Shown here piece by piece: positions 1 through 64,000 of a DNA stretch of 64,000 bases. Position 1 is the stretch's first letter. The number at the start of each line of letters is the position of its first letter. The translations under genes and the position numbers were made by a program. Under the pieces are notes generated by a model. That model was not told the origin of the DNA. It saw only the letters and a program-made list of their open reading frames with translations, and searched no databases. Source of the stretch: Impatiens glandulifera (lineage: Eukaryota > Streptophyta > Magnoliopsida > Ericales > Balsaminaceae); contig NC_061862.1 in assembly GCF_907164915.1 (NCBI RefSeq), positions 36,643,522-36,707,521 on the forward strand. The letters are read 5' to 3'.

Positions 1-840
1 TGTTTGGTGTTTATTTTTAAACCCTAACACCCTTACAATGACTAATGTTCTACATGTATAATCTTCCTTAGTTATCATCAACAACAAGTACCAGCATTTT
101 AAATATTATTGTTCAATATTTTAAATAACGCTATAACTTAGAAACATGACTAGGACCGAAAGAATAATTGGTTAAAACTCAAACGTTATACAACTGATTT
201 TCAAAAACCAACTTTATAAGTAGAGATCATTTTTAAAAAGGTACGGAGGATAAAGCGTGAAAACTCTTTCTTGAGTATCACCAAACTACGAACTAAAAGA
301 AAATCTAGTCAATACGTTTGTATACGTATGCCAACTTTTATTGATTTTCAAAAATAATTGGCGACTCTATTTCAAAATAAATAAATTTTTAAACTAATCA
401 TGTTTAATTAATTTAAACTAAAGGATTTCTAAAAATAAAATTGTGATTTGATTACTGTAAATCCGGGATTATTTAAAACTAAACCCCGAAATTAATTACT
501 TTTTAATTAATTTCAAAACTTATCAAGAATCAATGAAATCTTTTAAAAATAATATTTTATTTAAAAAAAATTCCTAACAGGCAAACCGAGGTTTAACTTC
601 TCAAAATTCGAGCTTTTCACGAAAATCAACACAAGAGATTTTTTCAGGGTTACAATAAGATATTTAACTTCTTAACTATCCAAACTCCGTACACTTAAAC
701 TACTCTAATAGTTACCAAAAATAAATTGTTAATATTAGTTTGGAATTTTGTTTATTTATGAAAAATTATAAGAATCGTTTCAACATAACGATAAAATATG
801 ACATGAAAAAAACAAAATAAAAAATACAAATATGTTATCC
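1..840. other. AT-rich DNA without a recognised gene
   Basis: No open reading frame of note, no RNA gene and no element end could be recognised. The stretch is AT-rich with poly-A and poly-T runs, and lies just outside the start of the duplicated block. Confidence 0.6.
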
Positions 841-2400
841 AATATGTTATTGAACTCTTATGTTGTCAATAATTACGATTAACTTCTTAACCAACTCCAC
901 TAATTTTCAGAACGAATATCAAAAATCGATAATAATAACATTATGAATAATACGCATCGGACGACTACGATCATTGAAGGTTCGACGATTTCTCTCTAAC
1001 TAGATAGTCCACTAAAAATAATTGGCATGTTAACACATATGTAGGTTTGTCATATAAAGCGCATCAATCCAAACTTCTTAATAACTACCTAAAGACTCGG
1101 GCATTACTCAGTGAATCTTAGTAATACTCCACAAAAAACTTCAGATATTAGTCACCCCTCGACAATTCAAAAGTAAATAAGTTATCGATTCATCCTCCTT
1201 GTGACACATTACACACACGACAACGAATTATCATATGCAATATTTTTCAATCAAATATCATGCGTAAAAACTCCACCGTGAATAATACTTCATTTAAAGA
1301 ATGATATCTTAGATAAAATCTTTGACTCTCAAATTTCTCGCAACAAAAATTATACAAAATCATCTTAGCGAACAAATTTTTAGCAATGCCCCATATAAAA
1401 ACTATTATATCATGTCAATGCTTAACATTTTGTTTAGACGGGGACACTTCCTTATGTCCTACTAAAAGCAAACTCTATTATGAGAAGAATTCACTTTAAT
1501 GTTTAATATTCTTCTATATCTAATTCGGCTAGTGAATTCATTAAATCGATTATCAAATATGTCATTAACTATGGTTTTTTTACATATATCAATAGAAACA
1601 AGCTCATTATACGTCTCATCTAAATTTTTGACACTACACCAAATATTGTCCCAAAAACTAATCGAAGATTCATCTCCCACATCGAATATGAACTACTAGC
1701 GAAAACTTTTCCATATAGAAAAAATTCCCCTCCAAATATTACACCCCGCTGAATAATTAAATATTTTTTGAATTAACTGGACCAATTTTGACTATACTTA
1801 TATTTGATTATCGATGTTCAAAAACTATTTGGCTCCGTTGCAAATCTACTAAACCATTTTGATAGAATAGTTTTATTAAAAGAAACAATATCTCGAATAT
1901 CTAGACCATTGATCCTTAAATATTTAACCTTATCATAACTAATTAGATGACAAAACAATAAGTTGGAAGATTCCCATAATAATTAACACTTTATTCTCTC
2001 AATTTTCATCACCACACTCTTGAGAAGAATGAATAAAGACATCGTATATATGGGTATAAATGACAACATAATCTTAATGAGGATTAACCGACCCCCTTTC
2101 GAGATTATTTGATTTTACATCAAGATAACTTACACTTCATTTTATAATAATCGGGTTTAAGAGACATTGAATCATAATTTAGCATCTAATGACAAATCAA
2201 AATAAGTTGATGAAATATCACCAACTCTTAACTCTAAAATATTTGTCAACTTCATCATTCTCTTATTCGAAATAGAATCTAAGAAAAAAAATTGATGACC
2301 AACTATTATATATGTGTTGAAAATATCTCGAAGATGTTTAAAAATAATGTAGGTGGCCTGAACCATTTAGAGCGTGTCATCAATAAAAATAAAATGTGAT
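841..2400 (-). pseudogene. Decayed LINE (L1-type) ORF2 3' end, copy A
   Basis: On the minus strand, broken reading frames give a run typical of the C-terminal part of plant L1-type ORF2. A stretch like 'KWFSRFATEP' (about 1900) is followed by 'VGDESSISFWDNIWC' near 1640-1680. A zf-RVT-like 'CVMCHKEDES' follows near 1200, and then the terminal 'LERNRRTFNDRSRP' near 960-1000. Many stops and frameshifts interrupt it, so it is inactive. The reverse transcriptase core cannot be made out. The same remnant recurs at about 25830-27600, and its last part at about 4165-4545. Confidence 0.7.
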
Positions 2401-2599
2401 ATGACAAAATGGTCATTCATAATTGTCCCACAAGTCACTCCACGAATGATTAAATTGTTATAATTCGATTAACTCTTTATGAGAATTTTAAAACAATTAA
2501 GTTTTTCTTTTTATTAAATAAAATCACTCTATCTGGAGAACATTTCTAGTTATTTAGAAACTCTTTATATAATGTTTCAAATGTTAGTGAAGACTCATA

Positions 2600-4164
2600 T
2601 AGTTGTGATAGAGAATAAAAACTTATGTAATGTAATAATGGGTACAAATCTTTATACTTTCACCATTTATATATAATATAAAAAAAAGTCTCAAGTTCAT
2701 TACAAATTGATTGTCAGTTTATCACAATTTTAACTATAATATTTATAAAATATTTTTTCATCAGAATATAAATGAAAAAATTAAATACTTTTTAATTTTG
2801 TTTTTTTGTTGCATGGTTAAGGATTTTATTTGAACGTGGTTCATATGAAATTAAGTTTGGAAAAATAACTTAGATAGATTAAAATTTTATTAACCATTTC
2901 ACTCTTAGATTCAGAATTAAATTTAGATAGAAATTCAAATTCAAAGATGTTTGTAAATGTACCTAAAAAATACCCAATTAAGTTCAAACTGCAACAACCC
3001 AAATGTTGGGTAGAAAAACAAAATGATTGATAATGTGATCAGAAGGGTATCAAAACCTAGACAAAAATAAAATAAAAATAAATTAATGTTTTTTTTTATC
3101 CAAGTTTATTTTCGGAGTTGGTTAGAATGATTAGAGGCCTTAATTAATTTTTAAATTATTGTGTTCTTAATATAAGTTAGTGAACTAAATATAATATAAA
3201 ATATGAACTAGCACAATATTTAACTATGCTCAATTGTGATATTGGATATTGTGAGTTTTTTATATTTTTGGATAATGTTTGGACTAAAAATAATCTCATG
3301 ACATTCTTTTACATGTTTCACATCTTCAAATAACTTTCAAGTATAATATGTTACAACAACGTTTATAAAACTAATGTATCACTACTAACTGAATTATGAG
3401 CATACATAATTAAATCATATAATGAGTCATATTTTCCTGGGTTTAATAGTAGCAGGAGTAATATAATAAATTAAGGTGCTTCATTTATTTTGTTAGAATA
3501 TAGTTGTTGAGTTATACATAAAAAAAAAAAAATCAAGTTAATTGTTTTTAATTAGTTGATTACTTGATTATATAGTAAAAAATTTGTTGAACATACAAAA
3601 TATTATAATTTGAATAAAAAGAGTTTTGTAAAACTAGATATTTTATTTCTTATTCTCAATAAAATGTGGGTCTTATATTGTCGTCGTAATTTTTAGTTAA
3701 TTAAATCATGATTTAAAATTGAAGAGCAAGAGTAGTTTAGTTATAAATACAGAATAGTTTGTTTTTGTCAATTTAAATGATAAATAATTTTGAAGAAATT
3801 GAAAGTGTTAATTTTTAATATTATCGATATTCCCAAGTCAACAGTCAAGTAAGTTGACCAGTCAAAACTCGGCTCATTTGAGCCTGATGACGTTTTCTTG
3901 ACTAGTCATCGTCAACCAACAACAAAAACCCATCCATGTGCATTCATAACCAAAAAAACAAGACAAGCTTCCAATCTTCTCTCTCTCCAACCAAACAGAT
4001 ATACAATTAAAAATTAATATTTCGTTCAAGTGCAATAAAATAATGACATGATAATTTTTTATTTTTTTTTTTTTAAATCCAAACATATAAAAAAATTACA
4101 AAAATTATTTGAGCACAATTAAAAAAACATCACAAGAAAAATAAATAAATAAATAAACGTTATC
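2600..4164. other. AT-rich non-coding part of copy A
   Basis: No gene or element boundary recognised. The sequence is shared with about 28000-29400 in copy B, with many small indels. Reading frames here are short and match nothing I know. Confidence 0.55.
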
Positions 4165-4545
4165 AATAGGGTATCGAGCTCTTAAGTCATCGAAAAAAAA
4201 CAATTAACTCTCCGACGGACTCTAACCGACTTTTTAGAATGAATCTTAGAAAATATCATAATAATAACATTATAAATAATACACATCGGACGACTACGAT
4301 CAGTAAAAGTTTGACAATTTCTTTTTAATCAAAAAGTTTTTTACAAAGTAATTGGAATGGTAACCCATAAATCTGCCATATTATATTAACTATGTCAATC
4401 CAAATTTCTCGACAACTACCTAAAGATTCGGGCATCACTCAATGAATCTTAGTAATACTTTATAAAAGAATTTCGATACTAGTCAACTCTCGACAATACA
4501 AAAGTAAGTGAGTTTCCGATTTAATCTCACTATGATAAATACTTA
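4165..4545 (-). repeat. LINE tail fragment, third copy
   Basis: About 380 bp repeat the terminal part of the LINE remnant: ATCGGACGACTACGATCA near 4285 and AAAGATTCGGGCAT near 4423 both recur in copies A and B. It is absent at the corresponding place of copy B (near 29400), so it was inserted after, or lost since, the block duplicated. Confidence 0.65.
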
Positions 4546-4799
4546 AAATGAAAAAGCGGACAAAATAAATAACCGTCCACATCTCTTGATATCCTAATTA
4601 TATATGATTTCAACAAAAGAAGTTCTAGTTAAAACTTGAACTTTTATCCCTTAATCATAATTTTTATTACTTTAATTATCTTAATAAGTTAAAATAATAA
4701 ATATTTACATATTTTAAATGATAATATTTAAATTTTAAAATGCTAATAAAATTTCAAACTCATTATTTTTTTCATAATCATTGTTTCTCCTTTATGTAG

Positions 4800-5650
4800 T
4801 ATTTGTGGGTGGTACTAACAGATATAACATTAGTCTAAATTAAACCAATAGGGTTAGGTTTATAAAGTTTTATAATTAGTATTAATTTATATCCATATAC
4901 AGTTTATATGTGATAGATATAAAATTGTAACTAATCTAGAATATGTTTCTTATATATATTTAATTTTTAATTTCTCATTATACCTTTTATTTATATTATA
5001 TAAAATTTATTATTATATAATATATTAAATATAATTTATTTAGTTTTAATATTATTATTATATATAATAATTTTAATATTATATATTTTTGTAAAATAAT
5101 CCAATATTATAACTAAAAAAATATATATTTATTTTTATGACTATAATTTATTAATTATTATTATTATTATTATTATTATTTATACTTTATCTATATTATA
5201 AATAATATTATTTATTATATATATAATTTTTTATTTTATTACAATTAAAATAAATATAATTTACTGTTTATATCAGAATTAATTTTTATATTTTAATTAA
5301 AATTATATTAATTATTAAATATAATAATTATACTATTAAATAATAATAGTACAATAATTTATAATAATAATTTTTTTTAAATAATAATAATTAAATATTC
5401 ATTATATAAAAATAATTTTTAAATCATATTTTAATTTAATTAATTAAAAGAATGAAATTATCATTTTATTCTTATATTACGTCCTTGTACTATATATTAA
5501 ACACAAAATTAAAACCATATATAACTTATATTATTTTTTATAATTTAAACTAAAAAAACATTAATATATACCATTTATATAACTATATATTATTTATAAC
5601 TCATACAATTTATACTTTTATACTAATAATTTGTATGACATAACAACTCT
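4800..5650. other. AT-rich insertion private to copy A
   Basis: This stretch is nearly all A and T and contains an ATT trinucleotide run near 5157-5180. It has no counterpart at the matching point of copy B (near 29690). No coding potential or terminal repeats were recognised. Confidence 0.45.
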
Positions 5651-6116
5651 CTTGTAATTTAAACTCTTTAATCTTACAGAGAAACACCTTGTAGAAGAAA
5701 AGTTGAAGGACCAATTTGATAATGCAGTTAGTGTTTGGGGCACAAAGTTTAAAATGATAACTGAATTATTTATTTCTGTGATGAGAAATGAGAATTCAAT
5801 AATTTTTTATTCAGCCAAAAAGAGCAATAATTTCTTTTGTTTCTATTACTTCTTTCTTGAATGATTATTTCCTAGGAGGCTAGGATCATATTTCAAATAA
5901 CGGAACAAAGTTTACAAAAAAATTAAAATCAAGGCCATGGATGAATTAAGATCTTTAAATATAATATTCCCAAAGAATTTGAACAAACGAAAGTTTGTCA
6001 TGTAAATGAATCGTGATACATATTCTCGATGATAGTGGTAATAAAATTTTGTAAGCCAGAAGGAAATTATTTACAAGGCAATGTGTGAAAAGCGGCAAAA
6101 ATAAGGCAATGAGGTC

Positions 6117-6161
<45 letters not shown>

Positions 6162-6190
6162 CATATAAATATATATATATACATATATAT
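6117..6190. repeat. (TA)n microsatellite
   Basis: Alternating TA and ATATAAATA runs. The short open frame of alternating Met, Tyr and Ile read across it is an artefact of the repeat. Confidence 0.9.
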
Positions 6191-6840
6191 CAAAGCATGG
6201 TATGATGTAGGAATGGTAATGGGTACGATCAAGAATGAGAAGAGATTGAAATTATCATTGAATACTAGATTGGGATGAAAATGTAGAATATGTTCTCAAT
6301 ACAATATACTTATATATAAAATATATATATATATATATATTGAATTGGTTCAGTTTATGAACGAAATATAATACATTAATTAATTTTGTTTGTGTTAAAG
6401 TTAATAAGTTAGCATCCCAACAATCATGAATTTAATTTTTTATAAAAAAATTGTAGGTAAGGTATTCGGAGTCGGTCAATACATTAATTAACTATTTTAA
6501 TTATAATAAAATATAATATTAAATAATTAAATTTAATATAATAACAAATTATTGAATTTAATTAAATATTAAAAATATTAAATTTTTGTAAATAAATACA
6601 TTTTATTTGTTGAAATTAAGTTGGAATTTTTTACTATATGGAAGTATTGAATGAAAGTTCTAGAATACAGTAGATTGGTTTAATTTAGTTTTTTTTTTTG
6701 TCTTTCTTCTTTTGTTTTCTTAAATAGGCCCGAGATGAAACTTTATTTGTATTTTTTATGTCTACATATTGGATATATTTTATGTCTAATTTTATTTTTA
6801 TTGAAATAAATTAATTATAAATATATGAAACAACAAAATA

Positions 6841-8917
6841 AAAATAGGGATAAATAATGGATATTCGTTAGGATAAGTACCAGACCAGTTGAGGACAGGG
6901 ATTAAACATGAATACCAAGATTTAGGCTGGAATAGATATTGTAAATATTTTCTTTTAGTTATATTGTATTTTTAGTTATGAAAGAGCTTATTAGGATAAA
7001 AATTTAGAGTTTTTATTTAGTTATGAGTTTAAATCTCACCACAATTCATTTTTTTATCTTTTTTAAACTACACTAAGGACACCAACAAAATAAAAAATCG
7101 CCATTTTTGTCTATCGGGATTGAAGCAGCTCAAAATTCGGGCCGGATATGCCTACAGACAAGTTATTATTTATGTCCGTTTTGTTTTGGAGAAATTTTTT
7201 ACTACAAACGATTTTGTTCGATTTAGATGAATTTCCGCGGGACAATATTAATACTATATTTTATCAGATTAATTATTTTTAGAATAAAGTTATATTTTTA
7301 TATAATATATATCATAATATATTAAAAATTCTTATTATTATAAAAATCCTTTTTTTTTTAAATATGAATAATAAATATATTATTGATATTATATATTTAC
7401 TTATGTTTATTTTTGTTCTTGGTAAAATGGGGACTAATATGACTTTCATAAACAAAGCATGATAAGTTGATTTGATGAAAAAAAAAGGCTGATTGTGTTG
7501 CAAATTGGATTTGTTAAATGGGATATTCCTCATGTTGGGCCTTTCAAAATAATATGACTATTTATAAAAAATAAAAGAAAAAGGCCTTACCTCTTTTTAA
7601 TATTTTCTGAATAGGGCTTTTATTTAATGTATATAGGCCCGTTTAAAAATATTATTTACATGATTTGATTATGGGCTTAAGTTTGAGAAAAAATTTACAT
7701 TCACATAATATATTTGATAATAAAAAATGTTTTTAAAAATTTATGAATAATTTCTTATTAAAAATTAGATTCGGAATCCAACACAAGAAGTGTTTCCAAA
7801 TGAGAATAATTGAGAGATCATTGCAAAATAAAAAGAAAAAGAATTAGAGATCATTGAGACTTAATCTTTGATTTAGCACCTTCTAAAGTATAAATATTTA
7901 AAAATAAATCCCTGGGTACAAATATTTATAATATATATTAATGATAGACCACTATTCCAACCATTGGTAAGTTTGATCCGGTTTAAAAAAATAAATTTGA
8001 TGTTGAATATTTTTTTGTGTGTTAATATTATTTAACAATTACAATTTTTTGTGTGTTAATATTATTTAACAATTACAATTTTTTTATATTATATATTAAT
8101 GATAGTGAGAATATTTATTCATAATTTTGGTCTAAATAATTTATAGAATAGATAACAATAAAATTGTGACTAAATTATAGGACTAACATAACAACCCACC
8201 TCATTTAGTTTAAATGTTTTAAACAAACTTTGAGATCTAGCTTCAAAATATTTATTTTAATTAGTTATAGTTATTTTTTTTATTAAAAATGTTTAAAATA
8301 AAGTAGATTAAGTTGATTTTTTAAATTAAGAAAAAAAAATATTTATATTTGAATTATATACATAGCAAATGTTCACACATGATATTTATTTTTGGTTGTT
8401 ATGTGATGACTCATGTCTTACTTTTTCTATTTGGACTTTATTGTTAGTTTGGTTTGAACGTCTCTTTTATTGAATTTTTGGGCTTTTGTTTCTGAAAAAA
8501 GAATAAAAATAATATGATACTATAATTGTGAGAATACTTGTCATAATATTAAATAAGAAGATGAGTAGTCGGTCTCATTACTTGTCATAATGCATTATTC
8601 CTTCGTAAATATATGATTCATACACTAAAAACTAAAACATGTAATTTCCGTATTAATCACTCATATGGGAGGTCAGATTGAGACAAGGTTAAAGTTATAT
8701 AAAATAATTACTATTTTAAACGTCGTTAATTTATTATTCAGGTAACATTTATATATATATATAAATAAAATATTTATGTCACTAATTTAATTACTGAATT
8801 AGCGAATTAAAGATTTTAACTACTTAATTTAAGATAATCGACCGTCAAAACTCTCAATTCGCTGAAATTCAATATTTAAATTAATAACATGAAACTTTTA
8901 TTTATAAATGACACGTA
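6841..8917. other. Intergenic AT-rich DNA
   Basis: No gene, RNA or element end recognised. The only clear structure is a 34-bp tandem duplication near 8011-8078. Confidence 0.55.
8011..8078. repeat. 34-bp perfect tandem duplication
   Basis: Two adjacent identical 34-bp units, each beginning TTTTTTGTGTGTTAATATTA, with no other copies alongside. Confidence 0.9.
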
Positions 8918-8922
8918 AATAA

Positions 8923-9215
8923 TGTTGGTTCCAATTATCGGACCTTAGAAGGACAATTATAAAAAAAGGAAAGAAAGTAAAGAAACTGGGAAGAACAATG
9001 ATATATATGTTGAAAAGAAAAAAATGTAGGAGTCTTGAGTGTTGTATATCAATATTTGCATACAACTCTTTTAAATGAGTAGATTAACTTAGAAACCTTA
9101 AACTATTTATACATATAACCCAAATCCATTAATAATTAAATAAGCCATAATTGCATAAAAAACATTTAAGACCAATAACTTTTAAATTTGTTGACAATCA
9201 ATGCTTAAACTCACA
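8923..9215 (-). repeat. 3' LTR of copia 1
   Basis: 293 bp, starting TGTTGGTTCCAATTATCGG and ending ACTCACA on the plus strand. It matches 15361-15666 with many substitutions and small indels, which indicates an old insertion. Confidence 0.9.
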
Positions 9216-11135
9216 ACCTCCCCTGTAAGTTTGATTTGGTTCGAGATTCTTCACACCGAGCAGCTCTTGCATCTCCTTGAATTTGACTCTTATTAGCGCA
9301 TTTGTGAGAATGTCCTCACGTTGCTCTCTATTGCTTACGAATTCTACGACGATCTGTCGGTTCTTGACACATTCACGGATGAAGTGTAACCGATTGTCGA
9401 TGTGTTTGCTATGTTCATGAAACACCGGGTTCTTTTTTTTGGAAAATAAAACACTGGATTATTCATTAATGCTATTGTAGACTTGTTGTCGACATAGAGG
9501 ATTACCGACCTCAGCTTTCATCTAAGCACCTCGCTCAACAAGTTTCTCAGCTAAAGTCCTTGCACAACGTTGTAGTAGCTTCCATAAACTCCGCCTGACA
9601 TTAAGATAAATCAACAATTTGTTGCTTCTGAGATTGCCAGGTGATCAGATTCCCGTTGAGATAAAACACCATTCCTCTAGTGTTTTTTTGTGTCGTCTAT
9701 GTCACCGGCTATGTCACTATTAGTAAAACCAACGAGTTCTTCAACTTATCGTTCTATTCTTCACTAAATCCCATAGCTCGACGTTCCCTTCATATAACAA
9801 AGAATGTGTTTTATTGTCTGTTGGTGTAGAGTGGTAGGTTGCTCCATGTATTGACTCAATATGCCAGCTAATAAGAAATATTGGGTCGAGTGTGCTTCAA
9901 GAACTTGAGACACCTGATGATACGCCTATACTCCTTCGGATTCACTAAACTTCCTTCCACACCCGTTCCGAGTTGCAATTTTGCTTCCAACGAATACTTG
10001 CTTGGGTTGTAATCCTCCATTGCGAATTGTTTCAACACCTTCTTCGCATAAGTCGCATGCTTCACCTCAATGTTATATTTCTTCTAGTCCACCTCGATAC
10101 CAAGGTAGTACAAGAGTAAAACGAGATCACTCATCTTGAACTCATTTATCATCTGCATTTTTAACTCATCAATGCCCTTGATGTTTGATCATGTTACGAT
10201 CAAATCGTCGACATATACGACAATGATGAGTACTTCTTCTCCATAGTTTCTTGTGTACACGGTCTGCTCTTGAGAATATTTCACGAAGTTGAGACTCATC
10301 ATTCTCTTATTGAGTCTAGTATTCCACTCCCTTGGTGCTTGATGTAGTCCGTAGAGAGTCTTGTATAGCTTGTACACATTGTGTTTTTTATTTTTGATGA
10401 TGAAGCCTTCAGGTTGAGTGATATAGACTTCTTCTTCGATGTCACCATTGAGAAATGTTGATTTGATGTCTAAGTGGTGGATCTCCCATCCATGGTGAGC
10501 AGCGATGGCAAGAATTAGCTTGATTGTGTCAAGTTTTGCCACCGGTGCAAAAGTCTCCTTAAAATCAACGCATTGCTTATGTACGTAGTCTTTTGCTACT
10601 AATCTCGCTTTGTGTTTGAGGATGTTGCATTCGTTGTATCTTTTCAATTTGAAAACCTACTTTACCCTGATGGTCGCGTGACTGGGTGGTAAGTCGGTGA
10701 GCTCCCATGTCTTGTTCTTCCTGATGGACTCGAGCTCTTTCTTCATGGCCTCCTCATTCCATGACTCTTCAGTTGTCGCTCGTGATAAGTTGTTGGCTCG
10801 TCGGTGGTGAGCAACAACAATTCATCTCTACAAGTAGTGCTTCTACATAGACATCTCGTAGTATTCCGAACTCAACGAATATTTGTACGATCTAATTATT
10901 GTCGTTGCACCACTCTCACTTCTTCTCTTCCCTGAACACGACATCTCTACTCACATAGATTTTCCAGCAAGATGCAACAAGAAAATTGTGTGTCTTGTTT
11001 GTCTTCGAACTTCACATTTCCACTCATCTTCTTGTCGAGCTCATTGAACTATTTTCGATTTTCCGTCATATGGTTTCTTGCTCCATTGTCAAGGTACCAC
11101 ACATCGGTATGATGATACTCATTGTAACATGTTGA
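9198..11135 (-). pseudogene. copia 1 pol remnant: protease end, RT, RNase H; integrase deleted
   Basis: Reading the minus strand from 11135 down, a protease-side piece around the 'YLDNG' codons lies near 11095. After about 100 bp the frame reaches the 'VSRDVVF'-type segment that normally lies between integrase and reverse transcriptase, so the integrase core is gone. The RT follows (10189-10647) with 'LDIKSTFLNGD' and an intact 'YVDDLIVT' catalytic motif. A connection piece covers 9868-10065, and an RNase H tail with 'HSKHIDNRLHFI' covers 9198-9425. Frameshifts and stops separate these parts. Confidence 0.85.
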
Positions 11136-11139
11136 GGTG

Positions 11140-11945
11140 ATTCGCATGAAGAACGGGGAGTTAGTGGATAATTTTCCTATAAAATTGACATCTATCGTGA
11201 CTATTATCCTCTCTTTAGGAAAGAAGGTGGAGGAGATCCCCCATCGTCAAGAAGTTTCATAAAGTCGTACCACAAACATACCTGCAAATCGTTACCGCGA
11301 TCGAATAGCTTGGTGACTCGAGAAAATGATCGTCAAGGAGATTGTCGGTCGTCTTAAATTCCACGAGAAGAGACTTCGTGGCAACGGAGACCAAGAAGAA
11401 GAGAATCACTTTTTTTCTCACGCATGGTGAATGGATATAATGAATAAAGAAAAACGGAGAAGCCAATTTTTATTCCGGATCGTCGAGTCGCAACGACAAC
11501 GATGGAGATAACTAAGGTCGTGGTAAAGGGCGAGATTGTAGAGAAAGCTCACATTAAATCCCACAAAGATAAGAGCATAGTGAAGTGTTACACTTATAAA
11601 AAATATGATGATGCAAACCTCACTAACTTCTATGACAAGGAGATATCATTAATGTTTGTTGAGAGAGTGATGAACGCTTTGTCCGAAAAAAGGAAGCAAA
11701 CCTCGAAGAGTTCGTGCAAGAATCGTCCAAGGAAGAACTAAATGTGGTGTTACTCAATAAAGAGAAAGTCATGGCAAACCTCTTCGCAAGTGGCGATGAG
11801 TATAATCACACCGACATGTGGTACCTTGACAATGGAGCAAACAACCATATGACGGGTCATCAAGAGAAGTTCAATGAGATCGACTAGAAGATCACCGAAA
11901 ATGTGATGTTTGAAGACGAAAGCAAGGTGCACAGGTTTCTTATTC
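11140..11945 (+). repeat. Inverted copy of copia 1 gag (left arm of hairpin)
   Basis: This stretch is gag in the plus sense, opposite to the rest of the element. A plus-strand frame at 11502-11741 contains 'DKSIVKCYTYKKYDD' and 'LTNFYDKE', which repeat the minus-strand gag at 12592-11990. It begins near GAAGAACGGGGAG (11147) and runs to the protease-like 'WYLDNGANNHMTG' near 11818-11856. The mirror arm is about 11985-12800, with about 40 bp between the arms. Confidence 0.85.
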
Positions 11946-11984
11946 CAGCTTGCGGAAAATTTTGTGTGAGCAGAGATACCGTGT

Positions 11985-12906
11985 TTGAACTTCACATTTT
12001 CAATGATCTTCTTGTCGAGCTCATTGAACTTATCTCGATGGCCCGTCATATGATTGTTTGATCCATTGTCGAGGTACCATACGTCAGTGTGATTATACTT
12101 ATTGCCACTTGCGAGGAGCTTCGCCATGACTTTATCTTCATTGAGCAACATCACCTCTAGTTCCTCCTTGGACAATTTATGCACAAACTTTTCGAGATTT
12201 GTCTCCTTGTCTTCGGACAATGTTTTTATCACTCCCTCAACAAACATTAATGATGGTTCCTCGTCATAGAAGTTAGTGAGGTTTGCCTCATCGTCGGGCC
12301 TTTTGTTAGGGCACTTAGTCGCATAGTGCCCGTACTTTTGATAAGCGTAACACTTCACTATGCTTTTGTCTTTGTTGGGCTTAGTGTCTTCTTGTCGAGG
12401 TGAGCTTTCTCTATGACCTCGCCCTTTGTCACGACCTCGGTTATCTCCACCGTTGCCACCGCGATCCGGTGATCTAGAAGAAAAATTGGCTTCTCCATTC
12501 TTCTTCATTCTTGACATCCATTCACCATGCGTGAGAAAGATGTGTTTCTCCTCTTCTTGGTCTCCGTAGCCGCGAAGTCTCTCCTTGTGCACTTTCAGAT
12601 GACCAACAATCTCCTCGACAATATATTCTTGAAGTCACCAAATTGCTCGATCGCGGTAACGATCTGTGTATGTTTGTGGTACGGCTCTAAGGAACTTCTT
12701 CATGATGGAGATCTCCTCTACCTTCTCTCCCAAAGAGCGAATACCAGTCACGATGGATGTCAATTTCATGACGAAATCATCCACCTACTCCCCGTTCTTC
12801 ATGCAAATTGCCTTGAAGTGTGTCTTCAAGGTTTGCATTTTTGCCTCATTGACTCTCTCCACTCAAACATGCATCATCTTTAACGTCTCACACACTAGTT
12901 TGGCAG
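11985..12906 (-). pseudogene. copia 1 gag, 3' part (right arm of hairpin)
   Basis: Minus-strand gag. A UBN2-type stretch lies near 12560-12900, with 'HKERLRGYGD' near 12590. A degenerate zinc knuckle 'CYAYQKYGHYATKC' lies near 12310-12350; the second cysteine of CX2CX4HX4C is a tyrosine. The protease-proximal 'WYLDNGSNNHMTGH' lies near 12040-12080. Beyond about 11980 the open frame runs into the antisense arm and its sequence there is meaningless. The upstream part of gag continues at 15070 after the CACTA insertion. Confidence 0.85.
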
Positions 12907-13149
12907 CACTAGTAAAAAAATTGATTTTAAAGGAGAGCACAAACCCTCGGAGAAAGAGCAAATGCTCTCGCAGATATACTTCGCCGAGAGCGATAAATGC
13001 TCTCACAACGTCTCGGTGATAAGACTGTCGGTGAAAGAAAAATGAATATCTGCGAGAGAATTTGTAGCTCTCGGAGATAAGTTATCAATGAGAGCAATGA
13101 AAAGCTCTAGGAGAAAATGATAAATAATTTCCGAGAGCTTTAAAAAGGC

Positions 13150-13345
13150 TCTTGATGAAAGTTATTATATATTTAACCAGTATCATCTGATCTTCCCTCT
13201 CTTTCTGCTTTCTCTATTCTTATTTATCAAAACAATATTATCTCTCTCTTTGCTTTCTTTATTTCTATTTATCAAAACATTATCAAATGTCTACTTTCTC
13301 TCCCTCTACTTTCTTTATTTCTATTTATCAAGATGGAAGGTAAAA
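13150..13345. repeat. Pyrimidine-rich tandem repeat in CACTA 1
   Basis: About three imperfect copies of a roughly 60-bp unit containing CTTTATTTCTATTTATCAA and TCTCTCT runs. Confidence 0.7.
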
Positions 13346-13639
13346 CAGAAGAGGAAAGAAAAAAAGGTACTCTATAAAATCTAGATGTGTGCATTACACC
13401 AAATTTCAGGAATTAAACAGTTTATTTGATCTTAATCAACGTAAGAATGTAATATGCTTATGCTGCCTGTTTGTTTTTGCACAAGTATCAAATGAACACA
13501 AACTCCATGCCTAAACCAGTTATGTTTTATTTTCAAATAACCCAATATCGCACAAGCCTATTATTGTTATGCTAACTAAATTTATACAAGAAAGATGAAA
13601 GGAAGAGGATAAATCAATAATGGACTGTTGTAATAATTG

Positions 13640-14385
13640 ATGAAGAAAGCAGTAATGAAATATATGGCGGCCAACTCCTTTCTTGAGCAAACAGTTGGCA
13701 ACATCGATCCATCCATGGAGAGCTGCAACGTGGAGAGACGTTCTATTATTGTAATACCTAGTTATGACCAACGACGGATCTTCCTCCAATTAAGGATGGC
13801 AATTTGAAACCGTCCCGCGAAAATCGAACCGAATTGCCCCGTTTGGGACGGTTTTTTCCCGAAACCGAACGAGGATGGGGCGGGGATGGTATTTGTGTCC
13901 CCCGACCCGCCCCGACCCGTCCCGCCCCGATTTCACCCCGTTTTCATCCCGATTCTGCCCCGAATACCATAAACATAATTAAATATATTAAATCACCAAT
14001 ATATTTATTTATTTACTATATTTTATAAGAGTATTGAAATTATTTCTTTATAATAATATAAAATTTTAATATATTATAATATATATTATATTAAAAAATT
14101 GGTTTATATAATTTTATTGTATAATATTTATTTATTTTTTTAAATAAAAATTATTAACGGTGCACTGTGGGATTCCCCGAAACCGAAAAAAACTGAACGG
14201 GGCGGGGATGGTATTAAAAAAATCCCCGAAATTAAAACGGTACGGGGATGGTAATTGCATTCCCCGCCCCGAACCGCCCCATTGCCATCCCTACCTCCAA
14301 TAACTTCATTAAAGTAACAAGATCATTTTGATGTGCGTGCCATAACATCTGAGACGTTCTGCTCACCTTTCTTTTCTCCTTCTTC
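13640..14385 (-). pseudogene. Captured ankyrin-repeat gene fragment in CACTA 1
   Basis: On the minus strand a frame starts ATGGATAAGAAGAAGGAG near 14384 and gives a basic start followed by 'LWHAHQNDLVTLMKLLE'. After an interruption by the MITE it resumes with 'EDPSLVITRYYNNRTSLHV' and 'AALHGWIDVANCLLKKG', a clear ankyrin repeat. It leaves the coding frame near 13675, possibly at an intron. Only about 1.5 ankyrin repeats are present, and an insertion splits the exon. It is a transduplicated host fragment, not a working gene; which ankyrin family it came from I cannot say. Confidence 0.8.
13783..14301. mobile_element. hAT-type MITE nested in the ankyrin exon
   Basis: The ends are TAAGGATGGCAATTTG at 13791 and the inverted ATTGCCATCCCTA ending at 14293. 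The 8-bp target duplication CCTCCAAT lies at 13783-13790 and 14294-14301, as hAT elements make. It is 503 bp long, with GC-rich ends made of CCCCGACCCG-type runs and an AT-rich middle, and has no transposase. Confidence 0.93.
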
Positions 14386-15069
14386 TTATCCATCGCCGTC
14401 GACGAAGAATGGCTGGTGTCGACAGTTGGAGCCAGTTCACATGTAATCGAAAGATCTCAGATCTGAACCAATCTTGGAACTATACTAAATCAGATCCCCT
14501 TTATGAAGAAACAATATATTGGATATGAAACCCTATAGAGAACGAAAGCGTCGAAACAGGATTTGCGTGACAACAGAACTTTAAGAGTATCTCCGTTGTT
14601 GATAGAGTTGGGCTCCAAGGCGCTATAGTCGTAGGGAAGATCGGGAAGAGAGAAGGTATGCGGTTACGCTTTAAAACCCTAACCTTTTATAGGTCAAACT
14701 TCACCTCTATCTTTTGATAGGTGCGCAACTCTTGTTGGAGATGAGAGCTCGGAGATCTCGACGAACCTTCTCGATTTCATTGGATATGCAATGTTTGTCT
14801 TCAATGTCTTCTCTACCTTCAAGTCTGCTGAGGAAGCGGGTATCTTAAGGTGAGAGAGAAAGCTGAAAATAACTTTGGGGTGAAAAAATTATTAAATTAA
14901 TGCTAATGCTCTCGAAAATAAATATTATTTCCGAGGGTAATTGGATTCTTTTGGTAATATTTTAAGTATTACTATAGGCGGAAGAATGCTCTCGGCGATA
15001 AAAATATTTCCAAGAATGGAAGAAAGCACTCGACAATTGTTCTTGGTAAATGTGCATATTCTACTAGTG

Positions 15070-15345
15070 CAGAATCTTTCTCGGCCACCATAAAAATGAC
15101 GTCCTTGGGGAGCGCTTGATAGATGGCGACGAGAGTCATTATATATTTCCGTTCGTTGACCTCATCGAGCATCACAACTTCTCACACTCGTTATGCTAGT
15201 AAGTTTACCCAAATATTCAATGCCCACACCGAGTAGTTACTCTTCGTGAGTAACGGATATAAGAGAGTCACGTTCCCTTCCCTTCTCTTCTGATCTTCAT
15301 TGTTGTTGCATCTTTGGTTGATTTTGACGATATGTTCTTCAGATA
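15070..15345 (-). pseudogene. copia 1 gag, 5' part
   Basis: Minus-strand gag start, including 'MMLDEVNERKYIMTLVAIYQ' from about 15175 down and 'FMVAEKDSA' just before the CACTA insertion. It joins in sense to the piece below 12907. The frame is broken upstream of 15175. Confidence 0.75.
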
Positions 15346-15346
15346 G

Positions 15347-15360
15347 GCTTTGATACCAAA
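15347..15360 (-). promoter_or_regulatory. Primer-binding site of copia 1
   Basis: GCTTTGATACCAAA on the plus strand directly abuts the right LTR. Read on the minus strand it resembles the complement of the 3' end of initiator tRNA-Met. Confidence 0.85.
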
Positions 15361-15666
15361 TGTTGGTTCCGATTTATCGGATCTTCTGAACAATGATGAA
15401 GACATGAAAATAAGTAAAGAAACTAAGAAGAACAATGATATATATGTTGAAGATGAAAAGTTTTTGAAGTCTTGACTCTTGAGTTCTGTATATCAACCTT
15501 TGCAAACAATATTTTTAAATAAGTAAATTAGCCTAAAAAGCCTAAACTACTTATATATACAACCACAAACTCATTAATAATTAAATAAGTCATAATTGCA
15601 TAAAGGACCAATAACTTTCAAATTTATTAATAACTTTCAAATTTATTAACAATGCTTAGACTTACA
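15361..15666 (-). repeat. 5' LTR of copia 1
   Basis: 306 bp, starting TGTTGGTTCCGATTTATCGG and ending GACTTACA on the plus strand. It holds an extra tandem copy of a unit around AACTTTCAAATTTATTA near 15613-15650 that the other LTR lacks. Confidence 0.9.
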
Positions 15667-15671
15667 AATAA

Positions 15672-17099
15672 TAAATTAATTTTATTTAAATCGTTAAAAA
15701 AATTGTAATAATAACAGTAAAAACTCGAAATTGCGATATTAGAATGAACATGTCTAAAATTTCAATTTTACCTTATAACCTCAATTTGACAATTAATCCT
15801 TTAACCCATGTGTTTAGATGTAAAATAATCTAGATTATTATGTTGCTTAAATCACGCAATTCCTCATGTTGCCTTTAAAAAAAGTATGTTATATATATAT
15901 AGATATATATATATTATTTTTTATTACAGATGAATTTCAATATAATATTCTAAAAATTTTAATTTTTTGACAGTTATTATTTAATTAAATATAAATTCAG
16001 AATAATTTTTTATTTTAATTTTTAAAATGTAGATATCTGAATTACCTATTAATAATATGGTTGACCGTAAATAATTCTAGAAAATAATACAAAATTGATT
16101 AGCATAACCCACATCCTGATGGGAGAAAATTAATAAATTTATTATCAAAATCTACACATATAGGTATATAAGTAAAATTCACAATAGTTTGTTAATACCA
16201 ACTTTTAAATATCTAAATTTAAAATTGTATAATTTTAATAATTTTTAAAGTAATTTTTTTATATTTTTAAATAATATTTAAAAACATTAACCACTAAAAC
16301 TATAGAAAAAGACCATGACTTAGAAGTAGAATCATCCTCAAAACAAGTACTATCTATCATATTTTGAACAATAAAATATTATATATATAATATTTTATAA
16401 AATATGAGAAATTTGGTGTCATTAATTCTGTAAAAAATGATGTGAGAAACACTAATAGATTTAAATATAATATTAGAAAAAAATTATAATTTAATTTTAA
16501 TTACATGTTGTTATATGCATCATTTTTTCAATTATTACTTTATTTTAAATATAAAATGTATTAAGAAAATAATATTGGGTACCCACTAGCCTGTCACGAC
16601 TCATAAAGAAAAAGAAAAGTGATTTTAATATTCCTTAGATGCTTTCTTGATAATTTATTTTATTAATGTTAATCTTGAACATATGTAATAAAGACACGTG
16701 TACGGACCGATATAAATGTTCACCTAGATAAGTTCTACTAGTATGGTCGGTAAGGAATTATATATATATCTTTTACGCGTAATCTCTTACAACAAGAAAT
16801 CGAAGGTTTCATTTCTTTTTATTCATTAAAGATAAGGCTTATTTTTTTCGTAGTATTTTAATAAATTTATTAAAAAATTAATTTTTCACTGAATCAATTC
16901 TCAAAAATTACATTACTTATTTTATTAATCAAAATACTAAAATACTCTATATTTTAAATTATTATTTTTTATTTTATTAATATATCAATACTTCTCAAAA
17001 TTATCACAAATCATTACATTTTTTCTTTTTTAAGATTTTTCAAAAATCCCAATCCAAACAAAGCGTCATTTTAGTCAACGCCATATATTTTTCAATTTC
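15672..17099. other. AT-rich upstream region of the nucleoredoxin gene
   Basis: No gene or element ends recognised. It is AT-rich with TA runs near 15888-15912 and probably includes the distal promoter. Confidence 0.5.
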
Positions 17100-17108
17100 T
17101 ATATATAA
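17100..17108 (+). promoter_or_regulatory. Candidate TATA box of the nucleoredoxin gene
   Basis: TATATATAA lies about 100 bp before the ATG, a plausible distance for a 60-75 nt leader. TA runs are common in this DNA, so this is only a candidate. Confidence 0.4.
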
Positions 17109-17205
17109 TCTCATCTACCATATTGATTGATTGATTATAAATTTATGCACACCCACACAACACAGTTTTGATTCTACCCATTATTCTCAACAAAGAAGAA
17201 CGGAG

Positions 17206-20200
17206 ATGATCGAAGAAGTCGAAATACACGACCTTACGAAGATCCTCTCTTCGCCGGACAGAGATTTCCTCATTCGAAACAACGGAGAACAGGTAGTTTC
17301 ACATTGTTAATTTTCATATTTATTGTTTATATGATTTTGATTGATTGATCGATCGATCGATGGAGGCTGCTTCATACTTGGGTTTTCTTAAATTGATTGT
17401 TTTTTCATAGTAAACTAACAGATACGACTTGGGTTTCTGCTCAATCCATTTACGCCGTCGTCTTACCCATAAGGTGTTTGTAGAAATGCATGCTTAGGAT
17501 CAATGGTGTAGCGAGTTGGGTTGGGTAGAATTTTTAAAAATTTATATATATATATATATATATAGGTTAAAGTAGAAGGAATATATATATATATATATAT
17601 ATATAATTTTGAAAAGTATCCGGATTGTCGGGTCGAGAGCTGTGGTTAATTTAAATATATATGTAAGAGTAAATGAATATTTGGGTCGGATTTTGAGTTG
17701 ACCCGTCCATAAACATAAAACGGTTAAAAATAAATTAAAAATACTATAGATATGTTTTGATCTCGCAACCTAACAAAAATAAGTACAACTTTTTAACCAA
17801 CTAGGCTAATAATATTTTATATTTTAAATTCATACCAAATTTTATGAATGCGGGACGTTGTAACAATATATTTTCCCATGTGCATCGTACGAGGATATTC
17901 CTAGATATATATAATAGTGTTACTGTTTTCTAATAATTATATTATTCTAATTTTATTAAAATAATTATTATTAATATTTTATTTATATAAATAATATTTT
18001 TTTAATATACAAATATTTATTATAATATATAAATTTTAATTAATATATAAATAAAATTTATTTATATATGTTAAAATATAAAAAATTATATATAAAATAA
18101 TTTAAATTATATAATAGTGTTATTAATTCTTTTAAAACTATGTTTATATGATAATTATATATTGTTATTTTTTTTTTATTAATTTTAATATAATTAATAA
18201 TATAAATTACTTATAAAATAAAGATTAAAATAATAATTTATATAAATATAAAAATAAAATAGTCTTTTATATTTTTTTTAATTTTAAATAAATTAAAATT
18301 TTGATATATTATTTATTCTTTAAAACAATTTATATGCATTAATATTTTATAAATTTCTTTTAGATTGTCTATTCACTTAATAATATGATTTTGTATATTT
18401 GTCATTATTTTTATTTATTTTTTTATATTTTCACACAATTAAACTATACTAATTAGACTTTCAAATTTTATTTATTTATATATGTATATGTATATGAGGA
18501 ATGATAAACTCAACGAAAGATTCAACGAAAGCAAATTCAACGAAAGCAAATTCACGAATCTGACGTGACGCTCTTTTTGGGTCCCGAAATGACCGTTTCG
18601 GGACATTATGAAGCCGTTTTGGTACCTGAAATAAGTATTTCGGAATATTAAAAAAAAATTTCTCTCTCCTACCAAAATGTTATGCAACGTTTATTCATTC
18701 GTGAACTTGTTTTCGTTGATTTTATCATTTTTCATATATAGTTAGTTTTTTTTTTGTTTAAAATTAAATTAATTTAACTTTTCATATTTTTAAACCAAAA
18801 TTTTCATCAACTATGTATTTTTAAATTTATAAATTTCTTTTTTAAATTGAATACTTTTTTTATCTTTGATTAGATTTCGTATATTTATTTTATTTTAATA
18901 AAGGTATTCGTGGAACGATTAAATTAATATTTTCGCTTATTATATTTATACTATTTTCAGCCAACTGAACAAAAAAAATTCCAAGATTCACCCTTGCTTA
19001 GGATGTTTTCAAATTCTTTGACTTTACAGGTTAAACTTGACAGTTTGAAAGGGAAGAAAGTTGCTTTGTATTTCTCTGCATCATGGTCTGTTCCATGTAA
19101 ATGGTTCACCCCAACTTTGGTGGAAGCCTATAATGAGCTGACATCTAAAGGAGATTTTGAGATTATATTTGTTTCAGTACATGATGATGAAGAATCTTTT
19201 ACATGTGACTTCTCCAAGATGCCATGGCTTGCAATTCCCTATTCAGATTATGAAGTTCGTAAGAACTTGGATTCGGTTTTTGAGGTGAACAATTTACCTT
19301 TTCTGGTGTTCATCGACAATACCGGAGAAGTTGTGACGAATGAAGGAGTCGCGTTAATCCAAGAATATGGAGCGGAGGCATATCCTTTCACTGTAGATTC
19401 TTTGGCTGTGATAAGAGTGGAGGAAGAAGAAGCTAAGAAGAACCAATCTCTGAATTCTCTCCTAGTTTCCAAGTTCAGTGATTTTGTCATTTCATCTGAT
19501 GGGAAGAAGGTGCGTGCGTGTGTCTTCTTCATCGAGCTTGAATGCTTAAATTTGCTTATTTGTATCAAATTTCATAAACTCAAACTGCATCTCTTTTTTA
19601 CTTGGTGTAGATTCCTGTTTCTTCTCTTCAAGGGAAAACGATTGGTCTATATTTCTCCAACTCTTCCTATGGAAGATGCATCAAGTACACTAAAGATCTA
19701 GTGAAAGTGTACAAGGAAATACAGAAAGGGAACGAATCAGAATTCGAGATGATCACAATACCGTTGGACGAAGAAGAAGATTCATTCAAAGAAGATCTCA
19801 AGAGTCTCCCATGGTTGGCATTGCCTTTCAAGGACAAGAGAGCCGGAAAGCTGGAGAGGTACTTCGAACTCATCTCTCTTCCCAAACTTGTCATCATCGG
19901 TCCAGACGGAAATACCCTTCAGCAAGACGTAGCCGACATTGTGGGAGAACACGGTTCCCAAGCCTATCCATTCACGGCGGAAAGGTTAGATCACCTCGAA
20001 GAGCTGAAAAGGAAGAAACTGAAAAGGAAGAAACTGAAAAAACTGAAAAGGAAGAAACTGAAAAGGAAGAAACTCGAATCCCAAACGTTAGAAGAGGTTT
20101 TAGTCTCTGAAGGAGGTCTGGATTTCGTAATCGGAAAAGAGGGAGTAAAAGTTCCAATTTCCGACTTAGTCGGGAAGACCATCCTTCTCTACTTCTCCGC

Positions 20201-20819
20201 ACATTGGTGTCATCCTTGTCGCGCTTTTATGCCGAAGCTGACAGAGGTTTACAACCAAATAAAGGAGAAAGATGCAGAATTCGAGCTGATTTTCGTCTCT
20301 AGCGATCGCGATCAAGCCTCGTTCGATGACTACTTCGCGACTATGCCTTGGCTGGCATTACCATTCGGGGACGAGAGGAATGAGGGGCTTTCGCGCCTGT
20401 TTAAGGTGCGTATGATTCCGACCCTTGTGGCACTTGGGAAGACTGGGAAGACTGTTTCGACGAAGGTAAGGGAGATGGTGATGTCGCATGGAGCGAAAGC
20501 ATATCCGTTTGATGAGGAGAAGATGAAGGAGATAGAGAAGGAGATAGAGAAGGAGTTTAATGATTTGGTGAAGGGGTTGCCCGAGAAAGTTAAGGTTGAG
20601 AGTCATGAACACGAGCTGGTGTTGATGAGACGGGAGGATTTCTTGTGTGAGGAATGTGACGAGTCTGAGTCTGAGTATGCGGAAGTTTGGTCTTATTATT
20701 GCGATGATTGTTGTTTTCACCTTCATCCTAAATGTGCTTTGAAAGAAGAAGAGAAAGTGGCAGAAGAAGAAGGGAAGGAGGAGGAGAAGGATGGTGCTGG
20801 TGGTCCTAAAGAAGAATGA
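17206..20819 (+). CDS. NRX1: Nucleoredoxin (NRX1-like), three exons
   Basis: Inferred exons are 17206-17292, 19030-19509 and 19611-20819, with GT-AG phase-0 introns, giving 591 residues (plant NRX1 proteins are a little under 600). The start 'MIEEVEIHDLTKILSSPDRD' and 'FLIRNNGEQ' are typical of NRX1. Three thioredoxin-like domains follow. Domain 1 has 'SASWSVPC' (residues 45-52, the first catalytic Cys replaced by Ser49). Domain 2 has 'NSSYGRC' (206-212, degenerate). Domain 3 has 'SAHWCHPC' (385-392), an intact WCxPC site. The C-terminal end (about 521-568) is a DC1 zinc finger with paired CxxC and 'HLHPKC'. Family members are cytosolic and nuclear thiol reductases that work with NADPH-thioredoxin reductase. 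A lysine-rich repeat (about 321-345) expands the linker before domain 3. No stop or frameshift was found. Confidence 0.9.
17583..17904 (+). mobile_element. Helitron-like fragment in nucleoredoxin intron 1
   Basis: It shares an extended match, in the opposite orientation, with the Helitron at 35975-36721, including GGGTCGAGAGCTGTGGTTAA near 17630 and CAACCTAACAAAA near 17767. It ends CTAG at 17901-17904 after a decayed hairpin (GTGCATCGTAC). The base after CTAG is A, not the T expected, and the 5' end is lost in a (TA)n run, so the borders are approximate. Confidence 0.65.
18491..18738. mobile_element. MITE in nucleoredoxin intron 1
   Basis: About 28-bp imperfect terminal inverted repeats: TATATGAGGAATGATAAAC at 18491 and the inverted match ending at 18738 (TTTATCATTTTTCATATA). 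No coding capacity. A short tandem repeat (ATTCAACGAAAGCAA) lies next to the left end. The superfamily was not determined; the ends and a possible TA target are compatible with a Tc1/mariner or other MITE. Confidence 0.6.
20004..20075 (+). repeat. Coding minisatellite, 15-bp unit CTGAAAAGGAAGAAA
   Basis: Four full units and one shortened unit (CTGAAAAAA) in frame within exon 3. They encode repeated LKRKK and insert about 24 strongly basic residues between domains 2 and 3. Confidence 0.95.
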
Positions 20820-20854
20820 GTTTGTGATGGTGAGGTTTGTAGGGCAGCAACATA

Positions 20855-20860
20855 AATAAA
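20855..20860 (+). terminator. Candidate polyadenylation signal of the nucleoredoxin gene
   Basis: AATAAA lies 36 bp after the stop codon, a little close to the stop but otherwise normal for a plant gene. Confidence 0.5.
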
Positions 20861-20869
20861 CTGATTTCA

Positions 20870-21860
20870 AATTATGAGTTTATTTGTTAAATATAATATA
20901 TTAATTTTTTTTATCTCTTTCAATATTATATATAATATACTAATTATATATATATATATATAATATTATTGTTGGCCCTTTTTCTTTCTATTATCAATTA
21001 TATTTTTAATAAAATTTAAAAAGCAGGATTTTTATATATTTGTTCAAGTATATAAGTATAAATTTTTTCTAATACATTAAATTGATATTTTTTTACTAAT
21101 ACATAAAAATAAAATAAAAAATGATGAACAAAACTTACCCAATAAGTTAACCAACAAAATAGTTGTTTCCTTTTTTATTATTGAATTTCCTTACAAAAAA
21201 AGTCAAAGTTATCTAAAAGAAAAAATTTGCATAAGTTAAAATAAATTTTAATTACGTGTGGGCCTCTTATGAAAGAATGAAAGGTGAAGACAGAAGAAAA
21301 AGAAAAATAATAAATGAAAAATGAAAAAAATTATGAAGACTCAAGAAGAGAGATGGAGAGTGAAAGAAATAGTAATGAATGAATGAAGAGATGCAGACGA
21401 ACATATGAAGATTCACTTAAATTAGATGAAGAGTCGCATAAATACATTAAAAATTAGAGTTTTACTTTAGGGATTTTGGGTCTTCATATCGACTTTGAAG
21501 AAAAATAGAATGAAGAAAAAAATATTATTTAAATTTTGAATTTTAATATTAAGTAAATAAATAAAAATATTATATATTATGAGACTCGAAAATACTCGAC
21601 AATGCATCGAACAAACATTATATGAGCTCGAACTTGGCTCGAACTCGGTCAAAGTCAAGATCAAGTCAATTTTTGATCGAGCGGCTCACTAGCAATTTAT
21701 GAGCGGCTCGCAATCAATTTAGATTGGATACGAGATTGTGATGAGACGTAGAATTTGTTTTCTCGATGTTATACCGTTCTAACTTATATAAAATATATAG
21801 TTTTAAATACTGTCTCCAACTAAATATTATTTAAATTTTGTATGTAAAATTTTCTTTGTG
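20870..21860. other. Intergenic DNA downstream of the nucleoredoxin gene
   Basis: AT-rich, with a TA run near 20946-20962. Around 21598-21720, repeated GCTCGAACT-like words resemble decayed ends of a DNA transposon, but no matching pair of ends was found. No gene seen. Confidence 0.5.
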
Positions 21861-22357
21861 GTGGGTCAATACATTAATTAATTATTTTAATTATAATAAA
21901 ATATAATATTAATTAATTAAATTTAATAAAATAATAATATATTTAATTAAATATAAAAAAATTATTCATATAATGAATTAAGTTGGAATTTTTATGATTT
22001 GAAATAAAATTTTGTTTGTACTTTTTTTTTATGTGAAATAGAGAGAAAAAATGTTCGTCACTATATCATTGACTTGAGAAAAGAATAAATTGTGAGGAGA
22101 GAAGACTGAATAGAGAAGAAATTTGTTTTTTTTTTCTAACAAATTATATTGCGTCACTCTATTCATAATTTGGGTTTACCCAAACCCAACCCTAACCCAA
22201 AATATTAATTTGGGTTGGTTAATTTGGGAAGGGTTGAGTTGAGTATGTGTTGGGTTTAATTTGGATTGGGTTAGGATTACCCAAATTATATAAATTTAAT
22301 TTAATTCTCTATTATTAAACCAATATAAATCAATCATTTTCCAACTTGAAGTCGAAC

Positions 22358-23185
22358 ACATTTTTGACATTTTAACATGTTTTTCACACGTTTAACACGT
22401 TTTAACATGTTTTCACACATACAATATGTTTTTCACACGTTTAATATGTTTTTCACGTTTTTGGCACGTTTAACACATTTTGACATGTTTAACACGTTTT
22501 CACACCAATAACATTTTTTTCACGTTTAACACGTTTTTGAAATATTTAATATGTTTAACACGTTTTTGACAAATTAAAAAGGTTTTTCACGTTTTTGTCA
22601 TGTTTAACACGTTTTTGACATATTTAATACGTTAACACGTTTTAAATAAGTTTAACACGGTTTTTATGTTTTTGACACGTTTAACACGTTTTGATATTTT
22701 AACACGTTTAACACATTTTTGATATGTTTAACACGTTCAACACGTTTTTTACACATTTAACACATTTTTCACACGTTTAACATGTTTTTCACATTTTTTA
22801 CATGTTTAACACGTTTTTGACATATTTGACACGTTTTCACACGTTAACACGTTTTCCACATTTTTGGCATGTTTAACACGTTTTTGACATGTTAAACATG
22901 TTTAACACGTTTTTAGCTCATTTAACATGTTTTGGTATGTTTAACATGTTTTTCACGTTTTTGGTATGTTTTTGGGACGTTTAACACGTTTTGACATTTT
23001 AACAGGTTTTTATACATTTAACAAAATTTTGATATGTTTAACATGTTTTTTTTGCACGTTAACACGTATTGACAAGTTGTAACACGTTTTTGACACGATG
23101 AACACGTTTTTGGCATGTTTAACATATTTTTCATAATTTTGGCACGTTTAACATATTTTTTCATGTTTTGGCACATTAAACATAT
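22358..23185 (+). repeat. Array of a roughly 20-bp TTTAACACGTTTTTGACATG-like motif
   Basis: Dozens of degenerate direct copies of TTTAACACGTTTTTGACA or TTTTTCACACG variants, with unit length varying around 10-20 bp. The array ends where the motif flips orientation near 23185. Confidence 0.85.
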
Positions 23186-24180
23186 GACAAACGTATTAAA
23201 CGTGTCAAAAATGTGAGAAACATGTTAAACGTGTCAAAAACATGTTAAACATTTCAAAAATATTTTAAACGTGTTAAACGTGTCAAAACGTGCCAAAAAT
23301 GTGGAAAACTTGGAAAACGTGTTCAACATGTTAAACGTGCCAAAAATTTGAAAATGTGTGAAAAATGTGTTAAACATGTTAAAAACGTGTTAAGCATATT
23401 AAAAACGTGTTAAACGTGTCAAGCATGTGAAAAACATGAAAAACATGTTAAACGTGTCAAAACGTGTTAAAAAATATGAAAAATGTGTTAAATGTGTCAT
23501 AATAGTGAAAAATGTGTCAAATGTGTTAAAAACGTGTTAAACATGCCAAAAACATGAAAGACGTGTTAAATGTGCCAAAAATGTGTTAAACGTGTCAAAA
23601 ACGTTTTAAACATGTTAAACATGTTAAACGTGTGAAAAACATATTAAATGTGTCAAAACATGGAAAACTTGGAAAACTTGGAAAACATGTTAAATGTGTC
23701 AAAACGTGCCAAAAACGTGAAAAATATGTTAAACGTGCCAAAAACGTGTGAAAACATGTTAAATATGTTAAAAACGTGTTAAACGTGTCAAGAATGTAAA
23801 AAACGTGAAAAACATGAAAAACATGTTAAACGTATTAAATATGTTAAAAGTGTTAAACGTGTCAAGAATGAGAAAAACGTGAAAAACATGTTAAACGTGT
23901 CAATGTGTCATAATCGTGAAAAACGTGTCAAACGTGTCAAAAACATGTTAAACGTGTTAAACATGCTAAAAACATAAAAAAAAAACGTGTTCAATGTGTC
24001 AAAAATGTGTTACACGTGCCATAAACGTGTTAAACGTGTCAAAAACGTGTTAAACGTGTGAAAAACATATTAAACGTATTAAAAACGTGAAAAACATGTT
24101 AAACGTGATAAAAATGTGAAAAATATAAAAAACGTGTTAAACAAATAAAAATGTGTTAAACGAGTCAACTACATGTTAAA
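23186..24180 (-). repeat. Mirror array: AAACGTGTCAAAAACGTGTT-like motif
   Basis: The reverse complement of the motif in the left array, repeated for about 1 kb. Copies differ from each other, so pairing with the left array would be imperfect but extensive. Confidence 0.85.
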
Positions 24181-24479
24181 TGAAAAAATAATTTGGGTTA
24201 CCCAACCCATATTAGTAAATTAATGAGTTGGGTAAATTTAATTTGGGTTGAATATGGATGGAATAATACGGGTTGGGTTTACCCGTTTGCTCACCCCTAC
24301 TCATTTCTCTCAAATTTACTCTCCCAAATTTTCTCCCCAAATATTTTTTCTATATTTTATGTCTAATTTTTTTTTTTATTGAAACAAATTAATTGTAAAT
24401 ATATGAAACAAAATACAAACAGGGATATATAACGGATACCCATTAGGTGATACAACTGAGATTAAATATAGATTTAGGC

Positions 24480-25250
24480 GGCTTAGATTATTTTAATAAT
24501 TCAAATTTAAAAAATATTATTTTATTTTTCTCTCTTTTTATCACATTATGTAATTTATTAATCAAAATATTATTTATTTTAAATTATTATTATTTATTTT
24601 ATTATTTTATATTAATATCATTTAAGTTTTTTTTATCCAAGAATATTTTTATCTTCTAATAAATATATATTATTTTTCAAACAGTTTTTTTTTTTTTTTT
24701 TAAATATTATTGTTACCTTGGTTTATTTTCATATTTGAATACTCACCTAGAATGATAATGGGGTCACATTACAACTATGAGTGTATTTACTATTTAATAT
24801 CTATAATGTCGTGTATGCTGAATTGTTTTTACACGGAATAATTTGAATATAATACCGCATGATAAATTATAATTGTCATCCTGTCGTTGACGGATAGATG
24901 GTTAAAATCTCAAGTTTTCTCTTAAAATTTTATAATTTTACGATTTCAAATAAGGTTAACAAGTATGATTTTAAGTAAACTTTTATGATTTTAAATTTAG
25001 GATAATAAGATTTTACGATTTTACAAATTTAAAAATAATTCGTTTTTACGATTTTATACTATTTTACATTAAGGAAAAAAATTATATTTATAAATTACAA
25101 AAAAAAATTTATTTATTCAAATTAATTATTTAATATAATTAATTATATATATATATATTTTATAGTATTATTAACTTATTATTAATTTTCAATTGATTTT
25201 ATATTTAAATATATAAATTTTTAAATTTGACTAGTTATAAAATATATATA

Positions 25251-25289
<39 letters not shown>

Positions 25290-25814
25290 TATAACTTTTA
25301 AAAAAAAATTAAACTCCAGCGGTTTAAAATAAATTATAGATTATACGAGTTTAGAACTGAAAAATATTTTATATAAATTCTCGATTTTTAGAAAATAAAT
25401 TCTCGATTTTAATAGCTAATTATTACTTGATTTGATTTAAAAAAACAATTTATTATTTTAACATTTAAAACACGTTTACAATTTTCAATCCATAATTATT
25501 ATTTTAGAATTTAGAATGTTATAATATAAAATATAGTCTTTTTTTTTTCTTTTTAATTTAGTAAGTTAATATAAAAATTTTAAAAAATATCTTAACACTC
25601 TAGTTATCTTAATGTCTGTGTCAAACAAATATTTTAATCAAATAAATAATACATATTAAAATTAATTTTATTATATCCTTTTTTTTGAAACATAGAAATT
25701 GAAATCAAACAAAAAAATTGAATTGTAATTCAATGTCAATTCTCATGAAATTGGAATTAGAATTTCAATGTCAATGTCAATTCTAATTCTAATTTCAATC
25801 ATCTAAATATAGCC
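24480..25814. other. Intergenic AT-rich DNA
   Basis: No gene recognised. A (TA)n run followed by (AAT)n lies at about 25240-25290, and near 25725-25800 there are several repeated AATGTCAATTCTAATTC words. Confidence 0.55.
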
Positions 25815-25829
25815 TACTATGTTATCGAA

Positions 25830-27600
25830 CTTGTAGGTCCTCGAGAATAGCGATTAACACTTCAACCGACACCGACTTTCTAGAACGAATATCAAAAGTT
25901 GTCATAATAATAATATTATGAATAATATGCATCGGATGACTACGATCATTGAAAGTTCGACGATTTCTTTCTAAATAGATAGTCATTCGGAAAAATAATT
26001 GGGATGGTAACCCAAATATGTAAGTTTGTCATATCAAAAACATCACTCCAAATTTCATAACAACTATCTAAAGATTCGGGCATTACTCATTGAAAAATAC
26101 TCCCATCAATAATGCAAAAGTAAATGAGTTGTCGATTTAACCTCATTGTGACATATACGACAACGACTTACCATACTACAACATTTTTTCATGCACATTA
26201 TATCATCCGTAAAATTCCATCGTTAATAACATTTCATCTAAATAACAAGATTTTGGATGAAATTTTTGACTCCCAAAGTTTCTCACAACAAAAATTATAT
26301 GCAATCATCTTAGTGGACAAATTGTAACAATTCTCCACATAAAAATTATTTATATCTTATCAATGTTTTTTTTAGAACGCTGGATTCCACTGCTCTTTTG
26401 GAGTGCGTCTAATCCCCGCGGGTTAAGCACATATAGCCCACAAACACAATTAACCATTTAACTAGGCACAAAACTTATCGTCTAAAGGGCTCGAACCTAG
26501 GACCTCAAGGAGGCCTGAGGAATATCCACATTTTTTTGTCGCTAGACTAGAAGAGAGGATTAAGTGTCAATGCTTTACGTCTTATTCGAATAGAGACACT
26601 TGCTTATGTCTTACCAAAAGTAAATTTTATTATGAGAAAATCTCACTCTAATGTTTAATCTCTTTCTATATCTAATTCGGCTAGCGAAACCACTAGACCG
26701 ATGATTAAACATATCATTAACTGTGATATTTTTACATATAGCAATGAAAGAAAGTTCATTGTACGTCGCATCTAGATTTTTAACACTGCATCAAATATCG
26801 TCCCAAAAACTAATCGAATATTCATCTCCCACAATGAATTTGGATTACTAGCGATTTTTTTTCCACATAAAATAAATTATTCTCTAAATATTACAGCCCG
26901 CTAGATAATTAGAAATTTTGGTGAAATAAATAGACCAATTTTGACCATACTTATATATGATCATCGATGCCTAATGACTATTCGACTCCACTACAAATTT
27001 ACTACACTATTTTGATAGAATAACCTTATTAAAGGAAACAAGATTTCGAATATCTAGACCTCTTTAATTTTTAAATCATTTAATCTTATCCAACTAACCA
27101 GATGACAAAACGATGAGTTGAAAGATTCTCATAGAAATTTACACATTTTCTTCATCACACTCTTGGGGAGAATGAATAAAGACATTATATACATGAGCAT
27201 AATGACAACACATTCTTAATGACGATTAACTAACCCCTTTTTAAGACTATTTGTTTTTTCATCTAGATAGCTTACATTTAATTTTAGTGATAATCGGGTC
27301 TCAAGAGACCTTAAATCGTAATTTAGCATCTAATGTCAAACCAATATAAGTTGAAGGAAGAGTACTAATTCTGAACTCCAAAATATTTGTAAACTTCGTC
27401 ATTCTTTTATTCGAAACAAAATCTTTAAAAAAAATTGATAATTGACTATTATATAAGTGTTGTTTAACTTATTAAGATTCATTTGAAATTAGTATAGATA
27501 CTGAATAACCATAAATATTCAGAAGATGCTTAAAATTTATGTAGGTGACCTGAACTATTTAGAGCGTGTCGTCAATGAAAATCAAATGTGATATGACAAA
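25830..27600 (-). pseudogene. Decayed LINE ORF2 3' end, copy B
   Basis: The same remnant as in copy A. On the minus strand 'VGDEYSISFWDDI' appears near 26830, followed at once by a stop where copy A has Trp. ATCGGATGACTACGATCATT near 25932 marks the terminal part. It is interrupted by a SINE and has many stops. Confidence 0.7.
26358..26572 (-). mobile_element. SINE with target duplication
   Basis: About 199 bp between imperfect 8-bp duplications TATCAATG (26358-26365) and TGTCAATG (26565-26572). Read on the minus strand it has a Pol III B-box-like GGTTCGAGCC near 26495, an A-box-like TAGTCTAGCGAC near 26540-26551, and ends in a run of A. The uninterrupted form is seen in copy A at about 1413 (GTCAATGC), which confirms the insertion. 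Confidence 0.85.
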
Positions 27601-30319
27601 ATGATCATTCATTGTCCCACAACTCACTCCACGGATGAGTAAATTGTTAATTATAGTTATCACTAAATATTGGATTTACGTTTTTAGCTTTTAACTTTTA
27701 TTCAGAATGTTACGACTTCAATATCATTCTAAGCCTGTCTAGAATGATCTCTTAAACTCGTGGGTTTTTTTTCTTCCATTTTTGGGAATTTTTAATGAAA
27801 TGACGCTAAATTGTTTTCCCCCTAAAAAAACATTGGATTGTGTTGATAAAAAAATGATGTTGTCAGGAACTTATTAATTTGATTGACTCTTTCCGAGAAT
27901 TTCAAAATAATTAAGTTGTTCATTTTTATTTTTTATTAAATAAAATCTCTATTCTAGACAACATCTCTAGTTATTTAGAAACTCTTTATAAAATGTTTCA
28001 GATGTTAGTCCAGACTCGTATATAGTTGTGGTAGATAATGAAAACTTATGTTGTAATGGGTACAAATCTTTATACTTTGACCATTTATATATAAGAAAAA
28101 AAAATCTCAAGTTGATTGTGAGTTTATCACAATTTTACTTATAATATTTATAATTTTATTTTAAACTTTTTTTTAGTTCAGAATCTAAATGAAAAAAATT
28201 AAATACTTTTCATTTTTTTTTTTTTGTTGGTTAAGGATTTTATTTGGACATGTTCATATGAAACTAAGTTTGGAAAAATAACTTATTTAGAAATATTAAA
28301 AAATTGACCATTTCTCTTTTAGATTCAGAATTAAATTTAGATAAGAAATTCAAATTCAAATATTTTTTTAAATGTACCTAAAAAATATCCAATTTAGTTC
28401 AAAAATAACTTCCAAATTATTGTTGGCCGTCATTTAAGGTAACTGTAGAGACCAATTAACCACCTATCACAAACTGGAACAACCCAAAAGTTTGGTAGAA
28501 AAACAAAATGATTGTAAGCTAGATAAAAATAAAATTAAAATAAGAGTTAATTTTTTTTTATCCATGTTTATTTTCTGTCTTTAAATTATATCGTTCTTAA
28601 TATGAGTTAGTGAACTAAATATAATATAAAATATGATGGAGCATAATATTTAACTATGCTCAAATGTGTTATTGGATATTGTGAGTTTTTAGATTTTTTT
28701 AATAATGTTTGGACTAAAAATAATTTAACATTTCTTTTAAATGTTTCACATTCTTTTAAATGTTTCACATCCTCAAATAAAATTCAAGTATTAGAATATG
28801 TTACAATGCGTTTATAAAACTAAAGTATCACTACTACTATTAAAAAAAAAGTATGAGCATAAATCATATAATAAGTCATATTTTCTTCGGTTTAATAGTA
28901 GCAGAATTAATATAATAAATTTGTTAAAGTAGAGTTGTTGAGTTATACATAAAATTAAAATTTTCAAGTTAATTATTTTTAACTTTATTTTGATTCGATT
29001 TGATTTTTTAATTAGTTGATTACAGAGTAAAAATCAATTTAACATACTATTATAATATGAGTAAAAAAAGTTTAGATATTTAATTTCATATTCTCAGTAA
29101 AGTGTGGGTCTTATCTTATATTGTCATCTTAATTTTTAGTTAATTAAATAATGATTTAAAATAATAATTGAAGAGCAATAATAGTTTAGTTATAAATAAA
29201 AATAGTAATTTTGAAGAAATTGAAACTGTATAATTTAAAACTCGGCTCATTTGAGGCTGATGACGTCTTCTTCACCGATCATCGTCAACCAACAAAAAAA
29301 AACAAAAAAAAAACTATGTGCATTCATAACCAAAAAAACAACACAAGCTTCCAATCTTCTCCATATATTTAAAAAGAAATCAAAATTATTATTTCATTCG
29401 AATCATTTTAACCCAACTACAACAAACTAATAACATATAAAATGAGAAAACGAAAAATGTCTACATTTCACGATTTCTTAACTATGTTTCAACTTAGTAA
29501 GTAAGTTTTAACTAAAACTTGAAATCATTATTATTTTTAGTCATTTAAACACAATTTTATTATTACTTTAGTTTTCTTAGTTAAAATAATAAATATTTAT
29601 AATTTTTAAATGATATTATTTAATTTTTAAAATGTTAATAAAATTTCAAACTCACAATTTTTTTTTCATAATCCTTGTACCTATAAGTTAAACTAGCCTT
29701 TAAATGTGTAATTATTGTTAAGTTAAATGTACCCTCTAAATGTGTTCTTCACTCACCCAATTCTTTAATCTTATAGAGAAACACGCTGTGAAAGAAACTG
29801 AAAGTTCAAGGACCATTTTGACAATGCAGTTAACGTTTGGGACACAAAGTTTAAAATGATAACTGAATTATTTATTTATGTACTGAGAAATGAGAATTCA
29901 ATAGTTTTTTATTTAGCCAAAAAATGCAATAATTTCTTTTGTTTCTATTACTTATTTCTTAAATGATTATTTCCTAGGAGGCTAGGATCATATTTCAAAT
30001 AATGTAACAAAGTTTACAAAAATTAAAATCAAGGCCATGGATGAATTAAGATTTTTAAATTATCTATAATATTCTCAAAGAATATGAACAAACGGAAGTT
30101 TGTCATGTAAATGAATCGTGATACACATTCTCGACAATGATGGTAATAAAATGTTGGAAGCTAGAAGGAAGCTATATTATAAGGCAACGGGGAAGATACA
30201 GAATTGTGAAAAGCATCACAAATGAGACAATGAGGTCATATATAGTCTTTTGGGCATGAAAGATTGGCCTAAGAAGGTGAAGGTTGCAACAGTTCATAAA
30301 CATGAATTTATTTTAATTC

Positions 30320-31096
30320 TGTTAGATATTCAGTCTTGAAATAAATTACAGAAATATATATAAAATGATGTACAAATAAATGAAACAAATAAAATATATG
30401 AAGACAAAATCATTGATTAAGATGTTGATTCGAGGCATGTGTTAGACACATTTCTCTTAAAACAGTTCCATCGTCTCCCGTTTGTACTGGAGCTTATCGT
30501 AGATGGCTGTCTCCCAGAGTACAAGGAATCCAGTAGTGATTCTGCACTAAAATCACTACTCGTCGAGCTTGATCAGTGTACCTGAACTATCACCGGGTTT
30601 CAACGGAAAATATTGAGCGAAGAACTTGAAGAACACTCACAAAATAATTAGAGGGCTTTTGAAATTCTAGAGTGAGAAAAATTAAGGATGAAGTATGTTG
30701 TAAAATGAATAATGAATGACTATATATTGATAAGAATTAAACTTTCAAATAAAACCATCCAGACGTTTGTTAGCAATAAATATTGTTCATTCATTTGTTA
30801 ATTAATTCATAACTAATTAACATCAGTCTATACGTTATTTGCAGAAATGCAATGTTAGACATTCAATGTTAGCTAATTGAAGAGTCCATACGTTAACTAA
30901 TATGCCAATTAAAGCTAAATGTTTATCCTAACATTATGCTTTAATTTTCTAATTAGGCATTAAATATTAATTAAATAATTAATATTTAATTATAATTTGG
31001 ATTAAATTCACCGTTAATTCACGTTTGAATTTGTGTGAATTTTATTTATTTACAATCTTATTTCCATTCATTAATGGAATTAACTTAATTCCGACA
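30320..31096 (-). repeat. Left (3') LTR of the LARD-like element
   Basis: 777 bp. It contains the uninterrupted sequence TTTTCTAATTAGGCATTAAA near 30946, which is the empty site of the Helitron found in the other LTR. Confidence 0.9.
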
Positions 31097-34000
31097 ATCC
31101 CCCACATTAATGGAAATTGAAAGATTAACACGGTGAAAGGTTCAATAGTTGAATTGTACATATGATAGGTAGGTGTAACCCTTTGAATATTCCCTTATGG
31201 AAGTATATAACTTTACTAGCCGATTGGTAGACTCGATATCCTTGAACTATTCTACCATTTGTGTAAACGATTACACACTTTCACATAGAATTCTCCTTGA
31301 TACATGTCAAACTCTCATGGTTGTGTCCATTTTGGCCATGGAAACACGCGCCTAATTCTGTGAGAGGGTCTAGAATTGAGCCGTGCAATTCTTTCGAAGC
31401 GGCCCCACTTCTCCCTCACATAGGTGTTCTCTTTTCTCACAAAAAATCATTAAAATCGATATACTTATCCTCGTCAAAATATATATTATTTCGTTATAGG
31501 ATTAATACTCAACAATAACTTTCTAAGTCAGTACAATTAGGTTGTCCCATTGAACCTAGTTCTTGGGATCTCCAGTCTGCATAGGTTGGGTTTTTCTTCA
31601 TACTAACTTATAGTAGGCTAATGTCTTAAAAGACTTCAAACTATCTCTCTATTCAATAATCTGATTAGTGAATCCATAATGTTATCTTTGACTTACATAG
31701 TCAAATTTGATAACTCCATTAGAGAGTATAGTCTAATGATATTCTGTCTAAGACGTGTATGTCTAGACTTGTCACTAACTCTAAGCTTGTCCAATTTCTA
31801 ATTACTATCACAATAATTAGAAATTTATGTTACTACATTCTTAGTTAACCTTGGAACATATTCTAATAATAAGCATAGTCATTCGTACATGTTAATCATT
31901 TAATTTTTTATGAAAATATTGTTTACTTGGCTAATTAGTAGACAAAATATCTTTGAACTATTCTGCCTTCGTGTAAACGATTATATATTTTACATAAAAA
32001 TATTTTATTTTTCGACATAAGTCAAAAATATAGATTATAACGTTTAATCTATTCATCATAAGTTTCTTAGAAGATCTTCATACGTATATTGCACTTCTAA
32101 GTGTAAACATATTCACTTTAAGACGTAAAGTCTTTCATTTAATAATATCAATATATCATTTGATAACAACATGATATTTCGTTTAGTGCAATTCATATCC
32201 TTTACGGATTTAATCATTTTTATCGTAATTTTCAACGATAAAAATATCGTATAAAAGACACGTAATGAAATAATTATCATTGTCTTCATGATATATATAA
32301 TTGTCACATCCATTTTTTAATAAAAGTATGATCAAATTTTCATATCATTATTATAAAATTTGTTATAAGTCATATCAAGACTTTATAAACTTTCCTTTTC
32401 ATTTATTTCATAAAATCCTTTTGAAGACATTGGTTCTTCAAAATTTATGAAAATAATGTCGAAATATGACACGTTTCTTGATTTCAAAATCCTCAAATTT
32501 TAAATATCGATTTGAGCACCAACTCAGCAAATATAAACAAGACATTTTATTGTTATTTTCTTTCTTTTTGTAAAGTTGTGCAACTTTATCTTTTATGGAG
32601 AACATATTTCTCTAAAAATAAATTATCTTTTTATTTATCATAATATACACAATTATTTTTGTGTTAAAATCAATAAAATATTTGCCCCCACATTCGTGTT
32701 GGTACCCTTTTTTTAAATCACACACTTATATGATTTAAATCAATGATTTTCTAATCAAGAAATTGTCACACAATTCTTTTACAAATTTCTTTTGTTATAC
32801 TTATCATACAATGAATAAGATAACTATATCATAAATATTTAATTGAATAAAATATAATTTCTATACAAGAGATTAGAATGTTTATTAATATATAAATCAT
32901 TCTTCACATAATCTCTACATAAGAAATTAAAATATTTAATTAATTAAAATATTTATTTCAACACTTAATTTCTATAAAAGAAATTAGAATATTTAATCAA
33001 ATAAATATTCACCATATCACATGATTTTTACAAAAGAAATTATAATGTTTCAAGCATCTTTGACCGAAGTCGCTTAAACTTTTATTTTCGGTTGCACGTT
33101 TGCATCCCGTAATATTGGCACGTTTGCCACATTATTCTCAAATCAAACAAGACTTTGCTTGTAATTATTTAATTTCAAAATTATTAAATTAAGTAAGTCT
33201 TAATGATGCAATTGAACAATGTATATTAAATATATTATATTAAACCAAAATTAATATATCCATATATATGATATTATATTATTGCTTCTTTCATTTTAGT
33301 CACCACGATGATAAAACAACTATAATATATATATAGTCAATAACATAGAAACGTAATCAGATAAATAATATGTCATATATATTATTAAACAAATATATAT
33401 ACAACTTCATTTATCATTAAAAATACCGTTTAAAAATCACATGATAATTAATTAGAATATTAATTATTACACTTAATTAGAATGTTGATCATTTATCTTT
33501 AATCAAATATAAAACTAACTAATTATATAAATAAATATTCATGTCATCAATTATTCGTTTCTCAATTAATTAGATGACCTTTAACATTCTATAACAAATC
33601 TTTGTCAATCAAAGAACACATGATTTGTGACAAATTTCAAAATTATCCATTAAAATAAAAATAGATAGAAAATAAATCTTAATTTATATATGTATATAAA
33701 TTTATAGATAATCATACTTATTATGAATAACATGAATCATCATATTATTAGCTAATATGCATCATTTATATTAATAATCAATTAGCACATAATCAAATTA
33801 AATATAACTACAAATATATTTCATGTCTTAATCGAAATACTTACATTGTCATATTTTGAACAATAATCGACGTGAAGCGAGTATGCACTCTCAAAATAAA
33901 TCTGGGTAGATTGTTCTCACTGAGACAATTTTTGTAAAGACAATTTCGACTAACATAGTCGTGTCTCTTTAAATGCATGATTAGAATAAGTTCTAACATA

Positions 34001-35361
34001 AACAACTTATTTAATCTCATTATACATATGACCTTCATTTTCTGTCATTATTAATCACATAACTTCTATAGAAGAAATTAAAATGTTTCAAAATATAAAT
34101 GACAAAGTCATTTTAGCAAATTAAATTTCTACAAGAGAAATCGTTAAGTGCCACATTTTATTTAATAATTTATACACAAGAATTTAGAATGATTCTAACA
34201 TCCATGGTTAAAATCTTTTTGACTATAAAGAAATAATTTCCTATAGTCATTTTAACAATTATTGATTATCCCATTCATCTCATAATTTGTACACAAGAAA
34301 TTGGAATGGTTTCAACATCAAGGACTAAAGTCATTTTAACTATTCAGATTTCTACAAAGAAATCATTGATCATTCCATTCATCTCATAATTTCTATACAA
34401 GAAATTGGAATGGTTTCAACGTAAATGACTACTGTCATTTTATCACGTCCAATTTCTACAAAAGAAATCAACGTAAATGACTACTGTCATTTTATCACGT
34501 TTGATTTCTACAAAAAAATCATCTCATCAGATGGATTCAAACATGGGACATCCCTTCCATCACGCATCATTGCATCCGAACTTTGAACCACTGCGCCAAT
34601 GCGCCCTTTCAACATTATACCACTTTTATGACATTTTGTATCCTTCAATTAGAAGAATTTATTTATTTCTTTTACTCAACTCTGTCAACAAACAAATATA
34701 TACACACATTTTAAAATGATATCTTCATACCATAATAAAATATAGTATATAAAATAATGTATAAATAAATAGATCATCTCTCCTTATTTAGTAATCATCC
34801 TACCACGTTCTTATTAATTATCAACTCTTAATTAATTTAAGAATGCATATATTATAATTAATTATTTTAAAACTGAAACCATATGTTTCAATTATAATTA
34901 ATTTTAATTACTATTAAATATAACCACTAATTTTATTTTGAAAATTATAAATTAACCTTTTAGTTACATTTTCTTGTATTAAAAATAATAATTCTAGTAA
35001 CTATCAAACTTTTAATGAAAAAGAAAACAAATTATTGTTTTCTAAAATATTTTCAAGAACACGTTTGTATAATGAATATACATCATTTTTTTTAGAATAT
35101 AAATCTACATCAACATATATTAGCTTATAAAAGTAAGCTTTCATACAAATAATATTATTAATAATAAACATTATATGTATACAATAAAGACTTATCTTTA
35201 TTTGTAGATTCTTTTATTCCTTAGATGAACAACTTTATCTTATCGAAATAAGCCATCATCTCCTTTGCAACATCGCGACTCGTATTTCTGAAACATCAAA
35301 GACAAAGATTTTCGACGGCAAAAGCTACTAAATAACTTAGCACATGGTACTGTTTTAAGAT
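31097..35361. other. Non-coding interior of the LARD-like element
   Basis: Over 4 kb of AT-rich DNA with only short frames. Between about 32750 and 34520 it repeatedly shows small inverted repeats of the type AATTTCTA..AAGAAATT, each followed by words such as GGAATGGTTTCAA and GACTAAAGTCATTTTA, spaced roughly 60-120 bp apart. Confidence 0.7.
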
Positions 35362-36868
35362 TGTTAGATATTCTGTCTTGAAATAAATTACAGAAATATA
35401 TATAAATGATGTACAAATAAATGAAACAAATAAAATATATGAAGAACGAAATCACCGATTAAGATGTTGATTCGATGCATGTGTTAGACACATTTCCTTT
35501 AAAACAGTTCCATCGTCTCCCGTTTGTGCTGGAACTTATCGTAGATGGCTGTCTTCCAGGGTACAACGAATCCAGTAGTGATTCTACACTGAAATCACTA
35601 CTCGTCGAGCTTGATCAGTGTACCTGAACTATCACTGGGTTTCAACGGAAAATATTGAGTGAAAAACTCAAAGAATACTCACAAAATAAGAAGAGGGCTT
35701 TTGGAATTCTAGAGTGAGAAAAATTAAGAATGAAGTGTGTTGTAAAATGAATAATGAATGAGTAGATATTGATAAGAATTAAACCTTCAAATAAAACCAT
35801 TCAAACGTTTTTTTAGCAATAAATATTGCTCATTCATTTGTGAATTAATTCATAACTAATTTGTAGAAATGCAATGTTAGACATTCAATGTTAGCTAATT
35901 GAAGAGTCCATACGTTAGTCAATAGGCCAATTAAAGCTAAATGTTTATCCTAACATTATGCTTTAATTTTCTAACTAGCATTTAGCCCGTGCATTTGCAC
36001 GAGTAATAATATAAAAAACCGTGAAAAAAATTACGGATAACATTTTTAATTTTATTTTTAACCGTTTTAAATTTATGGGTGGGTCAACACATAATCCGAC
36101 CCAAGTATCAATTTACTCAACATTATTATATATTAGTTAGTTAAAAAGTTGAACTTATATTAATATTAAAACGTCCCGCATTTATCAAATTTGGTGTTTG
36201 AATTTAATATATAAAGTCTTTGTACCCTAGTTGGTTAAAAAGTTGTACTTGTTTTGTTAGGTTGCAAGTTCGAAACATACCTCTAGCATTTTTAATTTTA
36301 TTTTTAACCGTTTTAAATTTAAAAACGGGTAAACCCACAATCCGACCCAAGTATCCAAATTAACCACAGTTCTCGACCCGACAATTCAGACACTTTAAAA
36401 ATTAAGCATCATTATATATATATAGATTAGTTAGTTAAAAAGTTGAACTTATATTAATGTTAAAACGTCCCGCGTTTATCAAATTTGGTGTTGAATTTAA
36501 AATATAAAGTCTTTGTAGCCTAGTTGGTTAAAGAGTTGTACTTGTTTTGTTAGGTTGCAAGTTCGAAACATACCTCTAGCATTTTTAATTTTATTTTTAA
36601 CCGTTTTAAATTTAAAAACGGATAAACCCACAATCCGACCCAAGTATCCAAATTAACCACAGCTCTCGACCCGGCAATCCGGACACTTTAAAAATTAAGC
36701 ATCATTATATATATATATAGATTAGGCATTAAATATTAATTAAATAATTAATTATAATTTGGATTAAACTCACCGTTAATTCACGTTTGAATTTGTGTGA
36801 ATTTTATTTGATTTTATTTATTTACAATCTTATTTCAATTTATTAATGGAATTAGCTTAATTCCAACA
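35362..36868 (-). repeat. Right (5') LTR of the LARD-like element, with nested Helitron
   Basis: 1507 bp in total and 760 bp without the Helitron, close to the 777 bp of the left LTR. It lacks a short stretch around ATCAGTCTATACGTTATTTG that is present near 30821 in the left LTR. Confidence 0.9.
35975..36721 (-). mobile_element. Non-autonomous Helitron
   Basis: On the minus strand it starts TCTATATATATA at 36721. It ends with a hairpin (CGTGCA-AA-TGCACG near 35989-36002) followed 8-9 nt later by CTAG at 35975. It sits exactly between A (35974) and T (36722); the other LTR shows the uninterrupted TTCTAATTAGGCATT. No Rep/helicase is present. The inside holds about two and a half direct copies of a roughly 300-bp unit, marked by GTCTTTGTA..CTAGTTGGTTAAA at about 36210 and 36508. 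Confidence 0.92.
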
Positions 36869-36918
36869 AATTCAAATATGATGACAAAAGCATTGTAAAA
36901 GAAATTAATTTCCTTTCT

Positions 36919-37016
36919 CTCAAGGTTTTGTTTGTGTATATCTAGAGATGACAAAATCATTTGGTCACTCAAGGTTTTGTTTGTGTCTATCTAGAGATGA
37001 CAAAATCATTTGGTCT
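36919..37016. repeat. 49-bp tandem duplication
   Basis: Two adjacent units starting CTCAAGGTTTTGTTTGTGT that differ at one or two positions, in a part of copy B that copy A lacks. Confidence 0.9.
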
Positions 37017-37225
37017 CTATTATCTAAAGTAGCAACAAATATATGGAAAGTTTGGTCCAAGATAGTTTGATTTGATGCGACAATTTTAAACATCAAAGCA
37101 TGATATGGTGTAGGAATGGTAATGGGTACATTTAAGTTTGATATATGTTGGTACCGAATGGATGACTAGGTATTTTAAATCGTGTTCGAAATGTGAATGA
37201 GAAAAGATTAAAATTATCTTATTAG

Positions 37226-37238
37226 ATAAGAGATTGGG

Positions 37239-37303
<65 letters not shown>
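37226..37303. repeat. (TA)n microsatellite
   Basis: About 39 uninterrupted TA units. Confidence 0.95.
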
Positions 37304-37305
<2 letters not shown>

Positions 37306-37417
37306 AGTTGACTCAGTTTATGAACAAATTTAATACATTAATTACTTTTGTTTGTATTAGTTAGCATGTTCCCCAACATGACTTTTATTTTTATTTTATT
37401 TTTTTTGGTAAGATTTT

Positions 37418-39497
37418 TGTTGGGTCAAATTATTTTGACTAAGTGTTGAAATAATTTACCCTCTGATATTTTGATGATGAAATAACTTATGAGTTTTGAT
37501 ACAGGTGTATTAAGATAACATGTTATTAGACTTGGATCTAATGAGGGTCATTAGACTGATTTTGATTTTCATTCGCATAAAATTAGACGCAAGTCTAATA
37601 GAATTAGACGTACAGTCTAACTCATCGGAGTTAGACGTGTAGTCTAATAGATGTATAGAATTAGACGGATGTTCTAATGAATACACAGAATTAGACGCAA
37701 GTCTAATAGAATTAGACGTACAGTCTAACTCATCGGAGTTAGACGTGTAGTCTAATAAATGTATAGAATTAGACGGATGGTCTAATGAATACACGGAATT
37801 AGACGCAAGTCTAATAGAATTAGACGTACAGTCTAACTCATTAGAGTTAGACGTGTAGTCTAAAAGACATTTAAAGAATTAGACGAATAGTCTAATGAAT
37901 GCACGGAATTAGACGTGAGTCTAATGGAATTAGACGTAAGTCTAATATATTTGGAATTAGACGTACAGTCTAACTCATCGGAGTTAGACGTGTAGTCTAA
38001 TATATTTGTAATTAGACGGGTAGTCTAATTAGTGAAAGTTAGACGTGAGTCTAACTCCTTCAGACAAGTTTAAGGTAGAACCGGAATTAAACGTGTCAGT
38101 CTAACTAAGTGGAGTTAGACGTGCCGGTCTAATGGTTATTTAATAATTAGACGGGTAGTCTAATTAGTGAAAGTTAGACGTGAGTCTAACTCCTTCAGAC
38201 AAGTCTGAGGTAGAACCGGAATTAGACTTGTCAGTCTAACTCAGTGGAGTTAGACGTGGCAGTCTAATGGTTATTGTAATTAGACGCGAGTCTAATTCTA
38301 TTAGACCAGGCGGTCTAATAGACGTTTCTCATTAAAAGCAGTTGACTTATTTCATTAGACTGATTTTCACAAATCCGTCTAACTGAAATACGTTTAATGC
38401 TCAGTTTAAGAAGTACGCTTGAATATAGCATTTCTCCTTCCCACGTGCTATAGCTGTACCCTACTCTTGCTCCACTTTCCAGTGAAGATTAGTACAACAG
38501 CTATATGCATCCAATCAAGGAATGCCACGTAAGAGAATTTTCCTCACATTACTCATTTTGCAGGTACATCCCTAATGGAATATTCGGCGCACCACCAGTT
38601 CAGTACGGCCACGATCCTTGTGCTCAAAACCTGCTGTGTACAATGGAGGCTTTCCAATGGAAGAGTGCCACGTATCATTCTTGAAGATTCGACCGTTAGC
38701 TCCTACTCAGTGTTTAACAAATCCTAAGAACAACGGACAATTTGTCTCACGAACAAGCGAATACAAACGAACAAGCAATCTGATTTTGCAGAGAGAGACT
38801 ACTCAATCATCTTGCTTACTGAACTTATTCTGTGAAGCTTCTTTCTGATTGTACTGTGTGTGAATCGAGAGATAGAGCTAGAATCAAAAACACATTTAGC
38901 TGAGTGATATTCTTCATCTTGTAATTGAACAGAAAGTGTTCTGTTCAATAGTGAGCTAAGTGTGTGTGTAAACTGTATTTGATTCTCATCATATTATAGT
39001 GAATCCTTCCGGTGGTTGGAAGAAGGGGTGACGTAGGAGAGTTTCTCCGAACATCCATAAACAAAATGTTGTGTTCTTCATTTTTTTGTCATCTTTTCAT
39101 ATTTCATCTTGTGCTTCAAACTCAAGTAAACAATTCCGCCTTTAATCTGTTTCAAGTGTTTACACAAGTTTGCGTAAAATAGAAAGTGAATTAAATCCCT
39201 AACAAGATTTCTTTCAAACTGTTTTTCATATGCCTTCATCCTTAGCCAGACCCCCGTCTCTAACGATAAAGCCGATCCTATCAACGTGTCTTCAATTCTT
39301 TTGAGGAATGACTAATTTATTTTTCGGTGGGAAAGAGGACTCAAACAGACATCATTAAAAGACAGCTGTCCGAAAATCCAGAAGATGAAGAGTCTAATTA
39401 CACCAGTAGTTAGACGTTTTATTCTCCTTTTCACATTTTCAACTTCTTTTTGAAAATCAGTCTATTAGACGTGTACGTCTAATTATGCTATAACAGC
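37418..39497 (+). repeat. Left inverted arm
   Basis: 2080 bp mirrored by 40246-42287. The 76-codon frame at 38618-38848 recurs in the other arm at 40892-41122 with a few changes. It has no known domain and sits inside the LTR-like part, so I do not call it a gene. The LTR end is uncertain, perhaps near 39287. Confidence 0.85.
37528..38320 (+). repeat. Array of TTAGAC...GTCTAA mini-palindromes, left arm
   Basis: Dozens of roughly 20-bp units such as TTAGACGTACAGTCTAA and TTAGACGTGTAGTCTAA, each a self-complementary stem with a 5-nt loop. Larger units of about 100 bp repeat within the array (for example 37582-37680 and 37690-37790). Confidence 0.93.
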
Positions 39498-39794
39498 ACG
39501 TGAGACACGTGTGTCTGATTAGACGTGAGCATCCTCTTGCTCATGACGTAAAAATGTCTAACGTTTATTAGACGTGTCCGTCTATTAGACGCATCCGTAT
39601 AACCAAGCAGGTTAAAATAACCAAGACAATGATTTCATATAAAGGTGAAACTGCTAAGGTAGATGTTCGTCTAAGTAACTGTTTTTCTCAAACTCTGAAT
39701 CCTTGGGACAAGTTAAGACCTCCGTCTTTCATATCTGTTCAGTTGCATTTTGAACGATATGTTCCCCTTTAGTTTATGCACGCAATTACATCAA

Positions 39795-40200
39795 TCAAGA
39801 TCAACAAGACCTAGCATATTTCTAAAATGAGAAAACTTAGCTTCCGGTAGAGGTTTCGTGAAGATGTCTGTAGTTTGTTGATCTGTAGGAACATGTTCAA
39901 GACGAATTTGCTTTTGATTGACGTGTTCTCAGATGAAATGATGCCTGATTTCAATATGCTTTGTCCGAGAATGCAGAACTGGATTGTAGGATATTGCGAT
40001 AGCACTTGTGTTGTCGTAGAAAATTGGAGATTCATCAGCCTCAATCCCATAGTCTCTGAGCTGTTGTTTAATCCACAAAACTTGAGAACAACAACTACCA
40101 GCTGCAAGATACTTTGCTTCTGCTTTAGATGTTGCGACAGATGTCTGGTTCTTGCTGAACCATGTGATTAGGCGATCTCCAAGGAACTGACAAGTTCCAC
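39795..40200 (-). pseudogene. copia RNase H end in the loop of the inverted element
   Basis: The minus strand reads 'FLGDRLITWFSKNQTSVATS', then 'AEAKYLAAGSCCSQVLWIKQ', 'DNTSAIAI' and 'HSRTKHIEIRHHFI', the typical end of a copia RNase H. An in-frame TGA follows 'HHFI' and then the terminal 'DIFTKPLPEAKF' motif. No RT or integrase is present. It shares orientation with the right arm. Confidence 0.88.
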
Positions 40201-40245
40201 TTGTGCCTTTTATATCAATTTTGCATAATTAATTTTTCTATCACT

Positions 40246-42287
40246 GTTATAGCATAATTAGACGTACACGTCTAATAGAATGATTTTCAAAAAGAAGTTA
40301 AAAATGTGAAAAGGAGAATAAAACGTCTAACTACTGGTGTAATTAGACTCTTCATCTTCTGGATTTTCGGACAGCTGTCTTTTAATGATGTCTGTTTGAG
40401 TCCTCTTTCCCGCCGAAAAATAAATTAGTCATTCCTCAAAAGAATTGAAGACACGTTGATAGGATCGGCTTTATCGTTAGAGACAGGGGGCCTGGCTAAG
40501 GATGAAGGCTTATAAAAAACAGTTTGAAAGAAATCCTGTTAGGGATTTAATTCGCTTTCTATTCTACGCAAACTTGTGTAAACACTTGAAACAGATTCAA
40601 GGCGGAATTGTTTACTTGGGTTTGAAGCACAAGATGAAATATGAAAAGATGACAGAAAATGAAGAACACAACAATTTGTTTATGGATGTTCGGAGAAACT
40701 CTCTTACGTCACCCCTTCTTCCAACCACCGGAAGGATTCACTATAATATGATGAGAATCAAATACAATTTACACACACACTTAGCTCACTATTGAACATA
40801 ACACTTTCTGTTCAATTACAAGATGAAGAATATCACTCAGCTAAAGGTATTTTTGATTCTAGCTCTCTCTCTCGATTCACACACAGTACAATCAGAAAGA
40901 AGCTTCACAGAATAAGTTCAGTAAGCAAGATGATTGAGTAGTCTCTCTCTGCAAAATCAGATTGCTTGTTCGTTTGTATTCGCTTGTTCGTGAGACAGAT
41001 TGTCCGTTGTCCTTATGATTTGTTAAATACTGAGTAGGAGCTAACGGTCGAATCTTCAAGAATGATACGTGGCACTCTTCCATTGGAAAGCCTCCATTGT
41101 ACACAGCAGGTTCTGAGCACAAGGATCGTGGCCGTACCGAACTGGTAGTGCGCCGAATATTCCATCAGGGATGTACCTGCAAAACGGGTAATGTGAGGAA
41201 AATTCTCTTACGTGGCAATACTTGATTGGATGCATATAGCTGTTGTACTAATCTTCACTGGAAAGTGGAGCATGAGTAGGGTACAGCTATAGCACGTGGG
41301 TAGGAGAAATGCTAGATTCAAGCGTACTGCATTTGTGAAAAACATTCTAATGAAATAAGTCAACTCCTTTTAATGAGAAACGTCTATTAGACCGCCTGGT
41401 CTAATAGAATTAGACTCGCGTCTAATTACAATAACCATTAGACTGCCACGTCTAACTCCACTAAGTTATACTGACACGTCTAATTCCGGTTCTACCTCAG
41501 ACTTGTCTGAAGGAGTTAGACTCACGTCTAACTTTTACTAACTAGACTACCCGTCTAATTATTAAATAACCATTAGACCGGCACGTCTAACTCCACTGAG
41601 TTAGACTGACACGTATAATTCTGGTTCTACCTCAGACTTGTCTGAAGGAGTTAGACTTACATCTAACTTTCACTAATTAGACTACCCGTCTAATTACAAA
41701 TATATTAGACTACACGTCTAACTCCGATGAGTTAGACTGTACGTCTAATTTCGAATATATTAGACTTACGTCTAATTCCATTAGACTCACGTCTAATTCC
41801 ATGCATTCATTAGACTATCCGTCTAATTCTTTACATGTCTTTTAGACTACACGTCTAACTCCGATGAGTTAGACTGTACGTCTAATTCTAATAGACTTGC
41901 GTCTAATTTCGTGTATTCATTAGACCATCCGTCTAATTCTATACATCTATTAGACTACACGTCTAACTCCGATGAGTTAGACTGTACGTCTAATTCTATT
42001 AGACTTGCGTCTAATTCCGTGTATTCATTAGACCATCCGTCTAATTCTATACATCTATTAGACTACACGTCTAACTCCGATGAGTTAGACTGTACGTCTA
42101 ATTCTATTAGACTTGCGTCTAATTTTATGCGAATGAAAATCAAAATCAGTCTAATGACCCTCATTAGATCCAAGTCTAATAACATGTTGTCTTAATACAC
42201 CTGTATCAAAACTCATAAGTTATTTCATCATCCAAATATCAGAGGGTAAATTATTTCAACACTTAGTCAAAATAATTTGACCCAACA
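40246..42287 (-). repeat. Right inverted arm
   Basis: 2042 bp, the inverse of the left arm with scattered substitutions and small indels. The central junction is near TGTTATAGCATAATTAGACG (40247). Confidence 0.85.
41382..42180 (-). repeat. Array of TTAGAC...GTCTAA mini-palindromes, right arm
   Basis: The mirror image of the array at 37528-38320, with slightly different unit numbers and a few point changes. Confidence 0.93.
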
Positions 42288-42560
42288 GTTTTCTTAATAG
42301 GTCAATACATTAATTAACTATTTTAATTATAATAAAATATAATATTAAATAATTAAATTTAATATAATAACAAATTATTTAATTTAATATAAAAATATTA
42401 TTATTTTTTTGTAAATGAATATATTTTATTTGAAGAATAAGCTGGAATTTTTACAATATGAGATGAAACTTTATTTGTATTTTTTTATCTCTACATATTG
42501 GATATATTTTATGTCTCATTAATTTTTTATTAAAACAAATTATTTGTAAATATATGAAAC

Positions 42561-42890
42561 TGTTAGGAAAAACGAATATTCTATTCCCTACTTGATTGAA
42601 AAACTTAGGAGCAAATAAAGTACAAATAAAAGCAGAAAAAATAACACAATGCACACACGATATTTTTAAGTGGAAAACCTCTTCAAATCAAGGAGTAAAA
42701 CCACGGGACTTTACGTCTAGTTCAAGCTTCACTATAATCAGAGTCGAGAATACAAACAAGGTATAACAACATTTTAATACCGCATAAAGATAAAAGGGTA
42801 TAACCAAAAAGATACAACTTTTTGGTCCCAAACAAGTCAAATAAAAAACTCAAATAATGAAGAACCTTTAAACCCAACAAAAAGCCAACA
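42561..42890 (-). repeat. 3' LTR of copia 2
   Basis: 330 bp from TGTTAGGAAAAACG to AAAGCCAACA on the plus strand. No partner LTR lies in the window, so the other border and the target duplication (expected GAAAC) cannot be checked. Confidence 0.8.
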
Positions 42891-43790
42891 AACTCCCCCT
42901 CACAACTATGGGAAAGATGTTGTCAACCCAACGGTTGAACAACAAAACTTGAACTTGCTTTGCGGTAGTGCCTTAGCCATCATATCGGCGTCATTATCGT
43001 CTTTATGCACCTTTTCTAAAATCAATAACTTTTTATCTAACTCAACCCGTATCCAATGATACCTTACATCAATGTGTTTGGATCTAGAATGAAATGTTGA
43101 ATTTTTCTCTAGATAAATAGCGATTTGACTATCACATAGAAGCACATACCTTTCTTGCACAATATCAAGTTTAAATAATAACTTCTTAACCAAAATCAGC
43201 TCCTTACAAGCTTCCATTGCTGCAATATGTTCAGCCTTCGCGGTTGATAACGCAACACACTTTTGTAGTCTCGATTGCCAAGAAATAGTTCCCCTCCAAA
43301 ATTAATCAAATAGCATGAAGTGGATTTTCTTGAATCAGCATCACCTGTCATATCTGAGTCGGTATAACCAACTAAATTCAGATTCTCATTTCCAAGACAA
43401 AGTCTCATACTTGATGTACCTCTAAGATATCTCAATATCCACTTCAGCGCTTCCCAATGTTCTTTTCCCGGATTTGAAAGAAACCTGCTGATAGTACCAA
43501 AAACATAAGCTAAATTTAGTCTCGTACTAACCATAACATACATAAGACTACCAACAACTGAACTATAAGGAACATTCTTCATATATTCCTTCTCATGATC
43601 ATTTGAAGGACTATATTCGGAGCTCAATTTAAAATGAGCCGCTAAAGGTGTGCCGACACTTTTAGCATTCTCCATATTGAATCTTTGTAACACTTTCTCA
43701 ATATATTTTTCTTGAGACAACCATAACTTTTTAATCTTCCTATCACGAATGATTCTAATTCAAAAAATCTACTTTGCTTGTCCAAGATCC
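42891..43790 (-). pseudogene. copia 2 pol: RT end and RNase H
   Basis: The minus-strand frames 43196-43720 ('SQEKYIEKVLQRFNMENAKS', 'YVFGTISRFLSNPGKEHWEA', 'LRGTSSMRL', 'GYTDSDMTGDADSRKST') and 42906-43217 ('SRSKHIDVRYHWIR', 'DADMMAKALPQSKF') cover the RT connection and RNase H. The two frames overlap through a frameshift. The rest of RT continues at 46735. Confidence 0.88.
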
Positions 43791-46737
43791 TTCCACTAGT
43801 AGAAAAAGGGGTATCAGTAAGGGCGAAAACCGTTACTAAAAGCCTCAAAAGCAGTTACTAATAACATTCTGTAACGACGAATAAAACCGTTACCATTTGT
43901 TACAGAAATGAGCGTTACTGATATTTTTCTAACAATAGTAACGGTTTTAGCCAATGTTAAACCGTTACAGATAAAGCATTAGTGACGGTTTTAGCCAATG
44001 TTAAACCGTTACAGATATAACATTAGTAAAAGTTTTCTTATGTGTGAAACCGTTACTGATGTATTAATAGTAACGATTTCTTCAAGCTTAATACCGTTAC
44101 TAAAAAACATAATCGTTTTTTTTTATATATTTCATATTTTGTACCTATATAAACAATAATAAACCAAAACAATTAATATAAACCAAAAACCACAATCATC
44201 AATAAACCATAATCATTTATCCAAAAACCATAATCATCCATCCAAAAACCTTAATCATAAATCCACAATCATCAATTCATCAATCCAAATAAACCATAAA
44301 CTAACTAGAATTCAAAAACCACATATCAATCCCTCAAGTTGGAGGGGCATCTGAAGTGGTATTTTTTCGTACAGGAGGGGGAGGAAGCGAATGAGGACGA
44401 TGTCCAACTGTATTCCAAGCTTCCAATCTCATCTCCTCTTTGACAGAAGGCGGACTTTTTTGAACTTTATTCACAATGTTAGCCTCGCGACTGTATATTT
44501 TGCTTATTTCCCAAACTATACTTAGGGAAGTCCTGTCTACAACATTTTCAAACATTCCTCTTAATGGGATTAACTTCTTTTGCCCTCTAAAGACCTCTCC
44601 ACCCGCTACGTAAATAACTGTGTCCCAAGAATACTTGTAGGCACGAAGAAGTATGCTAACCTATACAATAATGTGTTAGTTATTTGGTGATGTAAATGTT
44701 TGTTCTTTTGAATAAAAAAGATAATCGAACCTCTTCTAGCATAAGAGGACATGACCCGTTAAGCCTAATCGTTTCTGAATGGACAGAAAGGTTTCCCTTC
44801 ATGATCCCAAGTTTGATCATCCAAGCCCGACAGTGTTGAATGAGCTCAGAGTGCACATCCTTGAAAGATCAATTAATTGACCAAATTCAAATGCACAATA
44901 AGAGGGGGCCTAATATTTTTGATCATTCCATAATGATGATTAGAATACCTGAAAGAGTTCAACACAGCCATAATATGCCAAGGCATCTTTAGTCATTCCA
45001 GGATCATAAGCAATAAAAGGCCTTCCTGAGTTTCTTAACCTGAAACAAAAATATTACTCATAATCTGAGAGTGATCACCGAAAGAGAAGTAGAACCCATA
45101 AGGATATATACTCACGGTTAAGATACTAACCTATTTAAAACGTTACTAGCGAGATACCGAATCCCTGGTGTCAATTTAAGTGCATGAAAAGCAACTTGAC
45201 ATCTCAACCTTTGGTACTCTTCTTGATGAGAAGGCAGTATGGCCTAGACAAGTACAATAACACTTATGTTGTTAAACAAAAACAAAAAAGAAACATAGTC
45301 TAAACAAAAACACACCTGTAGCGCGCCTCCGTATGAAACAATTAGTTCAATCATCGAGTGTCAGTTGAGAACAGGAAGGACTTGATGAAGGTAAAAATAA
45401 GGAGAGGTTGAAGGTGACACTTTAAACATTGGAATATTTTTTCTTTCTTCTTGCCCTTTTAAGATACTTTGGAAGAATCTTGACCACCTTTATATCTTTT
45501 TCTAATACCAACATGAATTCATCCTCATTGTAGAGGCAAGAAAAGCTTTTGAACTCCGAAATGAACACAAAATTGAAATCAGAAACTCAGGTTTTCTCTA
45601 TAAGAAAACAAAATTTGTTATTAATGAAACATGATTCCCTTGTTACTAGTGGTCGAGAGAATCTTTGGGATTACTAGGGTTGCTTTGAGAAGTAGAGAAA
45701 CCAAAACCACATCACATATCTAGCTAGCAAGAAAGTAGTGGAGAAGAGAAGATAAAATTAAGTCACCCTAAATCAAATCAAATGAAAACAACTAACCGAA
45801 TTTCTGATCACGTGGAATCCTCCTCTTATTCTAACGAAAAGATAGCCATTTGTAGTCGAAATGGGAGCTGTTATAGAAGGAAAAAAGTTGATAAGATTGA
45901 TTGATTCATTCATTCTCTCAAGGGTTTTATTAAAACCTGCATAATTTCTTTCTCTAGGATTGGAAAATGGATACAAATTTTGTAGTCTTCTAACAGGACC
46001 CCATAGTCTTCTATATAGTGGACTCTAAATCAGGTATGATAGATTAGATTAAATCCCAAATTAATTAAACACACATAGTCAATCACATTTGGAAAATCGA
46101 GATGCCTAGAACAAAGAATGGTAAAGCATTGAAGTTTTTATTCCGCATCCTCAAAAACAGGTCTCCGTAAAAAGATTGTGACTGAAGACTGGTAATACTT
46201 GTAGATGCCTTCCTCTGAGTAACCGGCGAGAAAGAAATGAGTTAATAGAGAGAAAGAAAATCAACAAACCAAGACATTTCAGTTTGGATTTGAATACCAT
46301 TTAAAATGAAGCCATATTAGTAACGGTTATACTAAAAACCGTTACTGATACCCCATATGAAGACGAAACGACATGGCACGTATTAGTAACGGTTATCCTC
46401 AAAACCGTTACCAATACACTTTTAGTAACGGTTTCCCTCCAAAACCGTTACTAATATTCATTGTACAAAATTTAAAGTGAAGCCATATTAGTAACGGTTA
46501 TACTAAAAATTGTTACTAATACCCTTAATTCGGAAAAAAATTAAAACACTATTATTTGTAACGGTGATTTCTTATGTGCGTTACTGAAGATTTATAATAG
46601 TAACGGTATTATATAGTCATTACTGATATATTCATAATAGTAACAGTTTATTATAACTATTACTGATAAAAAGTATCAATAAGTTCGAGCCACGTTACTA
46701 AGCTTCGTTACGGAAGCCTATTTTTCTACTAGTGTTC
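43791..46737. mobile_element. CACTA transposon 2 carrying O-fucosyltransferase exons
   Basis: The ends are CACTAGTAGAAAAAGGG at 43794 and the inverse CCTATTTTTCTACTAGTG ending at 46734. The 3-bp target duplication TTC lies at 43791-43793 and 46735-46737. Subterminal repeats of AACCGTTACTAA type fill about 43810-44110 and 46310-46720. No transposase is present. The 2941-bp element interrupts the RT of copia 2 and is a separate family from CACTA 1, judged by the different subterminal motif. Confidence 0.94.
44334..46020 (-). pseudogene. Captured plant O-fucosyltransferase gene fragment
   Basis: On the minus strand, exon-like segments with intron borders run in order. About 46015-45783 holds 'NGYLFVRIRGGFHVIRNS'. 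About 45545-45316 holds 'EFMLVLEKDIKVVKILPK' and 'SPSTSPYFYLHQVLPVLN'. 45243-45131 holds 'HQEEYQRLRCQVAFHALKL'. 45039-44949 holds 'LRNSGRPFIAYDPGMTKDAL'. 44859-44731 holds 'WMIKLGIMKGNLSVHSETI', and 44660-44334 holds 'YSWDTVIYVAGGEVFRGQKK' and 'LRGMFENVVDRTSL'. These are hallmark blocks of the plant GT106/O-FucT family. A TGA interrupts the second segment and the C-terminal part is missing. It is a passenger with introns kept, so it was copied from DNA. Confidence 0.85.
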
Positions 46738-48760
46738 ATTGGAAAGGACTTCCTTAGGTCTTGTTCAACCTATCAATTCTAACATCACTTTGACCAACAA
46801 TAATCATATCATCAACATAAAGTAACAGAATAACAAAATCGCCAGGAGAATTTTTTTACACAAACACACAATGGTTGGAAGTAGTTTTTTATATTTGTGC
46901 TACTTTATAAATAACTCAAACTGTACCATTGTCGTAGAGCCTACTTCAAACCATACAAACTCTTATTCAACTTGCAAACACAATTCTCTTTACCCTTCAC
47001 CTCAAAACCATCAAGTTGATCCATATAAATCTCTTCCGTTAAATCACCGTGAAGAAAATCGTCTTCACGTCCATCTGTTCAACTTCCAAATCAAGACTAG
47101 CTGTCAAACTCAATATAGTTCTGATTGAAGTCATCTTAACAACAGGAGAGAAAATTTCGTCAAAGTCAATTCCCTTTATTTGACTAAACCCTTTGACAAC
47201 CAAACGATCTTTGTATTGTGGAACTGAAGTATGATCATCTTGCTTTAGTCTGTATATCCACCTGTTCTTCAAAACTTTTTTTCCTTTTGGTAATTCTACA
47301 AACTCAAAAGTATGATTATCATGTAGAGATTTCATCTCATCTTTCATAGCATCAACTCATTTATTCTTGGATTCACTATCCATAACTTCTTCATATGACT
47401 TTGTCTCTCCCCCATCAATCACTAAAACATATTCATTAATAGAATATTTCGTAGAAGGTTGTCTATCTCTTGTCAATCTTCTAGATGGAATTGTAGATAA
47501 TTTATCTTGCTCATTACTAATATTCTCTATTTGAGCGTCATGTTCATCTTGAGAATCATCCTGTTGCTGTTGATTTTATGTTAAACTAGGTGAAACAGAT
47601 AATTGAATTGGATTTGAATCTATCCTCTCACCATTTCCCTTCAACTCACTACTTTTAGATTTATCAATTAATTTTTTGTTGAACTAGGTGAAACAGATAA
47701 TTGAACTGGATTTGAATCTATCCAGCTTTATCAATTTTTTTAATAGTCTCATCTTCATAAAATATGACATCACGACTTTTGACAAGATTCTTTGCAACTG
47801 GATCATATAATCTGTAACCAAATTCATCTTGACCATAAACCAAGAAAATGCACTATCGACTCTTCACTTATAGCTTTAATCTTTCATCCTTTAAAATATG
47901 AACATAGCACCTGCATCCAAATACTCGTAAATGATCATATGCAATATTTTTACGAGTCCATACCTTATTTGGAACTTCACCGTCCAAAGCGTCTATAGTA
48001 CTCAATTTAATAACATGTACTATTGTGAGTAATGTTTCACCCCAAAACGTATGATATAACTTTGCTTCTGAAAGCAAACATTTAATCCTCTCAATAATTG
48101 TTTTGTTCATCCTTTCTACAAGACCATTCAACCGAGGAGTCTTTGGAGGTATTTTCTGATGTTTGATCCATTGTTGTCTGCAATATGCATTAAATCGACC
48201 ACAATATTCACCACCATTATCACTACGAATGCACTTGATCTTCTTCCCGGTCTCTCTTTCAACAAGAGCATGAAACTCTTTGAACTTGTCTAAAACCTCA
48301 TCTTTAAACTTCAAAACATATACCCAAAGCTTCTTGGAATGATCATCAATAGTTCGTATGTTTAAAGGACCACAAACGTCTAAATGCACCAACTCTAAGA
48401 CTTTTGACTTTCTTGAAGGAAGATTATGCTTGAACAATACTCTAATTTGTTTTCCAGCAATGCAATTAGAATATTTCTCCAAATTGGTCTCACTCAAACC
48501 AGAAATAACATTTTTTCTTAACCAACAGATTCAACCCCTTTTCACTAATGTGACCGAGTCTTCGGTGGCATAATTTGGAAGCATATTTACTCCGTACAAC
48601 ATTTACACTATCCTTGCATATCGAAGTTTGCATCAAATATAAATTAGAATATTTCTCTCCTCGAGCTATAATCAAGTTACCTTTAGAAAGTTTCCATTTT
48701 CCAGAACCAAAACTACTTGTAAAACCATCATCATTAAGTTTTCTAGTTGATATCAAATTC
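46738..48760 (-). pseudogene. copia 2 pol: GAG-pre-integrase, integrase and RT start
   Basis: On the minus strand, 48756-48490 holds a GAG-pre-integrase piece ('LCHRRLGHISEKGLNLLVKK'). 48497-47868 holds the integrase: 'GPLNIRTIDDHSKKLWVYVL', 'IRSDNGGEY' and 'LNGLVERMNKTIIERIKCLL', with the Asp/Asp/Glu pattern still visible although the stretch around the first Asp is shortened. 47347-47039 starts the RT ('LKNRWIYRLKQDD', 'FSQIKGIDFDEIFSPVVK'), and the YVDD codons lie near 46820. Stops separate the pieces. A duplicated segment (AACTAGGTGAAACAGATAAT) lies at about 47584 and 47686. Confidence 0.87.
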
Positions 48761-48865
48761 AGCCTAATATCTGGAGCATGTCAAACATCCTTAAGTGATA
48801 TTTTCGACCCATTACCAGAATCAAAGCAAACGTCACAAATACTAATGACCTTACTTAAGTCGTCA

Positions 48866-49918
48866 TGTTAGGATCGGGATCGCCGATAGGGGACCGAAGT
48901 CCGGCTAATCGGTGATCGCTTTACAACAACACACACCAATTGACACTAATCCGGTTAAAAATTAGAACCGTTCTTAACACTACATAGGTTGTCACAGACT
49001 CTTGAACTGAGTTCAAGGACGGAAGTGTCTGTTTCAACCTGAAGCAAATGCACACGATTCATTTAATGGAAGAGAGTATGAGGAGATCGGTTTAAATGAA
49101 GTGAATTCGATTCGGTTGAGATGGGGAATAATCTGTTCGGTTAGCTTAGTTACAAAAAGTAATTGAAGAACACATAACACAGATTTTTATGGATGTTCGG
49201 AGCAAAACCCTCCTACGTCACCCATTCTTCTCAAAACGGTGAGAATGATATTTACTAATGGAATATTCAACAATACGATCGAGTCTTATTTACTGCTCGA
49301 TATACACTTTACAATACTCACACAGTATTGTAATACACTTTAATTTTTACAACTATTTCACTTTGATCAAAGAAACTGTATGAATACAGATGCTTTTTAA
49401 GTTTGATCAGGTGAAAGAGAGAAGATAGCGCGCGCATTCGGAATACTTTCTTTAATGCCCTTGGCTTCCTTTTATATAGGAAATATGACAACGGTCATAT
49501 TTCTCTCTCATCTGGTGATTGGTCAACTGAGCCGGTCAGAGTAGGTAACTTTTCTTTTTGTACATGTGGCAGCCACGCATGAGGGCGGTCGCCTGCACCG
49601 TGAAGGTTTCTTGTGAGCTTGGATAAAATCTTCAATCATTAGATTTCTGCATGCCTTATCTTAGAACCTTCTTTTGCATATTCCCAAGATATCTTCATTA
49701 CGTCATCTTCAGAATATTCATCACTTTGAATAATCTTCTCGTTGGCCTTAAGATCTTCAATGCATTGAGCTAGCCGAACCTTTTCGGTTAGCATCTCTAG
49801 CAAGGCTTAAGTTTGAGCCGATCCGGCTTGACTTCAAGATTGTAGGCCGGGAGTTTTAAAGAACTTAAGTTTACTTGGTCGGTTTTTAGAAAAGTTTATT
49901 TTTAGAAATTTCTCATCA
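48866..49918 (-). repeat. LTR of the long-LTR copia family, minus orientation
   Basis: It runs from TGTTAGGATCGGGATCGCC to TTTCTCATCA on the plus strand. It is followed by ATTTCTCCCTTTTTGATG, the reverse of a polypurine tract, which makes it the 3' LTR of a minus-strand element. Its first part is the inverse of the end of the LTR at 59725-61478 (CCCCTATCGGCGATCCCGAT), so both belong to one family but lie inverted. Confidence 0.83.
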
Positions 49919-50076
49919 ATTTCTCCCTTTTTGATGCTTTTAACCGAAAAGTATCAAAACCAGTGTAATAACCAGAAAGTTATATATATAGTAAAAATAG
50001 AGTCATAAACCGAAAGTTCAAAAAGCATACTACTTAGTAGATAGAAGTAAAATGAATTAGACTTAAAAACTTAAGA

Positions 50077-52819
50077 TCAAGAGTTTGGATTTCCCCCTTT
50101 TTCTTTTGCCTTTGCCGCCTTCTCCTCTTTCCATTCTCTTTCCCTATTGTCAGCGTCGAATGCCCAACCAGTTATAAAATTTGGTCTCAAAGATGTGTAG
50201 TCGAAATTGAAGAAACCGCCTTCCGATCTGGTCGATCGAGTCTGATTCCTGGAGAATGGAGTTCGTCCACCTCGTATGAAGTTGGCAATTGTTTCATCAT
50301 TCGTGCCCTGATTCCGCTGAATGGTTGAGGGGACAGAAAGAGTCAGTACGGCTTTGCGTTTCCTTGTGTTTAGAGGAGTATCATCCTCTTCTTCTTCATC
50401 GGCAAGTGGAGCAGCAAAATTTACAACTGTTTGAGGAATACTATTAGTCCGAGCCCTTGTTGTCATTCAAGTCGGCTGCTCGGTTTGTGGAGGATCTTGA
50501 GCCGTTTCGGCATCTCCTGTCTCGGCTTCTTTCTGTTTCTCCATTTCTTTTTCATGAATTTTCCGTGCTACACGTTCATCATTTATTTCACCTTCCTTTC
50601 ACAGCCGTTCTTGTTCTTCTTCATCGACCTGGAATTTTAGAGTCGTTTCCGCATCGGCTCGGATCTGTTCTTCGGTGGCCACAACCTTGATTCTTGCAAA
50701 CTCCTCAAATTGAGCGGACATTACTTGCATCGTTTGAAGGAGTTGAGCGGTGGTCGATTCAACCGTTGCCTTAACCGTTTCAATCTTTGAATCGGTGGTG
50801 GAGGCTCTAGCTTCCAATGATGCCTGCCACTTGGTTATTGACCATTCGACAACATCAAGAATAAATCCCTTCATGTTGTCCAAAAGATAGGCAACTTCAT
50901 GACTTTGCACAGGATGAGGGTAGTGGACCGATAAAGTCATTCTCGGTCCTCCTTGGACAGCTGGATTTGTTTCTACATAGTTAACATTAATTACGGACTT
51001 ACTTGCGGATTTGGCCGAAGGGGAAGTAGTGCAACCATCTTCTTCTTTAGGAGATTTCGGGTGACTTTCTTCTTACTAGTCCCCCGTTGGTCTGGATGAC
51101 TGACCGACATAAAAAATTGACTTACCCGGGAAGTCTTTGCAAATGTCAGATTCTTCATGATCCGAATAATAATCTTTAAAGTCTTTTGCCAATTGTTCTT
51201 CCAACCTTGTAATCTCGGATTTAAGACTTTCTATGATCGTGAGGGCAGTTTCTTTTTCCCTCTTTTTCACCACGGTTGGTTCCGTTTGAACGTCCTCCAC
51301 GATTTCGGTCAGCGCTTTCAATCTTGCGTGTGCATAGACTAGTTTCCCTCTGGCCAAGACCAGCATAATTAATTTTGTTTTCGCAAAATCAAAGACTTAG
51401 TCTTCCAAGGCCACCAGTTTCGGCCAATGCTCATTTTTGGTGTAGTTGGGGAGCATATGCATGAATTTAACTTCATTTCTGATTCTACACCAGCTGTAGA
51501 ATGGGTGGGATATTTCTTCGGCTAGATTCTCCGACACACTAAGAAGTCGATTAACCATGTCGTCGACTTCTTGTTGAGAAACCGGATTGTCAGAGTCCGG
51601 TGTGATATCCTGATTATCCGCCTCCTCGTGAGTCAAATTTTGATCGTGTCCGGGTGAAGGAATGTCTTAAATAACTGGACTGGAGGATCTTCTATCACCA
51701 TTTATTCATCATTTTAAGTCGTTTTTTGGCCTTATCATCAACAATTATTCGGTCATCTTCAACTGTCTGATCGGTTTCAGTGAGTTTGCTCGTTACCTTG
51801 GTTTCTATAACCCGATTGACAACAATTACAACATTATTGATTTGGTCCGAAGTCTTCTCATGGACTTCTTCATCCTCATCTCCAACATTCTAAATGGGGG
51901 AGTTTCTAGGTTCAAAATTATGAGATGGAGTAGGGGTACGTACCTCACGTAACAAAGCCCCTTTAGATGTAGACTTGTCGGCTTTGCTTGCTAATGATTC
52001 TTCCAGATTTGGGGAGGGACCTGTTCGGCTGCATGTTGCTCAACACCCAGAACAGACGCAGGAAACTCCACGTTGATCGGAATAGGAGCAGGGGAAACCG
52101 CGCGGTCACCCGAGTCGACTGGTTTCGTAGAATGAGTTCGTTCGGAGGAGTGTTGCTGACTCTTTGATCTTTCAGCTGCCGGCTTTTTGCCCTTCTTAGC
52201 CGCTTTCTTGACTTAAGGCATTTTATCCTTTGGTTCGGCTACAGCTGCCTTCGACTTCTTTGCTTTCGGAGGCTTTTCTGCTCTTTGTAGACTTTTCTCA
52301 ATGTTCTCGGAGTTGACAATCTTGGATGAGGGGAGCGGAACACCCGGTCTGGTTGGGATCTCAAGAAATTTTAGGATCTTGCCGATCTGCATATCGCATA
52401 AGTTTTCAAATAGTTCCGGCTACCATATCGCATAAGTTTTCAAATAGTACGCCGACCCAGTCCACTTTATCTTCTCGGATAATATTGGCCATCATCTCGA
52501 ACTTAGACCGAGTCAGATTGTCAAAGTTTCCTCTTTTCCCTTGAAGGGACTTGGAGAAAATATCAATGAGCCACCGAAAATGGAAGTTTAGCGTGCTCTT
52601 CTTTCCGGTGTGTTCAACCGGTTTATCTGATTTTGACATAGTTTTCTTTACATCCACCGCTTCGGCTTCTGTTAGGTTGGTCGTGAAATCTCACCCTTCC
52701 GAGGGCAGTTGAAGAGCCGCCGTAAAAGTTTCCTCTGACAGATCGAAGGTCTTTTTGCCCACCGTAAAAGAAGGCTGTAACTTCCTCTTGATAAAGGGTG
52801 AACGTACCGCCTAGGAAGG
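50077..52819 (-). pseudogene. Extra open reading frame beside the 3' LTR, first part
   Basis: Minus-strand frames at 52406-52657, 51397-51636, 51076-51366, 50599-50940 and 50077-50466 follow one another with small breaks. The protein has an N-terminal helical part ('FHFRWLIDIFSKSLQGKRGN'), a low-complexity lysine-rich part near 52180-52300, coiled-coil-like stretches with many Glu, Lys and Gln (50940-50640, 51370-51100), and a charged C-terminal end. It stands where some copia elements keep an additional or env-like frame. I recognise no known domain. It is broken by stops and by the gypsy insertion, and continues at 58287. Confidence 0.6.
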
Positions 52820-53274
52820 TGTTACGATCCTCAAATAAGAAAGCGCACCTTCCTCGGTCCTATGGAACAATTGGGCCAGATTTATGTTTCCGTTTATTAA
52901 TTCATCTTTTATCTTCTCTTTTATTTCTTTAAAACCGAATTCTGTTATTTTGTAAGTTGTTATAACAAATTTGTAACCGACTCTTGGGTACTTCAGCCTC
53001 TTTAAATGCTGATGCCCACCCCACTTTTTGGGGCTATGAATTGAATATTTTGGAACTTGGTGTTTAAGTTATCTCTCGGCCCTCCTCCCCCTTCTTGGAC
53101 CGCTAGGTGTGATCTAGTGGTATTTCTCTCCTCCCCTTCGGCTCTTCTCTCCCTAACCTCGAATTCTCCTCTAATTCTATGTCCGCTGCGCTAGAGTGTT
53201 GAATTCCATCATCAAGAACCCGTTTCTTGAATTAAAGAACTTGAAAGGCTCGGCCATAATTAAAAGTCCTAACA
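52820..53274 (+). repeat. 5' LTR of the gypsy element
   Basis: 455 bp, TGTTACGATCC to AGTCCTAACA. The same length as the 3' LTR and almost identical to it. Confidence 0.96.
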
Positions 53275-53277
53275 TCT

Positions 53278-53289
53278 TGGTATCAGAGC
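53278..53289 (+). promoter_or_regulatory. Primer-binding site of the gypsy element
   Basis: TGGTATCAGAGC, complementary to the 3' end of initiator tRNA-Met, three bases after the LTR. Confidence 0.9.
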
Positions 53290-53304
53290 TGGCCGATTCT
53301 CAAC

Positions 53305-56300
53305 ATGGTAGAAACTCGCCAGCAATCGGAAATGGATGCGCTCAAGACCCTGATTGAAAACTTGTCCCAGCAAACAGCAGCAATGCAAGCTGCCATAGAC
53401 CGTAGATTTGATGTGGCCGAAGAAAGAATGGCTGCCCTTGAGAGCGGGGCATCTGGAAACATGCAAGAACCCCGCCACAGACCCTATGATGATAATTCTT
53501 GCCACGGTCCTTCACCATTTAGGCCCCCGCACCCTGGCCAGAACCGCGATCAACACTATGCTCCTCCTACTCGGCTAACCAAGGTCGATTTTCCTCGGTT
53601 TGATGGGTCGGATGTCGAGGGATGGCTAATATCTGCCGAGCAATTTTTCAGGGTGGATAAAACTAGGGATGCCACGAAACTAGAAATTGCACCCATTCAC
53701 TTTTCTGGCGAAGCAAGAATGTGGTATGGATCTTATCTACAAAATCGAGATCATATGGAGGCCCTATCTTGGGACGTGTTCAAGAGAGATCTTATGACGC
53801 AATTCGGACCCTCTATACACGACACTCCAATGAGACAGTTGATGAATCTAAAACAGGTTGGGTCGGTTCAAGATTATAATCTGCAATATATGTCGATCTC
53901 TCAAAAACTCTACAACATGCCAAGGGAGTACGTCATAGATTGTTATTTGTCCGGTCTAAGGGAGGAAATTGCAAACTGTATCAGGTTGCGATTCCCGGAT
54001 TCTCTAAACGAAGCCATGGCCATGGCTAAAGTCCAAGAAGCAACGTACCGGTCTTTAATGAGCAATGGAAATTTGTACAGCACCGAGCCACCACTACTGC
54101 CCAATCCGAGCATCGTCAAACCAAGTTGGCAAAGCACGAACAAAGCCCCATACATCAAGTCGAGCTCGTCATATGGGTCTTCTTCGAGTACAAATCAGGG
54201 CCATGTTAAGCAATTGGACCCAGCCTTAATGGATGAAAAGAGAAGGAAAGGCCTATGCTACTCTTGCGACGAAAAATGGCAACCAAATCACATGTGTAAA
54301 TCAAAGTTATTCATGGTCTCGGCCAATCAAGAAAATCAAGAACCCGACCAAGAACCTGCTCCGGAGGTAGATCTTGATGATTCTCTTTTGCAGCCTGACG
54401 CAGTGGAAGAATTAGCCATATCCTTACATGCATTGACGGGTTCTAAAACCTTTCAAACGCTCCAGATTCTTGGTAAAATTGGGAACCTACCGGTCGTGAT
54501 CTTAATTGATACAGGCAGCACTCATAATTTCATTAATAGCAGGATAATGAAGAATATTAGCCATGACATACTTCCTACCCAAGTGCTCTCGGTCCGAGTG
54601 GCAGACGGCTCTAACATTTTATGCTCTAGTTTCTGCCAAGATCTGAAATGGTCTATGGAAGGCAAGTTTTATCAAGCAAATATGAAGGTATTGACAATGA
54701 CAGGGTATGATATTGTGCTAGGAATCGAATGGCTGATTACTCTAGGCCCTTCAAAATGGGACTTTGAAAAATTAACACTCTCTTTTAAAAGGGAAGGGAT
54801 AACCACGATCTTGCAAGGCATACCCCATACACAAATCAATTTAATGAAGGGTGATCACCTAGAGAAGCTATTAAAGAAAGGCAATGTTGCTGCCATGATC
54901 CAAATAAGAAGTGAAAACGAAGCACAATTTTTCTCGCTCCATACAAGGCCACCAGATGATATTCCTGAAGACCTTCAGCAAATGCTAGATGATTTCAGCC
55001 CAATATTCCAGCAACCTGAGAACTTACCACCCGCCAGGGAACAAGATCACCGTATCCCATTAAAGGAAGGCACAGAAGCTGTATGCATGCGTCCCTACCG
55101 ATATCCTGCCCTGCAGAAGAGAGAAATTGAACATTTGGTCAACGATATGCTAGACAGGGGAGTCATAAGAAGAAGCCACAGCTCTTTTGCCGCCCCTGTG
55201 GTGTTGGTCCGAATGAAAGACTTATCATGGAGAATGTGTATTGATTATAGGCGGCTCAACTCAGCAACCATTAAGGATAAGTTTCCTATCCCGGTCATTG
55301 AAGAGTTAATGGAAGAATTGCATGGGTCCAAGTTTTTTTCCAAGCTCGATTTGCGCTCAGGATTCCACCAGATAAGGATGCACCCAGGTGACTGCCAGAA
55401 AACAGCATTCTATACTCACGAAGGCCTGTATGAATTTTTGGTGATGCCCTTCGGCCTAACCAATGCACCATCCTCCTTCCAAAGCTTAATGAACGCGACC
55501 CTGAAACCATTTTTAAGGAAGTTTGTGCTAGTATTTTTTAATGATATCCTAGTATACAGCCCGAGCTGGAAGGAACATATCCAACACCTACATAAGGTAC
55601 TTTCAATATTGCAACATAACGAATTATTCCTTAACAAGGGGAAATGTAATTTTGGGTGCAAGCAAATTGCCTATCTTGGCCATATCCTTGACGAGAATGG
55701 TGTAGCCACAGATCCAGCAAAGTTAGAAACAATGAGCACATGGCCAGTTCCAGAATCTCCTAAGCAATTGAAAGGGTTCCTTGGCCTGACCGGATACTAT
55801 AGAAGATTTATAAAAGGCTACGGCTCTATAGCACGACCACTCACGGCCCTGTTGAAAAGGGGTCAGTTTGAATGGAATAAAGAAGCTGAAGATGCATTTA
55901 TATTGTTAAAGCAGCGTATGCTTTCCCCTCCGGTCCTGGCGCTTCCAAATTTCGATATTCCCTTTGTAGTAGAGACCGATGCAAGCGGAATTGGTATAGG
56001 GGCAGTTCTAATGCAAGAAGGTCGACCAATTTCATTCATAAGCAAGGGTATTGAACCAGAAAAGTTACCATCATCCACGTATGAAAAAGAACTCATGGCC
56101 TTAACTTTTGCGGTGGAGAAGTGGCGATCATACCTTAGGTACAAGCAATTTATTGTAAAAACCGATCATGAATCCCTTAAATACTTACTGGAACAAAGAG
56201 TTCAAACCCCGGCTCAAGAGAAATGGCTCTATAAATTGGTGGGATATGACTTTGTTGTTCAATATAAAAAGGGAAAGGAAAATTTGGTGGCAGATGCTTT

Positions 56301-57219
56301 GTCTAGGCGGGTAGCAGGTGTTCAATGTGCAGGAATTTCGGTCTATCACACTGCTGTTCAAAAACAGATTCAGGAAAGCTATGAAGAAGATCCCAACTTG
56401 ACCAAAGTCATTTGTGAAATTCTGGCTAATGTTGATTCTCACCCAGAATGCTCATACGACCACGGGTTATTGAGGAAAAGGGACCGGCTGGTGGTGGGGA
56501 AGAATAACGACCTCAGAAATACCTTAATTGCAGCCATGCACTTGGGAGCAGAAGGGGGGCATTCGGGGACTCTGGTCACCCAGAAGAAAATGCAACTTGT
56601 TTACTATTGGCTAGGAATGCTTAAAGACATTAGGGAATTTGTTCGGACCTGTGAAGTGTGCCAAAAAAATAAATCTGATAACTCAGCATATAGGGGCCTG
56701 CTTCAGCCCTTAGCAATTCCCAATCGATTCTGGGAATCGGTCTCCATGGATTTCATTGAAAGCTTGCCTAAGTCAAAAGGTAAAAGTGTTATATTTGTGG
56801 TAGTTGACAGACTATCGAAGATGGCCCACTTTATGAGTCTGAAACACCCCTTTTCTGCCCGGACAGTAGCTGAGTTATTTGTGGACAACGTTTCCAAGCT
56901 CCACGGAATGCCAACAACCATCATTAGTGATCGGGGCAAAGTGTTCTTAAGCACCTTTTGGCAGGAATTTTTAAGTATACAAGGAGTAAAACAAGCTTTA
57001 TCTTCAGCTTATCACCCCCAGACGGATGGCCAGACCGAGATAGTCAACAAATGCTTGGTCACTTATCTACGCTGCATGGATGGCCAGACACCAAAAGATT
57101 GGGTACGCTGGTTGCCTTTGGCTGAATGGTGGTACAACACTAATTTTCATACAGCAATACAAACAACTCCTTTTGAAGCCATATATGGATATCCCCCCCG
57201 GTCCACACACCGTATGTAG
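53305..57219 (+). CDS. gypsy chromovirus gag-pol polyprotein, ends early by frameshift
   Basis: 1304 codons from the first ATG after the primer-binding site. A coiled start (about 5-55) is followed by gag (about 95-250) and a zinc knuckle 'CYSCDEKWQPNHMCK' (about 318). The protease 'LIDTGSTHNFI' lies at about 400. The RT carries 'DYRRLNSATIKDKFPIP' and 'FSKLDLRSGFHQIRM'. RNase H follows ('ETDASGIGIGAVL', about 890), then an integrase zinc site ('CEVCQKN') and a core with 'ISDRGKVF' and 'HPQTDGQTE'. The RT catalytic motif reads 'VFFNDILVY': the first Asp of the usual pair is Asn (AAT at 55540, residue 746). A one-base loss in the C tract at 57193-57199 ends the frame. Confidence 0.95.
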   Translation: MVETRQQSEMDALKTLIENLSQQTAAMQAAIDRRFDVAEERMAALESGASGNMQEPRHRPYDDNSCHGPSPFRPPHPGQNRDQHYAPPTRLTKVDFPRFDGSDVEGWLISAEQFFRVDKTRDATKLEIAPIHFSGEARMWYGSYLQNRDHMEALSWDVFKRDLMTQFGPSIHDTPMRQLMNLKQVGSVQDYNLQYMSISQKLYNMPREYVIDCYLSGLREEIANCIRLRFPDSLNEAMAMAKVQEATYRSLMSNGNLYSTEPPLLPNPSIVKPSWQSTNKAPYIKSSSSYGSSSSTNQGHVKQLDPALMDEKRRKGLCYSCDEKWQPNHMCKSKLFMVSANQENQEPDQEPAPEVDLDDSLLQPDAVEELAISLHALTGSKTFQTLQILGKIGNLPVVILIDTGSTHNFINSRIMKNISHDILPTQVLSVRVADGSNILCSSFCQDLKWSMEGKFYQANMKVLTMTGYDIVLGIEWLITLGPSKWDFEKLTLSFKREGITTILQGIPHTQINLMKGDHLEKLLKKGNVAAMIQIRSENEAQFFSLHTRPPDDIPEDLQQMLDDFSPIFQQPENLPPAREQDHRIPLKEGTEAVCMRPYRYPALQKREIEHLVNDMLDRGVIRRSHSSFAAPVVLVRMKDLSWRMCIDYRRLNSATIKDKFPIPVIEELMEELHGSKFFSKLDLRSGFHQIRMHPGDCQKTAFYTHEGLYEFLVMPFGLTNAPSSFQSLMNATLKPFLRKFVLVFFNDILVYSPSWKEHIQHLHKVLSILQHNELFLNKGKCNFGCKQIAYLGHILDENGVATDPAKLETMSTWPVPESPKQLKGFLGLTGYYRRFIKGYGSIARPLTALLKRGQFEWNKEAEDAFILLKQRMLSPPVLALPNFDIPFVVETDASGIGIGAVLMQEGRPISFISKGIEPEKLPSSTYEKELMALTFAVEKWRSYLRYKQFIVKTDHESLKYLLEQRVQTPAQEKWLYKLVGYDFVVQYKKGKENLVADALSRRVAGVQCAGISVYHTAVQKQIQESYEEDPNLTKVICEILANVDSHPECSYDHGLLRKRDRLVVGKNNDLRNTLIAAMHLGAEGGHSGTLVTQKKMQLVYYWLGMLKDIREFVRTCEVCQKNKSDNSAYRGLLQPLAIPNRFWESVSMDFIESLPKSKGKSVIFVVVDRLSKMAHFMSLKHPFSARTVAELFVDNVSKLHGMPTTIISDRGKVFLSTFWQEFLSIQGVKQALSSAYHPQTDGQTEIVNKCLVTYLRCMDGQTPKDWVRWLPLAEWWYNTNFHTAIQTTPFEAIYGYPPRSTHRM

Positions 57220-57826
57220 CAGGTGACTCGAGAGTGGAAGAGGTGGATGTATCGCTAACGGCCAGGGAAGCCTCACTCCAACTCATAAAATTCCATTTGA
57301 AAAGAGCCCAGAATCGTATGAAGCAGCAGCAGGACAAGAAGAGGAAAGATGTCACGTTGCAAGTGGGTAGCTGGGCATTGGTGAAATTACAACCATATAG
57401 ACAACGTTCTGTCTAGAAGTTATTCCACAAGCTCTCACCAAAGTATTTTGGGCCATTTGAAGTGTTGGAAAGGATTGGGGAAGTTGCTTACAAGCTGGAA
57501 CTCAGGGCCGACAACAGAATACATAATGTCTTCCATGTCTCACAATTAAAATCATTCAAAGGTACGCCTGCTGCTGTAGAAAATATTCCCCAACTTAGCA
57601 CACAACCAAACAGTACCGGAAAAATTGTAGGTGAACAAGACATAATGGTGCAAGGAAAAATGAAAAAACAGATGCTAATCAATTGGGATGGGGCCCAAGC
57701 AGAAGACCAAACTTAGGAGGATGCAGAAGTTATAAGTATTCAATGCCCAGAGATGCTAGCTGCAAGGAGGCCAACAAGACAACACTCTCTTCGTCGCGAT
57801 CGACGAACTTCTGATGGGGGAGATGA
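57220..57826 (+). pseudogene. gypsy pol C-terminus, out of frame and with two stops
   Basis: It continues the polyprotein in a second frame: '[20 protein letters not shown]' and '[11 protein letters not shown]' are the usual integrase tail. '[12 protein letters not shown]' then 'EDAEVI' is the core of a chromodomain-like end, hence the chromovirus assignment. TAG stops interrupt it at 57414-57416 and 57714-57716; the latter stands where chromodomains have Trp. Confidence 0.88.
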
Positions 57827-58281
57827 TGTTACGATCCTCGAATAAGAAAGCGCACCTTCCTCGGTCCTATGGAACAATTGGGCCAGATTTATGTTTCCGT
57901 TTATTAATTCATCTTTTATCTTCTCTTTTATTTCTTTAAAACCGAATTCTGTTATTTTGTAAGTTGTTATAACAAATTTGTAACCGACTCTTGGGTACTT
58001 CAGCCTCTTTAAATGCTGATGCCCACCCCACTTTTTGGGGCTATGAATTGAATATTTTGGAACTTGGTGTTTAAGTTATCTCTCGGCCCTCCTCCCCCTT
58101 CTTGGACCGCTAGGTGTGATCTAGTGGTATTTCTCTCCTCCCCTTCGGCTCTTCTCTCCCTAACCTCGAATTCTCCTCTAATTCTATGTCCGCTGCGCTA
58201 GAGTGTTGAATTCCATCATCAAGAACCCGTTTCTTGAATTAAAGAACTTGAAAGGCTCGGCCATAATTAAAAGTCCTAACA
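57827..58281 (+). repeat. 3' LTR of the gypsy element
   Basis: 455 bp, identical to the 5' LTR by eye except the base at 57840. Confidence 0.96.
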
Positions 58282-58286
58282 GAAGG

Positions 58287-58424
58287 TTTCCAACCTAGAA
58301 TCCTTCAAGGATCCCATCATATTCTTGAAATCGTCAGTTCCGTTTTCTTGAATATCCTCGAAGTCGAACTACAAGAAGTAGATGAAAAGTGCATTATCAC
58401 GTCCCATTTTGATTTGAAGAGTTT
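58287..58424 (-). pseudogene. Extra open reading frame of the long-LTR copia, second part
   Basis: The minus strand reads 'FEDIQENGTDDFKNMMGSLK' after a stop, and its frame reaches the gypsy insertion site. With the insertion removed it joins the stretch above 52657. The match to what precedes 52819 is by continuity of reading frame only. Confidence 0.55.
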
Positions 58425-58474
58425 GAAGATTGGGAGAATGGAGGGTTTATAAGAACACAAACAGTTTTCAAAGG

Positions 58475-59724
58475 AGAGCTGGAATCTTAACACCCAAGAA
58501 ACCCACAAAACAAGAAAGTATGACTTTCGGCGAGAAACTTTCAATAGCAAGTATGACTTTCGGCGAGAAACTTTCAATGCTAAAAAGCGAAAAGTTCGCT
58601 GATTGGAAGGTTCACATGCACTTGCACCTGAAAACAATGGATGACGAAATGATGTTCATCATCTCAGACGGTCCGATTAAGATCGATAAAGAGAAAGGTG
58701 AATGGACAGCTAGGGACAGAAGGAAGAATAATCTTGACAACAAAGCTAGATATGCTATATATAAAGCTTTGGACAGAAACATGTTCGCAACAATCAGGTC
58801 ATGCTCCACTGTCAAAGAAACCTTGGAGAAGATGACTCAACTTTTTGAAAGGTCATCTAGCGACAACTCATCAAGTGAAAGTGATGAAGGAGCGGTCAAC
58901 AGTCTCATGGCCGGCGACATTGAGGTAAGTGATTTCAAACCTGGCAGTACAGGATCTTTCTTTCAAAACAATGAAAATGATGTTTTGAAAAATAAAATAA
59001 GTGAGATCTCATCTGAGAATGAGAAGCTCAAGGAATAAATTACAAGATGCAATGATTTAATTTCAAAGGATGAGTTGATTTATGTAAAGCCAACTTCAAG
59101 CTGGCTGAAACCTGAGAGAAGGACAGCCATTTTGTATGGCAAGGAAAAACTTGACCGAAAATCATCCTTTAAAGAATCATCAGCAGGTAGATATACTATA
59201 CATACACATAACAGAAAATCCATCAAAATAATCAAAGTATGGATTCCCAAAGGATTAATAAGCCACGGACCCAAAGAAAAATGGGGACCAGATTTTCTAT
59301 TGTCTATGAATGCAGATAAATCAAGACAAAAGCTTGGAAGAGACAGCATTGCATCCGGACAACCGGTTGTTGACGGACACATCACATGAAGGGAACAAGC
59401 ATGAAATGGCTAACATCCTCACAAAGTCACTTCTCGAGTCTAAGTTTTCTTCCCTTAGAAATATTTTAGGATTGTTAGATTACAATAATTCCTAAACCGA
59501 TTTAAATTTTAAAACCCGCCTGGTTTTGAATATTTATTTTAAATAATCAAAAAGAGAGAAATTGCTAAGTATACAAATTTTTTCTTACAAAATTCTTTCT
59601 CAAATAAAATTCTCCTTAAACCAAACCGTTTTCCCAAAACCGGCCAAACAAATATTAGCTCTTTAAACCGGCCAACAATTACGAGTTTTTAAAATTTATT
59701 CTAAATAATCAAAAAGAGAGAAAT
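58475..59724 (+). pseudogene. Deletion derivative of a copia gag-pol, plus strand
   Basis: A plus-strand frame (58430-59038) holds a gag start 'FADWKVHMHLHLKTMDDEMM' and 'RDRRKNNLDNKARYAIYKAL', then jumps to a late gag part ('ISEISSENEKLKE', stop). Next come 'IIKVWIPKGLISHGPK' (59229-59275, also seen near 63255) and an RNase H end 'HEMANILTKSLLESKFSSLR' (59397-59456). Most of protease, integrase and RT is absent. A 34-bp tandem duplication with AGTATGACTTTCGGCGAGAA lies at 58516-58585. A polypurine tract (AAAAAGAGAGAAA) precedes the LTR. Confidence 0.82.
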
Positions 59725-61478
59725 TGTTATAATATAATTGTTAGAACTTATGAAAAGTTTAATGAATAGATAAAACTAAGTTCAAATAAATATATATGTT
59801 AAACCGCTAAATCGTATCAAGTATATTAATTGGTTCTAATATAACAAGAAGGTGCTGTAGTGTAGTGGTAAACACTCTTGCCTGTCACACAAGTGATCAG
59901 GGATTGAATCTCACCGACTATAAATAATACTTAAAGTTTTTCTATTTCAGGGAAGCTAAGCAATACCGGAAATTAGCTATAGGCGAGATCGGCTCGGCCG
60001 TGGATATTCGATAGATGACTTCGATTTTTAAAACTAGACTTAGGGCAACAAAAAAAATATATCGAACTTTTTCTACCGAGGCTAGGACAGCCCAATCCTC
60101 GGGGGGTCGGCTCTGCGTAGTAGTCCTTAATAGTTAAAGGGTTAGAGTTACAATTTTTATTGTTTTTATTTTATTTTTATAGTATTTTAGAAGGTGTGAT
60201 ATTAATAAAATTAATAACATAAGCTAATCATAACTTCTTTTATTATTATGGAAATGATATATTGTTCGAAGTGGAGATCGATCAACCGACACTTAATGCT
60301 CCTGAAGAGGAGATTAGTCAACCAATATTTAATAAAGCATGGCCGGTTAGCTGTCAACAGACTTATCTAAGTCTAGAAGCAACCTCCAGGCAGTAGGAAC
60401 AACTTCAACCGAATCAACTCAAACACATTGGAAGTTAAACCAGATCGGCTCAAATTCAGGCCCGACTAGAGGATGTTCGGCTGGCTCAACACATTGAAAA
60501 TCTTAAAGCCAATGGGAAGATTATTCAAAGTTATGAATAATCTGAAGATGGCGTAACGAATATATCTTGGAATATGCAAAAGAAGTCTCAAAGAAAAGGC
60601 ATGCGACAATCTAATAATTATAGATTTTATCTAAGTTCACAAGCAACCTTCACGGTACAGGCGACCGTCTCATGCATGGTTGCCTACTCCAAACCGGCAC
60701 GGCTGACCAATCACCGGATGAGAGAGAAATATGACCGTTGTCATATTTCTATTATAAAAGGAGGAAGTCGGAGAGCTGAAATATAGAAAGACGCTCCAGG
60801 ACGTGCTATCAGATTAGAAAGCTAGAGAGAGAAAAACTCTTTCCGCGATCCTTTCACTCTTGCGAACATACCTTGACAAATCTACCAAGCTATTGAGTGA
60901 TAAGAACGAACTGAAAAGTTCTGTGTATTTACATATTTGTAAAAGTGTATTACAATACTGTGTGAGTATTGTAAAGTGAACAACGAACGGTAAATAAGAC
61001 TCGGTCGTATTGTGTATTGTGTTGTGAAATATTCCTTAGTGAATATCCTTCTCACTGTTTGAGAAGAAGGGGTGACGTAGGAGAGTTTGTTTCGAATATC
61101 CATAACAATTTGTGTCTTGTGTTCTTCATTTATTTTTCGGTCACCAAACCAACCGAACCGGTTTTCCCCAATTCTAACCGAACTGAATCACTACTTATTC
61201 CAACCGAACCGAATTACTACTTAACTAACCGAACCGTTTTTTCCTTCATTCTAACTGGTTCTTCTCTACTCTTTTCACCAATCGATCTGTGTGTTGCTTC
61301 AAGCTGAAACAAACTACTTCTGCATTTGAACTCGATTCAAGAGTTTGTGACAGCTTGTGTGGTGTTAAGAACGGTTCTAATCTTTAACCCAATTAGTGTT
61401 AGTGTGTGTGTGTGTGTTGTTGTAAAGTGATCACTTTAGCCGTACCCCAGTCCCCTATCGGCGATCCCGATCCTAACA
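59725..61478 (+). repeat. LTR of the long-LTR copia family, plus orientation
   Basis: It starts TGTTATAATATAATTG after a polypurine tract and ends GATCCCGATCCTAACA before a primer-binding site. It is therefore at once the 3' LTR of the derivative on its left and the 5' LTR of the copia on its right. It is 1754 bp long, against 1053 bp for the inverted relative at 48866-49918; the second half matches, the first half does not. It contains GGGGTGACGTAGGAGAGTTT near 61068, shared with the arms of the inverted element. Confidence 0.82.
59851..59930 (+). repeat. tRNA-Asp-like sequence inside the LTR (possible SINE head)
   Basis: GTAGTGTAGTGGTA and CTTGCCTGTCACACAAG match the D-arm and the anticodon arm (GTC) of tRNA-Asp. 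The T-arm (GGATTGAATCTC) and the acceptor stem do not pair well, so it is not a working tRNA. A and B boxes are roughly kept. It is absent from the related LTR at 48866-49918. Confidence 0.55.
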
Positions 61479-61496
61479 AGTGGTCTCAGAGCGAGG
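61479..61496 (+). promoter_or_regulatory. Primer-binding site of copia 4
   Basis: AGTGGTCTCAGAGCGAGG directly after the LTR resembles the initiator tRNA-Met site TGGTATCAGAGC. Confidence 0.75.
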
Positions 61497-61532
61497 ATCT
61501 TAACACTTAAGCTACCGGAAACGCTGACAAAC

Positions 61533-62833
61533 ATGACTCACAACGAAAAACCCCCAATGCTGAATAGTGAAGCATTTGTCGACTAGAAGGTTCAGATGTA
61601 CCTACATCTGATCACTATGGATGATGAAATGAACTCCATCCTGAAAGAAGGTCCGATAAAGATTGAAAAGAAGATCGGTGCATGGACGGCTGAAGACAGA
61701 AGGAGAAACAACCTGGACAACCATTGCAAGAGACACATTTTTAAATCTCTGGACAACAACACTTCGGTAAAGTCAGAGATTGTCAAAGTGCAAAGGAAGC
61801 CTGAGAAACTATCATTCAGTTCCATGAGGGAAATGAAAAGACAAAGGAAAATTAAATTTTGGTGGCAACTCAGAAATATGAGAATATCAGAATGAAGCCC
61901 GGAGAAAACATGAAGGAATTTAGTGATCGGTTCACTGGTGTAGTAAACGAGTTACATACACTTGGGAAAAGATACGATAACAGGGAAATAATCGTTAAGG
62001 CGTTGAAATCTTTACCAAGTGCATGAGACATAAAGACCATGGTGATGCGAGAGTCAAGCAATCTCGGGCAGATGAAACTACATTATGTATTTGAGGATAT
62101 GAAGGCGTACGAGTTTGAGATGAAGTCTCGAATCGAAGATGAAGCTTCAAACACAACCGCAACTAGAGCTTTGGTGACATCGGTGGAACTACCAGCTCCT
62201 ATATCAGCCGATCCGACACCAGTCAAGAACCTTGATCAGATCTGCGATGGTGTGATGGCCATGCTTGCAAAGAAATTCGGAAGATTCATGAAGAAGAATC
62301 AACCATCGAACAACCAAAACTACAACTATGATTACGGTGACAAATCTAATGTAAGATGCTATAATTGTAATGATTTTGGTCATTTTAGGTCGGAATGTAG
62401 AAGACCGAGACGAGACGACCGAAAACCGGCAAACAACTATCAGAAGGGTGACAACCAACAAAACAGTGAGGGAAAAGAGACTCAAAAAACACACATAGCC
62501 TCTGACGGTGGAAGTGAGTGGGCTTACTCCGACAACGATGAAGAAAGAGTCACTTGCTTCATGGCTAAGGAAGAAGAGGTACCTAACTTTCAAGAAGAAT
62601 TCGATTTTTCAAGTGCACTCAACGACATGGTTGCTGAGTTCAAAAACTTATCCACAATATTACCGATCCGGTCAAACATTGAAACCGGAGAGTCAAGTGG
62701 AACCATTGGCGAGCCGAGTGGAACCAAAACATACGAACCGATTGAACTATTCTGTGAGAATGAGAAGCTCAAGGAAAAAGTTCAATCGCTAACCGAAGAA
62801 ATCGAAAGAACAAAATATGTCATGGATTCCTAG
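61533..62833 (+). pseudogene. copia 4 gag
   Basis: The start ATGACTCACAACGAA (61533) is followed by an N-terminal block with a TAG at 61586 where the related copy has Trp. Next come 'YLHLITMDDEMNSILKEGPI', a frameshift, and 'MKPGENMKEFSDRFTGVVNE' (about 61895). The main frame 62039-62833 carries a zinc knuckle 'CYNCNDFGHFRSEC' (62358-62399, intact CX2CX4HX4C) and a coiled-coil-like end 'ENEKLKEKVQSLTEEIE'. Confidence 0.87.
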
Positions 62834-63254
62834 AAGAAATCCAGTGAAGCGGTGAGCTAGATGTCTACATACCAAAGACATCCCAAATGCATGTTTGGGC
62901 TCGACTACAAGGGTAGCAAATCGGCTAACCGAAAATCTTCAAATGGGATGAAACTCAATAAAGGTAATCTTCCATTTGTATGATTTGTCAAGAACTCTTC
63001 AACCAATAAAGGGGCAGACCATGATTCAAAATAGGACAAAGAATTAAAATATGTAGGCCCAACTGACTCGGCTAAGTGGCTTCATTCTGAGAGAACGAAA
63101 GTCAACCGGCCAGTAAGAAAACAAACCGATACACGTTCATATAGAACTAACTGACAATCACCACCACGACACAATGAGGTATTTACAGGCAGACAGAGAG
63201 ATGTCAAACCGAGTACCGGTAAAATAATTAGAACTAACACTGAGTAAGTCATCC

Positions 63255-63960
63255 GACTTATTAAAGTATGGATCCCTAAGGGACTAATCAATCACGGACC
63301 CAAGTAAGTGTGGGTACTAAATCGGTGTAAATATTTATTTTTTGTAAGTTAGGAGGAGCAAACGGTTAGGAAATTCAGAATGGTATCTGGACAGCGGGTG
63401 TTCTAGACATATGACCGGAAGTAGTGGACTACTAACCGACATTGTACATGAAGCCAGTGCAATGATCACTTTCGGCGACAACTCTAAAGGTAGAGCCGTG
63501 GGCAAGGGTAAGATTGACCATGACAACCTAGCTATAAACGATGTACTGTTAGTTGAAAATTGCATTTTAATCTACTAAGCATTAGTCAAATGTGTGACAT
63601 GAGATATATGGTTGAGTTTCATAAGCATGCATGTTTAGTTAAGAACTCTCAAGGTAACATTCTATTAACCGGAAACCGGATAGGAAATATTTACAAAGTA
63701 GACTGGAAAACCGAAATTGAAAACCCAGTTTGCATGATGGCTTTGAATAATCTGAATTGGCTCTGGCACAAACGGCTAAACCATTTGAACTTCAAAACAA
63801 TAAATTTTATATGTTTTAAAGAATTAGTTCATGATTTTCAAATATAAAATTTGCAAAAGATAAAGTATGTGCTGCTTGTCAAATGGGAAAACAAATAAAA
63901 TCATCATTTAAGAGTAACAGAAATTATCAATCTAACCGATGTTTAGAACTGCTTATAAGA
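63255..63960 (+). pseudogene. copia 4 protease and GAG-pre-integrase
   Basis: 'LIKVWIPKGLINHGPK' (63255) precedes the protease, whose active-site run 'WYLDSGCSRHMTGSSGLLTD' lies near 63383-63440. Next is 'MITFGDNSKGRAVGKGKI' (63462), then a stop region. The frame 63560-63847 follows with 'LLSISQMCDMRYMVEFHKHA' and 'WLWHKRLNHLNFKTIN', a GAG-pre-integrase domain with its HxxxLxH-type motif. After 63847 only scattered codons can be followed to the window end. Confidence 0.87.
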
Positions 63961-64000
63961 CTGCAAAATGAGAAATCAATTCGAATAAAAAGAATTAGAA

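Follow-up and report, generated by a model that had tools for sequence, protein, structure and literature searches.

Autointegration of retroelement cDNA is described, in parts of PMC4751563 and PMC2644782, as suicidal, with circles as its end product, and the same parts of these sources report inverted two-LTR self-integration products for Ty and HIV. In the Sirevirus group of copia elements, integrase removes the bases past the CA end of the LTR, and the octamer of the polypurine tract (PPT) reads AGGGGGAG, except in two elements where its final base is A; the exceptions given in the same part of PMC2829016 include Tnd-1, in which the CGG core is missing, and two elements that have no TATA box. 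Using a window of 64,000 nucleotides of Impatiens glandulifera (contig NC_061862.1, the whole stretch of DNA analysed), we describe a locus (37418..42287) that probably represents what a single failed retrotransposition event of a Sirevirus (copia) element left behind in the chromosome; the event would have proceeded through self-integration and snap-back copying. The features of the locus are collected in Table 1.

Table 1. Features of the inverted-LTR locus and its flanks, in positions of the window.
Feature	Position	Strand	Remarks
Left 5-mer of the candidate target duplication, ATTTT	37413..37417		Direct reading
Left-arm LTR	37418..39283	+	1866 bp; U3 end outwards; TTAGAC...GTCTAA box array in U3
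Left-arm linker part	39284..39496	- (native orientation minus)	213 nt; host-genome copies
Contiguous native RNase H-linker segment	39284..40226	-	39 other genome places, 92-94% identity; neighbours in 26 loci
Eroded internal polypurine tract following RNase H	39761..39772	-	AGGGGGAA in L031 and L032
Copia RNase H, C-terminal part	39791..40225	-	Truncated at CKID, with one nonsense codon; terminates in LGLVDLD-stop
J2 filler	40227..40243		AATTA + ATTTTTCTATCA; AATTA matches arm
Right-arm linker part	40244..40456	+	Copy of 39284-39496
Right-arm LTR	42287-40457 (40457..42287)	-	1831 bp; U3 end outwards; without the 35-nt block
Right 5-mer of the candidate target duplication, GTTTT	42288..42292		Direct reading

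The two arms (37418-39496 and 42287-40244) are inverted repeats that match at 95.1% over 2080 columns (BLAST), and their global alignment contains 64 mismatches over 2041 aligned sites (3.1%) and four gap runs, one of them 35 nt long. This 35-nt block occurs in all 29 other LTR loci tested (with up to seven edits allowed), and it was therefore lost from the right arm. An earlier note on this DNA had recognised the inverted pair, and its two facing and nearly matching arms (2080 and 2042 bp) are real, but it took them for whole LTRs, whereas 213 nt of each is internal linker; the anatomy thus departs from that reading in the LTR limits, the left junction and the content of the loop. Matches to the left arm beyond the locus end at or before query position 1867, and both the start and the end of the LTR were confirmed by reading them in host-genome relatives; the LTR end of the family reads CCGATCCTATCA. 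An LTR end at 39203 (TAACA) or at 39497 was ruled out by two other LTRs of the window, then by genome copies, which give 39283; so was the idea that the 213-nt inner piece is a 5' leader, since no primer site stands at its start and genome copies show it to be native linker. The outer ends of the composite, TGTTGGG...CCCAACA, are both exact U3 ends, so that the TG...CA termini noticed previously hold for the outside, whereas the inner TG and CA are a coincidence. A primer 9-mer with one change lies on the wrong strand in the U3 of both arms (42237, plus; 37468, minus), and was taken as chance.

The loop does contain, on the minus strand, the copia-type RNase H end reported in the earlier note, but not only that, as it holds an unbroken RNase H-linker segment. 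Since this segment is native and contiguous at 39 other genome places, the position 39497/39498, previously given as a central junction, is no breakpoint. Searches yielded no Pfam family for any of five frames, no NCBIfam family for two frames, two matches among solved structures, with E values of 0.71 and 0.95, 0 matches in scans of viral contigs with two patterns, and no match in protein searches with two LTR frames.

The left junction, J1, lies at 39283/39284 and is also present in the right arm; here the LTR, trimmed to its CA end, meets the linker in antisense. Regarding its origin, the following lines of evidence were considered. First, the LTR end and the native linker have no base in common at J1, GAGAGAC preceding ACGTG in the relatives, and the target side is linker in 26 of the 26 loci printed and LTR in none. 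Second, J1 is devoid of the ATTGG that comes after CA at the primer sites of the relatives; because ATTGG is expected with it, a jump of reverse transcriptase from an untrimmed end is disfavoured. Third, a processed LTR CA end joined without homology to internal DNA of the element, as found at J1, is a feature of autointegration. Judged from its letters, J1 would be the kind of joint left by integrase strand transfer, and cDNA self-integration, one of two origins guessed earlier, is the best-supported origin of J1. In L031, a perfect 12-bp palindrome (one of seven palindromes of at least 10 bp in 2360 nt) has its centre 2 nt away from J1, which speaks for this origin; in L032 the palindrome is broken, which speaks against it.

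At the other junction, J2 (40226-40244), 17 nt of filler separate the RNase H from the second linker copy. The right junction had been placed at 40245/40246; it is real, and the true site is the adjoining filler-bearing interval. The start of the filler together with GCAT makes a 9-nt match to the arm (3.75% by chance). A 10-nt microhomology, GCTATAACAG, considered at J2 as RNase H sequence, found no support in a frameshift-tolerant alignment, and the relatives differ there. We also observed that a 12-nt part of the filler has one other exact match among the host loci compared, in L042.

The source DNA is Sirevirus (copia), because host-genome copies carry its primer-site and polypurine junctions. 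The primer junction CA-ATTGG-TATCAGAGC is exact in L014, L018 and L026 and has one change in L019 (12 other loci read); it also occurs in L064 and is absent from this locus. The sequence AGGGGGAA-AT stands before the LTR in 4 of the 13 other loci read, and with one change in 2 of the 13; in L031 the PPT is 10 bp before the LTR. One CCCCC run, a candidate for part of the C-rich integrase signal, lies 28 nt before the LTR end. The many palindromic U3 boxes have TTAGAC...GTCTAA as their core, not the CGG-CCG of Sirevirus, and the left LTR yielded no TATAWA.

Direct reading confirmed the near-matching flank 5-mers noticed earlier; ATTTT and GTTTT agree at 4/5 positions, a level reached or exceeded by 3.6% of 5-mer pairs drawn at random from the 1 kb on either side, and they sit inside TAAG...CTTA. 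The flanks are not linker, having no match to the host loci compared, AT-rich repeats apart. A 13-nt direct match between the flanks, reached by 6.7% of 300 resampled flank pairs, was set aside. Because both outer ends are exact U3 ends and the flank 5-mers nearly match, the composite probably entered as one unit, as had been suggested; integration as one unit would predict an empty site GGTAAG(A/G)TTTT followed by CTTAATAGG.

From this anatomy, which is established, we infer the order and the agents of the formation steps. The U5 end of the LTR of an unfinished cDNA, already trimmed to CA by integrase, would attack the opposite linker strand of its own or a sister cDNA, to give a strand in the order U3-R-U5-CA, antisense linker and antisense RNase H. 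The 3' end of this strand, stopped within RNase H, may then snap back on the GCAT microhomology, copy 5 nt of the arm, slip, gain the filler and re-anneal, before copying the linker piece and the LTR up to the strand end. The product would be a linear palindrome terminated on both sides by a U3 end, which integrase could insert into a chromosome with a 5-bp duplication. Several observations count against this explanation. The presumed snap-back homology at J2 is GCAT only (4 nt), and the target duplication is imperfect (4/5). The LTR at this locus has neither PPT nor primer site, and the route needs one LTR with both ends free, for which the locus offers no direct explanation. In an LTR tree built on the non-repetitive part only, the arms are sisters with a modest support of 0.71, and the arm-arm distance (0.041) is nearly equal to that between the right arm and L014 (0.046).

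It is possible, but unlikely, that the palindrome arose in the chromosome, from an ordinary antisense insertion of one copy, later reduced to a solo LTR, into the linker of another, followed by a break in RNase H and foldback repair in place. In favour of this proposal, plant genomes often contain nested insertions and solo LTRs. Yeast, too, is known to carry out foldback repair that involves microhomology and filler (described in part of PMC11724301). However, an ordinary insertion would put ACGTG next to the U3 end as well, whereas the flanks read outwards are ATTTT on the left and AAAAC on the right and, as mentioned above, are not linker; and the foldback should run past the U3 end into the flank, whereas the copy stops at the LTR terminus. 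We regard as rather improbable a read-through RNA, in which an antisense-nested LTR elsewhere drives an R-U5/antisense linker/RNase H transcript that is reverse transcribed, with template switches and snap-back, J1 being inherited. Such an RNA would account for the processed CA joint, and for the free U3 end through ordinary strand transfer, but J1 was found at no other locus among 40 places scored of 1770 candidates, being spanned by the two arms only, which would require that the source locus has disappeared or lies outside the assembly; the LTR, moreover, offers no TATAWA.

Chimeric reads can produce palindromes; an assembly or read artefact is nevertheless very improbable, as the arms differ by 3.1% and the 35-nt block, with changes on both of them (8 of the 26 array differences arose in the left arm, 10 in the right one), and as 23 of the 39 transitions between them lie in CG or CHG contexts. 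The arms decayed separately after formation. Two independent opposite insertions, followed by deletion or recombination between them, could explain flanks and ends as coming from separate events, and the tree places the arms only slightly closer together than to L014. This origin is highly improbable, since it does not explain how both arms have the same J1, found nowhere else among the 40 places scored, and the same U3 array, aligned gap-free over 957 bp, for which 29 other LTRs need 3-30 gap runs; recombination of two opposite copies, the second of the earlier guesses, fails on the shared J1. Least probable of all is a mobile foldback-like element made from LTRs, which the long inverted ends with internal tandem repeats typical of foldback elements would recall, as a host-genome search across the corrected junctions (40 places scored for each) found J1 only in the two arms and J2 only at this locus. 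The locus is thus apparently a one-off and no mobile class; single-unit entry and cDNA self-integration are what we retain from the earlier interpretation, and its inner LTR limits, left central junction and mobile or repeated class are abandoned.

Returning to self-integration followed by snap-back, we tentatively put forward, as an idea that is itself rather unlikely, that self-integration of plant copia elements is not always a dead end: snap-back would yield a linear palindrome that carries two U3 ends and is accepted by integrase, hence a heritable inverted-LTR locus, whose transcription could give a long hairpin that contributes to silencing its own family. If true, this base-level chromosomal fossil would show that autointegration products can be inherited, and would record the attacking end, the target site and the later folding of the strand. 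The number of such events in a given plant genome could be estimated, whatever the species, by looking for the signature of J1, a CA end on internal DNA without ATTGG, and the 2-kb inverted LTR pair is, by its arrangement, a possible hairpin source of small RNAs. We found no literature title on an integrated palindromic autointegration product, and do not claim its absence from print.

Compared with the known systems, the locus differs from foldback elements by having no dispersed copies with the same junctions among the 40 places scored for each. Like DIRS1-like retrotransposons, it has inverted terminal repeats flanking retroelement sequence; unlike them, its RNase H is of the copia type, no tyrosine recombinase was seen among the frames of at least 80 amino acids in the 4.9-kb element (judged by eye), and it has a candidate target duplication, which DIRS1-like elements lack according to part of PMC3266345. 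It resembles break foldback inversions in the microhomology-primed snap-back copying, but these are mostly of 5-34 bp (part of PMC11724301), whereas here a 2-kb arm was copied, ending at the LTR terminus. The locus differs from Sirevirus in its inverted LTRs, its lack of primer site, PPT, gag and most of pol, its non-CGG-CCG box core and its LTR without TATAWA; it is like Sirevirus in the palindromic boxes in U3 and linker and possibly in the C-run by the LTR end, as are its relatives in their primer-site and PPT junctions. Unlike autointegration circles, it is linear in the chromosome, palindromic and truncated in RNase H, and, unlike autointegration products, it has no partner U3 joint at the target, and neither ACGTG nor linker borders its U3 ends; like the autointegration products of retroviruses and Ty1 (described in parts of PMC4751563 and PMC2644782), it has a processed CA end joined in inverted orientation to internal DNA of its own family.

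The inverted repeat claimed by the earlier note is present in the window, and the finding itself is real. First, comparing the two arms over 2041 aligned sites gives 64 mismatches (39 transitions and 25 transversions; K2P distance, 0.032) and four gap runs, one of 35 nt; at a substitution rate of 1.3 × 10−8 per site and year, the arms diverged about 1.2 million years ago. Second, the 35-nt block is kept in 29/29 other LTR loci tested (up to seven edits allowed), and was therefore lost on the right arm. Third, among the 26 arm differences polarised where the tandem array allows it, eight are new on the left, ten are new on the right and eight are undecided. Fourth, CG or CHG contexts, which comprise roughly a third of C and G, hold 23 of the 39 transitions. 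This is the decay pattern expected for an old methylated repeat, and it argues against a read chimera.

Features of the window (strand in brackets where assigned)
Feature	Position	Remarks
Left arm	37418-39496	LTR plus 213-nt linker
Right arm	42287-40244	faces the left arm
Inverted pair, copia gag-protease-like	11140-11918; 11980-12808	tail to tail, with about 60 bp between copies; identity about 76%
Open frames	18928-20819 (+)	look like a nucleoredoxin gene
AT-rich satellite	22357-24180	ACACGTTTTT-type units; two halves oppositely oriented
Gypsy-like element	52820-58281	looks young and complete: 1319-aa open frame flanked by 455-bp repeats (99.8% identity); at 53278, an exact primer site, TGGTATCAGAGC
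LTR, other Sirevirus-like family	48867-49915 (-)	U5 block in common with the element
LTR, other Sirevirus-like family	about 60431-61478 (+)	U5 block in common with the element; primer site with one change after the LTR

When the left arm was used to query the host genome (654 Mb, 1110 contigs), no match outside the element locus extended beyond query position 1867 among the best 40 of 8135 candidates scored; therefore, the LTR spans 37418-39283 and, on the other side, 42287-40457. Two window LTRs of a different family share a U5 block with the arm, and their 3′ ends align to 39283 with scores of 40 and 36, both above the best scores (33 and 32) of 2000 resampled sequences per LTR. Sirevirus junctions are visible in the relatives' LTR copies, as read on plus-strand LTRs (both ends could be read in 12 of the 29 other loci, the start only in L022 and neither in 16). 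CA followed by ATTGGTATCAGAGC at the LTR end is exact in L014, L018 and L026, with one change in L019 (12 loci), and AGGGGGAAAT lies upstream of the LTR in 4 of 13 loci, with one change in two more. These primer-site and PPT junctions agree with the Sirevirus features in PMC2829016; unlike those features, the boxes here read TTAGAC...GTCTAA without a CGG-CCG core, and TATAWA was not found in the left LTR. According to PMC3414828, Sireviruses are reported only from plants, and on that ground the host is regarded as a plant.

The earlier note placed central junctions at 39497/39498 and 40245/40246. Box density, which is 18.8 per kb in 39285-39497, 24.6 in 39498-39700, 0 in 39811-40245 and 0.41 outside the element, pointed to the arm continuing into the left part of the loop, as the genome search then confirmed: a single contiguous segment covering 39284-40226 occurs in 39 other places, with 92-94% identity (best 40 of 4979 candidates scored), and 39497/39498 is therefore no breakpoint. 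In the relative L031, the counterpart is found downstream of RNase H and 1329 nt upstream of the start of the 3′ LTR, and its sense relative to the LTR is opposite to that in the element. The RNase H piece extends from CKID to LGLVDLD-stop and includes one nonsense codon; its open part gave 259 protein matches (best, 77% identity).

At J1, the joint repeated in both arms, the LTR terminal CA (39283) meets linker base 39284. The preceding bases are linker, not LTR, in 26/26 other loci listed (mostly GAGAGAC), and because the LTR ends in CCTATCA, no base is common at J1. ATTGG, which follows CA in relatives, is missing, as expected if integrase trimmed the end. AGACACGTGTCT, one of seven perfect palindromes of at least 10 bp in 2360 nt of L031, has its centre 2 nt from J1; this palindrome is broken in L032. 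At J2 (40226-40244), native TTTTGCAT (up to 40226) is directly followed by the filler, AATTA and then ATTTTTCTATCA, ahead of the second linker copy, whereas the 26 relatives continue otherwise, most with CCTGCAT or CCTACAT. AATTA plus GCAT gives a 9-nt match to the arm, equalled by 3.75% of random 60-mers.

With 160-base queries, J1 was spanned by the two arms only (best 40 of 1770 candidates scored) and J2 fully by the element locus only (best 40 of 2001). Four other matches to the J1 query reach 6-19 bases beyond the LTR end, the longest of which (L063) looks like AT-rich chance similarity, and the J2 query gave one weak extra match (C770, query 61-114, 82%). As the search scores best candidates only, the evidence for a single copy, though strong, is incomplete. 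The best reading of the element is a one-off fossil rather than the mobile or repeated class raised in the earlier note.

Since J1 occurs in both arms and nowhere else among the best 40 scored, the arms derive from a single molecule. The U3 array agrees: arm against arm, 957 bp align without a gap at 97%, whereas the 29 other LTRs require 3 to 30 gap runs (closest, L019: three runs, four columns, 94.1%). Against this, a 31-sequence tree of the non-repetitive part of the LTR joins the arms as sisters with a support of only 0.71, and the arm-to-arm distance (0.041) is close to the value of 0.046 between the right arm and L014; the LTR family seems to be a star-like radiation of about the same time.

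To account for the trimmed CA end within the linker, the filler at J2 and the origin of both arms from one molecule, all demonstrated here, we propose an attack by the processed U5 end on the linker's opposite strand, either within one cDNA or in a sister molecule. The joined strand's 3′ end would lie inside RNase H, perhaps at the point reached by minus-strand synthesis, snap back and copy the arm to the strand's 5′ end, yielding a palindrome with two U3 ends. In the element, both U3 ends are exact and face outwards, and neither PPT nor primer site was found at its LTR ends. L031 carries an internal PPT at 1157 and a terminal one at 2964; the linker between them would become double-stranded early, and hence be a ready target. 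The palindrome would then have integrated, leaving ATTTT and GTTTT inside TAAG and CTTA, a symmetry round the candidate duplication that would fit the preference of integrases for targets symmetric around the duplication. The weakest step is one LTR having both ends free; a plus-strand strong-stop DNA, or recombination between LTRs, could be the source of such an LTR.

Self-integration in yeast and HIV yields inverted products, according to PMC4751563 and PMC2644782. The element is unusual because accounts of comparable products describe circles and dead ends, whereas this one is chromosomal.
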